Part shown: positions 1 through 64,000 of the stretch, in pieces
Layout of the letters: the number at the start of each line of letters is the position of its first letter
Numbering within the stretch: position 1 is the first letter of the stretch
Origin: Acetobacter persici JCM 25330
GTDB lineage: Bacteria > Pseudomonadota > Alphaproteobacteria > Acetobacterales > Acetobacteraceae
Direction of reading: 5' to 3'
Assembly (NCBI RefSeq): GCF_000613905.1
Contig: NZ_BAJW01000006.1
Coordinates: 1-64,000, forward strand
Length of the DNA: 64,000 bases
Made by a program: the position numbers and the translations under genes
Notes under the pieces: generated by a model
Databases searched by the model: none
What the model was told of the DNA's origin: nothing
What the model saw: the letters and a program-made list of their open reading frames with translations, nothing else

Positions 1-762
1 TGTCTCCACAAGATCACGGGCTTTCCGTCGCTCGTAAAAGATCGTTTTCTCAACACCGAACTCCACACCTGGCTGCACAACCAGCGCCAGAACTCTGCTC
101 CAGACTTCCTCAGACAACGTTCGGGAAAAAATTTCTCGTGTTATAGTTGCTGTGGAACGTGCGGCATGTGCAGTGGTTGGAACAAGGTGATCAAGTGCCT
201 CCTGTGCACCTCCCGGAACGGGAACTTCGGTTCCAACAACATAGACTGCCATTCCGGGTGCCACAGCTTCGGCTCGTGATGCAAGGAATGCAGCGCGCTC
301 TGCCACAACAGCATCTGCAAGCGCCGCAGATTCGCCGGCGCACCCCATGCTTGTATCAAGATGCAGTTTAAGAAAACCGGCAGAAGCATAAGCTTCGACC
401 ATCTGGCCTGCTCGTGCCATGGCGTCTTCTGGCGGAAGATGTTTCCAAGGATTAGGACCGAGATGGTCGCCACCCAGAATAACGGCATCTATCGGACAGC
501 TGACTCTCTCCGCAATTGAGGTAACGAGATTACGGAAATCTGCCGGGGTCATGCCAGTATAACCGCCTTCCTGATTGACCTGATTGCAGGTTGCCTCAAT
601 CAGAACGGGTGTTTTGTTTCGTGCCGCTCGGTGCAAGGCCGCTTCCAGAACGACCGGATGGGCAGAACAGACAGAAGGAATGCCGCACCTCTCTTCTTTA
701 GCAAGATCAGGATCATGGACCTGTTTGACAAGATCTTTCAGAATACTGGTTGGGTTATGCAA
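1..762 (-). CDS. Tagatose-bisphosphate aldolase non-catalytic subunit (KbaZ/GatZ-like), partial
   Basis: This gene runs off the left edge; 254 residues are visible and open throughout. The translation carries the conserved stretches CSAHPVVLEAA, PVLIEATCNQVNQ, GGYTGMTPADFR, ILGGDHLGPNPW and LHLDTSMGCAG, which are typical of the GatZ/KbaZ family. That family supports the class II aldolase splitting tagatose 1,6-bisphosphate to dihydroxyacetone phosphate and glyceraldehyde 3-phosphate. The start is inferred as TTG at 762, because no ATG lies near the conserved N terminus and an AAAGG sits just upstream. The TTG overlaps the stop of the isomerase gene, so the two are probably translationally coupled. 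The catalytic KbaY/GatY partner is not in the window. Family assignment is firm; the exact start is less so. Confidence 0.88.
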   Translation of the reverse strand, partial: MHNPTSILKDLVKQVHDPDLAKEERCGIPSVCSAHPVVLEAALHRAARNKTPVLIEATCNQVNQEGGYTGMTPADFRNLVTSIAERVSCPIDAVILGGDHLGPNPWKHLPPEDAMARAGQMVEAYASAGFLKLHLDTSMGCAGESAALADAVVAERAAFLASRAEAVAPGMAVYVVGTEVPVPGGAQEALDHLVPTTAHAARSTATITREIFSRTLSEEVWSRVLALVVQPGVEFGVEKTIFYERRKARDLVET

Positions 763-1706
763 CGGTCACTACCTTTGTCAGGTGGCGCGGAGCCAGCGTA
801 TCCAGGCCGTTTCGTCTGGCAACGCTCTCTCCCAGAAGCTGTAGTAATGGCAGGCAGACCAGTGCTTCCGTATGTGCTTCTCCCTCGACATCAAGCGAGA
901 CGTCTCCCGGACCACCAAGCCCGAGAACGCGTGCGCCTTTAGCCTGCACATCAGCAACGACGGCAGCTTCTTCTGCAATGGTGTCGGGATGATAAAGCAT
1001 GATGACAAGTGAGCGTTCGTCAATCAGGCTGATCGGCCCATGGCGGTATTCGAGTGGATGATGGGCCTCACTCTGGCTAAGGCTCATTTCCTGCATTTTA
1101 AGAGCGGCTTCACGCGCGACCCCGTACAGGCTACCACCGCCCAGAAAGACGAAATGTGTTCGTCCCGAGATCAGTTCAGGCAGAAAGCTCTCGCCTGTTT
1201 TCAAAAGTTTTTCAGCAGCCGCAGTCGTCTGAGGCCCAACTGTGAGACCAGCATACCGCAATCCCATCAGGAGCATCAGACTTGCGGACGCCGTCATGAC
1301 GATCCCTTCTTCGATGGGTCTCAGCTTCTACAAGCCTGTCTGCCTCATGGCACAGAGAACTGGAAGGAGCGCATGTGAATGCGACGACAGGAATACCTTT
1401 CAGGCGGCTTTTTCGGGCCGCTGCAACGGTTTCTGTAGATTCACCGCTTCTGGATAACGCAACAACTTCTATAGGAACCGAGGATGGAGCATAATTGTTC
1501 TGCCGGACTGTCCATTCATTCCCAGGAACAGCTCTGGCCAGATGACCTTGCATATTCAAGGCCGCTGCGATGGAGTCCGCAATGTGAACAGATGTCCCAC
1601 AGCCGACGACAATCTGCATTTTACCCGGCTTCACATCGACCCCTTTGAGGTCAAGCTTATTCCATAGAGGGAATTGTTCGCGTATCCCGCGCTCTGTTGC
1701 ATTCAT
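755..1706 (-). CDS. SIS-domain sugar-phosphate isomerase/deaminase, AgaS/GlmS-like (frameshifted)
   Basis: Two overlapping reading frames together give a double SIS-domain protein of about 316 residues. The first half has VVGCGTSVHIADSIAAAL and ALSRSGESTETVAA (sugar-phosphate binding). The second half has GGGSLYGVAREAALKMQEMS and HHPLEYRHGPISLID. The frame breaks near 1313, inside an ETH-EEGIVMT stretch; removing one base joins the halves. Family members isomerise aldose/ketose or amino-sugar phosphates, for example galactosamine 6-phosphate to tagatose 6-phosphate by AgaS. The downstream tagatose-bisphosphate aldolase subunit supports a tagatose-6-phosphate role, which is an inference. The ATG at 1706 follows AGGAAGA. 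The break is more likely a sequence error than gene loss. Confidence 0.8.
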
Positions 1707-1788
1707 GTCATATCTTCCTGATCAGGAGAGGCAGCCATCCTGTCTGCTGCCTGTTAAAAGGCTTTGATGGAGTAGGGGGATGAGTATT

Positions 1789-2586
1789 CTAACTGTCCTC
1801 GCGCTCCTCATGATGGCCTGCTTCTGAAACGAAGCTACATGTCAGTTCCGTCCGGCTCAGACGTGACCTCCATTCTTCTTCCAGATGATCATCTGTGACC
1901 ACATGCGTCACGTCATTGAGTGTTCCCACTGTAAAGGTCGCATGTTTTCCGAATTTTCCACTATCCATAAGCAAGAAACGCATTGTTGAGTGACGTAACA
2001 TGGCTGCATTCAGGCTGGCTTCGTCACTATCGGGTGTTGCAATGCTGCCATCCGGCTGAACAGCGCTGGCTCCCAGAAAAAGCTGGTCGAACCACAGGGC
2101 TTCAATGCTACGTTCCGCCAAAGGGCCGACAATGCTGCGGTTCTCATTACGCACTCGTCCAGCAAGAAGCATGAGTTGAATTTTGGGGGTATCAAGCAGC
2201 GCATCAACAATTGCGACACTATTAGTAAATACCGTCAGCGGGATTGGATGCAGCCTGAGGCGCTTTGCAAGCTGTAATACTGTTGTGCCGGAATCCAGAA
2301 AAATTGATGTGTTTTCGATCAATTGATCATAGGCCGCGTCAGCAATGGCTCTTTTGATGTTTAGACGATGGCTTTCACGCGCATGAAATCCGACTTCAGC
2401 ATTACCAGAACCGATGATTTCAGCACCGCCATGCGTCCGGCGAACATAACCCTGCTCCTCGAGCCGCTGGAGGTCCCGACGAATGGTTGCGACTGAGCTT
2501 TCCACCAGACTGGCCAGTTCGGTGACACTTGTGGCCCCGTGACGATACAAGTGATGGCGGATCTGTGCGAGGCGATCGGGCTGCAT
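1789..2586 (-). CDS. DeoR/GlpR-family transcriptional repressor
   Basis: The 265-residue protein has an N-terminal DeoR winged helix (about residues 4-58, with SSVATIRRDLQRLEEQGYVRRTHGGA) followed by the DeoRC sensor domain. The sensor domain includes IFLDSGTTVLQLAKRL, VFTNSVAIVDALL, GPLAERSIEALWFDQLFLGA and MDSGKFGKHATFTVG. This fold binds phosphorylated sugars and releases DNA. It is the first gene of a leftward set with the isomerase and aldolase subunit (82 bases to the next gene) and faces the TonB receptor and glycosidases. It probably represses one or both sides when the sugar phosphate is absent. The ligand is unknown; tagatose or galactosamine phosphate would fit the neighbours. Confidence 0.92.
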   Translation of the reverse strand: MQPDRLAQIRHHLYRHGATSVTELASLVESSVATIRRDLQRLEEQGYVRRTHGGAEIIGSGNAEVGFHARESHRLNIKRAIADAAYDQLIENTSIFLDSGTTVLQLAKRLRLHPIPLTVFTNSVAIVDALLDTPKIQLMLLAGRVRNENRSIVGPLAERSIEALWFDQLFLGASAVQPDGSIATPDSDEASLNAAMLRHSTMRFLLMDSGKFGKHATFTVGTLNDVTHVVTDDHLEEEWRSRLSRTELTCSFVSEAGHHEEREDS

Positions 2587-2887
2587 TAAGAACTCCAGTT
2601 CAGAACGGACCTAAGTAGTGGCACCGTTTCTGGCTGCTTTCAAATTCCATTTCGATATCAATCATGTCAAGATTTAATATGATTCTTTATGATTGAAAAA
2701 AGACTCGAATCGAAGCGATGAATTTTTTCTGTAGGTGATTTTATGAAAAAAACCTTGGAAAACCAAAGCCAGAAACATCAGAAATCTATCACGTGAAGAT
2801 TTATAATGATCGTTTTTGAACGTTTTGTTGTTGCAATTATCATTGGCTGCGTGGTTATGCTGAGCCCACCATCAATGGAGTGGTTCA
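2587..2887. promoter_or_regulatory. Divergent promoter region with candidate DeoR operator
   Basis: This AT-rich spacer separates the deoR start from the TonB receptor start. It contains a perfect 8-base inverted repeat, TCAATCAT (2658-2665) and ATGATTGA (2689-2696), 23 bases apart. A third ATGATT at 2679-2684 lies exactly 10 bases before the right arm. Repeats at helical spacing suit a multimeric DeoR repressor controlling both directions. A short frame from 2806 continues toward the receptor frame but stops at 3001-3003 and lacks family features, so I do not call it a gene. Confidence 0.45.
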
Positions 2888-5325
2888 ATGCATTTTTCTC
2901 CCGATTGTTCGACACTCCCGGCATCCCGGCCATTACGCCTCTTTCAACTGACTGGCATGACACTCCTGTGTTCAACCATTCTAACAACACCCGGATTTGC
3001 TGAGACGATGCTTCCAGGCCCGCACCGCATAAAGCGGGCACGGCAGTTAAAACTACTGCACCCGCAAAGAAAGCGCACAGGAAGCCGACGTCAGAAGGCA
3101 GCACATCCGAAAACGTTCTTGTCACTGCGTCCAGCACGGCAACAGGAGTGACGAATACGACGCCAGGCGGCGGTCTTTTGCCGCCGGAAACTGCGGCTAA
3201 GGCACAACAGTCTGTAACGCGCGACTTTATTGCCAAACAGGCAGCAACCAGTAACCCGATCTCACTCATCCAGTATATACCAGGCATTACACTCTCAAAT
3301 TCAGATGCCTTTGGTCAGTCCGATCAGAGTAGCTTTTACATGCGAGGCATGGGCCAGACGTCTGTGGGGTATACATTTGAAGGGATTCCAATTGCCGATC
3401 CTTCTTCTTATGCGCCTTTTACTTCTGAGGCATCTGACACTGAAAATATCAGTAAAATTACCGTGCAGCAGGGAGTGTCTGACATTACCTCTCCAGTCTA
3501 CAATTCGGTTGCTGGCGCAATTAAACAGTATTTGTCAGATCCAAGCGCCCGACTTGGGGGCAAGGTTAATGTTTCTTACGGGAATCATCAGTTGGCGCGT
3601 GAATTTGTACGATTTGATACTGGAGAGCTTGGCCATAGCGGTGTAAAGGCTTTTGCGTCTTACTCTTATGGAACCAACGCGCAGTGGCTTGGACCTGGCC
3701 GGGACCGACGCTCTCATGTTGATGCCAAGGCAATGAAAGAGTGGGGCAATGGTAATAGCGCTCGCGTTTTTCTGACATGGACTGAGCAGAGCTTTCCGTT
3801 CCTGATGAGCATTTCTAAAGCGCAATGGAATCAAAGCGGACGCTCTGCGGCTTACTACAACCCAACGTATACTCCTGGAGATGTCAATTATTATAAACAG
3901 AACTCCGAAGAGCGTCATTCAGTTGTTATCGGAGCACCGCTTGTTTTCAATCTCGGACATGGACTGACGTTTACGAGTGAGCCTTATTACGTCCATTTGC
4001 ACGGTGCAGGGAACAATGGTCAGGATCAGGTTGAAGAAGGCTATAACGGCACCCGACCAACTGGAAACCTGAATATTCCCGGATCTGTTGACGGATCCGC
4101 CGCTGTACAGGCTGTTGACAATTTCAACCAGCATACGGCTGGTTTCAACAATGTCCTGTCCTGGAAAGCCGGTCATAACGAATTGCAGGCTGGATACTGG
4201 TACAACTATTACAACCAGACCGAGCAGGCGCCGTTTTCTGTCATTGGACCAGATGGAACGGCTGAAAACTTCTGGGGGAAATATCCGATTAGGGATCAAT
4301 ATGGCGATGCAGTGATGCAGTTCAACATCCATCTGATCCAGCAGTTGAACTCTCTCTTTATCTCTGACACTTACAAAATGTTCAATGACAAGCTTACCCT
4401 GAATGCCGGATTGAAATTTGTCATGATGTCTTACAAATCTACAAATCTCATTCCAGGGGATAACTATAATTATGGTCGCAGTGATGCGCAGCCTTTGCCT
4501 CAGATGTCAGCCTCCTACCAGATAACGCCTAACGATCAGGTTTATTTTGACGCTGCGACGGCATTTCGGGAGCCGTCCGGCATTTTGGTATATGGCAACT
4601 ACTGGGATGCTGGCGCACCGGAAATCGACCTCGCGCACTCTACTGGCCTGAAAGCTGAGTATTCGATTTCAGAAGAAATCGGGTATCGTCACACGGGTCT
4701 GGTTAATATTACGGCATCCCTGTTCAATTATAACATGACCAATCGCCAAAGCTCTGTAACAGCTTACACGGGTGGCCGACTTGTCTCTCAGTATATCAAT
4801 GCCGGTGGACAGACATCACGTGGCGCGCAAATTGCTATCGGCTTGCGCCCCTGGCACGGGTTGAGTCCCTATGCATCGTTCCAGTATCTGCACGCAACAA
4901 TGGACAACAACCTTCCCGACAAGACGGATTATATCCGGAGCGCCGGGAAAATAGCCATCAATAGTCCTGCTTACACCGCGAATTTCGGACTCTCCTATGA
5001 CGATGGTAATTTTTTTGTTAACGGATATATGTCTTATGTCGGGTCCCAGTATTCTACATTCATGAACGACGAAAAGATGCCTGCCTATGCGATTGGCAAT
5101 GCGACGATAGGATATCGCTTCAAGAAACTCTGGTTTGCCAAATCGCCACAGATACAGATCAACGCACTCAATCTGACAGACAACAAATATCTTGCCTCTG
5201 GTGGTGGGTCATTCAATGCTCACCCCGTCAAAGGGGTCTTTGGTTCGACACTTAAAGGGAGTGCCCCACTTTATACCGTGGGTGGTGGTTTCGGCCTTGT
5301 CTTTTCAATGTCTTCAGGTTTTTGA
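2888..5325 (+). CDS. TonB-dependent outer-membrane receptor of the galactoside locus (frameshifted near N terminus)
   Basis: Restored length is about 812 residues. ATG 2888 follows GGAG at 2877-2880 and opens a signal peptide ending LTTPGFA. The frame then breaks near 3018-3021, in a GGCCC context. The next frame gives a basic linker (KAGTAVKTTAPAKKAHRK), then ENVLVTASSTATG and a plug domain with LIQYIPGITLS, YMRGMGQTSVGYTFEGIPI and VQQGVSDITSPVYNSVAGAI. The remainder is beta-barrel ending in a terminal Phe. TonB receptors import large or scarce ligands at the expense of the proton motive force. The next two genes are glycosidases separated by 3 and 8 bases, so a galactose-containing oligosaccharide is the likely substrate. 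Confidence 0.87.
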
Positions 5326-5328
5326 AAT

Positions 5329-7341
5329 ATGACTGTATTTTTCCGACATACTCTTGTCGTGGGTCTTCTTGCAAGCTGCAGCCTTTTAACGCCGGCTTGT
5401 GCAGCAGAGCAGGAAAATAATATCCTCTCTCCTGGCCTGACATCTGTCGACACTACTGCGAATAATAGCACTCTGGGAAACAATATTGTTCGTCTTTCCT
5501 GGCATCAGGATAAAGGCACCCTGAATGCTGCAAATTTTATTGATGTTGCTCACGGGAAAACCGTGCCGTTGTTTTCTCTTTTTACGATTACACTTGCTGA
5601 TGGGGAAAAAATCTCAAATGAGGCTCTGCACCTGACAGATCAGCCACGGCAGGAGGCTATTCAGCCTGTTCCGGGTGCAGCGCGTGCGGCTGATCGTCTG
5701 AGTGGTAAGGCGATCGTTGCGCATTTCTCTGATCCCCAAAACCGCTTCACAGTGATTTGTCGGGTTGAGCAGCGCAGTGGCTCGCCTTACCTGCGCCAGA
5801 GCGTGACGATTATTCCTTTAAACAAGGCTCTTAGTCTCAGGACGGTTTCATTATTTGAAGCACATACGGACGTCGGTGAAGTTATCGGGGATGTGCAGGG
5901 ATCACCAGTCGCGATTGAGGACAGTTATTTTGGTATCGAAAGCCCGCTTTCGGAAAGTCTCGTTTTCAATGGCAAGTCGCGGTTGAGTCTGTCTCAGGTC
6001 TTACCCGTTCCGGCGGGACATGCACTGACCGTTTCCGCAGTAGGTGGTATTGTCAGGCACGGACAATTACGCCGTGATTTTCAGATTTACGTCGAGCGTG
6101 AGCGTACCCATCCATATCGTCCGTTTCTGAATTACAATTCCTGGTATGATATCGGTTATTTCACGCCCTATACGTTGAAAGACGCGGAAGATCGCATCCG
6201 TCACATTGGTGAAGAACTGGTGCGCAAGCGTGGTGTCCAGCTTAGTTCGTTTCTGTTCGATGATGGGTGGGACGACAGAAGCGGACAATGGAATTTTAGC
6301 TCGGATTTTCCTCAGGGCTTTCGTCCTCTTTGCGTCCTTGCTTCATCTTATGGGGCGGCTCCCGGTGTATGGCTCTCGCCTTGGGGTGGATACGGCAAGC
6401 CCAAAGAAATACGCGTCGCGCAGGGGCAAAAACTGGGGCTGGAAACGCAGGATGGCGGGTTTGACCTCTCTGGACAGCACTATTACGCGGCTTTCCATAA
6501 AGCGGTGATGAACCTTCTGACGCAAGACTGTATAAACCAGTTCAAATTTGATGGGACGGGAAATGCCAGTCAGGTTGCACGCAACAGTATCTTCAACAGT
6601 GACTTTGATGCTGCAATTCATCTGATTGCAGACATTTACCGCGCCAAGCCTGACACTTTTGTCAACCTGACAACCGGCACATATCCCTCTCCGTTCTGGT
6701 TACGTACGGCAGATTCCATCTGGCGCGGTGGTGAAGATGACATGCTGCGGGGAGTCGGCACGAAACGGCAGCGCTGGATAACTTACCGTGACTCTGACAC
6801 CTACCATAATATCGTTGTCAAGGCCCCTCTCTTCCCACTGAACTCCCTGATGCTGCATGGCATTATTTACGCACAGAAAAATCAGCGCCTGAACGATGAT
6901 CCGGGACATGATTTTCCGGATGAGGTTCACTCGTTTTTCGCCACCGGAACGGACGAGCAGGAATTATATATCACGCCGGATCTTCTCAAAAAAGAGGACT
7001 GGGATGTTATTGCAGATACAGCAAAATGGGCGCGGGCTAACGCGGAGATTCTTAAAGACAGCCACTGGGTTGGGGGAGATCCTGGGCGGCTGGAACCTTA
7101 TGGATGGGCCGCATGGACGCCACAAAAGGCTTTTCTCACATTACGTAATCCAGACCAAAAGCCGCGCACAATACTTATTGAGCCTCGGACTGTACTTGAA
7201 TTACCAAAAGATGCTCCAACGCATTATAAGGTTCATGTCCTGTGGGCAAAGTCCGCTGCCCCCAAGGACCTGGATGCAGACCGTCCTCTTTTGATCCAGT
7301 TGGCGCCATTTGAAGTTATGACGCTTGAACTTACGCCTTGA
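5329..7341 (+). CDS. Exported clan GH-D glycoside hydrolase, GH36-like alpha-galactosidase
   Basis: The 670-residue protein begins with a signal peptide (TLVVGLLASCSLLTPACAA). After an N-terminal beta-sandwich it has a TIM barrel with YNSWYDIGYFTPYT, SSFLFDDGWDDRSGQW, GVWLSPWGGYG and QFKFDGTGNA. The Asp in FKFDG fits the nucleophile position of clan GH-D, and WRGGEDDM fits the acid/base region. Related families cleave alpha-galactosides; the exact family and linkage are not certain. The gene starts 3 bases after the TonB receptor and is followed directly by a GH35 gene, so the three are co-expressed. It probably trims alpha-galactosyl units in the periplasm. Confidence 0.75.
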   Translation: MTVFFRHTLVVGLLASCSLLTPACAAEQENNILSPGLTSVDTTANNSTLGNNIVRLSWHQDKGTLNAANFIDVAHGKTVPLFSLFTITLADGEKISNEALHLTDQPRQEAIQPVPGAARAADRLSGKAIVAHFSDPQNRFTVICRVEQRSGSPYLRQSVTIIPLNKALSLRTVSLFEAHTDVGEVIGDVQGSPVAIEDSYFGIESPLSESLVFNGKSRLSLSQVLPVPAGHALTVSAVGGIVRHGQLRRDFQIYVERERTHPYRPFLNYNSWYDIGYFTPYTLKDAEDRIRHIGEELVRKRGVQLSSFLFDDGWDDRSGQWNFSSDFPQGFRPLCVLASSYGAAPGVWLSPWGGYGKPKEIRVAQGQKLGLETQDGGFDLSGQHYYAAFHKAVMNLLTQDCINQFKFDGTGNASQVARNSIFNSDFDAAIHLIADIYRAKPDTFVNLTTGTYPSPFWLRTADSIWRGGEDDMLRGVGTKRQRWITYRDSDTYHNIVVKAPLFPLNSLMLHGIIYAQKNQRLNDDPGHDFPDEVHSFFATGTDEQELYITPDLLKKEDWDVIADTAKWARANAEILKDSHWVGGDPGRLEPYGWAAWTPQKAFLTLRNPDQKPRTILIEPRTVLELPKDAPTHYKVHVLWAKSAAPKDLDADRPLLIQLAPFEVMTLELTP

Positions 7342-7349
7342 GGCCAATC

Positions 7350-9197
7350 ATGTCGCTTACTCGTCGCGCTACGTTTTCTCTGGGTCTTTTTGCTCTCGGG
7401 GGGCAGGTGCTAAGGCCTGCCTATGGCGCGACGGGGCAGGAGGTCACTCCAGACGGCCACAGGCATAAATTCACCCTTCATCCGGATGGTTTCCGTCTGG
7501 ACCAAGTCCCTTTTCAAATCCGGGCCGGAGAAATGCATCCGGCCCGGATTCCGAGGGAAGAATGGGCGTCCCGCATTGCAATGGCAAAGGCCATGGGCCT
7601 GAATACCATCAGTATTTACCTGATCTGGAATACTCTGGAAAAATCGCCGGGAGATTTTGATTTCCAGACGGAGAGGTGTAACTTTCCGGCTTTCATACAA
7701 CTTTGTCAGGATGCCGGTCTGTGGGTTTTCCTTCGCCCTGGTCCTTACATCTGTGGAGAGTGGGACCTCGGGGGACTGCCTCCCTATCTTCTTTTTGAAG
7801 ATGCTATCCCTTTGCGAACCCGTGATCCGCGATTTCTGGATGCCTGCAAACGATATATCGCAGCCGTCTCTGCGTCGATCAGGCCATATCTAGCTTCAAA
7901 TGGCGGCCCGATCCTCATGATACAGATCGAAAACGAGTACGCGTCTTTTGGAAATGACACGTCATACATGGCCTGGGTCAGGGAAACCTGGATAAAAAAT
8001 AAAATCCCCGGTCCGTTTTCAACTGCGGATGGTCTACCTCAACTGACAGAAAAACGGACCATCTTGTCAGGATGCGCCATTGGTCTCGACGGTGAAAATG
8101 ATATTTCAGGCGCAACAATTATTAACTCAACGGACCCCATCTGGATTAGTGAAGCTTATCCCGGCTGGCTGACGCACTGGGGTGAAAAAAAACTGGCGCA
8201 TGTTGAATTCGCTTATGATTTTTCTGAGATTGTAAGGAAAAATCTGTCGTTCAATTTATACGTTGTGCACGGTGGTACAAATTTCGATTTTGGCGCAGGG
8301 GCCAATGCCCATCAAGATGGTTCAGGATTTCAGCCAGTCATTACAAGTTATGATTACGATGCCCCCATCAATGAAGCTGGCCGTCCCACAACGAAATACT
8401 TTGCGTTTCGAAAAATCCTAACCAATAAGAGACTCTCGGCGATACCGGCAGTCCCTGAGAGTCCGCCGATGACAAAGTTTGAGCCTGTAACGGCCCATCG
8501 GGCTGGATCCCTGTGGAACGCACCAGGTTCTGTCGTGGTCAGCAAAAATCCGGTTTCAAGAGAGCGCGCGCTTCAGCAAGGGCAGGGGATGGTGCTGTAC
8601 AGGGCCATTATTTCTGCCGGAATGGGCGGAGAACTCACATTGCCACCCGTGCATGATCATGCACGAATTTTTCTGCAAGGAGACGATATAGGAACAGTTT
8701 CACGCATAAAACCGCGTGACGCAAGAATCGTGATTCAGGCATCTGAACAACCGAGACAACTTGATATTATGATCGATACGTTCGGGCATATCGGTTATGG
8801 AGCTGCTCTGGGCGATAGAAAAGGGCTGGAAGGCCCGGTATTCCTTGGGAACAAGCCACTGCACGACTGGACGATCATAGGTTTCCCATTGGATGATATG
8901 CAGGTTTCCGCGCTGCATATGCTGCCAGATTGCGACTTCAAACATGGTTTCCTTTTTAAATGTCACTTTGATCGGCCTGAAAAAGGTGGGGTCTATATTG
9001 ATATGAGTTCCTGGAAAAAGGGATATGTCTGGGTCAATGGTCACGCGCTTGGTCGCTTTTGGGATGTCGGTCCACAGTATCGCCTGTTTTGCCCGGACTC
9101 ATGGATGCGCTCTTCAAACAACGAAGTTTTGATCCTCGACTATCATCAGGAACACCCTGCCAATATACGGGGATACCAGACTCTCAATAACCTTTAA
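7350..9197 (+). CDS. GH35 beta-galactosidase with Tat-type signal
   Basis: The protein of about 615 residues shows the GH35 signature: IRAGEMHPARIPREEW, LRPGPYICGEWDLGGLP and GGPILMIQIENEYASFG, with Glu196 the expected acid/base. The nucleophile is expected at Glu268 in WISEAYPGWLTHWGE. I chose ATG 7350 over the TTG at 7338 because TGAGG at 7339-7343 lies six bases before it and the protein then starts MSLTRRATFSLGLFALGG, a twin-arginine signal. C-terminal jelly-roll domains follow (GYVWVNGHALGRFWDVGPQY). GH35 enzymes release terminal beta-galactose. Together with the GH36-like enzyme and TonB receptor it forms a small glycan-utilisation unit. Confidence 0.92.
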   Translation: MSLTRRATFSLGLFALGGQVLRPAYGATGQEVTPDGHRHKFTLHPDGFRLDQVPFQIRAGEMHPARIPREEWASRIAMAKAMGLNTISIYLIWNTLEKSPGDFDFQTERCNFPAFIQLCQDAGLWVFLRPGPYICGEWDLGGLPPYLLFEDAIPLRTRDPRFLDACKRYIAAVSASIRPYLASNGGPILMIQIENEYASFGNDTSYMAWVRETWIKNKIPGPFSTADGLPQLTEKRTILSGCAIGLDGENDISGATIINSTDPIWISEAYPGWLTHWGEKKLAHVEFAYDFSEIVRKNLSFNLYVVHGGTNFDFGAGANAHQDGSGFQPVITSYDYDAPINEAGRPTTKYFAFRKILTNKRLSAIPAVPESPPMTKFEPVTAHRAGSLWNAPGSVVVSKNPVSRERALQQGQGMVLYRAIISAGMGGELTLPPVHDHARIFLQGDDIGTVSRIKPRDARIVIQASEQPRQLDIMIDTFGHIGYGAALGDRKGLEGPVFLGNKPLHDWTIIGFPLDDMQVSALHMLPDCDFKHGFLFKCHFDRPEKGGVYIDMSSWKKGYVWVNGHALGRFWDVGPQYRLFCPDSWMRSSNNEVLILDYHQEHPANIRGYQTLNNL

Positions 9198-9203
9198 TTT
9201 AAG

Positions 9204-9242
9204 TTAAGAGGAGTAATGGAGTAAGCTATTACAGGCTCTTAA
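9204..9242. terminator. Bidirectional stem-loop between convergent genes
   Basis: TTAAGAG at 9204-9210 pairs with CTCTTAA at 9236-9242, and inside it GTAAT (9213-9217) pairs with ATTAC (9228-9232). The structure lies between the GH35 gene and the convergent porin gene and overlaps the porin stop codon. AT-rich DNA follows on the plus side. It probably terminates both transcripts. Confidence 0.6.
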
Positions 9243-10510
9243 AATTTTATTTGGATCATAGAAAGAACAGCGTGAAAATTTTCTGGAAACCGGCCACCTT
9301 TGATTGTGCCATATTCATATTGCAGGGCAATTTTTAAAATATCCATCGGCCACCAGTTCAGGTTGGCAGACCATGCTTTCTGCTGCCCCCCATCGACGGA
9401 GGCTGATTTTAGGCTGGCTTCTGAATAGCGCGCAGAGGCCTCAAGAATTCCGGTTCCGTTACACATAGAGTTCTGGTTGTTTGCGCAGGTTGGAGAAGAA
9501 AAAGCCGCCGTTCTGGATTTCCAGCTACGGGGTTTTCCGACCAGAGTATAGCTGGCCTGCGCATACCAACCTGAAAAATGCAGCTTCTGCGTGGTGTTTT
9601 CCACGGCCTTATTGGCAATAATCTCATAAGCCTCGCCCTGAAAAAGCAGGCGTTTCCACGCGGCCGCGGCTTCCAGCCCAAAGGCGCCGACATCCCGAAG
9701 GTTTATTTTGCCGGTATTCAGATATTTGGAGGTGAGCCCAACATTCATTTCTGGATAATCAGAAAATGTCGCAGTGGGCTGTTGTCCGGGACTATGCGCG
9801 ACCCTGAAAACCCATTCCCCGGAAAATCCAACGTGAAAAAACAGATCTCGCGTGCGGACCGGCACACCTACCAGCCGGAAAACAAGCGCGCGCTGGTTAC
9901 CGTTTGCGCCCGGCCCGGCCGTCCCGGCGGTGCCGGAGAGCGCCAGATGGTATCTCTTACCGTGAGCTTCTATCTGAATAGCCTGTCGTTCAATGCCAGC
10001 CGCAATATTACGAGTAATGGTGGAAATACTGGAGCGTTCAATGAACGCTGTATCGCCTTGTGCCTGCATGGATTCAAGGCCAAAGCTCGGCTTGAAAATA
10101 CCAGCGGTAAACACAAAATGTCTGAGGCCGATATAGCTGATCTGGCCTTCAAAAAGACGCATCTGCCCACCGGGAGCAGGGCCAAAATCCCATATGCCGC
10201 CCAGCTCAACCTGATTGTGGATGGTAACGCGGGCACCATTCCGAATACGGCCACCACGCGCCCCAACGCCCGGCACAGGCTGATTTGTCTGCGGAAAACC
10301 ACCAATGTCCAACTGGTCTGTTGCATAGGGTTTGATGGTGATGCCGTTAAACGTAAATGTCGGGATTGTGCCAGCCACACCTGCGGGTGCGTTAAACAGT
10401 AAAATCCCAACGCCTGCGCAGGACAGGCCCAAGACCACCTGTCGTGGAACATGCGCTCCACGCGGTAGCCTCCTGAAACAAGGCCAGATTTTTTTAGGAA
10501 CCCGTATCAA
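9239..10510 (-). CDS. OprO/OprP-type outer-membrane porin
   Basis: The 423-residue protein has an N-terminal signal segment (VVLGLSCAGVGILLFNAPAGVAG) and a barrel rich in alternating aromatic and polar strands. It includes QLDIGGFPQTNQ, GQMRLFEGQISYIGLRHFVFTAGIFKPSFGLE and a C-terminal IQIKF with terminal Phe. This layout matches the OprO/OprP porin family, often phosphate- or anion-selective, though substrate cannot be read here. Its start overlaps the gamma-glutamyltransferase stop by 4 bases, making it the last gene of a long leftward operon. It may admit small anionic nutrients used by the operon. Confidence 0.82.
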   Translation of the reverse strand: MIRVPKKIWPCFRRLPRGAHVPRQVVLGLSCAGVGILLFNAPAGVAGTIPTFTFNGITIKPYATDQLDIGGFPQTNQPVPGVGARGGRIRNGARVTIHNQVELGGIWDFGPAPGGQMRLFEGQISYIGLRHFVFTAGIFKPSFGLESMQAQGDTAFIERSSISTITRNIAAGIERQAIQIEAHGKRYHLALSGTAGTAGPGANGNQRALVFRLVGVPVRTRDLFFHVGFSGEWVFRVAHSPGQQPTATFSDYPEMNVGLTSKYLNTGKINLRDVGAFGLEAAAAWKRLLFQGEAYEIIANKAVENTTQKLHFSGWYAQASYTLVGKPRSWKSRTAAFSSPTCANNQNSMCNGTGILEASARYSEASLKSASVDGGQQKAWSANLNWWPMDILKIALQYEYGTIKGGRFPENFHAVLSMIQIKF

Positions 10511-12098
10511 AACGCGGCAACGCTACCGTCACTCCGGGGGTCGGCGGCTCCCTCGATAAGACCGCCCCGGTGGCGAACAAGCGCTCCGGCATGACCCATC
10601 ATAGAGGAGAGGGGAGAGACGAGTTCTACATCATGCCCTGCCAGCCTGAGTTGCTGGATAAGGGTCTCGGAAAAATTACTTTCCATTTTCAGCGAGACAC
10701 TTTCCGCGCCCCATGTACGCCCCAGAAGCCAGCGAGGGGCCGTTACAGCCTGTTGCAGAGGAATGCCGTAGCGGGCGTAGCGCGTAAAAATGGCGGATTG
10801 TGTCTGGGGTTGCCCTTCTCCTCCCATCGTGCCGTACACCATGCATCGCCCGTCATGAAAGCGGGCCATTGCTGGATTAAGCGTGTGAAACGGCTTCCGT
10901 CCGGGTTTAAGAGTGTTCCAGCCCTCTTCCGCAAGGCGGAAGGATGATCCACGGTTCTGCCAGAGTATTCCTGTTTCCGGCAGAAACACGCCTGACCCAA
11001 ATTCAAAATACAGGCTCTGGATCATGCTGACTGCAATGCCGTTTGAATCAATAGCCCCCATCCATGTTGTATCTCCTTGCTGGGACGGCGCGGGCCATGG
11101 CATGGCCTGCTGCATATCAATGCTGTCGGCAAGGCTCTTCATCTGCTCCGCATCATTGAGGAAGCTTTGCGCACATTCAGTCATGTACGCGGGGTCCCCG
11201 ACATGCGCGTTACGAAAGAGGAAGGCCCTTTTAGTGGCTTCAACCAGCCATGAATGTGCGCAAAACTTTCAGCCTCTGGTGCGTGAAGCTGATCGAACAG
11301 CCTGAGAATGGCCAGTGACGCAACGCCCTGTGTTGGGGGCGGCGTATTGTAAAGTGTAGCTCCGTGAATGCTGGCCAGAAGGGGGGCTGTCAGTGTTGCT
11401 TTGTGGCGCGCAAAATCGTCAGGCGTCAGGGGGCTTCCTGTCTGCTGAAGATCATCCGCCAGAACGTGCGCGATACGTCCTGTATAAAAGCTTTCCAGCC
11501 CGTCTTCGGCCAGAGACCGCAAGGTGTGTCCGAGTGCAGGGTTGCGGCGAATTTCGCCACGCCTCATGAGCGCTTCTTGTCCGGCATAAGCGGCCATAAA
11601 AGCCTGATTATGGGCCAGTTCGGCGTTCTTTTCCTTGAGGAGGGAGGCTTCACTGTCTGAGACGGCATAACCTGCTTCGGCGTAATAGATCGCGTCTTTC
11701 AGCAGTTCTGACAGAGGCAGACCGGGCTTGATAGCCGCACTCTGAGAAAGGGCCTCCTGCCAGCCGGAAACCGCGCCTGCCATGCTGTTGGCCGCAAGTC
11801 CGCCACGCCACGGAATATCCGTATGCCCGGCATTCTGGTACAGAGAGAGGGAGGCGTTTGCGGCCGCGGCCCCGCAGGCATCAATCACGCAGGTCCGGCC
11901 ATCCGGGTAGGAAATAAGCCAGAAAGCATCTCCTCCAAGACCAGTCATGTGCGGATATACCGCGGAAAGCGTGGCGGCTGTGGCAACGACGGCTTCCAGC
12001 GCGGTGCCGCCTTTTTTCAGAACATCAAGCCCGGCCTGACTGGCGAGATGGTGCGGGGATGTCACCATGCCGCGCGTAGCATGAAATGTATGAAGCAT
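10507..12098 (-). CDS. Gamma-glutamyltransferase family protein (frameshifted)
   Basis: Restored length is about 530 residues. The N half has GMVTSPHHLASQAGLDVLKKGG and TGLGGDAFWLISYPDG. The C half has QQGDTTWMGAIDSNG, where the Thr after GDT is the autocleavage nucleophile, and GTMGGEGQPQ. The frame breaks near 11247-11249, where HIHG should continue LVEATKRAFLFRNAHVGDP; one base appears missing at a GGCC site. I place the start at 12098 (MLHTFHATRG), because its ATG overlaps the upstream stop as TGATG. Enzymes of this class transfer or hydrolyse gamma-glutamyl groups such as glutathione. No signal peptide is evident. Confidence 0.85.
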
Positions 12099-13054
12099 CA
12101 GGCGTCCGAAATATGTTTGGCGTGATAATGGCGGGCGATGAGTGTGCAAACAAAAAGTTGAATCTGATGGTAGAGGATCAGCGGCAGGATAATGAAGCCA
12201 GCCACGGAGGCAGGAAAGAGAACATTAGCCATAGGCACACCTGAGGCGAGTGACTTTTTGGACCCGCAAAGAATAAGCGAGACTTCATCCGCAGTGGGAA
12301 AACGACAGGCTTTCCCGAGAAACAGGGTGATCAGTAGCACAAGGAGCAGTAGCCCGGCATCCGTAGCTATCAGGGCAGCAATGCTCTTAAAATCGAGTTT
12401 AGACCAGATGCCTTCAACCACAGCATGGCTGAAGGCAGTATAAACTACCAGAAGGATGGAAGATCTGTCTGTAATGGAGAGGATCTTTTTGTTGCGATGC
12501 GCCCATTTATGCAAAACAGGCTGGAGAAGCTGGCCTGCTACAAAGGGAAGCAGAAGCTGCACGGCGATATCGGTGATGGCTTGAGCAGACCAGACGCCCT
12601 GCGTATGCAAAACACCGGAAACCAGAGCCGGGGTGACGAAAATTCCCACGATATTGGAGAGGGTCGCCGCACAAATGGACGCCGCGACGTTTCCGTTAGC
12701 AAGAGACGTGAGGGCAATAGAAGACTGAACTGTTGAAGGAAGGCAGCACAGAAATAGCACCCCCAGCCATGTGGTGCTGTCCAGCAAGCCGGGCACCAGC
12801 GTATGAAGCATGATACCCAGTAGCGGGAAGAGCAGGAACGTGCATGCAAGCACCAGCCCCTGCAACTTCCAGTTGCGCATATTGTGCACAATGGCGCGAC
12901 GTTCAAGCTTGATACCCTGCATAAAGAACATGACCATGATGCAGGCGTCTGTCACATATTCCAGCACACGGGTGGCGTTCCCTTTGCAGGGGAGCACGGT
13001 TGCCAGCAGGACAGCGCCAATAAGGGCTGTCAGAAAAGGGTCGAGCTTCCGCAT
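12098..13054 (-). CDS. BASS-family (bile acid:sodium symporter-like, YfeH-type) transporter
   Basis: The 318-residue protein is a ten-helix membrane transporter with VMFFMQGIKLERRAI, CCLPSTVQSSIALTSLANGN and LCGSKKSLASGVPMANVLFP, which are hallmarks of the YfeH/SBF-like branch. These proteins move organic anions with sodium or protons; the substrate is unknown. ATG 13054 overlaps the upstream antiporter stop as TAATG, and its own stop overlaps the gamma-glutamyltransferase start, so translation is coupled on both sides. Two anion transporters, two porins and one hydrolase in one operon suggest uptake of a gamma-glutamyl or dicarboxylate compound, which is an inference. Confidence 0.88.
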   Translation of the reverse strand: MRKLDPFLTALIGAVLLATVLPCKGNATRVLEYVTDACIMVMFFMQGIKLERRAIVHNMRNWKLQGLVLACTFLLFPLLGIMLHTLVPGLLDSTTWLGVLFLCCLPSTVQSSIALTSLANGNVAASICAATLSNIVGIFVTPALVSGVLHTQGVWSAQAITDIAVQLLLPFVAGQLLQPVLHKWAHRNKKILSITDRSSILLVVYTAFSHAVVEGIWSKLDFKSIAALIATDAGLLLLVLLITLFLGKACRFPTADEVSLILCGSKKSLASGVPMANVLFPASVAGFIILPLILYHQIQLFVCTLIARHYHAKHISDA

Positions 13055-14264
13055 TACGGCGCGCTCTGCATGAAGCGGCGGCGCATGGGGCGAAGGAGCG
13101 CAAGAGCCAGAAAAGCTGTCAGCAGATCACCACCAATGGCCAGCGCAAACACCATATGCCAGTTGCCACTGGCCTGATGCAGCCAGGCAGCCAGCGGCCC
13201 GCCAAAGACGGCTCCAACGCCTTGCGCCATATAGAGCAGCCCATAATTGCGCGAGGCGTCACGGGTGCCGAACGTGTCCGTCAGCGTCGCGGGGAAAAGT
13301 GAGAAAATTTCACCCCAGCCGAGGAACACAATGCCGGAAAGCAGGACAAAAGCGACGGGATGGTTTGCCAGAGCGAGCCAGCATGTCAGAGCCAGCGCTT
13401 CCAGAGAGAACGCAAACGCCATTGTCTGCTCACGCCCCAGATGGTCGGAAACCCAGCCAAACAACGGGCGTGTGACACCATTGGCAATACGATCAAGCGT
13501 CATGGCCAGCGGCAGGGCCGCCATTCCCAGAATGGTGAGATGGGCGACCCCAAAATCCATTCCAATCTGGGCAAGTTGCGAGGTGACCATCAGGCCGGAT
13601 GTTGCCATGGTCGCCATCATGAAAAACATCAGCCAGAAAAGCGGTGTTCTGACCACATAAGAGGTAAGATATCCCGTGGCTTCGGGCGCATCAGGGGGGG
13701 AGATTCTTTCCGGCACTTTCAGGAAGCAGGCGGCAACAACTCCCACAACTGCCATGATAACGCCAAACACCATCATGGTATTCCGCCAGTCCGTCGCGGC
13801 GAGAAGGTGAGAAATGGGGAAGGTGGTCAGCATGGCCCCCATGCCATAGCCTGCGGCGGCAGCTCCGGCGGCCATGCCCCTGTTTTTGGGAAACCACTGC
13901 ATCAGGAGCGAAACAACGCCGACATAAACAATGCCCGTGCCAACCCCGCCAAGCCCGCCATAGGTCAGGTAGAGCATGGTGAGGGAGTGGACCTGTGCCG
14001 AGGCACCCAGCTCAAACCCGTCAGAACAATGCCTGCCATAATCAGGTTACGCGGACTGACGTGCCGCGCAATCCACCCCTGAATGGGCGAAAACAGGGTT
14101 TGCAGCACAATCAGCAGAGAAAAGGTAATTTGCAGGGCTGCGGCACTGGTGCTGAAATCGGTTTTGAGCACCGGTGTAAACAGGGTCCAGACATATTGTG
14201 GGGAGGAAATGGCTCCCATACAGACCAGACCGGCAATCATCTGCCTCCATTTTGCTGCAATCAT
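13054..14264 (-). CDS. MFS transporter, oxalate/formate antiporter (OxlT) type (frameshifted)
   Basis: Restored length is about 403 residues with twelve expected membrane helices. The N part has SSPQYVWTLFTPVLKTDF and FSPIQGWIARHVSPRNLIM. The main part has YLTYGGLGGVGTGIVYVGVV, MQWFPKNRGMAAGAAAAGYG and WGEIFSLFPATLTDTFG, all typical of the OxlT branch. The frame breaks at about 14002-14004 after GLSWV; inserting one G (GGCC context) restores ASAQVHSLTMLYLTYGG. The family exchanges oxalate for formate or moves related carboxylates. The gene lies 46 bases after the OprB porin gene. Confidence 0.85.
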
Positions 14265-14310
14265 TTTCTGTATCCTTTATGGAAACTGGCGCTCGGTTCA
14301 GACATGCGGA

Positions 14311-15879
14311 CTAGTTGCGTGTGCGATGCAGGGTGGGGAGACCAAAAGCCGGGCTGAACTGGACGTTCAGCATCACACCGGCCTGCACGGCGGTGTTCAG
14401 GTTGGGCAGAATGGTTTTGCGTCCAAGCTGGTCGGGGTTCCAGATATATTCAAAATAGGGTGTGAACATCACGCCCGGTGCAATATTCAGACCATAGTTT
14501 ACTTCCACCATGGTTTCCTGTTTTGCCCACCGGGCATGATGGCCGTGCGCTGTCAGGGTATCATTCATACCCTCAACAAACCGGTGATCCCAGATAAAGC
14601 TCTGGCCAACGAGACCAAAATAGTCACGGGGGCGGCTGGCAAATGGCCCCCAGTCAAACAGACCCGCGACAAAGCCATCCTTGATGGCGGCGTTGCCTGA
14701 TGTCATGAGGTTGGCCGCACCGAACAGGATAAGGCCGCGTGTTCCGTGCTCGTCAGGCTTCCAGATCATCTGCTGTGCCTGAAGGTAGAGCTGGGTCCGG
14801 CCTCTGCGGTTCATGGCTGTTCCGCCATAGAGCGGGCGGGACTGGCCATGATTGTTGTAAAGAGGGTCAGAATAGCTGGCCGTATCGTACACAAACCCCA
14901 GATCATACGCGCGGGGATAGAGGTCATTGGTAAAGTTTGTGCGGTATCCTGCCTCGGTTGGAATATATTCGCCCTGAGCTTTATCAAAACCCCAGTCCGG
15001 TCCGGGCCAGCTATTATGGTTGGTGGCTTTCAGCCAGGGTTCAGCCTCCCAGATGCCTGTCTTGATGTACGTTTTTTCTGTGGGTTTATAAAGGAAACGC
15101 GCACCCCATGATGAGGTAACGAACGACGGCATGGAGCCGTTAACGGTCAGGGTTGTCGGCACAGAACACAGGAAAGAGGGGAACATGCAATAGAGTTCCG
15201 ACCCATCAAATTCGCCGCCTTTAGGCATAGAACGGCCAGCCAGAATGAAGAGGCGGTTGTTAAAAAGAGCCTGATCCCATGTGAATTCCCGGACCTGAAA
15301 ACCATTATGATTGCCATAATAGGACACAAAGCCCCAACTGGACCCTGTTGCACCTCCGGCACGCCCCTGACCGGCGACGTCATCTGCCAGAAAATGGATT
15401 TTTGCCCCGGGAATATGGGCGATCCGCTGCATATCCAGATCGAGCCCAATTCCCGCAAAATTATTGAAAAATGAGCCGTGTTTTATGCCGCCAGCCGGAA
15501 CGCCCGAATATTCGGAAACATTCCAGCCTGTTATATACACGCCATTTTTGGAAAGATATTTTCCCGCATCCATAACAGGCGGTGTGTGCATGGAAAAAAG
15601 ATAGGGCTGTGGGGCGGTGGAATGGGCACTTTGTGCGGAAGGCGCAGAAGGAACACCGGCAGGCGTATTGATTGATGGAACATAGGCCGGCACGGACGGA
15701 TCTGTCATACTGCGGGCTTGTGCATCATCCGGATTTTTCCCGTGCACAACAATGTTGGAAGAGCCCGCAAGATCATTCTGATCTGCTGCCGCACAGGGAA
15801 GGGGGGCCATCAGAAAAGCCATACCGGACAGCAGGACGCCGGAACACAGAGGGCTTGGGGAGTGTTTGAACACGATCAT
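14311..15879 (-). CDS. OprB-family carbohydrate-selective porin
   Basis: The 522-residue protein has a signal peptide (VLLSGMAFLMAPLPCAAA), a Pro/Ser/Ala-rich linker (about residues 60-95) and an OprB barrel. The barrel includes GKYLSKNGVYITGWNVSEYS, GIGLDLDMQRIAHIPGAKIH, KTGIWEAEPWL and FTPYFEYIWNPDQLGR. OprB porins let sugars and other small polar solutes into the periplasm and are numerous in acetic acid bacteria. It follows the LysR gene by 27 bases on the same strand and precedes the OxlT-like gene. Confidence 0.9.
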   Translation of the reverse strand: MIVFKHSPSPLCSGVLLSGMAFLMAPLPCAAADQNDLAGSSNIVVHGKNPDDAQARSMTDPSVPAYVPSINTPAGVPSAPSAQSAHSTAPQPYLFSMHTPPVMDAGKYLSKNGVYITGWNVSEYSGVPAGGIKHGSFFNNFAGIGLDLDMQRIAHIPGAKIHFLADDVAGQGRAGGATGSSWGFVSYYGNHNGFQVREFTWDQALFNNRLFILAGRSMPKGGEFDGSELYCMFPSFLCSVPTTLTVNGSMPSFVTSSWGARFLYKPTEKTYIKTGIWEAEPWLKATNHNSWPGPDWGFDKAQGEYIPTEAGYRTNFTNDLYPRAYDLGFVYDTASYSDPLYNNHGQSRPLYGGTAMNRRGRTQLYLQAQQMIWKPDEHGTRGLILFGAANLMTSGNAAIKDGFVAGLFDWGPFASRPRDYFGLVGQSFIWDHRFVEGMNDTLTAHGHHARWAKQETMVEVNYGLNIAPGVMFTPYFEYIWNPDQLGRKTILPNLNTAVQAGVMLNVQFSPAFGLPTLHRTRN

Positions 15880-15906
15880 GAGTGAGCCTGCTTTTATGTG
15901 CTGATA

Positions 15907-16779
15907 TCAGCCGGGAAAGGCATCTTTTGTTGACTGAATCAGCATGTTTTCAAGAGAACTGAACTCCTGCTTGTTGTTCAGTGCGACAAAACCAACAGAG
16001 GGTGCATCTGGTAAATCTGGCATCACAATGGGGGACGCCAGAGCACTCCTCTGGAGAAAACCGGGTTGCAGGGTGCAGCCGTACCCCGCTTTAACGGCGC
16101 CGAGTAGCGCGCTGAGACTGTCGCTGCAAAATGCGATATGCCAGCGGATTTTGTGCCGGTTAAGGGTTTCAAGCGCTATCCGGCGCGTAACACTCCCTTC
16201 TGGAAATACCACCAGAGGTATGGAGTTTTCCTTATCGAGCGTTTCTTCTGGATGCATGTACCATTTCAGGCTCTCCTGCCACAGTAAGTGGCCATGCGTT
16301 TCGTGCGGAGCCTGCATGCCAAACATGAGGTCAATCTCTCCCGTTCCAAGCCGGTCGCGTAATTCATGACTTAACCCGGTGATGAGACTAACCTGCGTCT
16401 TATTATTCTTTTTTCTAAAATTTCTTAGTAATAAAGGGAGATCGGAAAGAATAAGATCTTCTGTCAAACCCAATCTTATCTGTGTTTGCGTTTCCAGTTT
16501 TTCAGACAACTGAAAAATACGGTCATGAGACTGGAGGGCATCCTGAGCCAGCCGAATAAGCGCGTGCCCGGAGCTTGTGAGTTCGACCACCTTGGTTGAG
16601 CGGGACAGAAGGGAAATTCCCAAAGCCTCTTCCAGACGGCTGATATGCAGACTGATGGTCGACTGGCTGACGCCACGGCGATGCGCTGCGGATGTAAAAT
16701 GGAGTGTCTCTGCAACAGCCAGAAAAGAACGGAGATGTTGCAGATCTAGATTAGATTTATCGAGCATATAGATAAACAT
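15907..16779 (-). CDS. LysR-family regulator of the porin/OxlT/GGT operon
   Basis: The 290-residue protein has the LysR helix-turn-helix at about residues 12-70 (LRSFLAVAETLHFTSAAHRR, GVSQSTISLHISRLEEALG) and a substrate-binding effector domain. Unusually for a LysR gene it is the first gene of the same-strand operon rather than divergent, so it may be co-transcribed with its targets and autoregulated. A second Met at residue 5 is an alternative start. The effector is unknown. Confidence 0.9.
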   Translation of the reverse strand: MFIYMLDKSNLDLQHLRSFLAVAETLHFTSAAHRRGVSQSTISLHISRLEEALGISLLSRSTKVVELTSSGHALIRLAQDALQSHDRIFQLSEKLETQTQIRLGLTEDLILSDLPLLLRNFRKKNNKTQVSLITGLSHELRDRLGTGEIDLMFGMQAPHETHGHLLWQESLKWYMHPEETLDKENSIPLVVFPEGSVTRRIALETLNRHKIRWHIAFCSDSLSALLGAVKAGYGCTLQPGFLQRSALASPIVMPDLPDAPSVGFVALNNKQEFSSLENMLIQSTKDAFPG

Positions 16780-17204
16780 CCGAGTGGAATCGCCATATCC
16801 GATTGGTGCGATATAGATATGATTCCGTCAAGGAAAAACGATGCATTGTGGAAATGAAAAGACTATAAAAAATACTTAATATGATTTTTGTGTTATTACA
16901 GAACTATAAATATCCAATATTGAACTGGTTATAATCTGACTTTGGACGCAGATATTTCTTTCTTGTATACAAAAAAGAAATTCAAGCCATTTATAAGTTT
17001 TTGTAAGGGTTTAATGGCTCTGAATGACAATACGGTCACAGGCGTAATAGGGCTGCCGCCTTTGCAATACAGTTCGCAACACACACAACAGAGTATGCAA
17101 CCCAGGATAACGTTTGATCAGAACTCTGCATGCCGTTTCTTCAGAGAGGACGCGGTATGCAGAGCAGAAGAGCGGAAGCTGAGGCGTTACAATTAAGATG
17201 TTTT
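16780..17204. promoter_or_regulatory. AT-rich upstream region with LysR-type inverted repeat
   Basis: This 425-base stretch lies between the lysR start and the end of the efflux permease gene. It holds an ATATC (16795-16799) and GATAT (16810-16814) inverted repeat with a 10-base gap about 16 bases from the lysR start. That resembles a LysR T-N11-A box and probably serves autoregulation. The rest is AT-rich without a convincing gene; the small frame at 16942-17196 has no family features. I see no clear terminator for the efflux operon. Confidence 0.35.
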
Positions 17205-19652
17205 TCAGAGGATTTGACGCAGGCCTGCCGCCGGTGGGCGGCGTGCTGCCCGCCAGGCCTGACTGGAAATGGCGCTTGCTGCGACACAAAGGGTCAGGAG
17301 GGTTACAAGCATAAACGGAACCGGTGTGAGCGAAACTCTCTGATCAAATTTTGAGAGCCATGTCTGCATCAGCATCCACGCCAGAGGCCACGCAATGACC
17401 GTGGCAAATAGGATCGGGCGGAGAAACTGGCCGATAAGAAGGCGTAAAATATCCCCAGAGCGCGCGCCCAGAACTTTGCGGATGCTGATTTCCTGCATCT
17501 TACGGCTCACCGTAAATGCAGAAAGACCGTAAAGACCGAGGCAGGCGATTGCGACAGCCACAAGGGACCCTATACTGAAAAGCGCACTGTGGTTTGCGTC
17601 AGACCGGTAATCCTCCGCCAGAATATCTGACACATCCCGAGCGGAGAACGGCACATCCGGCACGACTTCCTCCCATACTTTGCGCAGGCGGCTCATTTCG
17701 ATCTGTCCGCTTGCGCCTTGATAACGCACAATACCGGCCACATAATCAATCGGCGCTTTTGTGCCAAAAAAGAGCAGGGGACGGATCGGGCTTTGTATTC
17801 CACCAAGACGGATATCTTCAATAACGCCGATAATGCGATATTTTATGATGTTGTCAGTGGCCTGAGCCTCTTGAATGTCCTGCCCGAGTGCCATTTCGGG
17901 CGATGAGAAGCCAAAGCGTTTTGCGGCCAGACGTGAAATGACGACATTCTTTCCGCTGTCTGACGTCGCGTTTGTCTGGGCGTAGTCCTGCCCATGCTCT
18001 TCATCAAACACGCGTCCTGCAACAAGACTGGCTCCAAATGTGTCAAAATATCCCGGCGTTGCGTAACCCCACTGCAGGCTGAAAGCGGTATTCTGGCCGG
18101 GGCGTTTCCAGTCATCACTGTCTGACATATGGTGGGGGTAGAGGTCCGAGCGTGTTGCAACCGTGACACCCGGAACCTCGGCAAGCCGCGTGATAATGGC
18201 CGCCTGCCGGTTTTTCAGCGTATCATCACTGAGCGCATCAATCACGATAAGCCCGTGGTTTGTCATGCCACGGTCCAGAGCCTGCACAAAGCGGGCCTGC
18301 TGGGCCATGATCAGGGTGCAGATGGCCAGAAGGCTTGCAAACGTGAATTGCAGCGCCACCAGCGCGTTTCTGATTGTGCGGTCAAGCCGCCCGCCACCGG
18401 GCATTCTGCTTGCGGACAATACATCAACGGGGCGGAAAGCAGAAAGGACAAAGGACGGATAGAGGCCCGCAGCCGCGCCGGAGAGAAGGGCAATACCCCC
18501 GGCCACCGGGAGTATAAAAGACCAGTTGTAAGAAATCTGCCAGCCGCCGAAGGCATTGACCCATTGCAGAGCAAACTCGGCCAGCGCCAGAGCCAGCAGA
18601 GCCGCGCCGAATGTCAGAAAAATAGCTTCCGACATAAACCTGATCACAAGGGAGAGGCGTGATGCGCCAAGCACCTTGCGCATAGCCACATCTTTTGCGC
18701 GTAAACCTGCCCGGGCTGTTGCCATATTAATATAATTGACCAGCGCTGTGGCAAGCGCCGCAAGCCCCACCAGAGCCAAAATATCGACAAGCTGACGGCT
18801 AGTCCCTCCCTCTCCAATACGGGCGTTATGAAAATGAATATCTTTCAGCGGTATTAAAATTAATCCGCCTGTTCCAAACATAGTCTGGATTCCGCGCGGG
18901 GAATACGTGCCCGGATGCCGAGAAGGATAAGTCATTAACTCTTCCCGGATACGAGGAACAGCATCGGCATTATCAATACGGAGATAGATATGCCCCCACG
19001 TGCTGCCCCAGTTTTTAAAGGGAAGCGTATAAGGCGGTGTTGTGAAAAATTTACTTGGGAAAAGTGTAATAATATTAAAGGTTTCAGTCGAGTTTGAGGG
19101 CGTATCGGCCATGACTGCGGAAATAATACCGTCCTCGTGATTATCAATACGAATTTTACGGCCCACAGCGTCCACTGTGCCAAAATATTTCCGGGCGAGG
19201 CTTGCAGAAATGATAACTTTTCCCGGCGCGTCCAGTGCAGAGGCTTTGTTACCGGACAGGAGAGGAAGGTCGAAAACTGACAGGAAATCCTGATCCGTCA
19301 TGGTGACGGTCTCACGCCCCAGTATCTCACCCGCGCGAACGGCCTGCGGAATGCTGAGAAGACGTATGGCGTGGCTGATTTCAGGGAAATCCTGTTTCAG
19401 AAACGGAAAACTGACGAAACTGACGGCATCATTTTCATAAGCAGAATGCCCCGCCGGTTTGAGCAGTTCATCAACCTGATACAGGCTGGCTGCATGTGGA
19501 ATATAGGAATCATAAGTCGTTTCGTATCGGACAATGAGCATCATGACGAGAAACACAGCGATGCCGAGAGCAAGCCCGATCAGGTTGATCAGCGTATAAA
19601 GCCGGTGGCGGGAAAGTGTTCGGAACGTCGGAGTCAGAATTCCGGTCAGCAT
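17205..19652 (-). CDS. FtsX/MacB-type ABC permease, first of a pair
   Basis: The 815-residue protein has an N-terminal membrane helix (LINLIGLALGIAVFLVMMLI), a MacB-type periplasmic domain (about 40-240) and an FtsX block (ATARAGLRAKDVAMRKVLGA). A central helix group, a second periplasmic domain and a second FtsX block (SAFTVSRKMQEISIRKVLGA) follow. This duplicated architecture is typical of large ADOP-like permeases that act with a LolD/MacB ATPase as mechanotransmitters rather than classical channels. It ends the efflux operon, 17 bases after the TolC gene, and is paralogous to the permease on the other side of TolC. The two may form a heterodimer. Confidence 0.9.
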   Translation of the reverse strand: MLTGILTPTFRTLSRHRLYTLINLIGLALGIAVFLVMMLIVRYETTYDSYIPHAASLYQVDELLKPAGHSAYENDAVSFVSFPFLKQDFPEISHAIRLLSIPQAVRAGEILGRETVTMTDQDFLSVFDLPLLSGNKASALDAPGKVIISASLARKYFGTVDAVGRKIRIDNHEDGIISAVMADTPSNSTETFNIITLFPSKFFTTPPYTLPFKNWGSTWGHIYLRIDNADAVPRIREELMTYPSRHPGTYSPRGIQTMFGTGGLILIPLKDIHFHNARIGEGGTSRQLVDILALVGLAALATALVNYINMATARAGLRAKDVAMRKVLGASRLSLVIRFMSEAIFLTFGAALLALALAEFALQWVNAFGGWQISYNWSFILPVAGGIALLSGAAAGLYPSFVLSAFRPVDVLSASRMPGGGRLDRTIRNALVALQFTFASLLAICTLIMAQQARFVQALDRGMTNHGLIVIDALSDDTLKNRQAAIITRLAEVPGVTVATRSDLYPHHMSDSDDWKRPGQNTAFSLQWGYATPGYFDTFGASLVAGRVFDEEHGQDYAQTNATSDSGKNVVISRLAAKRFGFSSPEMALGQDIQEAQATDNIIKYRIIGVIEDIRLGGIQSPIRPLLFFGTKAPIDYVAGIVRYQGASGQIEMSRLRKVWEEVVPDVPFSARDVSDILAEDYRSDANHSALFSIGSLVAVAIACLGLYGLSAFTVSRKMQEISIRKVLGARSGDILRLLIGQFLRPILFATVIAWPLAWMLMQTWLSKFDQRVSLTPVPFMLVTLLTLCVAASAISSQAWRAARRPPAAGLRQIL

Positions 19653-19669
19653 TGTGGTTCTCCTGTCCC

Positions 19670-21084
19670 TTACCAGCCAGCGCGGTCGAGTGCGGCCAGA
19701 GGCGCCTGAAGGGGCTCCCAGTCACGCGTGCGGGCGTGCCGCAACTGAGCTTCGGCATCATAGGAATGGACGTTTGGTATCAGATCCTGTGCCTGCAAAT
19801 GCCCGATAGCCGCCAGAAGCTGGGCTTGTGCAACAATGGTGTCATGCTGACTGGTGGCCAGTTCCACCTGTGCGGACCGCAGGTTCTGATCCGCATAGAG
19901 CACATCAGTCGTGCTGCGCAGGCCGTAGCCATATTCAAGCTGATAGCCTTTTAAGGTTGTCTCACCAGAGCGGACTTCCGCCTGACCGGCTCTTATGGCT
20001 TGCAGGCCGTTCTCGACAGCATTCCAGTATGTCACAACATCCTGCAGAGCGGAGCGGCGGGCCTGTTCAACGTTCTGGTGGGCCTGTTCATCTTTATCGC
20101 GGGCCTGTCTGATCTGGGAATTGTAGAGGCCGCCGTTATAAATAGGCTGAACCAGCGAGACGGTTCCTGTCACCTGCTCCCCATACTCCCGCCCACGGAA
20201 GGGTGCGCCCGGCCCGATGGTGCCAAACGTGCCCTGAACCTGAATTTGAGGCCCCCATTGTGATCGGGCTGTCTCAACATCTGCCTGTGTCGCACTTTTT
20301 GTCTCGCGCATCTGGGCAAGCTGAGGGTTGGACTGAATGGCGGTTTTCATGGCCTGAGGCATGCTGGACGGCAGGCCGGGCAGGGCTGCTGGCATGACCA
20401 GATGAGTGGGGTCTTCCCCAATAACGGCCCGAAACTGTGCCTCGGAGGCTGCAAGAGTGGCGCGGGCCTGCGTCAAGGCCACCTCTGCTGACTGGCGGCG
20501 TGTTTCGGCCTGTTCCACGTCCGTTCTGGTCACCTGCTCGGAGGGGCACCCCCAAGGTTGTAGCGGGAGGTCGTCAGTTGTACCTGCCTCTGGAGCATGC
20601 TCAGATCCGCCTGTCGGATGTCTTTTATCGAACGGTCCCGTAATACGTTCATGTAGGCGGTGATAACATTTGTGAAGACCTGCGCTTCCGTCAGACGCAA
20701 GGCGTGCCGTGCGGCATGGGAGCGGGCATCCGCAGCCTTAACCTGATTAGCCGTATGGCCAAAGGAGTAAAGCGTCTGCTTGGCCGCAACATATCCTTCA
20801 GCATAGTTTGAGGTATAGCTGCCCAGAGCAAACGCGTTGGTATACGGGCCCTGCTGGTAATTGGCATCCATGTTGACAGAGACGGTTGGCCTCCAGCCGG
20901 ACCGGGCCTGCACGGAGTTTTCAGTGACCGCACGCTGATTAGCCTGCTCTCCAAGCAACGCGGGATTGCTCTGGTAGGCGTGTGCCAGAGCATCCTGAAG
21001 GCTCTGGGCCTTTGCATCGGCTTGGGCAATATATGGGGAAAGCACTGCGAGAGCAAAGCATGCAAGAACGCGGGACATGGGCAT
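19670..21084 (-). CDS. TolC-family outer-membrane efflux channel (frameshifted)
   Basis: Restored length is about 471 residues. The signal peptide (VLACFALAVLSPYIAQADA) is followed by the two TolC repeats: SLQDALAHAYQSNPALLGEQ, QTLYSFGHTANQVKAADA and RYNLGGAP in the first half, then TRTDVEQAETRRQSAEVALT, VQPIYNGGLYNSQIRQARD and GYGLRSTTDVLYADQNLR. The frame breaks near 20540-20550, in a run of Gs and Cs where SEQVTRTDVEQ should follow; one base is missing. ATG 21084 overlaps the upstream permease stop as TAATG. It forms the exit duct for the adaptor and ABC transporter encoded beside it. Confidence 0.9.
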
Positions 21085-23554
21085 TACTCCGCTCTGAGGG
21101 CTCGTGCTGGTTCGGACCGTGCGAGATGCAGGGTCTGACCCAGAACTGTGCAGGTTGCGATCAGTGAGGCTCCGGCTACGGCAAAGAGGAAAAGAGCGGG
21201 GGAGAGCGAAATACGTTCATCAAATCCGCTCAGCCACTGGCGCATGAGCAACCATGCGGCCGGACAGGCGAGCAGACAGGCCAGCAGAACCGGCTTCAGA
21301 AAATCCCCCAGCAACAAAGCCAGCGTCTGCCCGGAGGTGGCCCCCAGCGTTTTACGAATACCAATTTCATGCACCCTCCGTGCGGCCGCAAAGGCCGCCA
21401 GACCGTAAAGTCCAAGGCAGGCAATCAGCAATGCGGCAACCGCACCAAGAGTGAACAGGTACCCGCGCTGTTCATCATCAGCATAAAATTCTTCCATGAG
21501 CTTATCCGCCGGGGAAAAATGGCTGGGGATATCAGGCAGGAGTGTCCGCCATGTTCGGTCAAGCCGCTCAGACATCAGAACGGGAGCGACACCGGAGAAA
21601 CGAACAGCCGGGACGGGATCATCAAACGGAGTGCGTTGCAGGGAAGAGAAGAACAGAATTTCCGGAAAAACAGTTTCACGCGGGGAACCAAAACGAATAT
21701 CGTCAATAACACCAATAATCGTGAAGTGCTTTGCGCCTTCCCTAATAATTTTCCCTAAAGCATCATCAGGTTTTTTAAAGCCAAAGGACAGAGAGGCCTT
21801 GCTGTTGATGATAACATTCCAGTTGCCGTTTCCGCTTTTAAACTCAGCGTTGGAGGGGCCATCATCCTGCCCGTGTGTGGCATCAAACCAGCGTCCGGCC
21901 AGCAGGCGGGGCTGGTAGGTTTCTCTGTAACCTGATGAGACGCGATCCCGCTCCATCTGCACGTCAACCCGTCCCGCAGGACTCTCATAAAAAAACCTGT
22001 GCGGGTGAGAGAATGTGGATTGGGCTGGAGTTCACCTAACGTCACAGAGGTGACGTTAGGGATGGATTGCAACATATCCAGCATGTGCCGTTGCACCTCG
22101 ATATCTTTCGAGTGCATCTGCTGGCCGATCAGCATGCCAGACTGGATGTAACCCCGGCTGGCATGCCGCAGAAAACTGGTCTGCCGGTCAATCACCAGTG
22201 TGCAGATCACGATGCAGATTGCGACAGAAAACTGCGCCACAACCAGCGCGTTCCGCAGCATAGTTGCTTTGCGCCCCCCTGCTGGCATGCGGGCGGCGGC
22301 CAGAATAGTAGCGGGATTATAGCCTGACAAAATCAGTGAGGGATAAAGCCCGGACGCCAGACCGCTCCCAAGGATAACGAGCGGAAGCAGGAGTGCTATA
22401 AAATAATAATCAATATCGACTGCTTCCCCTGTCACGCTGGCAATAGCCGGGACACATATCTCACAGAGCGCCAGCCCGCTCAGGCCCGCAATGCAGGAAA
22501 AAACCATAGCCTCCCCCATAAACTGGGTGAACAGCATGAAACGGGAAGCCCCGAGTGTTTTGCGGAGAGCGACTTCCTTTGCTCTCAGCCCGGCGCGGGC
22601 GGTTGCGAGGTTAACCGTGTTGGCACACCCAAGAATAAGGGCAAGCAGACCAATCAGACCAATGCCATCAATAACGTATTGTTCCGCACTACTGCCCGCA
22701 TCCTCAACCTGTGAGTCATGAAAATGTGTTTCTTTCAGAGGAACAACGGAGAGCGCGTAAACTCTTTTTCCATCCGCGCCAATAGAAATCTGATCATCCG
22801 CCGTGCCCGATGCCCGGTGCAGAACAAAATCAGAAAGGCGTGCGTTTACGGCAGCAATATCATCGTGTTTATGGAATTTAAGCAGAAGCTCTCCGCAACT
22901 ACTGCCCCAGAAAAGGAAACAGGAGCGCGTCACCCGGTCTTGCGGAGGGACCGGCAGGAGCATATCCACGTTATCCAGCAGGCCGGGGGAGGGAACGTCA
23001 CCCAGAACACCTGTAACGCTATACGTGTTTTTCTGTCCAATTCGATTAATTTCTATCGTTTTCCCCAGAACATCAGACTTGCCAAACACTGTCATTGCGG
23101 CCCGCCGGGACAGAACAAGACCATCAGGCCGCGTCAGCGCCGTATCAGGATCGCCCTGTACAAGTCTGAGGGAGAACATCCGAAAAAACTCGGGATCTGT
23201 CATGCGACCGGAAAAATGTGTGAACTGCCCGTTTTTCTGAACATTCAGAGTAGTTGCAGTAAATGTTACAGCGTCCTCAATTTCTGAAAAATCCTGTTTT
23301 AAAAACGGCAAAGCTCTGAAACTGACATCCGCACTTTCAAAAGGCGTTGTGCCCGGCTCGGACCAGTGCTCATCCATGCGTGCGAGCCTGTCCGCATCCA
23401 CAAAACCAGTATTAAAACTGTATTCAAAGCGCACAACGAGAGTGAGGGTCAGAAAAACACCAATCCCTAAAGCCAGACCGAAAACATTCAGACCAACATA
23501 CAGGGGGTGGCGCCGTGCCTGACGACTGATACTTCTGAGAATGGCTGCAATCAT
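21084..23554 (-). CDS. FtsX/MacB-type ABC permease, second of a pair (frameshifted)
   Basis: Restored length is about 823 residues. It has the same double FtsX plan as its paralogue, with VFGLALGIGVFLTLTLVVRF at the N terminus, ATARAGLRAKEVALRKTLGA in the first FtsX block and AFAAARRVHEIGIRKTLGA in the second. The frame breaks in a run of seven Ts (about 21984-21994); an eighth T restores TRTGFFYESPAGRVDVQMER. A homopolymer slip is the simplest explanation, although a phase-variable tract cannot be excluded. It lies 11 bases after the ATPase gene. Confidence 0.88.
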
Positions 23555-23565
23555 TTCTGTCTCTT

Positions 23566-24249
23566 TCAGATGGCATTACGCACGGAAATGACAATCTGCC
23601 CGTCCAGCATATCAACCCGGCGTCTGGCCAGATCCGCATGGCTGGGGGAGTGTGTGACCATGATGATCGTGGCGCCCTCATCATTCAGGGTCTGGAGAAT
23701 ATCCATCACCTGTGTGCCATTTTCGGTATCAAGGTTGCCGGTTGGTTCGTCAGCCAGAATCAGGCGTGGTTCCCCTACAATGGCGCGAGCAATGGCGGCG
23801 CGCTGCTGCTGGCCGCCTGAAAGCTGGGAGGGATAATGTCTGGCGCGGTGGGCAATCCCGACACGGTCCATAGCCTGCGCAACCCGCTGCCGGCGCTCCG
23901 GTTTGGAGATATTCCGATAGATAAGGGCTAGCTCGATATTTTCTTCAATCGTCAGCTCATCAATCAGATTGAAACTCTGGAAAATATAGCCGAGATTTTC
24001 CCGACGGAAGCGTGCAAGCGCGGTCTCATTAAGTTTTGTCAGTTCTTCATCGCCAAAACGATAGGAGCCTGCCGTGGGCCGGTCGATTGTGCCTAGGATA
24101 TTGAGCAGGGTGGATTTGCCGCACCCTGATGGGCCCATAATGGCGAGAAATTCTCCCTGCGCGATGTCCAGTTCGATATCGTGCAGGGCTGTTGTCTCCA
24201 CTTCGTCAGAGCGATAGAGGCGCTGGATACGGGAGAGATGAATGAGCAT
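23566..24249 (-). CDS. LolD/MacB-type ABC ATPase
   Basis: The 227-residue ATPase has Walker A GPSGCGKST, a Q-loop (IFQSFNLIDELTIEENIEL), signature LSGGQQQRAAIARAI, Walker B LILADEPTGNLD and the switch His in MVTHSPSHADLA. The length and EEN/NLD motifs fit the LolD/MacB/FtsE group that drives FtsX-like permeases. It sits between the adaptor and the first permease with short gaps (18 and 11 bases), so one ATPase probably powers both permeases. Confidence 0.95.
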   Translation of the reverse strand: MLIHLSRIQRLYRSDEVETTALHDIELDIAQGEFLAIMGPSGCGKSTLLNILGTIDRPTAGSYRFGDEELTKLNETALARFRRENLGYIFQSFNLIDELTIEENIELALIYRNISKPERRQRVAQAMDRVGIAHRARHYPSQLSGGQQQRAAIARAIVGEPRLILADEPTGNLDTENGTQVMDILQTLNDEGATIIMVTHSPSHADLARRRVDMLDGQIVISVRNAI

Positions 24250-24267
24250 GCCTGTAAGTCCTGTCGC

Positions 24268-25590
24268 TTAGTGGATGGAGAGATGGTTGAAATTTTTATA
24301 GGAATTGTAAGAGGAGATGATGACCTGATCCCCCGCATGCAGGCCGCCCGTAATTTCTGCCTGCTCGGGGTTGCGTCGTCCGGAAGTGATTGTCACGCGA
24401 TCCGCACTTCCGCCATTTCCCGCGACGACAAAAGCTGAAGACCCGCCGCTGGCTTCAAGCCAGGCACCATTGGGCAGAACCAGCGCCCTGTGCGTCTCCC
24501 CCAGTGTGATGCGGATATCAATGCTTTCACCGCGCCTCAGGCCCGGTGGCGGGGGCGTGTCAAATGTCAGTTCCGCACGAAACTGACCGTTGGTGACCTG
24601 AGGATGGACGCGCGTCACGGTGAGGGGAATTTTCACATCCCCGATGTCCGCCTGCGCGCGCTCCCCGGTTGCGACGCGACCCAGGTAAAATTCATCAATA
24701 TCGGCATCAAGACGATACTGGCCTTCACTATCAATCTGCCCGATCCTGTCTCCGGCCTTGAGAGACTGGCCGGGCTGGAGGTCAAAATTGGTCAGGCGAC
24801 CATCCAGAGGGGCGCGAAGGGTCAGAGCGCCAAGGCTGCTTTCAACCACTTCAAGGTTGGAGCGGAGGCGCTGGCCTTCCTGATCAATTTCTTTCTCCTG
24901 CCGGTCTGCGACCTGAAGATCCTGAGCGCGAGCCGCATCCAGCCGCTTGAGGCGCTGGGCGTAATAGTCTGCCTCATCACTGTAAGACTGCACGTTGGCA
25001 TCGGATTCAAAGCCCTGCTGCCGGAGCTGTTCACGAATGGAGAGTTCATGCCGCGCTTTGAGGAGATTGTAGCGGGCTTCGGCAAGTTGGGTTTCTTCTG
25101 TGGTGCGGGTTTGCTGCAAGGTCAGCCGCTGTGCGCTGACTGCCCCGAGCTGACTGGCAATTGAGGCCTCGCGCGAAGTCACATCCAACTGAAGCTGTGG
25201 GTTGCTCAGACGGGCAAGAACATCGTCTTTTTTGACCAGAGCACCATCTTTTGCCACTGCCTCCGTGACCTCGCCGCCTTGAACGGCGTTGATGAACGTA
25301 ACGTGCAGGGGGGCCACGGTGGCTCTTAGCGGCAGATAATCGAGAAAAGGTGCAGACTGCACCGTGGCGATGGAAATCTGCTCACGCCTGACGGACAAGG
25401 AGCCGGAGGCGGGGGCAAGGTGCCATCCGCCCCAGATAAGCAGGACAACTGCAACGGGGCTGCCATAGCGCACGGCGCGACGCAGCAAGACCTTTCTCGC
25501 GGATGGAACAACCGCGCGGTCCATGCCGGAACCGGACAGGGGCTGGGGTTTTTCTGGTGTTTCCACATTACCTGAAACCGGGTGACGCAT
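24268..25590 (-). CDS. HlyD/MacA-type periplasmic adaptor of the ABC efflux system
   Basis: The protein of about 440 residues has one N-terminal membrane helix (GSPVAVVLLIWGGWHLAPA), a lipoyl-like segment (PLHVTFINAVQGGEVTEAVAKDG), a long coiled coil (about 140-240) and a barrel/MP domain (LTLRAPLDGRLTNFDLQPGQ). I place the start at 25590 (MRHPVSGNVETPEK), because AGAGGAG lies nine bases upstream; the longer open frame upstream is non-coding promoter DNA. It bridges the FtsX permeases to TolC. The operon diverges from its two-component regulators, with paired palindromes between. Confidence 0.92.
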   Translation of the reverse strand: MRHPVSGNVETPEKPQPLSGSGMDRAVVPSARKVLLRRAVRYGSPVAVVLLIWGGWHLAPASGSLSVRREQISIATVQSAPFLDYLPLRATVAPLHVTFINAVQGGEVTEAVAKDGALVKKDDVLARLSNPQLQLDVTSREASIASQLGAVSAQRLTLQQTRTTEETQLAEARYNLLKARHELSIREQLRQQGFESDANVQSYSDEADYYAQRLKRLDAARAQDLQVADRQEKEIDQEGQRLRSNLEVVESSLGALTLRAPLDGRLTNFDLQPGQSLKAGDRIGQIDSEGQYRLDADIDEFYLGRVATGERAQADIGDVKIPLTVTRVHPQVTNGQFRAELTFDTPPPPGLRRGESIDIRITLGETHRALVLPNGAWLEASGGSSAFVVAGNGGSADRVTITSGRRNPEQAEITGGLHAGDQVIISSYNSYKNFNHLSIH

Positions 25591-25682
25591 ACACTGTTTC
25601 TCCTCTTGAAAAACAGTGTATCCTAGAATCATGAAATCATATCCCATTGAAAAATAAAGGATATTTTTGTGGTCGTTAATGT

Positions 25683-25720
25683 GTCTGTTCGGAAATGAAC
25701 GGACTGTCCGGAAGCGGACA
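25683..25720. promoter_or_regulatory. Two adjoining palindromes, likely response-regulator operator
   Basis: Between the divergent efflux operon and its regulator genes lie two abutting inverted repeats. The first is GTCTGTTC-GGAAAT-GAACGGAC (25683-25704, one mismatch). The second is TGTCCG-GAAG-CGGACA (25705-25720, perfect). Both share a GTCCG/CGGAC core. The regulator next door has a Fis-like DNA-binding end, so these are its probable sites. Confidence 0.6.
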
Positions 25721-25746
25721 CCTTTCAGGGAGCTGTCAACAGAATA

Positions 25747-26967
25747 ATGACGACATTTCGGAACGAGGTCAGCGAGACTGATACGTCTCACGGCGTAGAT
25801 CTGCCGTGCCTGCTGTTTGTGGATGATGACCGCGATATTCAGGTTGCGGCCCGTCTGCTGTTCCAGCGGCGGGGGATTAAAATATTGTCCGCCTATGATG
25901 CGGCGGAAGCCCTGACGCTGCTGGCGTCTCATCCTGTTGATCTTGTTCTGCTGGACCTTAACTACAGCAAAGGCGCACGCAGCGGTGCGGAAGGACTGGC
26001 TTTACTGAAAGATATGCTGGTACTACGGCGGGATTTGCCTGTGCTTGTCGTTACCGGTCATAGCGGGGTGAGCATAGCGGTTGAGGCCATGCGGACAGGT
26101 GCGACAGATTTTGTCATGAAGCCTTGGAACAATGACAGGCTGGTCAGTCTCGTCACGAGTGTTCTCGAAAAACGTGGTCGCAATCATGGTTCCGACGCAG
26201 AGCCCGTTCTGATCGCGGCGTCCGAGGCTATAAAACGGATCGTAACTGAGGCAGATCGGATTGCCCCAACCCGTGCATGTGTTCTTGTTTCCGGTCCGTC
26301 CGGGGTTGGAAAAATGCTTCTTGCACGCCGTGTTCACGCTCTTTCTCAAGAGGCAGGGCCTGTACTGAGTTTTAGCGCGGAAGACTGTAAGGATTTACCA
26401 GAAGAGGGCGGTGTGTGGATATGCCGCGAGATCGAAGCGCTCTCTCCAACGCTACAGCGCCGCCTGACAGATCGGCTTGACGGGAGCGCGCCTCCCCGCG
26501 TGATCGCCCTGACCTCGCTGGACCCTACGGCACTGAGCGCACATCTCCAGCCCAAGCTGATGCTGCATTTGGGCATGGTAAGACTGGTAATCCCACCCTT
26601 GCGGGAGCGGCCGGAGGATATTGCTGCTTTAGCCAGCCACTTCCTGCATTATTTTTCCGCGCGCCACGGATTGCCTGAACCAGAATGTGACACGGGCCGC
26701 ATTGCGGCCCTGCAGGCAGAGACATGGCCCCAGAACGTGCGGGAACTGCGGGCCGCAATAGAACGTGTGGTGATTATGGGGGAGTGGCAGGTCTCGGCAA
26801 ACAAGACTGCAAACCAGACTTCTGAACCACAAACCCTGCGCGACACGGAAAAATCACTGGTTGAGGCCGCACTGCGCCGGCACAGTTTTAACGTGACACA
26901 GGCCGCCAGAGAACTGGGACTGACACGCCCGGCACTCTACCGGCGCATGGCCCGCTATGGGCTTTAA
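25747..26967 (+). CDS. NtrC-like response regulator with degenerate AAA+ domain lacking GAFTGA
   Basis: The 406-residue protein has a receiver domain (phospho-acceptor Asp70 in LVLLD, acid cluster VDDDRD, Lys125 in FVMKPW), a shortened AAA+ domain and a Fis-type helix-turn-helix (FNVTQAARELGLTRPALYRR). Walker A is present (SGPSGVGKM, Lys189). The stretch normally holding the GAFTGA sigma-54 contact loop is missing: SFSAEDCKDLP runs almost directly into EEGGVWICREIEAL, where Walker B is also altered. It therefore probably does not activate sigma-54 and may act with sigma-70, as known GAFTGA-less family members do. It overlaps the kinase gene by 11 bases. Confidence 0.9.
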   Translation: MTTFRNEVSETDTSHGVDLPCLLFVDDDRDIQVAARLLFQRRGIKILSAYDAAEALTLLASHPVDLVLLDLNYSKGARSGAEGLALLKDMLVLRRDLPVLVVTGHSGVSIAVEAMRTGATDFVMKPWNNDRLVSLVTSVLEKRGRNHGSDAEPVLIAASEAIKRIVTEADRIAPTRACVLVSGPSGVGKMLLARRVHALSQEAGPVLSFSAEDCKDLPEEGGVWICREIEALSPTLQRRLTDRLDGSAPPRVIALTSLDPTALSAHLQPKLMLHLGMVRLVIPPLRERPEDIAALASHFLHYFSARHGLPEPECDTGRIAALQAETWPQNVRELRAAIERVVIMGEWQVSANKTANQTSEPQTLRDTEKSLVEAALRRHSFNVTQAARELGLTRPALYRRMARYGL

Positions 26968-28177
26968 ACTCCATACGGCCTCATCCACCCTGCTCAGGCT
27001 GATGGGGCTTGTTGGCGTGTGCCTGCTGATCACGCCTGTCTGGCAACGGGAGCTTTACGCCACGGCCGCTCTTCTGGCGTGCGTAGGGGCAGGGTGCATG
27101 GTGTCTCTAGTTGCGACGCAGATTGATCTGGCCCGGCGCATGCAGCGCAGTGAGCCCTCTGTTGTCACCCCGACTGACCGTGAAAAACTGCGCAACCGTG
27201 CTCTGCTGGACCACGCGCCCGTGCCGTTGTTGTACCGCAGCGTGGATGGCACATTGCACGCGGCAAACCGCGCGGCACGCAGGCTGTTTAAAACGGAAGA
27301 TCGCCTGATCAATCCACCGGGTGAGTTGCTTGCGGCCCTGCACGAAAAACGTGTGTCTTCTGAAGGACGGATGATACGTCTGCACTCTTCCGCCGAGAGC
27401 AGGTTGCGGATGTATGCGCTCTCAGTCGGGCAGGGGGCCGGAGTTGGGGGTATTGTTGAGTATCTGGCACTGACTGACGTGGAAGCTGGCCTGCAAGCGG
27501 CGGAAGCACAGGCTCTGCGGGATCTGCTTCAGATTTTAAGCCATGAGATTATGAATTCTCTCACACCTATTGTCTCCCTGTCCGTCACGGCGGAAGAACT
27601 GTTTACAGACGCTGATAGGGCCACATCCTCTCCCCTTATCCGTGAAGCCTTGATCACTCTGCGGAGACGGGCAGAAGGTCTGGATAAATTTATAAGAGGT
27701 TACCGCGAACTTGCGCGTCTGCCTCCCCCGGATCTGACTCCGGTTGAGCTTGAGGTGCTTCTGCGTGAGACGCAAACCCTCTTTCAGGCCCGCTGGGGCG
27801 CTGGCGTCCCGCTGGGCGTTTGTCTTCCTTCCACACGGGTGCTGATCAGAGTGGATAAAGCACAGATTGAGCAGGCTCTGCTGAACCTTCTCAACAACGC
27901 AGCAGAAGCATGTGCCGGCCAACCTTCACCCAAGGTCCAGCTTGTTGCTGAGGTTACGGATGGTGCTGCGGCCATCCTTGTCAGGGATAACGGGACGGGG
28001 CTTGACCCGTCCTTACATGAAGAGATTTTCCATCCTTTTGTCTCGTTTAAAGAGAATGGAAACGGGGTTGGCCTCAGTCTGGCGCGGCAGATTATTCTGG
28101 GCCATGGCGGTTCCCTGGGGGTCGAGGCTCCAGAGCCGGAAAGTCCCTGGAGCACGACGTTCAGAATCCGTTTGTAA
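26957..28177 (+). CDS. Sensor histidine kinase partnering the NtrC-like regulator
   Basis: The 406-residue kinase has two N-terminal membrane helices (about residues 11-26 and 34-54), a PAS-like region (RALLDHAPVPLLYRSVDGTL), the phospho-acceptor His196 in LSHEIMNSLTPI, N box LLNNAAEA, G1 DNGTGLD and G2 NGVGLSLARQI. The short periplasmic loop between the helices suggests sensing in the membrane or cytoplasm. It overlaps the regulator gene and converges on the peroxiredoxin gene, with a 17-base overlap at the 3' ends. It probably controls the divergent efflux operon. Confidence 0.92.
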   Translation: MGFKLHTASSTLLRLMGLVGVCLLITPVWQRELYATAALLACVGAGCMVSLVATQIDLARRMQRSEPSVVTPTDREKLRNRALLDHAPVPLLYRSVDGTLHAANRAARRLFKTEDRLINPPGELLAALHEKRVSSEGRMIRLHSSAESRLRMYALSVGQGAGVGGIVEYLALTDVEAGLQAAEAQALRDLLQILSHEIMNSLTPIVSLSVTAEELFTDADRATSSPLIREALITLRRRAEGLDKFIRGYRELARLPPPDLTPVELEVLLRETQTLFQARWGAGVPLGVCLPSTRVLIRVDKAQIEQALLNLLNNAAEACAGQPSPKVQLVAEVTDGAAAILVRDNGTGLDPSLHEEIFHPFVSFKENGNGVGLSLARQIILGHGGSLGVEAPEPESPWSTTFRIRL

Positions 28178-28837
28178 GTCGGGCTGCTTTCTGAAGAGCC
28201 GGAATCATGTCTTCCGGTTCTGGCCTGCGGGTATAATCCGGGTTGACCTCGGCATAGAGGATCACACCATCCTGACCGATAACGAAGCGGCCCGGCATCG
28301 GCAGCGTCCAACTCCCGTCACCATTAAAAGAGCAGATCATTTTTAAGGCTTTTGTAGAGTTCCACGAGGTAGTCGGGCAAAGCGAACCGCAGGCCAAACT
28401 CGGCTGCAACGGCGTTATGCGTGTCTGACAGGATGGGGAATTCAAGATGGTTCTGACGGACGGACTTCCGGCTGTTCACGGCTGTCTGCGGCGAGATGGC
28501 AATCAGGTTTGCACCAAGCCCGCGGAAAGCGGGCAATGCCTGCTGGAGCGCCTGTAGTTCCATGTTGCAATAGGGGCACCACACACCGCGATAGAAGCTG
28601 ATGACCAGCGGGCCTTTTTCCAGCAGAGCGGCGGATGATACCGGATGACCTTCCGGATCATTCAGCTTGAAGGAAGGAGCCGTATCGCCCGCTTTGAGGG
28701 TTTTTTCCGCAACGCCGGAGGAAATCAGCTCAGCGGTTGCCCGGTGCATGACTAATGACGGAGGCGGGGACATTATAGGGCGGCTTCCCAGCCTCGAAGT
28801 CGGTCCTGAACGCGTCGAGTTTTGCCTGAAGGGGCAT
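28161..28837 (-). CDS. AhpC/TSA-like peroxiredoxin (two frameshifts)
   Basis: Restored length is about 224 residues. The N terminus is MPLQAKLDAFRTDFEAGKPP, starting at 28837 after AAGGAC. The middle has AGDTAPSFKLNDPEGHPVSS and SFYRGVWCPYCNMELQALQQ, and the end is SWTLPMPGRFVIGQDGVILYAE. The WCPYC motif carries the peroxidatic Cys and a second Cys three residues on. Frames break near 28741 (extra G in GGG) and near 28336 (extra T in TTTT); removing one base at each joins all three parts. It reduces peroxides and alkyl hydroperoxides. It diverges from a LysR gene that may control it. Confidence 0.83.
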
Positions 28838-28939
28838 GATGATGTCCTTGTAAGAGAGGTGATGCACTCCAGATGCCTCTTCCGGCCTCGACAGGGCAGA
28901 CAGGTTGGGGCGATAAGGGTCATTCCCCGGAGGAATATG

Positions 28940-29818
28940 ATGGACCGTTATCAGGCGATGGCCACTTTTATACGCGTGGTGGAGACAGGGTCTTTTTCGG
29001 CGGCAGCGCGCCAACTTGGCGTGGGCCAGCCGGCTGTGTCCAAAACCATCGCGCAGCTTGAGGCGCATCTTCAGGTCAGCCTGATTGTCCGTTCTACACA
29101 TGGCCTGACACCCACCGAAGCAGGGCAGAATTTTTATGAACGGGCGCGTAACGCCATTCAGGAAGCCGACGAGGCGGAACTGGCCGCCAGAGGTGCCGGG
29201 GCCGGTTTGTCAGGCCGTCTGCGTGTTTCGGCCGCAACGACATTTGCGAGACTGCATATTATCCCAAAACTGCCCCGCTTTATGGCCGAGCACCCTCATC
29301 TGAATGTTGAGATCATTCTGGATGACCGGCTGATCGACCTTGTTGCCGAAGGCATTGATGTTTCCATACGCATGGGCACACTGGCAGATTCTACTGCAAT
29401 CGCCCGGAAAATTGCGACGGGCTCCCGCTCGGTTCTTGCTACTCCGACATACCTTGAGCGGGCAGGGATACCACGCGCTCTGGCAGATCTGACAAATCAT
29501 GACGCCATTATCTACAGCCAGTTACCGAGTGTCTGGTCCTTCACCCAGAACGGCGCTGCACTCTCGGTTTCTGTCAGCGGAAGGCTCAAGGTCAGCGCGG
29601 CTGAGGGACTTAGAGCAGCGGTTCTGGCAGATATGGGGCTGAGTATCGCATCGGACTGGATGTTTGCACCGGAACTTGAAGCAGGCACTGTTGTCCGTGT
29701 TCTAGAAGCGTGGTCTCTACCGTCTATTGATTTATGGGCGGTCTTTCCTTCCGGGCGCATGAAGACCGCAAAAGCCAGACTATTTGCCGATTTTGTCGAA
29801 AACCTTATGTCGGCTTAG
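28940..29818 (+). CDS. LysR-family transcriptional regulator
   Basis: The protein of 292 residues has the LysR helix-turn-helix (FIRVVETGSFSAAARQLGVG, QPAVSKTIAQLEAHLQ) and an effector domain of the CrgA/PA4477-like branch (GRLRVSAATTFARLHIIPKL, LADMGLSIASDWM). I prefer ATG 28940 over ATG 28937 because CGGAGG at 28928-28933 is then six bases away. It diverges from the peroxiredoxin gene across about 100 bases, the usual layout for a LysR and its target. A weak hairpin plus TTTT follows its stop. Confidence 0.92.
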   Translation: MDRYQAMATFIRVVETGSFSAAARQLGVGQPAVSKTIAQLEAHLQVSLIVRSTHGLTPTEAGQNFYERARNAIQEADEAELAARGAGAGLSGRLRVSAATTFARLHIIPKLPRFMAEHPHLNVEIILDDRLIDLVAEGIDVSIRMGTLADSTAIARKIATGSRSVLATPTYLERAGIPRALADLTNHDAIIYSQLPSVWSFTQNGAALSVSVSGRLKVSAAEGLRAAVLADMGLSIASDWMFAPELEAGTVVRVLEAWSLPSIDLWAVFPSGRMKTAKARLFADFVENLMSA

Positions 29819-29891
29819 GCTCTGCTCTTTTATGAGAGTCGTGTTTTAACCATAACAAATGGCCTTTTTTCTTACGAATAGGAATAAAAGT

Positions 29892-30011
29892 ATGAGATTT
29901 TTTATTTTGCTTATCGGGGTTGTTGTCTCATTAGCCTGCCTGTCACTGGCATGGTCCATTGTAGCGGCCCCTGAACCATCAGGCGGATGCACACTTGGTA
30001 TCTGTTTCTGA
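29892..30011 (+). CDS. Small single-helix membrane peptide, unknown
   Basis: A 39-codon frame starts at ATG 29892 with AGGA eight bases upstream. It encodes MRFFILLIGVVVSLACLSLA followed by WSIVAAPEPSGGCTLGICF. The first half is one hydrophobic helix that could be a signal anchor. The short tail holds two Cys residues (GGCTLGICF) and a terminal Phe. No family is recognised. It sits alone between a LysR gene and the mocR promoter. The start context and composition make it plausible as a real small protein, but chance is possible. Confidence 0.45.
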   Translation: MRFFILLIGVVVSLACLSLAWSIVAAPEPSGGCTLGICF

Positions 30012-30276
30012 ATTTCTCAGTCTCAGAAACGGCATCTTGGCATACAACCAGACTATAAGGGCCGTGTCAGACCGCGAAACGAACACACCTAGATCAGAAG
30101 AGGTCTTTTACGTATCATGTCGCTTAGGATCAGAGGGGCTTCCCGCTGTAGCGGCGCAGTCCGGTTGCGGCGAACTGTATGACATTACAGAGCGTGTAAG
30201 ATTAGCCGATAAAAAATGCTACTATTGTATGGTATGGTCTGAGACTGAGATATGAAATGTATGGAAGTCTGGCGGC
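30012..30276. promoter_or_regulatory. mocR upstream region with repeated TGTATGG motif
   Basis: This stretch precedes the MocR gene. It contains ATTGTATGG at 30224-30232 and AATGTATGG at 30256-30264, 32 bases apart. The first is extended to GTATGGTATGG, which includes TGGTAT, the complement of the ATACCA element known for GabR/PdxR-type MocR proteins. ATTGTATGG recurs upstream of the Nit1C operon. Autoregulation by MocR is the simplest reading. Confidence 0.45.
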
Positions 30277-31680
30277 ATGTCTGGTTACACTTATCTGGCT
30301 CAATGGAAAGACGAGATTAACAGCAGCCCGAATGCGATCTATCTGACGCTGGCGGATGCTCTGGCGCTCTCCATTCGTAAAGGCGACCTGAGGGAAGGGG
30401 ACAGGCTGCCGCCGCAGCGAATGATTGCGGAGTATCTTGGGGCCAATCTCACAACCGTAACCCGCGCATTGACTGAGGCCAGACGGCGCGGCCTGATTGA
30501 CGCGACAGTGGGGCGGGGCACGTTTGTGCGCGTAGGAGCCGGGGAAAGCCACTGGCGTCACACCGGGCCCGCTGTGGTCGATCTGACCATGAACCTGCCT
30601 CCTATCCCTAAAGATCCACCCCTGCAGCGGATGATCCAGAACGATATTACAGCCATCCTCAAACAGCAGGATCTGAACAGCCTGATGTCTTACCGCGTCA
30701 CGGGCGGGACGCTGGAAGAGCGGCAGCTTGGCGCGAAGTGGATTGCTCCTGTTATCGGCCAACGGCGAACGGATGAAATTCTTATCTCTCCCGGTGCGCA
30801 GAGTGCTCTGGCAGCGGTTGTCAGCACCTATACGCAACCGGGAGACGTAATTGTCACGGATCGCATCGCATACCCCGGGATACGAACCGTTGCTGCACAG
30901 TTCGGGCTTATTCTGGTCGGGGTCGATAGTGACCGCGAAGGCATGATGCCTGATCATCTGGACCGGGTCTGTGCGGAGCATCACCCCCGACTGCTCTATT
31001 GTATCCCGACAATCCATAACCCCACCACTGCTACAATGTCCCTACAGCGGCGGAAAGATATCCTTAAGGTTGCTCAGCACCACCATCTGCACATTACCGA
31101 GGATGACCCTTACAGTCTGCTGATGGAAAATCCGCTGCCAGCTCTGGCGGCGCTGGACCATAGCCGCGTCAGTTACATTGCCACACTTGCCAAAACACTT
31201 AGCCCCGGCCTGCGGACAGCCTACGTCGCACTCCCCAGTGCGGACATGACCCGGCGTGTAACCGCTGCCATACGGGCAATTGCCCTGACCAATGCCGGAC
31301 TGCTCAGTGCCCTTACAGCGCGATGGATGCAGACAGGGCAGGCAGAGACGGTTCTGCATGCCATCCAGAAGGAACTGCGGCTGAGGCAATCCATTGCACG
31401 AAAGGTGCTGGGGGAAGGCCATTGTATGAATCCGGACGGACCGCATGTCTGGCTAAAGCTGCCAGACTGGTGGGGAAGTGCGGATTTTGTTGCTTATGCC
31501 CGCAGGCGTGGCCTTGCTCTGGTGCCGAGCACCGTTTTCACGATCAGCGGAGAACCACCCCAGCGGGCGCGGATTGCTCTGGGAAGTGCGCCGGATGCAG
31601 CAAGTCTTGAAGAATCCCTGCACGGCGTTCTGTCCATTTTACAGCATAAGCGATCCCCCGGATTCACGGATATTGTCTGA
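30277..31680 (+). CDS. MocR-type regulator (GntR winged helix fused to PLP aminotransferase fold)
   Basis: The 467-residue protein has a GntR winged helix (about 20-85: YLTLADALALSIRKGDLREG, RLPPQRMIAEYLGANLTTVT) and a class I aminotransferase-like domain from about residue 115. The PLP-binding Lys lies in YIATLAKTLSPGLRTAYV, matching the usual SKTLxPGLR motif. Other conserved pieces are SPGAQSALAAVV, PTIHNPTTATMS and ITEDDPYSLL. MocR proteins sense PLP, amino acids or amino-compound aldimines. It stands directly upstream of the Nit1C operon on the same strand and shares a motif with that operon's upstream region, so it is the likely regulator. Confidence 0.93.
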   Translation: MSGYTYLAQWKDEINSSPNAIYLTLADALALSIRKGDLREGDRLPPQRMIAEYLGANLTTVTRALTEARRRGLIDATVGRGTFVRVGAGESHWRHTGPAVVDLTMNLPPIPKDPPLQRMIQNDITAILKQQDLNSLMSYRVTGGTLEERQLGAKWIAPVIGQRRTDEILISPGAQSALAAVVSTYTQPGDVIVTDRIAYPGIRTVAAQFGLILVGVDSDREGMMPDHLDRVCAEHHPRLLYCIPTIHNPTTATMSLQRRKDILKVAQHHHLHITEDDPYSLLMENPLPALAALDHSRVSYIATLAKTLSPGLRTAYVALPSADMTRRVTAAIRAIALTNAGLLSALTARWMQTGQAETVLHAIQKELRLRQSIARKVLGEGHCMNPDGPHVWLKLPDWWGSADFVAYARRRGLALVPSTVFTISGEPPQRARIALGSAPDAASLEESLHGVLSILQHKRSPGFTDIV

Positions 31681-31820
31681 CGCCGCAGCGCCTTCAGGGG
31701 AACGGAAGAGCTTTGATTCTATGGGAATAACCAGCGCATCAAAAAACAAAAAACGCCTCTGTTCACGAATGTGTGATTAAAAAATATCTGTAAAACAAGA
31801 GCTTATCACCACGAGATGGC

Positions 31821-31888
31821 ATTGTATGGATTTATGAATATTTTTGTATGCTTCTGTCTCTGATAAAAACCAGACGATTTTCTGGTTT
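31821..31888 (+). promoter_or_regulatory. Nit1C upstream control region: TTGTATG repeats and a hairpin
   Basis: In the 335-base gap between mocR and the first Nit1C gene, ATTGTATGG (31821-31829) matches the copy upstream of mocR. TTGTATG recurs at 31844-31850, 22 bases on, close to two helical turns. Just downstream, AAACCAGA (31867-31874) and TCTGGTTT (31881-31888) form a perfect 8-base-pair hairpin with a 6-base loop, either an operator or the 5' end of the leader. Confidence 0.45.
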
Positions 31889-31940
31889 GATTTAATTGTA
31901 CCCCATTAAAGAAACATACAATATTTTATCTTCTCCTGAT

Positions 31941-32006
31941 CCCGTGTCAGGTTTGCCCCGGCAACACGCTCAACCGGCCTCCTTACCGGAGACGGTTGCA
32001 CACGGG
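31941..32006 (+). promoter_or_regulatory. Structured leader able to sequester the Nit1C ribosome binding site
   Basis: CCCGTGT (31941-31947) is perfectly complementary to ACACGGG (32000-32006), and the GGG of that arm is part of the GGGAGA Shine-Dalgarno of the first gene. Inside, GCAAC (31961-31965) pairs with GTTGC (31995-31999), directly stacked on the outer stem, and CCGG (31974-31977) can pair with CCGG (31986-31989). An alternative hairpin TTGC-CCCG-GCAA (31953-31964) competes with the second stem. The layout resembles a translational riboswitch, but I could not match it to a known class. Confidence 0.5.
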
Positions 32007-32015
32007 AGAAATATT

Positions 32016-32498
32016 ATGCCGACAGTTGAACACACACCGCATAAAGATGGTGACTGCTTCGTCAATTATGAAAACAAGGTTTTCGAGGACGTCAAAGCCC
32101 AACCCGGCGAAAAAGCCCTTATCACTTTTCATACCGTCGCGAATGAAGGCTCAGTCGGGTTTGTTAATCTGCTTCAGGCCACACGCCTGATCCGCAAGGG
32201 TTTTGAAACTTCTGTCCTGCTCTATGGGCCGGGTGTGACCCTTGGTGTGCAGCGCGGCTTTCCGCGTCTGGGAGATGAAGCCTTTCCGGGCCATATGAAC
32301 TGCAACAAGCAGATTACAAAAATCCTTGAAGAAGGAGGAAAAGTCTATGCCTGCCGCTTCGCATTGCAGGCACTTTATGGCTACGGCGAACAGAATCTGA
32401 TCCCCGGCATTACCCCCATTAACCCGCAGGATGTGCTCGATATTATTCTGCTGGCCCGCCGTGACAACGCCTTTATCCTTAACACCTGGACTCTCTGA
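32016..32498 (+). CDS. MSMEG_0572/Sll0783-family nitrogen-starvation protein, first Nit1C gene
   Basis: The 160-residue protein begins [20 protein letters not shown] at ATG 32016, six bases after GGGAGA. It includes [40 protein letters not shown] and [20 protein letters not shown], recognisable as the MSMEG_0572/Sll0783 family found only in Nit1C-type clusters. The fold resembles DsrE-like small sulfur-relay proteins. Its biochemical role is unknown. It heads an eight-gene co-directional set whose start may be masked by the leader structure, so it may set expression of the whole cluster. Confidence 0.9.
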
Positions 32499-32521
32499 GA
32501 GCGGAAGGGAGGACCGTCGGC

Positions 32522-33495
32522 ATGTCACGTATTGTTCGCGCCGCAGCGATCCAGATCAGCCCTGTCCTTGGAGACGATGGTCTGGGCACAGCACGGAAAG
32601 TCTGTCAGGCCATTCGCGACGCCGCGGAAAAAGGCGTGACGCTGGCGGTCTTTCCTGAAACTTTTGTGCCGTATTATCCTATTTTTCCTTTATCCAGCCA
32701 GCCTTCCGGTTTGGGGGCGAGCATCTGGAACTCTATGAGCGCGCCGTTATCATCCCAGGCCCGGTAACTGATATGGTCGCGGAAGCCGCACGGGATACCG
32801 GCATGGTTGTCGTGCTGGGTGTGAATGAACGTGATTTTGGCACGCTCTACAACACGCAGATCATTTTTGATGCAACCGGCGAGATCCTGCTCAAGCGGCG
32901 GAAGATTACCCCAACCTATCATGAGCGGATGGTCTGGGGACAGGGCGATGGAGCCGGACTCAAGGTTGTTCAGAGTGCCGCTGGCCGCATCGGCGCACTG
33001 GCATGCTGGGAGCACTATAATCCGCTCGCCCGCTATGCGCTGATGGCCCAGCATGAGGAAATCCACTGCGCCCAGTTTCCCGGCTCACTGGTTGGTCAGA
33101 TTTTTGCTGATCAGATGGACGTTACAATCCGTCACCACGCGCTGGAATCCGGCTGCTTTGTCGTCAACGCCACGGGGTGGCTCACGGACGAGCAGATCAA
33201 GGAGATTGCGCGCGACCCGGCACTGGAAGGGCCTCTGCGCGGCGGGTGCTTTACCGCCATTGTCTCACCAGAGGGCAAGTTTCTGGCCCCGCCTCTGACG
33301 GAAGGGGAAGGGATGGTCATTGCCGATCTCGACTTCGCGCTGATCACCAAACGCAAACGGATGATGGACAGCGTGGGGCATTACGCCCGGCCGGAACTGC
33401 TCAGCCTGCTTCATGACCGGCGTCCAGCCCGCACTGTTCATTACGTGGGTGAAGAGGGTCCGTTCTCGGCCTCCAAAGAAGAGGTGGCACCATGA
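32522..33495 (+). CDS. Nit6803-type nitrilase of the Nit1C cluster (frameshifted)
   Basis: Restored length is about 324 residues. It starts [20 protein letters not shown] after GGAAGGGAGG. The catalytic triad is visible: Glu in [11 protein letters not shown], Lys in [20 protein letters not shown] and Cys in [18 protein letters not shown]. The frame breaks between 32680 and 32681; one extra T restores [20 protein letters not shown]. Nitrilases hydrolyse R-CN to acid and ammonia. In pseudomonads the Nit1C nitrilase has been linked to assimilation of cyanide or cyanide-derived nitriles as nitrogen source. Its stop overlaps the next start as ATGA. Confidence 0.9.
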
Positions 33496-34601
33496 CTGTT
33501 CCAACACTTGGTACACTTTCCGGACGCAAACTGGTGACTGATCTGCAATCTCTCGGCCTGCAGATTGGCGAGACAACAGGCGGCATCTCCCGCAAGGGCG
33601 GCGCAGGCCCTTCAGACCACAAGACAATCACCATTGCCGGCCAGACTGTTATGGTCCCGGTTTATACGTCCGGAGCGCGTCGCTCCCCTTTTCAGGCCAG
33701 TGCGCCGGACAAAAGCGGGGCCAGCACGTTGCTGCGGGACGGGCAAACGCTCGGGACGATTCATTTCCCGGCCGCCCCACGGTTTTATGGGCTTAAAACC
33801 GCCGATGGTATTCCATACTGGAAGATTGCTCTGCTGCATGGGCGGGATACTCTGGCGACCACGGTACACCAGACCTGTATCCGTTATGCAGACCGGCGCA
33901 CCTCCTGCCAGTTTTGCGCCATTGGTCAGTCTCTGGAAGCAGACCGGACAATTGCCTACAAAACACCGGCGCAACTCGCGGAAGTCGCTAAAGCCGCTGT
34001 CGAACTGGACGGCGTGCGCGATATGGTGCTGACAACCGGTACCCCGAACGTGATTGATCGCGGGGCTGCGGTTCTGGCTGAGTCCGCCCGCGCTATCCGC
34101 ACCGCTGTGGACCTGCCGCTTCAGGTCCAGTGTGAGCCGCCACGTGATCACGTCTGGTTCCAGCGGCTCCAGGACGCCGGTGCAGACAGTCTTGGCATGC
34201 ATCTTGAAGCCGCCACGCAGGCCGTGCGTGAGAAGATTATGCCCGGCAAAGCCACGGTAAGCGTTGATCGCTACATGGAGGCTTTTGCTGCTGCCGTACC
34301 GATCTTCGGGCGAGGGCAGGTGAATACCTACATTCTGGCCGGTCTGGGTGATACTGCCCAGGACATTCTGGGTCTGGGGGAACGACTGATCGCGCTCGGG
34401 GTCTACCCTTTTGTGGTGCCGTTTGTCCCTATTTCCGGAACGCCTCTGGAAAATCATGCCGCACCTTCGGCAGACTTCATGAAATCTGTTCTCGCTCCTC
34501 TCGGACGGATGCTGCGGGATGCAAATATGAAATCCACCGATATCCGGGCCGGGTGTGGCCGGTGCGGGGCATGCTCCTCTCTCTCGGCCTATGAACAATG
34601 A
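33492..34601 (+). CDS. MSMEG_0568-family radical SAM enzyme
   Basis: This 369-residue radical SAM protein has its cluster ligands spaced unusually: Cys129, Cys139 and Cys142 in [19 protein letters not shown], that is CX9CX2C instead of CX3CX2C. A second Cys set, Cys355/358/361 (CX2CX2C in [11 protein letters not shown]), at the C terminus may hold an auxiliary cluster. Barrel motifs include [39 protein letters not shown] and [10 protein letters not shown]. The reaction is unknown. It overlaps both neighbours by ATGA junctions, so stoichiometric expression with the nitrilase and GNAT is likely. Confidence 0.92.
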
Positions 34602-35161
34602 GCAGGGTGCTTGAAGGCGTGGAAGACCGGCCTTTTATCCCCACGGAATATGTTGTGCGTCTTGCCCGCACACCATGGGAACGGGCCGGTTATCACGCCC
34701 TCCGCCGTGAAGTCTTCTGCCATGAACAGAAGATTTTTGTAGAAGACGACCGGGATGGGATTGATGAGGATGCCATTCCCATTATTGCAGCCTGCTGTAT
34801 GGCGGGCATGCCTGACCGGATTGTCGGCGCAGTCCGTATCCATGAAGCGGAACCGGGCCTGTGGCGTGGCTCCCGTCTGGCCGTGCATGCCGAACATCGT
34901 AAACTCGGGCGGATCGGTGCTGAACTGATCCGCATGGCCGTCAGCACAGCCCATGGTCTGGGGGCGCAGCGCTTTCTGGCGCAGGTGCAGGAACAGAACG
35001 TGCTGTTCTTCCGGCGTCTGCACTGGAAAAGCCTTGGCGTCATAACGCTGCACGGCCTGCCGCATCATGACATGCAGGCAGATCTGGCACGGTATCCCGC
35101 ACATGGTCAGGACCAGACCTGGCTGCTCCGCCCGCAACCCCGCACCAGACAGGTGGCGTGA
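34598..35161 (+). CDS. MSMEG_0567/Sll0786-family GNAT acetyltransferase-like protein
   Basis: The 187-residue protein has the GNAT pattern: YHALRREVFCHEQKIFVEDD at the N side, GAVRIHEAEPGLWRGSRLAV as beta4, and EHRKLGRIGAELIRMAV as the acyl-CoA pyrophosphate loop. The C-terminal HHDMQADLARYP is characteristic of this cluster's subfamily. It presumably acylates an amine made or used in the pathway; the substrate is unknown. ATGA overlap with the radical SAM gene. Confidence 0.9.
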   Translation: MSRVLEGVEDRPFIPTEYVVRLARTPWERAGYHALRREVFCHEQKIFVEDDRDGIDEDAIPIIAACCMAGMPDRIVGAVRIHEAEPGLWRGSRLAVHAEHRKLGRIGAELIRMAVSTAHGLGAQRFLAQVQEQNVLFFRRLHWKSLGVITLHGLPHHDMQADLARYPAHGQDQTWLLRPQPRTRQVA

Positions 35162-36132
35162 TGGCAGGGAAATTAGCTCTGATGTTGCGCGCCCTTCAGC
35201 AGAGCCGCGCTCTTGCCGCCAAGCAGGATATTGCGGAAGCTGTCGCCATTCTCGGCCCGCAGGTAGGAAATGCCATTCGCCTGGGCGATGACTGCGCCGC
35301 AATTGAGGATGGGGACGGGTATCTCCTGCTGGCCAGCGAGGGCTTTCAGGACAGCTTCGTCCGCGCCATGCCGTGGTTTGCGGGCTATTGCGGCGTGATG
35401 GTCAATGTCAGCGATATTGCCGCCATGGGCGGACGACCTGTGGCCGTTGTCGATGCCCTGTGGAGCGAGACATCCGAGGCTGCCAGATCCATCCTGACTG
35501 GCCTGCATGACGGCGCACGCACCTATAACGTGCCGGTTGTGGGGGGGCATACCAATATGCGCAGCACCCATAACTCGCTTTCCGTCGCGGTTCTTGGACG
35601 TGCCCGCCATCTGCTGACCAGCTTTGACGCACAACCGGGTGAAGTGCTGATTGCCGCCATTGATCTGCGTGGCCGCTGGCATGACCCGCATCCGTTCTGG
35701 GATGCCAGTTCCACCCTGTGTGGCACGGACCGCGTGGCCCGGCTGCGGGGGGATCTGGATCTCCTGCCCGGCATAGCTGAAGACGGTCTAAGCCGTGCTG
35801 CAAAAGATATCAGCATGGCCGGACTGCTGGGGACAGCTCTGATGCTGGCTGAATGTTCGGGGGTGGGCATGACTATCTCGCTTGATGATATTCCGCGCCC
35901 GGAGAATGCACCTATGGAACGCTGGCTATCCGCCTTCCCCAGTTACGGCTACCTGCTGACAGCCCGACCGGAGGACGCCGAGGCGCTTATGGCCCGCTTC
36001 CGGTCCCGTGATATTGCGACCGCCGTCATTGGCCAGTGCACCGCCACCCAGCGTCTGGATGTGACATGGGAGGGTGAGACAGAACCCTTCTGGGATCTGG
36101 CCCGCACGCCGCTCATGGGGTGTGCGCCATGA
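35161..36132 (+). CDS. Sll0787-family AIR-synthase-like protein of Nit1C
   Basis: The protein of about 323 residues resembles PurM/ThiL/SelD-type ATP-binding enzymes: RLGDDCAAIEDGDGYLLLAS, VNVSDIAAMGGRPVAVVDAL, VVGGHTNMRSTHNSLSVAVL and KDISMAGLLGTALMLAECSG. Relatives phosphorylate or cyclise an amide or carboxylate with ATP. A GTG at 35158 and an ATG at 35161 are both possible starts; I use the ATG because it gives a TGATG junction with AGGTGG nearby. The specific reaction in the cluster is unknown. Confidence 0.88.
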   Translation: MAGKLALMLRALQQSRALAAKQDIAEAVAILGPQVGNAIRLGDDCAAIEDGDGYLLLASEGFQDSFVRAMPWFAGYCGVMVNVSDIAAMGGRPVAVVDALWSETSEAARSILTGLHDGARTYNVPVVGGHTNMRSTHNSLSVAVLGRARHLLTSFDAQPGEVLIAAIDLRGRWHDPHPFWDASSTLCGTDRVARLRGDLDLLPGIAEDGLSRAAKDISMAGLLGTALMLAECSGVGMTISLDDIPRPENAPMERWLSAFPSYGYLLTARPEDAEALMARFRSRDIATAVIGQCTATQRLDVTWEGETEPFWDLARTPLMGCAP

Positions 36133-37293
36133 AACTTTCCATTGGTATTCTGACACATTCGACCAACCCACGGGGCGGTGTCGTGCATGGTATGGCGCTG
36201 GCAGAAGCCCTGCACGATGCCGGGCATGAGGCCACACTCATTGCACCGGACGAGACAGGCGCAGGCTTTTTTCGCACACTACGCTGCGCTACCCGCTACA
36301 TCCCTGCGAGGCATGTGCCTGACCTGCCAACACTGGTGGAGCAGCGCATTGACGAGATAAAAAATGCGCTGCGGCATGAGAGATCTTTTGATGTACTGCA
36401 TGCTCAGGACCCGATCAGCGCCAATGCTCTGGCTGATTTGGCGGAAGAGGGACGGATACAGGGGTTTGCCCGCACGGTGCATCATCTGGACAGCTTTTCT
36501 CATCCGGGCGTTGCTGCCCGTCAGGCGCGTGCCTGACGGCTGCGACCAAACTTTTTACGGTCAGCCAGATCTGGAAAGAGACGCTGTTTGCTCAATACCG
36601 GCGTCATGCGCCTGTAGTGGGGAACGGCGTTGATCTGGCCCGCTTCTCTCCGGAAGAGGGACCGCAGGACCATGATCTCCGTGTTCGTTATGGGCTTCCG
36701 CAAAATGGCCGCCTCCTGCTCTCGGTCGGCGGGGTGGAGCCTCGTAAAAACACGATTGTCCTGCTTCAGGCTTTTGATGCATTGCGGAAGAATTATCCGG
36801 ACCTGCATCTTGTGATTGCAGGAGGCGCATCTTTACTTGATCATTCTGCGTACCGCCTCCTTTTTGATGAGCATGTGCAGAGGCAGGGTCTGGCAAATGC
36901 CGTGACTGTCACAGGCCCGGTTGCGGACGCGATATGCCCGCGTTCTATCGGCAGGCTGCGGTTCTGGCCTATCCCTCACAAACAGAAGGCTTTGGCCTGT
37001 GCCCGCTCGAGGCTCTGGCCTGCGGGACACCTGTGGTGGTTCCGGCCGCACCCCCTTTTACGGAGCATCTGCGGACACTTGAGGCGTTCTGGTGCCAGCC
37101 AGACCAGCCCGAGAGCCTTATCTGCACGCTGCATGACGCCTTAAATGCCCGGAATGCGGCCCGCTTTCAGGTCAGCGGGCCAGTTACAGCCTGTCGATTT
37201 GACTGGCAGAAGGTGGCCAGCAAACACCTGCCCGCATACCGGCGTCTGGCGGCATTGCAGCACGCTACTGCTCCAGCTTCAGGAGTTTTCTAA
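36129..37293 (+). CDS. MSMEG_0565-family GT4-like glycosyltransferase (two frameshifts)
   Basis: Restored length is about 388 residues. The N part is [20 protein letters not shown] and [15 protein letters not shown]. The middle has [14 protein letters not shown] and [20 protein letters not shown]. The end has [20 protein letters not shown] and [10 protein letters not shown], the GT-B donor-sugar region. Frames break near 36533 (one base missing in a C run) and near 36931 (one G missing before DMPAFYRQA). It probably attaches a sugar to the pathway intermediate, or to a carrier, with a nucleotide-sugar donor. ATGA overlap with the preceding gene; 2 bases to the next. Confidence 0.87.
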
Positions 37294-37295
37294 CT

Positions 37296-37583
37296 ATGCC
37301 CGAAATGATTTTTCGTGTGCGCTGGCCTGATGGACGGGAGACAGACTGTTATTCTCCGTCGCTGGTCATACGAGACTACTTCACGCCCGGTCAGGATTAT
37401 TCAGTCCGGGAGTTTCTTGCAAAAGCCGACACAGCCCTGACGGAAGCCAGTGAACGTGTGCGCGCCCGGTATGGCTTTCCGTGCAGCCGCGCTCTGGGCC
37501 AGCGTGACGCCATTCAGCAGGCGTCTGCGGCTTTCCTCAATCAATCCGGTGCGCAGGTGCGCATCCTGTCTTTCAGTCTCTGA
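37296..37583 (+). CDS. MSMEG_0570-family nitrogen-starvation protein
   Basis: The 95-residue protein MPEMIFRVRWPDGRETDCYS continues with SLVIRDYFTPGQDYSVREFL and ERVRARYGFPCSRALGQRDA. This is the small conserved protein found in Nit1C clusters. No catalytic motif is visible and the function is unknown; a partner or carrier role for a neighbouring enzyme is possible. It lies 2 bases after the glycosyltransferase gene and 16 before the flavoprotein. Confidence 0.88.
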   Translation: MPEMIFRVRWPDGRETDCYSPSLVIRDYFTPGQDYSVREFLAKADTALTEASERVRARYGFPCSRALGQRDAIQQASAAFLNQSGAQVRILSFSL

Positions 37584-37599
37584 AACGAAGAGAAATCTC

Positions 37600-38847
37600 A
37601 TGACACATACTGAGAAAACTATTCCCGTTATCATCGTGGGTGGCGGGCAGGCCGGTCTCTCAATGAGCTGGTATCTCTGCCGGGAGAAGGTAGAGCACAT
37701 CGTTTTTGAAGCAAAAACTGCATGCCATGCATGGGATGATGAACGCTGGGATAATTTCTGTCTGGTCACACCGAACTGGCAGTGCGCGCTCCCCGGCCAT
37801 CCCTACACAGGCAAAGATCCGCATGGCTTTATGGTGAAGCAGGAAATTATAGAATACGTCAAAGGCTTTGTTGACTCATTCAATCCTCCCCTGCGTGAGC
37901 ACACACCGGTAACCTCCATTGCGCGCCATGAAAATGGAGGATATCGCGTTGTGGCGGGGAATGACGTATGGCACGCGGAACATGTAGTGATCGCGTCAGG
38001 CGCATATCAGGATGCTGTGATTCCGGGTTATGCCAGCGCGATTGATGCCAGTATTTATCAGGTACACTCCCAGGATTACCGGAATGCGGCACAGCTTCCG
38101 GACGGTGCTGTGCTGGTGGTGGGCAGCGGCCAGTCCGGTGCGCAGATTGTCGAGGATCTGTTCCTTGAAAACCGCAAGGTTCATCTGTGCGTTGGCTCCG
38201 CGCCGCGCGTCTCGCGCTTCTATCGTGGCCGGGATGTGGTGGACTGGCTTGCGGACATGCAGTTTTATGACCTTACGGTGGAGAAACACCCCTTGCGAGA
38301 CGGCGCACGGGACAAGACCAACCATTACGTAACGGGCCGGAATGGCGGCCATGACCTTGATCTGCGTCTTTTTGCAAAAGAGGGCGTTGAGCTGCATGGC
38401 ACGCTGAAGACAATCCGTGACGACGTGGCGCAGTTTGCACCTGATCTGACGGAAAATCTTGATGATGCCGACAAAACCAATGCCGACATCAAAAAATCCA
38501 TTGATGCCTATATCACCCGTGAAAACATCAATGCTCCGGAGGAAGCCCCTTACGTGCCAGTCTGGCAGCCTGATGGCAGCAACACGCCGCTGGACCTGAA
38601 AGCCGCCGGTATTACGGCAATTATCTGGTGCATTGGGTTTCGGCCAGATTACCGCTGGATTGACGTGCCGGTCTTTAACGGGGCCAACAAGCCAGTCTGG
38701 CGCCGGGGCGTAACGGATGCGCCGGGGTTCTACTTCCTTGGGCTTCCCTGGCTCCACACGTGGGGGTCGGGGCGGTTCTCCGGTGTCTCACGAGATTCCG
38801 CGTGGCTGGCCAGCCAGATCACCGGCAAAGATGTGCCTGTAGCCTGA
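37600..38847 (+). CDS. MSMEG_0569-family flavin-dependent oxidoreductase
   Basis: The 415-residue protein has two Rossmann dinucleotide motifs: VIIVGGGQAGLSMSWYL for FAD near the N terminus and LVVGSGQSGAQIVEDL for NAD(P)H near residue 170. Conserved FMO-like pieces are WDNFCLVTPNWQCALPGHPY, VVIASGAYQDAVIPGYA and IIWCIGFRPDYRWI. It resembles flavin monooxygenases that hydroxylate nitrogen or insert oxygen. ATG 37600 was chosen over an upstream in-frame ATG that lies inside the previous gene. The substrate is unknown. Confidence 0.92.
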   Translation: MTHTEKTIPVIIVGGGQAGLSMSWYLCREKVEHIVFEAKTACHAWDDERWDNFCLVTPNWQCALPGHPYTGKDPHGFMVKQEIIEYVKGFVDSFNPPLREHTPVTSIARHENGGYRVVAGNDVWHAEHVVIASGAYQDAVIPGYASAIDASIYQVHSQDYRNAAQLPDGAVLVVGSGQSGAQIVEDLFLENRKVHLCVGSAPRVSRFYRGRDVVDWLADMQFYDLTVEKHPLRDGARDKTNHYVTGRNGGHDLDLRLFAKEGVELHGTLKTIRDDVAQFAPDLTENLDDADKTNADIKKSIDAYITRENINAPEEAPYVPVWQPDGSNTPLDLKAAGITAIIWCIGFRPDYRWIDVPVFNGANKPVWRRGVTDAPGFYFLGLPWLHTWGSGRFSGVSRDSAWLASQITGKDVPVA

Positions 38848-38862
38848 GCGAAGGACGCCGCC

Positions 38863-40680
38863 ATGCTGCCATGGACCACATATGACGCGATGTCTGCTGC
38901 GGCGACAGATCAGCCAGAAACATTCTGGCTGAAGGCCGCCCGGCGCATTACGTGGGAGCAGGCCCCGCTGAGTACATGCCGGGCACGGGCGGACGGCTGG
39001 CATGACTGGTTTCCTGATGCCACGCTCAACACCTGCCATAATGCGGTGGATCGGCATGTTGAGGCCGGGCGAGGGGAGCAGGCGGCCCTGATCTGGCATT
39101 CCTGCGCCACAAAGGAACGCCAGAGCGTCACCTACCGGATGCTTCAGAGCAGGGTAGCCGGATTTGCCGGTGGCCTGCGCTCACTCGGGGTGCAAAAAGG
39201 TGACCGGGTGCTGATCGCCATGCCGGGCATGATTGAGACAGTTGTCGCCATGCTGGCCTGCGCACGGATTGGTGCGGTCCATGTGGTCGTCTTTGCTGGT
39301 TATGCCGGGCCTGAACTGGCCCGACGGATTGAGGATGTGACGCCCAAGGTTGTCATTATCGCCAGTTGCAGCTTTCAGCGACAGACTGTGATCCCCTCGG
39401 CACCAATTCTGCATGAAGCCCTTGCTATTGCGGCGCACAGACCCCAGGCTTGCGTTATTCTCCAACGTGATGCCTGTCCGGCTGTGCTTCTGCCAATGCG
39501 CGATCATGATTTTCACGCGCTGGAACGCGCGGCACCTGTAGCCCCCGTCATGCTCAGGGCGCAGGACCCGCTTTATATTCTGCATACATCCGGAACGACC
39601 GGAAGGTCGAAAGGGATTGTCAGGGACAATGGCGGCCACGCCGTAGCGCTCGCCTTATCCATGGACCTGATTTATGGCTGCAAAGCCGGAGAGACTTTTT
39701 TCACCACATCAGACCTTGGCTGGGTGGTAGGTCACTCTTATGGCGTTTATGCCCCGCTGATCAGCGGCTGCACCAGCGTCATTGTGGAAGGCAGTGTGTC
39801 TGCCTCCGCGCTGCGCACCCTCTGCCATGACCATGATGTGAGGTGCCTGTTCACCACGCCGACGCAGATGCGGCTCATGCGGCAGGAAAGCCGCCATCTG
39901 TCATGCGCCAACCTGCCAGCACTGGCCCGCATCTTTGTGGCCGGAGAGTATGCGGACCCGACATTGCTGGACTGGGCACGGTCCCACTTCCAGAAACCCG
40001 TTGTAAACCACTGGTGGCAGACTGAAACCGGGTGGAGCATTACCGCGCATTTCTTTGGCTTGCCGGAGCAGGAGCCAGCCTCATTCATGAACGAAATCGG
40101 GCGGCCAGCACCGGGGTTTCGCCCGGCGATTGTGCGGTCACGCCCCGATGAACCCTGTGGAGAAATTGTTTTGTCCCTGCCGCTGCCGCCCGGTTGTCTG
40201 GCCGGGATGTGGAAAGAAGGAGCTGTCCGTGCGCCTGCAAGCTGCCTTGATGAAACAGGCCAGTATTACCGGACTTTTGACGAAGGGATGATTGACGATG
40301 ACCACGTCATTCATATGCGTGGGCGGTCTGATGATGTTATTAAGGTTGCGGGGCGACGGATTTCAGGCGTTCAGATTGAAAAAATTATTTCTCGTAATGC
40401 TGGCATCCATAGTTGTGCCGTGGTTGCTGTTCCCGATGACCTCCGAGGAGAACGGCCTGTTGCTTATGTCGTGCCTGACACTGGCTTCAACCAGCTACCC
40501 TCCGTAGAAGCTGTTATCAAACAAATCCATCAGGCTCTTGGTCGATGGGTAGGACTTAGGGAGGTGCGTTTTGTAGAGCGGTTACCTACTACAGTATCAG
40601 GAAAAATTATCAGAAAATCCTTGAATACTTGTCCCGATATAAAAAGAGAAAATGCCGCGATAATGCAGGATGTTATATAG
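38863..40680 (+). CDS. Acyl-CoA synthetase (AMP-forming, ACS/PrpE-like) appended to the Nit1C operon
   Basis: The 605-residue adenylate-forming enzyme has the P-loop YILHTSGTTGRSKGIVRDNG, FFTTSDLGWVVGHSYGVYAP, VNHWWQTETGWSITAHFFGL, hinge MRGRSDDVIKVAGRRISGVQ and the C-terminal catalytic-Lys motif PTTVSGKIIRKSL. This matches the acetyl/propionyl-CoA synthetase branch. It lies 15 bases after the flavoprotein gene on the same strand. The eight core Nit1C families do not include it, so it may add a CoA-linked step or salvage the carboxylic acid left by the nitrilase. The latter is an inference. Confidence 0.9.
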   Translation: MLPWTTYDAMSAAATDQPETFWLKAARRITWEQAPLSTCRARADGWHDWFPDATLNTCHNAVDRHVEAGRGEQAALIWHSCATKERQSVTYRMLQSRVAGFAGGLRSLGVQKGDRVLIAMPGMIETVVAMLACARIGAVHVVVFAGYAGPELARRIEDVTPKVVIIASCSFQRQTVIPSAPILHEALAIAAHRPQACVILQRDACPAVLLPMRDHDFHALERAAPVAPVMLRAQDPLYILHTSGTTGRSKGIVRDNGGHAVALALSMDLIYGCKAGETFFTTSDLGWVVGHSYGVYAPLISGCTSVIVEGSVSASALRTLCHDHDVRCLFTTPTQMRLMRQESRHLSCANLPALARIFVAGEYADPTLLDWARSHFQKPVVNHWWQTETGWSITAHFFGLPEQEPASFMNEIGRPAPGFRPAIVRSRPDEPCGEIVLSLPLPPGCLAGMWKEGAVRAPASCLDETGQYYRTFDEGMIDDDHVIHMRGRSDDVIKVAGRRISGVQIEKIISRNAGIHSCAVVAVPDDLRGERPVAYVVPDTGFNQLPSVEAVIKQIHQALGRWVGLREVRFVERLPTTVSGKIIRKSLNTCPDIKRENAAIMQDVI

Positions 40681-40745
40681 CCTGAGCAACATCCGTAACA
40701 TACGCAGTGTTCACCGTGAAAATTACCCAAGCATATCACTCAGGC
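40680..40745 (+). terminator. Long-range inverted repeat at the end of the Nit1C operon
   Basis: GCCTGAG (40680-40686), starting at the stop codon of the acyl-CoA synthetase gene, is perfectly complementary to CTCAGGC (40739-40745) across 52 bases. It lacks a U-tract, so intrinsic termination is uncertain. It could be a transcript-end structure. Confidence 0.3.
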
Positions 40746-40832
40746 TGACCCAGACAGTTCTTTGAGTTTTTTGAAGTCCTTCGCCGGGAAACTTGCCCAC
40801 TCTCGACGGAGACGGGAGTTTTTCCTAAAATA

Positions 40833-40863
40833 ATATGAGCGTAGTGATGAAGAGGGCTCATAT
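40833..40863 (+). promoter_or_regulatory. Perfect inverted repeat abutting the lysR start codon
   Basis: ATATGAGC (40833-40840) and GCTCATAT (40856-40863) form a perfect 8-base inverted repeat whose right arm ends at the ATG. The Shine-Dalgarno AGAGGG (40851-40856) lies in the loop and first arm base. It may be an autoregulatory LysR operator, an RNA hairpin limiting translation, or both. Confidence 0.45.
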
Positions 40864-41775
40864 ATGTCACGCGAGAACCTGAATGACCTGCTCGCGTTTC
40901 TGGCGGTTGCGCGCGAGCGCAGCTTTACACGGGCGGCCGCAAAGCTGGGGGTCTCACAATCTGCGCTGAGCCATACAATCCGGCTGCTGGAGGAACGCCT
41001 TGGCCTGCGTTTGCTGACACGCACCACACGTAGTGTCACGCCCACGAATGCTGGAGACTACCTCATTCGCAATATTGGTCCGCATTTTGACCAGATTGAA
41101 ACCCAGATCGCGGCTCTGGGGCAGTTACGGGGGCAGCCGAGCGGGATGATCCGCCTGACCGCCCCTGATGATGTGATTGCCTATATTCTTCGCCCAAGGA
41201 TTGAAGCGTTCCTTAAAAAATATCCGGATGTGAAAATTGAGATCAGCGCGGACCTCAAACTCGTGGATATTGCCGCCGAGCGCTTTGATGCCGGGATCAG
41301 GCTCGGGGAGCAGGTGACCAAGGAAATGACCTCGATACCACTCACGCCAGATATCCGCTTTGTCGTGGTTGGTACAAAATCGTATTTCAGGAAAAACCCC
41401 AAGCCAAAGGTACCGTCTGACCTGCTGAAGCATCGGTGCATCACCATGCGCCTGCCTACTTATGGCGGCATTTATGCGTGGGAATTTGAAAAAAATGGTC
41501 GGGATCTTAAAGTTCGTGTCGATGGACCTCTGATCTTCAACAGTATTTTCCCGGCAAGGGATGCCTGTCTGGATGGGCTGGGGCTTGCGCACATGCCGGA
41601 AATAGTTGCGGAAAAATTTATTGCCGATGGACGACTGGTCAAAGTGCTTGAAGACTGGTGTCCATACTGGACCGGATATCACCTTTGCTTTCCGCATCAT
41701 CACCAGAGTACGATGCCTTTTGCGCTGTTTGTAGAAGAAATGCGGCAAACCCCGCTGCATGCTCCGCATTCATGA
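40864..41775 (+). CDS. LysR-family regulator (CrgA/PtrR-like branch)
   Basis: The 303-residue protein has an N-terminal helix-turn-helix (LLAFLAVARERSFTRAAAKL, GVSQSALSHTIRLLEERLG) and an effector domain with MIRLTAPDDVIAYILRPRIE, AAERFDAGIRLGE and FVVVGTKSYFRKNPKP. It precedes an exported methyltransferase, an SDR and the cupin on the same strand, and probably regulates them. A perfect inverted repeat abuts its start. Confidence 0.93.
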   Translation: MSRENLNDLLAFLAVARERSFTRAAAKLGVSQSALSHTIRLLEERLGLRLLTRTTRSVTPTNAGDYLIRNIGPHFDQIETQIAALGQLRGQPSGMIRLTAPDDVIAYILRPRIEAFLKKYPDVKIEISADLKLVDIAAERFDAGIRLGEQVTKEMTSIPLTPDIRFVVVGTKSYFRKNPKPKVPSDLLKHRCITMRLPTYGGIYAWEFEKNGRDLKVRVDGPLIFNSIFPARDACLDGLGLAHMPEIVAEKFIADGRLVKVLEDWCPYWTGYHLCFPHHHQSTMPFALFVEEMRQTPLHAPHS

Positions 41776-41884
41776 GTAAAATGGAAGAGCGTATGCAGCC
41801 TGAAGGGGCTAATCATGGACGCGCTGAGACCCTACATAATGAGCCTGTGTGATTTTTGCGCAGAAGCTGAGTGAAAGAAACATC

Positions 41885-42666
41885 ATGAAAGCGGTTTATC
41901 CTCTCGCCTGTGCGATTTCCATGATTGTATCAGGAAACGCCCTCGCGGCCCCGACGCTGGAACAGTCGGTTCATGCGACAACGCGTGATGCGCGCTTTGT
42001 CGCCCGTGACCAGATCCGGCACCCTCTGGAGGAATTGCAGTTCTTTGGCCTGCGTCCGGACGCAAATGTTATCGAGATCTGGCCCGGTGGAGGCTACTGG
42101 ACGCAGATCCTCGCCCCGTATCTACATGAAAAAGGGGCTTACACTCTGGCCCTCGGACGGGAAGATCAGGCCGGTTCCGCGTTTAGCAAAATGATGGAAG
42201 CGCATCCTGAGCTTAAAGGCACCTTTAAGACCACACAGTTTGACGGAGAGCATCTCGATTTTGCGCCACCTGCCAGTGCTGATTTCGTTCTGACCTTCCG
42301 CAACCTCCACAACTGGATGGAAGCAGGGAACGCGCCGCAGATGCTTGCGGCCATTCACCGGGTTCTGAAAACCGGCGGGATCTTTGGTGTTGAAGATCAC
42401 CGCGGCCACACCAATGCTCCGCAGGCCCGCATGCGGAGGACGGATACGTCCGTCAGCCTTATGCCATTGCCCTGATTGAAAAGGCGGGGTTCAGGCTGGT
42501 TGGCTCCTCGGAAATCAATGCCAACCCGCGTGATACTGCTAGCTGGCCCAAAGGGGTCTGGACCCTGCCGCCGACCTTCGCCCTCGGGGATAAAGATCGC
42601 GCCAAATATGCTGCGATCGGTGAGGGGGATAATTTTGTGCTCAAATTCGAAAAAATTGATCGGTAA
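41885..42666 (+). CDS. Exported class I SAM-dependent methyltransferase-like protein (frameshifted)
   Basis: Restored length is about 260 residues. The signal peptide is MKAVYPLACAISMIVSGNAL ending ALAAP. Then come RDQIRHPLEELQFFGLRPDA, the SAM-binding VIEIWPGGGYWTQILAPYL, and FVLTFRNLHNWMEAG. The frame breaks near 42434; one more base joins it to YVRQPYAIALIEKAGFRLVG and the end KFEKIDR. This matches the COG4798 group of predicted methyltransferases that carry export signals. Why a SAM enzyme would be periplasmic is unclear, and its substrate is unknown. It lies 18 bases before the SDR gene. Confidence 0.85.
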
Positions 42667-42684
42667 GCAAGAAGGAGACACACC

Positions 42685-43428
42685 ATGAGTAACATTGCCA
42701 ATAAGATCGTCGTTATCACAGGGGCAAGCAGCGGATTGGGGGCAGAAGCAGCCCGGCATCTTGCAGAACTGGGCGCGACAGTTGTGCTGGGTGCCCGCCG
42801 CGAAGAGCGGATTAAAACCCTTGCAGACGCTATTACCGCCAAAGGTGGCAAAGCACTGGCGGTTGAAACGGATGTGACAGACCGGGCGTCTGTTCAGGCA
42901 CTTGTGGATACGGCGGTTAAGACTTATGGCCGGATTGACGTCCTGCTGAACAATGCGGGGGTCATGCCGCTTTCTCCGCTTGAAAAACTGCGGGTTGATG
43001 AATGGGACCTGATGATTGATGTGAACATCAAGGGGGTTCTGTATGGTATTGCCGCCGCTCTTCCTCATATGAAGGAACAGAAAAGCGGCCAGATTATTAA
43101 TGTTTCTTCTGTGGCCGGGCATCGTGTTCTTGAAAACAGCGCTGTTTATTCCGCCACAAAATTTGCTGTTCGGGCGCTCTCAGAAGGGCTGCGGGCAGAA
43201 GTAAAGCCTTATAACCTGCGCACGACCGTGATTTCACCGGGCGCGGTTCAGTCTGAACTGCTCAACAGCATCCATGATGAAGCAACAGCGGAACAACTCC
43301 GGAGTGTTGTGCCCGGTTTTGCGATCGGGGCGGACTCTTTTGCCCGGTGTGTTGCGTTTGCAATCAGCCAGCCGGAAGACGTTGATATCAACGAAATTCT
43401 TTTCCGGCCTACACGTCAGACCGTCTGA
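42685..43428 (+). CDS. Short-chain dehydrogenase/reductase (SDR)
   Basis: The 247-residue classical SDR has the nucleotide motif [39 protein letters not shown], the catalytic Ser region [10 protein letters not shown] and the YSATK catalytic Tyr/Lys. ARRE after the second strand suggests NADP(H). Such enzymes interconvert alcohols with ketones or aldehydes. It is co-directional with the methyltransferase; a strong hairpin follows its stop. Confidence 0.94.
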
Positions 43429-43459
43429 GTTTTTCAGGCTCGACGTTCTTAAAAGTAAC

Positions 43460-43489
43460 GGGTTATGCCGTCTCGAACAGGCATAACCC
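43460..43489. terminator. Perfect 10-base-pair stem-loop after the SDR gene
   Basis: GGGTTATGCC (43460-43469) and GGCATAACCC (43480-43489) form a 10-base-pair stem with a 10-base loop, 31 bases after the SDR stop. There is only a weak T tract on the plus side (ACCCATTTC) and a TTTT on the minus side. It most likely terminates the methyltransferase-SDR transcript. Confidence 0.65.
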
Positions 43490-43863
43490 ACCCATTTCAT
43501 GCTCCCAAAAATCCCTTGCACAGCCTAAGCAACGCAAGAACGGCGCACTCTGCCGGTTTCTCTGGTTCAGGGCCATTCACCTATCCCAAGCCTCAAAAAA
43601 GTAATTCATGAGAATTGCCCATGATGATGCTCGTATTATTGGGTCTAGTCCCGCACCCCCTTGTTTCTTATGGTTGAGAACGAAGCCGGTCATGCGGCAC
43701 TGAAAACAGCAAACTTCGTTCAGAAAACAGTCAGTTACCGAAAAATTTTGTCTAGCTATGTTCCTGAAATGGTAAATGACCAGCTATGACTATAAAATAT
43801 CGTAATAATGAGACGGAATGGACACAACTTTTTACATGGGTCCCGACACAACCTCGGCCGTAA
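43490..43863. other. Non-coding stretch, nothing recognised
   Basis: About 370 bases with no credible frame, repeat or RNA gene. It leads into a truncated transporter remnant and may be a scar of deletion or rearrangement. Confidence 0.4.
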
Positions 43864-44100
43864 ACACGCAGCCCGGATCATGGGGCGCGGTGCTGGCCAG
43901 AACGCATCCCGCGGGATGAGGAAGCGGGCGGAGGCCTCATGGTCGCGGTCGTCCAGCTTGCCATCACGCTTGGCGCAACCTGTGGCGGTATTCTGTTCGA
44001 CGACATAGGATATCAGGCCACGTTTACCGCGAGTGCCTGTGTGCTCGGCATCGCGGCACTTCTGGCTTTTGTGACACAGCGGTTAACCCGCCAGCCATGA
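43864..44100 (+). pseudogene. C-terminal remnant of an MFS transporter
   Basis: The frame ending at the TGA 44098-44100 encodes IPRDEEAGGGLMVAVVQLAI and then TLGATCGGILFDDIGYQATF, followed by one more helix and TRQP. This is the last two-helix portion of an NepI/AraJ-like MFS drug or sugar efflux protein. The first ten helices are absent and a stop at 43861 closes the frame upstream. Unlike the single-base breaks elsewhere, this is a true truncation. Confidence 0.7.
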
Positions 44101-44106
44101 CACTTT

Positions 44107-44129
44107 TGGATATTCAGAGAGACTATCCA
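44107..44129 (+). promoter_or_regulatory. Inverted repeat upstream of the cupin gene
   Basis: TGGATA (44107-44112) and TATCCA (44124-44129) form a perfect inverted repeat with an 11-base gap, 44 bases before the cupin start. It is a candidate operator, possibly for the LysR at 40864. AGGAG precedes the ATG by eight bases. Confidence 0.4.
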
Positions 44130-44172
44130 GACTAACACGACATTTCTGGACGATATAACAGGAGTATTTATC

Positions 44173-44568
44173 ATGGATATTAAACGCGTTGGGTCACAAC
44201 CCTCTGCTATCGGTCCGTCTGACTGGTTTACCGGGACCATGCGGATTGACCCTTTGTTCAATCCGCCGGAGCCTGCACAGGTCACCACGGCGCTTGTCAC
44301 GTTTGAACCGGGTGCCCGGACAGCCTGGCATACACATCCACTTGGACAAACCCTTATTGTGACGGCTGGATGCGGATGGGTGCAACGTGAGGGCGGCCCT
44401 GTTCAGGAAATCCATCCCGGTGATACGGTCTGGTTTGCGCCGGGGGAAAAGCACTGGCATGGCGCGACAGCAACTACAGCCATGAGCCATATTGCCATTC
44501 AGGAAAAACTGAATGGATCTCCGGTTGACTGGCTGGAACAGGTGTCTGACGCGCAGTATGGCGGGTAA
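44173..44568 (+). CDS. Cupin hydroxynitrile lyase-like protein (GtHNL/AcHNL type)
   Basis: The 131-residue single-domain cupin starts [20 protein letters not shown] and has [20 protein letters not shown] and [15 protein letters not shown]. These match the manganese cupin hydroxynitrile lyases of Granulicella and Acidobacterium closely. The metal ligands fall at the same numbers (His53, His55, Gln59, His94), and the active-site positions Ala40, Val42 and Gln110 also match. Those enzymes cleave (R)-mandelonitrile to benzaldehyde and HCN. Many uncharacterised cupins of this family exist beside SDR and decarboxylase genes, so the physiological substrate may differ. The gene lies about 3.5 kb downstream of a Nit1C cyanide-assimilation-type cluster. 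Confidence 0.85.
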
Positions 44569-44593
44569 AACAGTGCAGTCTGCATGCTAACCG

Positions 44594-44645
44594 GGCAAGA
44601 CGTGCAAAAAAGGGAAGGGAGCATCCTGTGGTGCTCCTGCTTGCC
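44594..44645 (+). terminator. Two-stem hairpin after the cupin gene
   Basis: GGAGCA (44618-44623) pairs with TGCTCC (44632-44637), enclosed by GGCAAG (44594-44599) with CTTGCC (44640-44645). No U-tract follows. It probably ends the cupin transcript. Confidence 0.4.
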
Positions 44646-44743
44646 GTGCAGGCGCTGGCCTTGATAAAAATTTAAGTGTTCATTATGTCTGCCAAAGAAG
44701 ACAGGAAAGCTGTGTCAATTTGAGAATATAAAAGGTTTTTTAA

Positions 44744-45652
44744 TTGGGTCTTCGTAAAGATATCTGGCGCGTTGGCATTTCCAACGTGCCTCTGGATGCC
44801 ATTATTGAAGACGGCTGCGTAAGAGCAGACCCTGTTGCGTGGCTTCCTGCCCTGAAACCTTTCCAGTTTATGGCTGATCCATTCGGATTTTGGAAAGATG
44901 ATATTCTTTATGTCTTTGTTGAGACATTCGATTATCGTACCAGACACGGCATTATAGAAGTCTTTCTCTATGACACAGGTTTCAGATTACTGGAGCAGCG
45001 TGTTGCGCTTTCTGAGCCATGGCATCTGTCTTACCCCTTTGTTTTTGAAGCGGACGGCGCAATCTGGATGCTGCCGGAAGCCTATCACTCAGGAAAGCTG
45101 ACCCTTTATCGTGCGCAGTCTTTCCCGGATGTGTGGGAGCCTGCTTGCGTTATTGATCTCGGCCCAGATGTGGCTGTGGATGCAACGCCCTTTTACCATG
45201 ATGGTTTATGGTGGCTTTTTTATACCCCGGCCAGCAAGCCGCCAAAACCTGTCGGGGAATTGCATCTGGCCTTTGCAGAGCAACTGCACGGCCCATGGAC
45301 ACGGCACCCCGGTAATCCTGTGCGCCTCCATTCCGCCAGCACCCGGCCCGGCGGAACACCGCGGGTTCTGAAGGGGCAGGTCATGCTGCCGGTGCAAGAC
45401 TGCTCATGGACTTATGGCGGCGCTATAAGGCCCTTATGGTTTGAGAAACTTACGCCTGAGCATGTTGTGACGCACGCGGGCTCCCGGATCAAAATTCCGG
45501 AAGGTTTTTCTCCCTATACGGAAGGCATGCATACGCTTTCCGCCGCAGGGGCGGTGACGGTGTTTGATGTGAAACGGACAGAACTTTCCGCACACGGACT
45601 GTCTATTGAACTCATGCGCGAAACAAGAAAAATTCTGCAAAAACTATGCTGA
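44744..45652 (+). CDS. Five-bladed-propeller protein resembling glucosamine inositolphosphorylceramide transferase N-domain
   Basis: The 302-residue protein uses a TTG start at 44744, with AAAGG about nine bases upstream. It has repeated propeller blades: KPFQFMADPFGFWKDDILYV, LSYPFVFEADGAIWMLPEAY, DATPFYHDGLWWLFYTP and VMLPVQDCSWTYGGAIRPLW. Similar domains sit in bacterial surface-glycan loci and in plant GIPC transferases. Its activity is unknown. It overlaps the next glycosyltransferase by 7 bases, so the three genes form a small glycan-assembly unit. Confidence 0.75.
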   Translation: MGLRKDIWRVGISNVPLDAIIEDGCVRADPVAWLPALKPFQFMADPFGFWKDDILYVFVETFDYRTRHGIIEVFLYDTGFRLLEQRVALSEPWHLSYPFVFEADGAIWMLPEAYHSGKLTLYRAQSFPDVWEPACVIDLGPDVAVDATPFYHDGLWWLFYTPASKPPKPVGELHLAFAEQLHGPWTRHPGNPVRLHSASTRPGGTPRVLKGQVMLPVQDCSWTYGGAIRPLWFEKLTPEHVVTHAGSRIKIPEGFSPYTEGMHTLSAAGAVTVFDVKRTELSAHGLSIELMRETRKILQKLC

Positions 45653-46772
45653 CACAGCAAGACGCTTTTTCCATTGGCATTGTCATTCATGATTTTATCT
45701 TTGGAGGGTCCGAGCGGATTGCAATCCGCCTTGCGAACTACTGGGCGCAGCAGGGGCATCCTGTTGTGATATTTGCCGGCGCCAGCGAGGGCGAGATGCA
45801 GAATTTGCTGGACCCGGCCGTCCATCTGGTCATTGCGCCTCAGCCACTCTGCCGGTCGGCGTCTTCCATGACACAGCTTGCGCGCAAGGCGGCGCAGTAT
45901 TTTCAGAAAAACCCTGTAAAAGCCTGTTTTGTCCCCGGAAATTACCACTGGCCTGTTGCGTATCACCTCGGGAAACTACCCGTTAAGGTACGCCCCGTTA
46001 TTCTGACACAGATCAGTTCCCCGATTTATAAACCGGGCCGCGCCGCATGGGCACAGAACATTTTTAACATGCGCATGCGTATTCTGTTGAAAAAATCTGA
46101 CAGACTGATTGCGCTCGACTGCACGACAGCCCAGCAAGCCAATCAGTTATTCCGGCGGTCAGTAACGGATGTTATTCCTTTACCGGCACTCTGCGGCAGC
46201 CTGCCGGCTCCGCGCATGCCGGATGCAGCCAGCCTGAACATTCTGGCCGCTGGCAGGCTGACACATGCCAAAGGGTTTGATCTGTTGATAGACGCTTTTG
46301 CATCGGTTTCCAGACGATATCCTTCAGCAACACTGACGATCTGTGGGGCAGGACCGGACCATCAGGCTTTACAGGACCTCGCCGCCCGTAAAGGTGTGCA
46401 GGATAAAGTCAGGCTGACAGGTTATGTTACGGACATTCGCCCTTATCTGGATGAGGCGCGTCTGTTTGTTCTTTCATCCGGCGGGAAGGATACGGCGCTG
46501 TTGTTCTAGAAGCACTGGCCGCTGGGCGGCAGGTGATCACAACAGACTGCACGCCCGCAGCACGAGACTTTGTCGCGTGTTGCGAGGCTGTGCATGTTGT
46601 GCCGGTAGGAGACAGCACGGCCCTCGCGCAGGCCATGATTGCTGTTTTGGGAAAGCCTGCACCGGATAGCCAGACGCTGGCGGACGCCGTCAAGCCTTTT
46701 GCCATTGATTGTGGCGGGCAGGCTTATCTTTTGCTGATGTCCAGCCTGCTTGCCAGAGCCAGAAAACACTAG
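45646..46772 (+). CDS. GT4-family glycosyltransferase (frameshifted)
   Basis: Restored length is about 375 residues. The acceptor side has IVIHDFIFGGSERIAIRLAN. The donor side has NILAAGRLTHAKGFDLLIDA, LTICGAGPDHQALQDLAA and ARLFVLSSGG. The frame breaks near 46487; one extra G in a GGG run restores EGYGAVVLEALAAGRQVITT, where the EGYGAVVLE motif is the nucleotide-sugar-binding Glu region. It transfers sugars to a surface glycan or lipid carrier. Confidence 0.87.
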
Positions 46773-46820
46773 CGCATGTTTAAAGTGCGCTCCGGCACTA
46801 CGACCGGAGAGGGAGTTGAA

Positions 46821-47879
46821 ATGCGCATTGGGTTTGTTATCCATACCATAGGCCTGATGGGCGGTACGGAACGTACCTGCTGTGCCGTGATAAATGGACT
46901 GGTGGAAAAAGCCGATATCACGCTGATAGAAGTCGTGTCTGAAGGGCAGCCTGCGTATTTTCTGGATGACCGTATCCAGCGTGACGTTTTATCAACGAAG
47001 CATGTCTCGCTTCTCTGGTCAGCCCCCAGCCTGATACTGCGCCTCTACCGGCTTATAAAATCCAGAAACCTTGAAACACTCGTTGTTGTTGAATCAACAC
47101 ATGCTCTCTACGCGGTTGCTGCGGCCAGACTGGCGGGAATACGCTGTATTGTCTGGGAACATTTTAACTACACGGTTGATCTGGGCAAAAAAAGCGGCGA
47201 TGGGGGCGGGCTATTGCCGCAAAATGGGCAAATGATATTGTCACACTGACGCATCGGGATCAGGCGCTCTGGCAGCAAAAAGCGCGCCCAAAAGCGTACG
47301 TGCATTGTATTCCCAATATGGCACCTCCTGTGTCCGAACAACCGTACGATGTCGCTGCCCGCACTGTGCTGGCGTTGGGCCGGTTAAGTCCCCAAAAGGG
47401 GTTTGATCGCCTGCTTGAAGCCTGGAGACTGATCGAGCGTGACCCGTGCTCGGAAGGCTGGCGTCTGATGATTGTTGGAGACGGGCCTCAAAAAGCCATG
47501 CTGACAGAACAGGCGGCCACACTAGCGCATGCTTCTGTCGGCCCCGCGCAGAAGGACGTTGCAACGCTGTTTGGTCAGGCCGGACTCATGGCCTGTTCCT
47601 CCCGGTTTGAGTTTACCCATGGTCATGCTGGAGGCCGCGGCGTTTGGCGTGCCGATTGTAGCGTTTGACTGTGAAACCGGCCCTGCCGAAATTCTTGTGC
47701 CGGGCAAAACAGGGCTTCTGGTGCCGCAGGGTGATGTCGCAGGGCTGGCGGAAGGGCTTTTAAGCCTGATGGCAGACCCGGAAACACGTCTGGTATTTTC
47801 GCGGAATGGAAAAGACCGCATGGCTCTTTTCAGCCGGGACCATGTTCTCTCTCTCTGGTGCAAAATGCTTGGCCTGTAA
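46821..47879 (+). CDS. GT4-family glycosyltransferase (two frameshifts)
   Basis: Restored length is about 352 residues. The start MRIGFVIHTIGLMGGTERTC follows GGGAG by five bases. Later parts are VLALGRLSPQKGFDRLLEAW, LMIVGDGPQKAMLTEQAA, LPMVMLEAAAFGVPIVAFDC and ETGPAEILVPGKTGLLVPQG. Frames break at a run of seven As (47187-47193, where eight would give KKRRWGRAIAAKW) and near 47608 (before LPMVMLE). It follows the other GT4 gene by about 50 bases and ends the glycan unit. Confidence 0.86.
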
Positions 47880-48101
47880 GGCCTGCGGCTGCCCTCTCAC
47901 CCGCTTTGCAAACACGTTCTGGTGAGGCGCCTCTAACCACGCAACAGAGTCTTCCGGCAGGCGTTGGCAGTACAGGCTCCTCCAGCATCCCTAATCTGTC
48001 TTCCCGTGAAGAAAGTTTATCTGGTTGAGCAGGGCGGTCCGATACGGCAGGAGCAGATCAGGCGGACGTTCTGCGGACCATAAAAGGTCAAGGTGGGTTC
48101 C

Positions 48102-48482
48102 ATGAAAATTACAGAACAGCTCACATCTGCCGTCACCAAAACGGGTGACTTCATGACACTGGCCAGTCAGGACGTCTCGGGTATGCTCTCCCTTCTGAAT
48201 GACCTGCTCGGCCCGGTGCCCCGCCCGGATGCCCCCAGCAAGCTGGAACAGCGGGCGAGTGCGGCAGGCATGATCGACGTTATTCGTCTCTGGCAGAGGC
48301 AGGATGATGCCCCGGCCGCCACAGAAGAAGAAATCCGCCAGTTCTTTACGGAAGAAGAACTGACCCGGTTTTCCAATGAAACCGGACTTTCCGCCACGGC
48401 AACGCTCAGCATGCTGCAAACACTCCTGCCACGATGCGTCAGACGCCGGGCATTGCACGAGCCGTTTACGCGCTGTTCTTGA
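48102..48482 (+). CDS. YidB/DUF937-like small protein
   Basis: The 126-residue protein MKITEQLTSAVTKTGDFMTL has the YidB-like segment KLEQRASAAGMIDVIRLWQR and then EEEIRQFFTEEELTRFSNET plus GLSATATLSMLQTLLPR, which resembles the DUF937 four-helix repeat. Family members are often annotated as cytosolic proteins of unknown function. The last 15 residues are basic and unlike the family, so the frame may be broken near 48430. AAGGTGGG precedes the ATG. The function is unknown. Confidence 0.55.
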   Translation: MKITEQLTSAVTKTGDFMTLASQDVSGMLSLLNDLLGPVPRPDAPSKLEQRASAAGMIDVIRLWQRQDDAPAATEEEIRQFFTEEELTRFSNETGLSATATLSMLQTLLPRCVRRRALHEPFTRCS

Positions 48483-48728
48483 CACGTCCCGGCTTTGCGG
48501 CTTTCTGGAGGGGGCAGAGAGGCAGGTTTTTACAGGTCTGCGCACCATGAAGCCTGTCCTCTGCCAGACGTAATCAGATAGTCTCGGGCGCAGTCTTTTT
48601 TGGCAGGCTGTTAAAGGGTCAGGGTCTGTGCTTGCCGTATACCTTGTTGCTCTGCCTCGAGACGATCTGGTGACAGAAATGTTGTGTCACGGGATCAACG
48701 CCACTATGCCACTCCGCTGCTACCGGTC

Positions 48729-48752
48729 CATCAGGTTTGTAACCTGCTGATG
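48729..48752 (+). promoter_or_regulatory. Hairpin enclosing the start codon of the binding-protein gene
   Basis: CATCAGGTT (48729-48737) pairs across a TGT loop with AACCTG-C-TGATG (48741-48752), with one bulged C. The terminal ATG is the predicted start codon at 48750. The fold would block initiation unless opened. No B12-box consensus was found in the roughly 270 bases between the YidB-like gene and this site. Confidence 0.4.
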
Positions 48753-49579
48753 TGGCGTCGGTTTTTTCTTATCGTGCTGCTCTGCTCCGGGCCGACTACC
48801 GCCTTGGCCGCGCCAAAACACAGGATTGCCTCGCTCAATCTGTGCACTGACCAGCTTGTGTTGATGCTCGCAAAACCCGAAAATATAGCGGGGCTTAGCC
48901 CCATGGTGCGTGACTGCCAGAATTCTGTGCTGTGTGAACAGGCTCGCGCAGTGCCGACCTTACGTGTTTCAGCCGAGGCTGTTGTCGCAAGCAACCCGGA
49001 TATTGTGCTGGGTGGCACCTATACGGCGCGCGTAGCGATGCAGGTTGCCAGTTCTCTGGGGTTACCTGTTGTCGCACTTCGTCCTGCGGATAAACTGGAG
49101 GATATTCCGGCTCAGATCATGAGCGTTGCGGAGGCTATTGGTGAGCCTGAGCGGGGCAGAGAACTGGTTGCGTCTTTTCGGCAGCGCTTGGCGGAGCAGA
49201 GCGTTACGGCAGCAGACGGCCCTGTTGCGGCGATCTACGCGGCCAATGGATTTGTAACCCAGCCGGGGAGTCTGCCGGACGATGTTCTGCGCCATGCGGG
49301 CTTTCAGAACTATACAGCCCGTAAAGGCGCCGGGCATATGGCAAAGCTTCCTCTGGAAACTCTGATAGCAAATCCGCTAGATCTGCTCATTCTGGATCGT
49401 TCTGGTCGTGGTTACTCCATAGCGCAGTCCATGCTGGATAATCCTGTTTTACAGAACGCCTTTCCGCAGGCGCACAGGCAGATATCCCGGCCAGATTATG
49501 GCTGTGTGGTCTGCCGCAAACGCTGGACGTGATCAGCCGCCTTAAAGCCAGCAAGGCTGCGCTGGAGGCGCTCAAATGA
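48750..49579 (+). CDS. BtuF/FepB-like periplasmic metal-chelate or cobalamin binding protein (frameshifted)
   Basis: Restored length is about 276 residues. MWRRFFLIVLLCSGPTTALA is a signal peptide. The protein then has IASLNLCTDQLVLMLAKPEN, VVASNPDIVLGGTYTA, LGLPVVALRPADKLEDIPAQ and LLILDRSGRGYSIAQ, typical of class III binding proteins. The frame breaks at about 49500-49502, where one C in a GGCC restores LCGLPQTLDVISRLKASKAA. The restored stop overlaps the permease start as ATGA. An upstream GTG at 48684 is a less likely start. It captures iron-siderophore or corrinoid in the periplasm. Confidence 0.85.
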
Positions 49580-50582
49580 CCAGAGACAAGCAGATACGGA
49601 GCCTTTCCCTCTTTCTGGCTGCGTGCGTTGGCGTGCTGTTTCTTGTGTCACTCTGGCACGGGGAAAGCTCCATTGCCGGGCTACAGGCCTTGCAGGACAG
49701 TCTGGCGGGCCGCCACAGCGCAGGCGCGATTATTCTGGAGCAACTGCGTCTGCCCCGAGCACTTCTGGGGCTTCTGGTCGGGGGTGTTCTGGGGCTTTCA
49801 GGCGCAACCTTACAGGGCTATATGCGTAACCCGCTTGCGGACCCCGGTATTCTGGGCGTATCGGGAGGTGCAGCGCTGGGGGCGGTCTGCGTCTTTTACA
49901 CCGGACTGATGCAGCTTTCGTTAATAGCGCTCCCGCTGGGGGGGCTGATCGGCGCGTTTGCTGCCGTGGCCTTGCTGATGCTGCTGGTGGGCAATGGGGG
50001 TGTACTGGTGCTGTTGCTGGCAGGCGCGGCCTTAAGCGGGTTTACTGCCGCTCTGACTGCCCTGACGCTTAATCTCGTCCCAAGTCCTTACGCCTCTTTT
50101 GAAATTATGCACTGGCTGATGGGGTCACTGACGGACCGGACATTCACGGATGTCGCCATCTGCCTGCCCGGAAGCATTCTGGGCGTTGCGCTGATGCTGA
50201 CAACAGGCCGCGCGCTGGATGCCCTGACACTGGGGGAAGACGTCGCGACCAGCATGGGCTTTGCTCTTACTGGCTGGCGCGGCGTCCAGATGCGTGTTGT
50301 GCTGGGGACTGCTCTGGCTGTTGGTCCTGCGTTGCGGTTTCTGGCGCCATCGGGTTTGTCGGACTGGTTGTGCCCCACCTCCTGAGAGGATGGACAGGAT
50401 ATCAGCCCTCGCGACTGCTCTGGCCATCCTTCTGGGGTGGGGCCGCTTTGCTTCTCGTGGCGGATAACATCGTGCGCATGACCGCTTCCGGTCCTGAACT
50501 TCAGCTTGGAGTGCTGACGGCTCTGGTTGGTTCCCCCGTCTTTTTCCACCGGGTGCTGAGACTACGGAAGGACGGAGTATGA
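49576..50582 (+). CDS. FecCD-family ABC permease (frameshifted)
   Basis: Restored length is about 335 residues, the usual FecCD size. Key parts are LRLPRALLGLLVGGVLGLSG and ATLQGYMRNPLADPGILGVS, then LAGAALSGFTAAL and SFEIMHWLMGSLTDRTF. The frame breaks near 50333; one base restores AVAVSGAIGFVGLVVPHLLR, the coupling region contacting the ATPase. ATGA overlaps occur at both ends. It forms the membrane channel of the chelate importer. Confidence 0.9.
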
Positions 50583-51340
50583 ACAGCCTCAAAGCGCTGG
50601 ATGTGTCTCTGTCTCTCGGGGAACGACAGATCCTGCGGTCGGTGACCCTGTCTGTGCAGGCCGGGGGCGTGGTGGGGCTTATCGGACCAAACGGGGCAGG
50701 GAAGAGTAGTCTGCTCCGTGTTCTTGCCGGGCTTTTGGCACCGGATACAGGCCGTGTGACACTTGGCGAGGACTCTCTTGCGTCTTTACCTCCATCAAGA
50801 CGGGCCCGGCAGATTGCCTTTATGCCGCAGGAGAGCGTGCGCCCCCCTCCTATGAGAGTGCGGCACGTTGCCGCACTGGGCAGGCTTGCGCATGGGGAGA
50901 GTGGCACTGTCGCGCTCAGGCACCCTCAAGTCGCGGAGGCGTTGCAGAAAACAGGTCTGACTGAAAGTGCTGATCGCGCAGCGCATCGTCTGTCCGGAGG
51001 TGAACTGGCCCGGCTGGCTTTGTGCCGGATGCTGTGTGTGGATGCGCCCATTCTGCTGGCAGATGAGCCTGTTGCCGCACTGGACCCGGCCCATGCGCTG
51101 ATGGTGATGAACCTCTTCCGGCAGGCTGCGTATCAGGACGGTAAAGCGGTCGTCGTCGTCCTGCATGACCTCGGACTGGCTGCCCGCTTTTGTGACAGGC
51201 TTGTCCTGATGCAGAACGGCGCAGTCCGGGCCCACGGCCTGCCAGAGCAGGTGCTATCAGAAACGCTGGTCCGCTCGGTTTACCATGTTACCACACAGCG
51301 GATCGGGATGGTTCCCGTGCCGTGGGAATTATGCCCCTGA
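50579..51340 (+). CDS. FecE/BtuD-like ABC ATPase
   Basis: The 253-residue ATPase has Walker A GPNGAGKSS, a Q-loop (IAFMPQESVRPPPMRVRHVA), signature LSGGELARLALCRML, Walker B ILLADEPVAALD and switch His in VVLHDLGLAARFCD. It belongs to the class II importer ATPases for siderophores, heme or B12. It is the last gene of the importer operon and converges on the phytochrome gene, with only 9 bases between the stops. Confidence 0.93.
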   Translation: MNSLKALDVSLSLGERQILRSVTLSVQAGGVVGLIGPNGAGKSSLLRVLAGLLAPDTGRVTLGEDSLASLPPSRRARQIAFMPQESVRPPPMRVRHVAALGRLAHGESGTVALRHPQVAEALQKTGLTESADRAAHRLSGGELARLALCRMLCVDAPILLADEPVAALDPAHALMVMNLFRQAAYQDGKAVVVVLHDLGLAARFCDRLVLMQNGAVRAHGLPEQVLSETLVRSVYHVTTQRIGMVPVPWELCP

Positions 51341-51349
51341 CACATCCGG

Positions 51350-53896
51350 TCAACTGAGCAGTTTTTCCATTTCCCTGATCAGCGTTGCGGGGGCATAGGG
51401 CTTGCGCACAACCGGCACATCCCGGAATTCGGTAGGGATCATGGAGCGGTCCGCATAACCGGTGGCAAACAGGAACGGAATCTCACGCTCCCTCAGCGCA
51501 CGTGCAATATCGGCGGAAGTTTCATCCCCAAGATTGAAGTCAAGCAGAGCACAGTCAGGCTGGTCCGTGCGGATAGCCTGAAGGGCTTCATACACAGAAG
51601 AGACAGAGCGCACCTGAGACAGTCCATAGTCAGCAAGTGCCTGCTCAACATCCATGGCGATCAGAAGCTGATCTTCTACAATCAGAATGTTCTTGTCCTG
51701 CAACTGGATGCGATCTGCCTGCATGACGTCTGCTCTCACGGGCTCCTGCATGGTGCTGTTCTCCTGTGTGATCAATTCAGCATGGTGGGCTGGTAGATCA
51801 AAACGGATGAAAAGCCCTTCAGTTCGAAACTCTTTTTGTGTTTTGCCATGCAACTCATGCGGAACAGCCCGGTCCAGCAGAATGGAACCAAACCCCTTAC
51901 GGGCAGACCGGCTTATGGTGGGGCCGCCGGTTTCCTGCCAGGTAACTACCCAGTCCTGCGTTGCCTTATCCTGCCACCAGCGCACATGCAGGCGTCCTTC
52001 CTGCGTAGAAAACGCCCCATATTTCGCGGCATTCGTCGCCAGTTCATGCACAATCAGCGCCATGACAGACAGCGCGCGCCCCGTCAGCCAGACAGGCGGG
52101 CCAGACAGCGTAATGGTATCCGGCAGAAGCCGGTAAGGGGCGAGTTCCGCATCCAGCAAGGGGTAAAGCAGACCGCCGCCATCTGTGCGGACAACCTGAT
52201 CATGCGCATGGGCCAGCGCCTTCACGCGGCCCTGTAGCACATCAAAATGCTCCTGCAATGTCCGCCCCTCGGGCACTGGCTGCGCCATGAGAGAGCGGAC
52301 AACGGCAAGAATATTTTTGACCCGGTGGCTGAGTTCCTCATTCAGCATGCGCTGGCGGGTATCAGCCTGCGCGCGTTCTTTCAGTTGCTGCTGGTGGTAG
52401 GCGCTCATGACCTCAATCAGACCGGAGCGCACCAGTCCTGCCGCTTCCAGATTATTATCGGTCCAGGGGAGGCATTTTTCCCGCACTTCCTCTTTCCAGA
52501 TGGCAAAACTGGTACGCGGCGTCAGGCGGGGGCCAAGCGGGCCGTTGGTATAGGTTTTGTTCGGGTCACCGCCCCAGTTGAGAGTCTGGAGGATTTCCCG
52601 GCGGAACAGAAACACATAATCGTTCGGCTGGGCCGAAATCGGGATAATCATAACCCCGGCCACGTCCGGCAACATGGCCGGTGCATCCGGAACAATGTCC
52701 GTCAGGTGGTCCGTATGCCAGATCTGGTGTCCCGCCCGTTCATGCGCGATGGCAACAAGGCTGAGGACCGTCTCCGGCGCAGACGGCGCTGTGCCATAGG
52801 TTGTCCATTGTCCGTCAATCCACAACCCGATGCCATCACAGGGAATAAGCGGGGCCAGATCCGCAATATGCTCACGCAGGTAAGAGGGCATGTCCGACAT
52901 CGGAACAGCGTCTCTGAGGAAATTTTCAATCAGACTATGAGTTTGCTGGGTGACGTGCAGGCGGCTGGTTCTGAGCAGAACCACAATCCGCAGCGCAACA
53001 AATTCGCCAAAAATCTTGACGATTGTGCGCTCCCCCAGCGTCAGAATTTTAGGAGAGTAATTATGGCAGGCAATCATGCCCCATAATTTCCCGTCCACCA
53101 TCAGAGAAATGGACATGGACGCCCCCACGCCCATATTAGACAGATATTCGCAATGAACGGGCGAGACACTTCGCAACTGGGACAGAGACATATCCAGCGC
53201 GCCCAAGCCCGGAAGTTGCTGCATGGGCACAGGCGTGTAGCTGACATCCCCGATCATGCGGATCAGGGCCCGGCGGTAGAGTTCTCTGGCCTGCACAGGA
53301 ATATCCGCACTGGGGAAATGCTGCCCGAGGAAGCTTTCAAGCGCAGAAGAGCGTGCTTCAGCAACAATCTTGCCAGACCAGTCCGGGTCAAAGCGATAGA
53401 TCATCACACGGTCATAATGCAGCATGCCCCGCATCAGCCGCACAACGGCACTAAAAAGCCGCTCCATGTCCGCTATGTCACGCAGGCGGTCGAGCATCAT
53501 GCGCAGGTTGGCAACAAACTGGTTATTGTCTTCCGGCGCGCCCTCTGGTTCGCACTCAATAACCATATCGTCACCAGACATATGGACTGAGAGATCAAAC
53601 CGGTCGTGTTGCGTAATCTGCTCACCAAAAACATAAGCCGGACGGCCTAGTGAGAGGCTGTTTGCCAGAGCATTACGCAGGGTATGCAGCGTGGCGGCAC
53701 TCAGATGCTCTGAAAGCAGGCTGCCGGGGGCAAGCCCTTCCAGTCCCAGCATGGAGGCCGCGTTGGCGGACAAACGCCGCACCCGGAACCCCTCGCGCTC
53801 ACAGGCCAGCAGACAGCCGTGCGGCTGAATACTGCCCGGAATATGGATTGGTTCTTTATCGCAGCTTGTGAGGTCCGCCTGACCAAACTCAACCAT
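51350..53896 (-). CDS. Bacteriophytochrome with HWE kinase and C-terminal receiver domain
   Basis: The 848-residue protein runs PAS (1-115, biliverdin-binding Cys12 in LTSCDKEPIHIPGSIQPHG), GAF (about 130-310, PASDIP-like FPSADIPVQAR and CHNYSPK), PHY (about 320-490, tongue motif PRTSF), HWE/HisKA_2 kinase (His in EELSHRVKNILAVV, then HELATNAAKYGAFS and WQETGG) and a receiver (about 735-848, NILIVEDQ, LLDFNLG, VRKPYAP). It senses red/far-red light and signals by phosphotransfer, possibly to its own receiver. It overlaps the heme oxygenase gene by 8 bases, which supplies the chromophore. Confidence 0.95.
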   Translation of the reverse strand: MVEFGQADLTSCDKEPIHIPGSIQPHGCLLACEREGFRVRRLSANAASMLGLEGLAPGSLLSEHLSAATLHTLRNALANSLSLGRPAYVFGEQITQHDRFDLSVHMSGDDMVIECEPEGAPEDNNQFVANLRMMLDRLRDIADMERLFSAVVRLMRGMLHYDRVMIYRFDPDWSGKIVAEARSSALESFLGQHFPSADIPVQARELYRRALIRMIGDVSYTPVPMQQLPGLGALDMSLSQLRSVSPVHCEYLSNMGVGASMSISLMVDGKLWGMIACHNYSPKILTLGERTIVKIFGEFVALRIVVLLRTSRLHVTQQTHSLIENFLRDAVPMSDMPSYLREHIADLAPLIPCDGIGLWIDGQWTTYGTAPSAPETVLSLVAIAHERAGHQIWHTDHLTDIVPDAPAMLPDVAGVMIIPISAQPNDYVFLFRREILQTLNWGGDPNKTYTNGPLGPRLTPRTSFAIWKEEVREKCLPWTDNNLEAAGLVRSGLIEVMSAYHQQQLKERAQADTRQRMLNEELSHRVKNILAVVRSLMAQPVPEGRTLQEHFDVLQGRVKALAHAHDQVVRTDGGGLLYPLLDAELAPYRLLPDTITLSGPPVWLTGRALSVMALIVHELATNAAKYGAFSTQEGRLHVRWWQDKATQDWVVTWQETGGPTISRSARKGFGSILLDRAVPHELHGKTQKEFRTEGLFIRFDLPAHHAELITQENSTMQEPVRADVMQADRIQLQDKNILIVEDQLLIAMDVEQALADYGLSQVRSVSSVYEALQAIRTDQPDCALLDFNLGDETSADIARALREREIPFLFATGYADRSMIPTEFRDVPVVRKPYAPATLIREMEKLLS

Positions 53897-54458
53897 GATA
53901 AATGGCAGTAAGGCGATCCGTGTGCCTTACGGAATGGAGTGCATACTGGAAAAGGGTGCGAGCGCTGCCTGCGGCCTCTTCCGCATCCCATTCGGACGAC
54001 GCATCCAGACGATGCAGAAAATGCTGCCAGTTATCAGGGGAGGCCGTCTGAATTGCCAGATGCCTCGCTCCAAAATCCTGTGAATAGCCCAGTGTCGCCA
54101 CCTGTCTGGCCAGAAAGCGGGCTCCGAGCGAGGATCCTTCCAGAACGTAAAGAGCGCCCAGCAATGCCGGACCGGACGCAGGCGTAGGAAATGGGGGCAG
54201 GGATGTTGTACTTTCCTCAAGATCGTGCAGATCAGCCTGCATCGTACGGCCGAGAGAGACAGGGGTCCAGCCAGTAAGGCTTTCTGGCCAGAGTGCCTTG
54301 CTGACAGCCTGTTCTGCTCCGGCCCGGAACCCGGCGAGGCTTTTCAGATAGCGGCGATAAGCCGTCTCAGAGGTCAGAGGGCCAATGAGCTGGTCAAGCT
54401 CTGTATGGTCAGAAAGTGTTCTGTCCCGCAGAAAAAAACGACGTGTGTCGCGCGCCAT
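53889..54458 (-). CDS. Heme oxygenase (BphO-like), biliverdin supply
   Basis: The 189-residue protein has the expected proximal His region (LSDHTELDQLIGPLTS, His18) and the distal-helix signature LLGALYVLEGSSLGARFLAR. These fit biliverdin-producing bacterial heme oxygenases. It opens heme to biliverdin with release of iron and CO. ATG 54458 follows GAGG by six bases. The gene leads the phytochrome operon, so chromophore and apoprotein are made together. The 155 bases upstream hold the promoter. Confidence 0.9.
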   Translation of the reverse strand: MARDTRRFFLRDRTLSDHTELDQLIGPLTSETAYRRYLKSLAGFRAGAEQAVSKALWPESLTGWTPVSLGRTMQADLHDLEESTTSLPPFPTPASGPALLGALYVLEGSSLGARFLARQVATLGYSQDFGARHLAIQTASPDNWQHFLHRLDASSEWDAEEAAGSARTLFQYALHSVRHTDRLTAIYHG

Positions 54459-54613
54459 GCTGAGCCTCGTACCATCTGGATAAAAAGACTACGCCAGAGG
54501 CGTCCCGCATGATTTTTGAAAAAGCAGGCAGCAGGATCTGCGTATCAGGAACTCATCGGTACCATTACACCCATGTAGGAAATACGCAAGATTTGTAGCG
54601 CAAATGATATGAT

Positions 54614-57600
54614 TTAGTGAGCATCACTAACCCGTGCCTTATCATCGCGGCTGAGCGCAAGCGCTGCTTCAAACCGAGAGCGTGTCGCCGCACCCATGCG
54701 GGCCATGCCGCAGGCCTTGCGCATGGTGGCAATCAGCTCTTCATCCGGCAGACCGGTAGGAAGTAATGTCTTTGCCAGACTGACCAGCATGGTGAGTGGC
54801 ACGGTTGCGGGGTCCAGCGCCTCGCCCGTTGCAGGCGCCTTAAAAGCCAGCGGTTCTTCCGGAGATAGTGTCTCCGGCCAGATAAAAGTGCCGACCTCTT
54901 CCTGAGTGCGGGCGAACGAGGAAGGAATAAGCCCCTGAAGACGGTCCCGGATATCACGCCCGGCCCGCGCAAAACCATGCTGGCGAGAAAGAGTTTGCAC
55001 AAGCACGTCCTCCCGCACCGGGCCAAGCCTGTTCACTGCCTGCCCGATGAGCTGAAGGAGGACAGGCGTATAGGTCTCTTTAAAAAACAGCGTCTGATCA
55101 GGGACTATGTCCATCTGGCCTTCAGACGCAGGCTGTTCTGTAAACGACAGTCGTCCGTTTGATTGTGGCATCAAATAATCCGGGCCGCACGCATAGGGCT
55201 GCGGTGCGTCCGGGGATACCTTCCGATCAGAGCCGGATGTGTAATGAGAGGCTTCCTGACTGCCTGTTTCTGGCGGAGATAGCTCTCTCCCGGACGCCTC
55301 AGACCTGTCGCCCTCAGCTTCGGCAGATAATTGCGGCATCTGAGCACGTTGCTCTGCTTCCTGTAAGGCGCGCTCTTCCCGTGCTCTGTCCAGCAGATCC
55401 TGCAAGGTCTTGTCGAGCCTGTCACACTCACGCTGCGCATTGGTCCACCAGTCGGTTGACCAGATTCTGAGGATCGTCCAGCCCAGATTTTCCAGAACTG
55501 CCTGCCGCAGCCTGTCACGGTCACGCGCTGTAGCGCTCCGATGATAGGTTGCCCCGTCACATTCTATCCCGGCAAGGAATGTCGTCGGGCGGTCCGGATC
55601 GACAACCCCCAGATCCACGCGGAAGCCGGAAACGCCAATCTGCGGCACAACCTGCCACCCTTTCAGGCGCAGCAGGGCAGCAACTTCTTTTTCAAAATCA
55701 CTGTCAAAGTCCCCAACGGAGCCTTCATGCAGCCCAGCGAGGGCTGTGGCGCCATGTTCTGCAAAAGTCAGGAACTTCCGCAAATCATGTACGCCGAGCG
55801 CCTGTGTGCGTGCAATGTCAATCTGATCTCCGTGCAGAGAGCCGAACACAATCAGGCGTTCCCGGGCGCGGGTAATCGCCACGTTCAGGCGGCGCTCTCC
55901 CCCATCCCGGTTCAGCGGACCAAAATTGAGGGAAATTTTGCCTGCCTGATCGGTCCGTAGGTCAGGGAGAACAGCATGATATCCCGTTCTTCGCCCTGCA
56001 CGTTTTCCAGATTACGGATCAGCACCGGTTCAGCCGCCTCATCCGAGAAGAACCGCTCCAAGGCCGGATCTTCGCTCCGGGCATTATCCATCAGGTCCGT
56101 AATCAGGGTTTGCTGGTCACTATTAAACGTCACGATACCCAGTGAGCGCTCAGAGCCATCCTGCAACAGGCGTAAAGCCTCCGCCACAACGGCGCGGGCT
56201 TCAACCGGGTTGGTGCGTCCGGCTCCCCGCATATACACGCCGTCCGGCACAAAGCGGAAAGAAACGGCATGATCTCTGGTAACAGGCGAGGGGAAGGTAA
56301 TCAGTTGCCCGCCATAGTAAGCCTGATTGGAAAAGGCGATCAGACTTTCATGCCGGCTGCGGTAATGCCAGGACAGATAGACCGGCGGCACACCAGCCCC
56401 CAGGCACTCATCCAGAATGGATTCCAGATCACATGTCTGGGTTTCAATCAGTTCATCAGTGTCGGATGTGGTCCGGTTAAAAAAATCTGTTGGCGGGAGC
56501 TGTTTGGGGTCTCCCACCACAATAACCTGCCTGCCACGCCCGATGGCGCCGATGGCATCCCATGTTGGAATTTGTGAGGCCTCATCAAAAATCACAAGGT
56601 CAAAGGCCGTGGCATCTGCTGGCAGATACTGCGCGACGGACAGCGGGCTCATCATCAGGCAAGGCGTTAAACGGCGCAGCGCCGTTGGCATTTTTTCCGC
56701 CAGTTGCCGGATGGGCAGATGCTGCATTTTCTTCGCCAGTTCCCGCGTCAGCACCTTATATTCCGGGTCTGTCTGGCGGGTTCTGGCATCCGGGATCTGC
56801 CCGGCAAGCTTTGCGCGAATAAGCCGGACGGACATGTCCATCAACTTACGGTCTAGCGCCCGAAACCGTTCAATCCGTTTTTCATGCGTCGCGGCGACAA
56901 AGCTGCGGAGCAGAGGGGACTGGTCAATGGCAAAGCGCACCCACCAGCGGGCATAATTGGCTTCAAAAACCCACGGAACATCCTGAGCCGCCACCAGTCC
57001 CTGTTCAATAGCCGTAATCAGGGGTGTCAGGCCCTGCCTTACCGCGTTCTGGCAGGCCTGTTTCCAAGAACACCAGTCCCGTAGATCACGCGCGGACTGC
57101 TTCCAGGCCTCAAGCGTTTCCATCATGGCATCGAGCCATGTGGCATGGCTGTTTTCGACAAGGGCCAGCGCGTCCGATCCACTGAGCGCGCCAAGGGCGT
57201 CCAGACTACCCAGACAGTCTGCCAGCGCCGTCTGGAATACCGTCAGCGCGTGATGAACCGGTCCACCGGAGCGCAGCAGATCCATGCCGTCACGCAGCAG
57301 CGCGTTCAGATGCGTTCGTGCTGCCAGCAGCCCGGCGGTATCCCCCGCACAGGCAGCCAGAGCGGTGCGTGTTTCAGCCCCCCATCTGTGCATGGCTTCA
57401 ATTGTGCTGAAGTCCGTTTCCAGCCCCTGCCAGACAGCGCCGACAACGGTCTGATGCTGCGCGTCTCTGAGCTGTTTTTCCAGCGTCTGTATTTCAGCAA
57501 GACGGATCAGGTCATCTTCACAGGCTTCCGGCACCGCAGCGGTATGAGTTTCCAGCTTTTTCCGCAGGGCTTTCTGGATTTTAGACCGGGCAAAAATCCA

Positions 57601-60600
57601 TTTGTCTTTAGACTCCTGCCATTCCTGCACCATATTTTCCAGCGGCAGGGTCAGCACCCCCGGCTTCCACTCCGTCAGGAGTTCCCCTTTAAGCTGTGCG
57701 TGGCGCGCAATCGGCGTTTTCTCTGCCAGAAGCGCATTGAGCGTTTGCTGAGACGTATCCGGAAATGCCCATGCACAGGCTTCCGGCTTCAAAAGCTGGC
57801 TGCATAGACTGTTGATCTGCCGCAGGCGGCGCAAAGACAGATCTGCTGTGCCAAGCCCCAGAGCGCGGGCAGCCTCCCCGGATGCGCTGCGCAGACGGTT
57901 CAGGCTGGAAAGTGCCGTTGTGACGGCATCAAGAAGCCGTCCTTCCCAGATGGGAGACCACTCAACGTGCTCAAGCCCGGCCAGTTGAGGAGACTGCACG
58001 ACGTCACCAATCCGCTCATGCAGGCTGGCAAGATTTTCCGCTGTCTCTGCCAGCGTCTGATAATCCTGCGGGGTATGACTGTTACAGTCGGGCCATGACA
58101 ACGGGACAGCGAGCGTCTGTGCATCATCCGCCCGCAGCGTCACACCAATCGCACGGTAGGCTGTCCAGCCGTTGCGCCATTTCTGGTGCAGAGCGAGAAC
58201 GTAACTGTTCAGCTCCGTACGGAGCTGGTCAAGCTGCGCGCGGCTCTGCGTCCATTCTTCCGGATTAAAATTCTCCAGAACAGTCTGCGCAGCCTCAAGC
58301 TGCGCCAGCACGGCCAGCTTGCTGGCTTTGGGAGAAAACAGATCCAGACAGAATTCCGCCAGACCGATCTGCTTCATCCGGTTGCGGACAACTTCCAGCG
58401 CTGTCCGTTTTTCCGCAACGAACAGAATTGTGCGGTTTTGCGCCAGCGTGTTGGCAATAATGTTGGCAATTGTCTGGCTCTTGCCGGTGCCCGGCGGACC
58501 GATAAGCACAAAACTTTCCCCGGATGCGGCCCGGGCAACCGCTTTCATCTGCGAGGAATCTGCTTCCACCGGGCAGATCAGATCGGCTTTGACCAGCGCA
58601 TCATCCAGCGCGCCGTCAACCTCAAAAAAACGAGGCAGTGGCGCGGTCTCAGTGTCTTCCGCTGTAATGCCGTCCAGCAGACGGGTTGCGACTTCACTGG
58701 TCCGGAGGGTGTTGCTGCGTTCCTGAAGGTCTTTCCACATCAGGAATTTGGCAAAGGACAATGTTGTCAGCGTGACGTAATCCCGCACTTCCCAGCCCGG
58801 AACGGACCGCAGACCGGCACGAAACACGTCCAGAATACGGTCCACATCCAGCCCGGCTTCATCCTCCGGCAGACGCTCCTGATCCAGAGAGGGAAAGCGC
58901 AGTCCGTAGTCAGCCTGAAGCATTTCCAGCAAGGTCGCGTTAATCCGGCTTTCATCCGGGTGAGCACGCAGAACAAAGCCGGATTTAACGCTTGGGCGCT
59001 CCAGAATAACCGGAATGAGGATCAGCGGGGCAAGGTAGGGTTTGTCCCGCCCCTCCGGCGTCCATGCCAGAGCGCCAATCGTCAGAAACAGGACGTTGGA
59101 GCCACCCTCATACTCGGCGGCCCGCCCGCGACGGTAAAGTTCCGTCAAGGCCGCCTGAATCTGAGCCTCCTTGCGGGAGACCAGTAATTCATTCCGTTCC
59201 AGTGCTTCTTCAGCATAGGCGCGGGAGGCATCCTCGTGATGCCGCTCATGGTGCAGATGGGCCTGACGCGGGTCTCCTGCATCCATCATATCCGGCCATG
59301 AGCAGAAACGGAGCGGCTTTGTCAGCCGGCCGGCCCGCATGGCGGCCAGATGGTTTTCAAGCCCGGATGCGTTGGGACAATCAATTACAATCAACTGCTT
59401 ATCGGAACGAGGCAGATTGAGCAGCCGGTTCCGCCCGGACATATCCAGCAGCCGGTTGCACCAGCGCTGGAGACGGTCAGCGGGTGTGGCAGGTTTATCC
59501 TCTTCCATCTCCTGCGTCTCTTCCCGCAGCATGGGAGCCGCTTCAAACACGGGGAGGGCCGCTTCCGGCTCTTCCGTCTCGCCGCTGCCATCTGGCAAAC
59601 CGGTGGGAAGAGTGCAGGAGAGTGGATGGATACGCCGCAGTCTGGCGCGGTGGATATCAATAATCTCGCGGAATGTATTTTCTTCGTCCTCGCCTGCATG
59701 ACGCAGGCTGGCCTCTCCCTTTTCACACGCGACGGAAAAGCTGGGCTTACGGGCCGCCGTGACCAGTGTTGTTTCAAAAACAACAAGGTCCTGCAATTTC
59801 AGGCGGTTCCGCACGGCAGGCAGATCCTGCATAACAGACACACCGGCATCCAGCTTCGCCAGCCAGAAGCCGGTAAAGGCGTGACCCTGTGTGAGGACAA
59901 TAACCGGACGAATACCGGCCGCTTCCAGACAGGCCGCAAACAGCACTGTTGTATCCAGACAGGTCGCCAGACGCTCTTCCACGCTCTGGCTGGGCAGGCG
60001 GATACGCTGGCCGTGATCAATAAAAGATGCGGGCGGGTTGATATAAGCCAGATCAAGCTGACACACAGCGCACCAGATCGCCTGCGCCTGCTGCCAGACA
60101 CGCTCCTTGTTCCCTTGATACCCCTCAAGAGAAGACGTAAGACCTTCTTTTTTCAGAATTTCCGTGGCGCTGCGCAGAATACGGGCAATGGCCGGATCAT
60201 TCGGCAGAACAAAGGCCGCCAGAATGTCCGGAATACCGGAAAGCCCACCCCACTCATTCCGCGCCAGAACACGGAGATCGGCGACGTTACGGGCTACTTC
60301 CTCCCCGGTTTCCTTATCCACAGCAAGAAAAGTGACAGAGGCACGAGAGGCTTCTGTCTGGCTGTTCAGAAAGGCACCATCCAGCTTGAGATCCAGATCT
60401 TTCAGTGTGCGAAACTGGCCCGGCTCCACCTGCTGAAGATGCCAGGCGCGTGGGCGGATAACAGGTGGCTCACTGGTAACTGTAATATCAATCTGGGAAA
60501 AACTGCGCTTTGTCTGGTTCTGCAGGGCGAGTTCCAGCAGCACTGGCACGCTGTTTTCCCACAAGGAGGCGTTCAGGGCGTCCTGAAGGGAAACCTGCAG

Positions 60601-60687
60601 GGCAGGAGAGGCAGGAAGAGCCGGAACGGGGTCCGGCTGTGCAGTTTCCGTTACCGTGGAAACGTCTTCCATATGCTCTACATCCAT
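54614..60687 (-). CDS. Giant DUF4011-helicase-Vsr-like nuclease-DUF3320 protein, Hhe-type defence candidate (frameshifted)
   Basis: Restored length is about 2024 residues. Order: a beta-sandwich plus transglutaminase-like region (VEERLATCLDTTVLFAACLE), DUF4011 (CNRLLDMSGRNRLLNLPRSD), an SF1 helicase core (Walker A GPPGTGKSQTIANI, Walker B DLVIFDEASQIPTWD, VVGDPKQLPPTDFF, VQGEERDIMLFSLTYGP, RRLNVAITRARERLIVFGS), a Vsr-like nuclease fold (GIECDGATYHRSATARDRDR, LGWTILRIWSTDWW) and DUF3320. One base is missing near 55955, before DQAGKISLNFGPLNRDGGER. ATG 60687 was chosen because GGAG lies eight bases upstream. This architecture has been reported as the single-gene antiphage system Hhe. No second defence gene is adjacent. 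Confidence 0.85.
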
Positions 60688-60865
60688 GCGCCATTCTCCA
60701 GAACTCAGTTTGTGCGGGCAGGAACCGCACAAAAATCTCTGGGGCTGTTATGGGGCCTGACGCGACAAAATGTAAGGGACATTTGCAGAACAAATTTTGT
60801 CGAGCGCCTAAAATATTTTCATTATCAAATGGTTGCCGACCTGACCCCTCCGTGTTGCAGGAGCA

Positions 60866-63219
60866 TCAGAACTGTATGACGGTTGTCAGGAAACCAGCGC
60901 GCCTCTGCCGTATTGTGCCATAAAAACCCCCAGTCCGCTGCCGTTGCGGATCTGGTAGCGTTCATCAAACAGGTTAGTCACATCCACCCGCAGTTTCAGC
61001 CCTTTAAGAGGGCGAATGTTCCGGAAAACATGCTCATACCCAATATTAATGACATGATAGCTGGGCTGCTTTTCCGTATTGGCAAAGCCTGAGCGCAGGC
61101 CGTATCCATACAGGAAATCGACATAGGCTTTATTGCCAGCCCAGCCATATGAAACACCGGCGCTGGATGTAAACTCGCCCTCATGGTCCAGCTTGATGGC
61201 ATGGTTTTTAATGTACTCCAGTTCTTCCGCGGGAAACTGATACTGGGCAGAATTCACATCCTTTGCGGCGGTGTTTACAAACGAGAAATTCCCGAACACC
61301 GTCAGGCCTTTGTAATGGTAATTACCGCCAAACTCCGCGCCATAGACCTTGCCCGTTCTGTAGCTAAACGGTGTGAGAATAACCGCACGGCCAAACTGCC
61401 CCAGATCTCCAAGATTTTTCGCCTGTTTGTAAAATCCGTCGACTGTAATGGAGAGACCTTGCGGGAAACGATGGGAAAGGCCGATGTCAAAATAATTGGA
61501 CCGCTCAACTTTTGTCGCCGTCGCATTGAAATTTTCTGGTGAGTTTGTGGTGCCTGCAAACTTCAGAAGCGTTGCCTGCCCGATATACTGGGCCGTGGGG
61601 GGAGCAAAATAACGGGAGTAGCCAAAATGCACGGTTGTGGAGGGGTCAACCTCCCAGACCAGATTAGCGCGCGGACTGGCCTGACCTTCATGATCAAAAG
61701 ACGATTCAAAGCGGTCATAACGCACACCGTAATTCAGGGTGACGCCTTTCAGCAGTTTCCACTCATCCTGAAGATAAGCACCGGCTTCCGCCGCCCAGTT
61801 TCCGGAATTGTCCTGAATGGACATGGGATGGACAGAGGTCTGAAAACCAGCCTCATCAACAGGCAGCACGTCCGTCCGCGTCCATAATGTTTCAGAGGTA
61901 TACTGGCCCAGAACACCAAAACGAATGGTATGCGCTTTGACAGCATCATAGGAGGCGTCAAACTGAAGGCCGCCTGTGGTGAAGGTATTATTTTCCTTTT
62001 CGGCCACGCCCTGAAACACCATGTCCCGCACAGGGTCCGGGGTGTAGTTGATCGCTCCATAACGGAAGTAAGGCGAGACCTGATAGTTCAGTTTGCTCCC
62101 CGTTTTCTGGTAAGACAGCACGACGTAATAATTCTGCTCATTCTGCCGGTCATTCACATCCTGAGACTGCACGTCGCCAACGCCTTGGATGTCATAAAGC
62201 TTCGGCAACCCGGCAGCATTGGGGATTTCAAAATTAGCATTTGAAACGCTGGTCAGGAGGCTGATGCGGCTTGTGTCGTCAAAATGATAGGATGCGTAGC
62301 CAAACGCTTTGCCCTGTTCAGTAACATCGTGCGTTGCCCGAAAAGCCGGAGTAGGGTTTTCAATCCCGATATTGTTGCGGTTGAAGGAGCCAGAGACAAA
62401 ATATTCCCATTTATCCTTTGTTCCACCCACCTGAAAAGAGGGGTTAAAGGTGTTATAACTACCGCCATAAAAAGAAATTTCTTTATTATTCAGAGAATTC
62501 CCTGACTTTGCCGTCACATCCACAATCCCGGCCGTGCGGAAGCCAAACTGGGCGGGGAGGGTGCCTGTCATCAGGGTGACGGAATCAATAATGCGCGTAT
62601 CCAGTTCCTGCCCGAACCCATTCAGACCTTCTGGCAGCAGGACGCCGTTAATCCGGTATGTCAGACCACCATGCTCGCCCCGCACATGCTCTTCACCAAA
62701 TGAATCCATCACCACGCCGGGCATCCGCAGCAGGACCTGATTAAAGGCCGCGTTTTCTCCGCCCGGCGTTGTATTGATCTGTGCCTGCCCCATACGGTAG
62801 GCGACCGCCCCCAGATTAGGGGCAATGCGCGCACGGGCTGAATTGAAGGCGGCATGCACAGTCACCGCTTCTGTTTTGCCTGAAGCAACGGCTGCCGCCT
62901 GAGGCGCATCGGTTTTCCGGACTGTGTTCTGCGCCCCCTTTACAGAACGCGCGCCCTGAACCGGAGGGGCGGCTTTGACCGCGTCAGTCGACCCTTTTGC
63001 TGTGCTACGCCCGGCATGAATGGCCGAACGCGTTTCCGCATAAGCCTGCGTGAGAGGCGTTGCACACCACAAAGCGAGAGCCGCACAAGGCGCGGACTTT
63101 ACTGCCCGCGATAAGACCGGACAAAGCTTGCCTTTTGCGTCACAACAAACATGAGGCATGTTATCATAGTATTTGCTATATTTAGGATTTAGCGGAAGCA
63201 CGTCGCGCATCTCTTTCAC
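60866..63219 (-). CDS. TonB-dependent receptor near a metal transporter (C-terminal frameshift)
   Basis: The start is either 63219 or 63159 (MPHVCCDAKGK), giving about 784 or 764 residues. A signal segment (APCAALALWCATPLTQAYAE) precedes a long Ala/Lys linker, then a plug (GGENAAFNQVLLRMPGVVMD, GGLTYRINGVLLPEGLNGF, LDTRIIDSVTLMTG) and barrel with LKLRVDVTNLFDERYQIRNG. The uncorrected frame ends YGRGALVS. Adding one C at a GGCC (60907-60909) gives GQRRAGFLTTVIQF with terminal Phe and stop at 60866, as expected for a barrel. The substrate is unknown; an iron- or manganese-related role is only suggested by the Nramp neighbour. Confidence 0.87.
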
Positions 63220-63264
63220 AGCCAGAAAGTCAGAGGGAAGAAGGCGGTTAAAAGCCGTGCGCGG

Positions 63265-64000
63265 TTACCCGAACACGGTGTCATACAGCAGTTTAAAGTT
63301 CAGGATCAGGATCAGCCCCGCAACACACCATGACAGGAGTGACATGGGGCGAGAGAGCGCAAACTCCCCCATTTTCTGGCGATCGGACACAAACCAGACC
63401 AGCGGGATCACGGCAAAAGGAAGCTGCATGGACAGGACAATCTGGCTGAAAACAAGCAGGTCTCCAGTCCCTTTTTCTCCCCAGAGCAACGTAACCAGAA
63501 TAACAGGGATAATTGCCAGCCCGCGTGTCAGCAGACGTCGCGCCCAGGGGGCCATGCGCAGATGCAGAAAGCCCTCCATAATGATCTGCCCGGCCAGCGT
63601 GCCCGTCACGGTTGAATTCGTCCCGGCAGCCAGCAGCGCAACAGCAAACAAGGTGGAGGCAATCCCCAGCCGAGAAGGGGAGAAATCAGCGTGTAAGCCT
63701 GCTGAATTTCCGCAACATCCTGATGCCCGGTTGTGTGGAACGCCGCTGCGGCCACAATCAGAATGCCTGCATTGACAAACAGAGCCAGCATCAGGGCAAT
63801 GGTGCTATCCAGCGTGGACCAGCGAATGGCCTCCCGCCTGCCAGCAGACGTCCGCGCATAAGTCCGCGTCTGCACCAGAGAGGAATGCAGGTACAGATTG
63901 TGCGGCATGACCGTAGCCCCCACAATGCCAATGGCGATGTAGAGCATCTGCGGATTGGTCAGAATAACCGGGGAGGGGAGAAACCCTTTCATAACCGCGG
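63265..64000 (-). CDS. Nramp/MntH-type divalent metal transporter, partial (frameshifted)
   Basis: The gene runs off the right edge. The visible part holds TM6 with [15 protein letters not shown], the metal-binding MPHN motif, then [60 protein letters not shown] and a last helix ending YDTVFG. The TM1 DPGN motif would lie outside the window. The frame breaks at about 63669-63671, where one C in a GGCC restores [19 protein letters not shown]. It imports manganese or iron with protons. Confidence 0.9.

Follow-up and report, generated by a model that had tools for sequence, protein, structure and literature searches.

We consider it probable, with moderate confidence, that a small cupin encoded in the window (the whole 64,000-nucleotide stretch of Acetobacter persici DNA that was analysed) is a metal cupin of the GtHNL type and the last gene of a self-contained LysR-methyltransferase-SDR-MFS-cupin cassette, and that it does not form one pathway with the Nit1C cluster upstream. 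The evidence points to a cupin that belongs to its own regulated gene cassette, of which it is the last gene. Counting for this reading are a second copy of the cassette in the same genome without Nit1C, the same cassette in another genome of the genus (G651), the LysR and SDR genes that stand beside cupins in the genus, the fall-off of aldo-keto reductase (AKR) genes with distance from cupin relatives in other phyla, and a co-occurrence of cupin and Nit1C within the family that is at chance.

Identity of the cupin

The cupin gene (44173-44568, + strand) is intact and encodes 131 AA. In a profile search, its ORF scored 204.1 bits against the NCBIfam equivalog NF049940, '(R)-mandelonitrile lyase', for which the cut-off is 140, and its PDB match was 4bif_A (E 9e-69), with 99 of 129 residues identical (77%); the closest solved relatives were 4bif, 8oz8, and 4uxa. 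At the site the protein has Ala40, Val42, His53, His55, Gln59, His94, and Gln110, together with His96 and His106, and we take His53, His55, Gln59, and His94 to be the metal ligands, as in the initial annotation. The 4bif entry names its molecule only as 'cupin 2 conserved barrel domain protein', which we assume to be GtHNL, the hydroxynitrile lyase (HNL) of Granulicella tundricola. This assignment fits 4uxa, whose His40, Thr42, and His110 are those of a GtHNL variant that PMC8097096 names; a paper cited there gives the metal of GtHNL in its title as Mn. The initial annotation had held that the cupin keeps all residues defining the hydroxynitrile lyases GtHNL and AcHNL, and this is borne out by the alignment to 4bif_A and by the NF049940 score. 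At the level of sequence, the cupin is thus confirmed as a genuine relative of a bacterial enzyme able to release cyanide from cyanohydrins and, judged by the same likeness, is a further member of a known enzyme family.

Conservation of the site was counted in the best 80 of 592 relative-encoding places in named genomes, which were 72-83% identical and came from many phyla. The four metal ligands were present in all 80 and the full set of seven residues in 71, while in the family to which the window belongs all seven were kept in 30/30 of the best cupin places. Gln110 is replaced by Thr110 in the cupins of G669, G663, G665, G649, G174, and G217, and by Ala110 in those of G655 and G662. Because 71 of the 80 relatives, in many phyla, keep all seven residues, these are a mark of the family and do not alone separate a lyase from a protein of other function, and we did not accept them as proving that the protein is a lyase. 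At L004:5395-5967, another member of the cupin family begins with a signal-peptide-like N-terminus and lies 4.2 kb from the first cupin of that locus; part of the cupin family may be exported.

One reading of this likeness is that the window protein is a true hydroxynitrile lyase that clears plant- or fruit-derived cyanohydrins and has no tie to Nit1C. It would suit the 99 of 129 residues shared with 4bif_A and the common site, and acetic acid bacteria live on fruit, but the family extends through Acidobacteriota, Bacteroidota, Verrucomicrobiota, and rhizobia, for which cyanogenic plants are no evident common factor. Wild-type GtHNL is reportedly much weaker than the engineered variant with aromatic aldehydes. 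The enzyme described as good with aromatic aldehydes in the excerpt of PMC8097096 is the engineered A40H/V42T/Q110H form, whereas the window protein has the wild-type residues, and PMC5413884 stated in 2017 that what hydroxynitrile lyases do in bacteria had yet to be explored. We regard this reading as unlikely.

The gene cassette and the assembly

All genes considered in this part of the window, including the cupin and Nit1C, lie on the + strand. The Nit1C gene set, identified with NCBIfam models, is present in order at 31992-38847, and the order matches that of relatives. It is adjoined upstream by a MocR-type regulator (30277-31680; Pfam GntR and Aminotran_1_2) and comprises an MSMEG_0572 family protein (31992-32498; TIGR04044, 271 bits), a Nit6803-type nitrilase with a broken frame (32522-33495; TIGR04048 matches its 3' part at 439.7 bits, below the cut-off of 502.6), an MSMEG_0568 radical SAM protein (33492-34601; TIGR04043, 583 bits), an MSMEG_0567 GNAT protein (34598-35161; TIGR04045), an sll0787 AIR-synthase-like protein (35158-36132; TIGR04049), an MSMEG_0565 glycosyltransferase (36120-37293; TIGR04047 in two pieces, each below the cut-off), an MSMEG_0570 family protein (37296-37583; TIGR04042), and an MSMEG_0569 flavoprotein (37600-38847, on the ORF 37450-38847; TIGR04046, 665 bits). 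An AMP-binding acyl-CoA synthetase gene (38863-40680; Pfam AMP-binding) follows, as it follows Nit1C in relatives, and from its end to the start of the cupin is 3.5 kb. A terminator-like hairpin at 40799-40819, between the AMP-binding gene and the LysR gene, is a weak signal, since 4.2 sites of this kind would be expected and 8 were counted.

Beyond this hairpin the cassette begins with a LysR regulator (40864-41775; Pfam LysR_substrate and HTH_1), whose DNA is 78.7% identical to the G651 copy and 79.4% to a second copy in the window's own genome. It is followed by a methyltransferase (41849-42684; Pfam Methyltransf_11) with what reads by eye as a signal-peptide-like start and an ORF that ends early at 42475, and by a short-chain dehydrogenase (SDR; 42685-43428; Pfam adh_short), which has 90.7% AA identity to the second own copy. 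The interval 43429-44172 reads by eye as a short piece like the start of an MFS protein and the last ~60 residues of one; this transporter remnant (43870-44101, frames by eye) lacks the middle of the gene, and in G651 an intact MFS_1 protein of 400 AA occupies the matching position of the cassette. The initial annotation had placed a LysR, a methyltransferase, an SDR, and a transporter remnant between Nit1C and the cupin, and the Pfam matches and our reading of the frames agree with it; its further description of a full Nit1C cluster about 3.5 kb upstream holds for the gene set, the order, and the distance, but the nitrilase is short of one base and the glycosyltransferase changes frame twice.

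These breaks are best considered together with the quality of the assembly. Alignment to G637 places the missing base of the nitrilase near 32676, in or beside a T run, and alignment to the G651 copy places one missing base of the cassette methyltransferase near 42425. The rpoB gene of the same genome (G000 contig C222:12108-16227) is also in three pieces in three different frames, so errors of the assembly probably account for the frameshift in the nitrilase, for the two frame changes in the glycosyltransferase, and for the single-base break in the methyltransferase. On the strength of this one checked gene we did not conclude that the nitrilase is a pseudogene, and single-base frameshifts in this assembly are not to be read as gene loss, given the split rpoB. 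The missing middle of the MFS gene is larger than the single-base breaks and may be real. Elsewhere in the window (54614-60732), a DUF4011/helicase/MTES_1575 nuclease protein is spread over two ORFs, which probably belong to a single frameshifted gene. Of the PADLOC models, the candidate defence model PDC-S37 matches both parts, at 897 and 252 bits, and Hhe gives a weaker match.

The cassette recurs apart from Nit1C. A second cupin in the window's own genome, 88% identical to the first, lies on an 8.5-kb contig (C123) that carries LysR, methyltransferase, SDR, MFS, and cupin genes in the window's order, and no match to Nit1C was found on this contig. In G651 the same cassette has for neighbours what looks by eye like a urease operon, and Nit1C is on another contig. 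Of the 48 other genomes of the genus, 11 gave a cupin match. A LysR gene was directly divergent from the cupin in eight of these 11; G651 has its cupin in the cassette led by LysR, and only a distant LysR (37% and 28% identical, respectively) was present in G662 and G637, 3.9 kb from the cupin. G637 has kept an MFS gene beside the cupin, and in G647, G658, and G661 an SDR match starts 36-37 bases after the cupin match.

HNL-type cupins mostly lie away from Nit1C

The surroundings of cupin relatives in other phyla were examined in the 80 named loci, whose flanks add up to 1,349 kb and reach at least 9.5 kb on both sides in 47 of the 80. An initial clustering of neighbours was replaced, its largest cluster being the cupin itself and others looking like shadow ORFs; the queries eventually used were picked from clusters in these same 80 loci, with one representative of each named by Pfam. 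Because the query genes came from the same loci, we treated the fall-off with distance, and not the count, as evidence. AKR genes were near 33 of the 80 cupins, and their density fell from 7.1 matches per 100 kb within 2 kb of the cupin (22 matches) to 0.4 at 8-10 kb (one match). LysR genes were near 16 of the 80 and Zn-alcohol dehydrogenase genes near 14, while SDR genes were near 25, without fall-off with distance. Nit1C was found in none of the 80 flanks, of which 47 had the full reach given above; among the genomes of the first 50 of the 80 relatives, six carried it, always outside the flank examined, which in L013 and L037 was short on one side. HNL-type cupins thus mostly lie away from Nit1C.

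The initial annotation had proposed that cupin and Nit1C together form a cyanohydrin-to-ammonia route, with HCN released from cyanohydrins by the cupin and then taken up by Nit1C as a source of nitrogen, and had suggested a survey of their co-occurrence. Most results of that survey gave the route no support. Within the family, 137 of 299 genomes had a cupin over the cut-off, 33 had Nit1C, and 15 had both (Fisher p=1.0 with the own genome included, p=0.85 without it). Within the genus, again without the own genome, Nit1C was present in 10 of 11 cupin genomes and in 26 of 37 others (p=0.25), and in a second family the cupin was present in 106 of 229 genomes, Nit1C in 27, and both in 17 (p=0.10). 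Pooling the two families with the own genome out gave 31 genomes with both against 27.1 expected (Mantel-Haenszel odds ratio 1.35, chi-square 0.88). No co-occurrence beyond chance was therefore found among the 299 genomes of the family or the 48 other genomes of the genus. A class sample, own genome excluded, did show an excess: 4 of 8 genomes with Nit1C had the cupin, compared with 25 of the 328 that lacked Nit1C (p=0.0025, with no correction for kinship or genome size). This is the strongest co-occurrence evidence for a link. Genome size is a likely confounder, as all eight Nit1C genomes were of at least 4.0 Mb, and in the four genomes with both, cupin and Nit1C lay on one contig in two, at 0.8 and 1.2 Mb apart, and on different contigs in the other two.

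Proximity also speaks for the route. The two loci of the window are 3.5 kb apart on the same strand, and of the ten other genomes of the genus that carry both, G637 and G669 have them within 5 kb. In G637 an MFS-cupin pair lies upstream of MocR on the opposite strand at a gap of 4962 bases; in G669 the order is Nit1C, AMP-binding gene, SDR, LysR, cupin, with a gap of 2144 bases. The remaining eight have cupin and Nit1C on different contigs of draft assemblies, in which the two may yet be close. Among the 12 other genomes of the family sample with a listed cupin place (G220 and G281 left out), the gap was 7.8 kb in G217, a genome of another genus than the window's, and 36 kb in G174. In the second family, none of the 17 genomes with both had them near each other, five having them on one contig at least 0.5 Mb apart and twelve on different contigs. 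When 74 cupins, 71 of them different, were placed on a tree, the four that lie near Nit1C did not form one clade, with four changes forced by the starred branches and an unsure place for the G217 cupin, which argues that the placement arose more than once.

Under uniform placement, two or more of ten within 5 kb would have P=5e-4. We set this null aside because Nit1C is plasmid-borne in several acetic acid bacteria and because SDR genes lie as near: as a control, 32 other SDR genes of the genus were taken outside the cupin loci and the own genome, and two of them had Nit1C within 6.6 kb, against 2 of 10 for the cupin (Fisher p=0.24; the control is small, has several genes per genome, and uses an SDR query that is itself a cassette gene). 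The 15 kb at 30200-45200 of the window matched 31 plasmid records, 17 from Acetobacter and 8 from Komagataeibacter, and among the 15 of these 31 matches that were listed, the Nit1C part alone was matched. On one annotated Acetobacter plasmid, Nit1C is flanked on either side by SDR and LysR genes, with MFS genes upstream, and no cupin was found near it; in some genomes of the genus Nit1C lies instead on contigs of 2.6-3.6 Mb. In our reading, the repeated proximity reflects accessory genes crowded together, with a slight chance left for a genuine tie, and the closeness of the window cupin to Nit1C is most likely incidental, an explanation that accounts less easily for the two near-Nit1C genomes of the genus.

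Two further observations concern the surroundings of Nit1C itself. At L232:18645-21100, L227:11259-12689, and L208:17232-18662, Nit1C and the AMP-binding gene are followed by a cytochrome bd-type ubiquinol oxidase (CydA 95-99% identical); one of these loci is on a plasmid of Komagataeibacter saccharivorans and the others are in two genomes of the genus to which the window belongs. No CydA-type match was found in the window or the other loci examined; if this predicted oxidase is cyanide-resistant, its place by Nit1C would fit a role of Nit1C in cyanide metabolism. In G281 (L149:2918-6225), about 1.5 kb of DNA, which may be an insertion element, breaks up the AMP-binding gene that follows Nit1C.

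Taken as a whole, the record does not support the route by which the lyase would free HCN for Nit1C. Proximity in the window, in G637, G669, and G217, its apparently repeated origin, and the class sample speak for it, but co-occurrence in the family is at chance, none of the 80 relatives has Nit1C in its flanks, the second cassette of the same genome is without Nit1C, SDR genes lie as near, and the cupins of G669 and G217 have Thr110 in place of Gln110. The published work on NitC, in the text available from PMC11049912, also describes a substrate cyanohydrin formed chemically from oxaloacetate and, in a Pseudomonas genome scan, no gene generally tied to nit1C. We consider this lyase-first route very unlikely. 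The reverse use, in which the cupin would make a cyanohydrin from HCN and an aldehyde and the Nit1C nitrilase would hydrolyse the product to ammonia and an acid, draws on the same proximity, on the description of the NitC substrate as a cyanohydrin (PMC11049912, same text), and on the fact that hydroxynitrile lyases run in the synthesis direction too (excerpts of PMC8097096 and PMC5413884). It meets the same lack of co-occurrence in the family, and the G. tundricola cupin HNL did not add cyanide to ketones according to the retrieved text of PMC5413884; the partner here, oxaloacetate, is a ketone that this text does not name as tested. We judge reverse use to be highly improbable. The ketone limit of the G. 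tundricola enzyme, the NitC substrate, and the absence of a nit1C-tied gene weigh against both directions of the route. We likewise assign a low probability to the broader proposal that in Acetobacter the cupin is repeatedly placed by Nit1C and interconverts HCN and cyanohydrins for the nitrilase, which would be a first physiological role of bacterial cupin HNLs, that of obtaining nitrogen from cyanogenic plants. If a link to Nit1C were true, it would provide a direct enzymatic entry from plant cyanohydrins into bacterial nitrogen.

Proposed role and comparison with known systems

For the cassette reading that we prefer, a mechanism can be suggested from the gene content. The LysR regulator would sense a small carbonyl or xenobiotic compound and switch the cassette on. 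The cupin, with a divalent metal held by His53, His55, Gln59, and His94, would bind an alpha-hydroxy-carbonyl, aldehyde, or cyanohydrin-like substrate and make or break a bond at the carbon next to the carbonyl or nitrile, and the SDR would reduce or oxidise the carbonyl partner, a part that an AKR or a Zn-alcohol dehydrogenase may take elsewhere, in many bacteria. The cassette would lie downstream of Nit1C because both occupy accessory DNA. Hydroxynitrile lyase activity of the cupin is predicted and expected in vitro, probably as a side or minor activity.

Several findings count against this reading. LysR, SDR, and AKR genes are common, and the SDR genes near cupin relatives do not thin out with distance; the window cassette has no AKR, which is the strongest neighbour elsewhere. 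With its transporter lost and its methyltransferase frame broken, this copy may not be a working unit. The cupins of G637 and G669 within 5 kb of Nit1C and the class result (p=0.0025) also count on this side. The neighbourhood data point the search for the role of bacterial HNLs to LysR-controlled cassettes with carbonyl reductases and not to cyanide assimilation. In the open-access library searched, we found no work joining 'hydroxynitrile lyase' and 'nit1C', and none joining 'mandelonitrile lyase', 'cupin', and 'aldo-keto reductase'; under looser terms one paper with both nit1C and hydroxynitrile, PMC5333837, came up.

Compared with known systems, the Nit1C cluster of the window has the same order as those on Acetobacter and Komagataeibacter plasmids (for example NZ_CP042810.1 and NZ_CP023038.1), namely MocR, 0572, nitrilase, radical SAM, GNAT, AIR synthase, glycosyltransferase, 0570, flavoprotein, and AMP-binding gene. 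Unlike in the window, no cupin lies within the 8-9 kb on either side of Nit1C in these two records, and one of the two has a cytochrome bd-type oxidase downstream of Nit1C instead. For the cupin, the nearest known system is presumably GtHNL (PDB entry 4bif), and the likeness in sequence comprises 99 of 129 identical residues and the same metal-ligand and active-site residues. Similarly, the window cupin reaches 204 bits against the NF049940 cut-off of 140, and nothing in its site sets it apart from that family.
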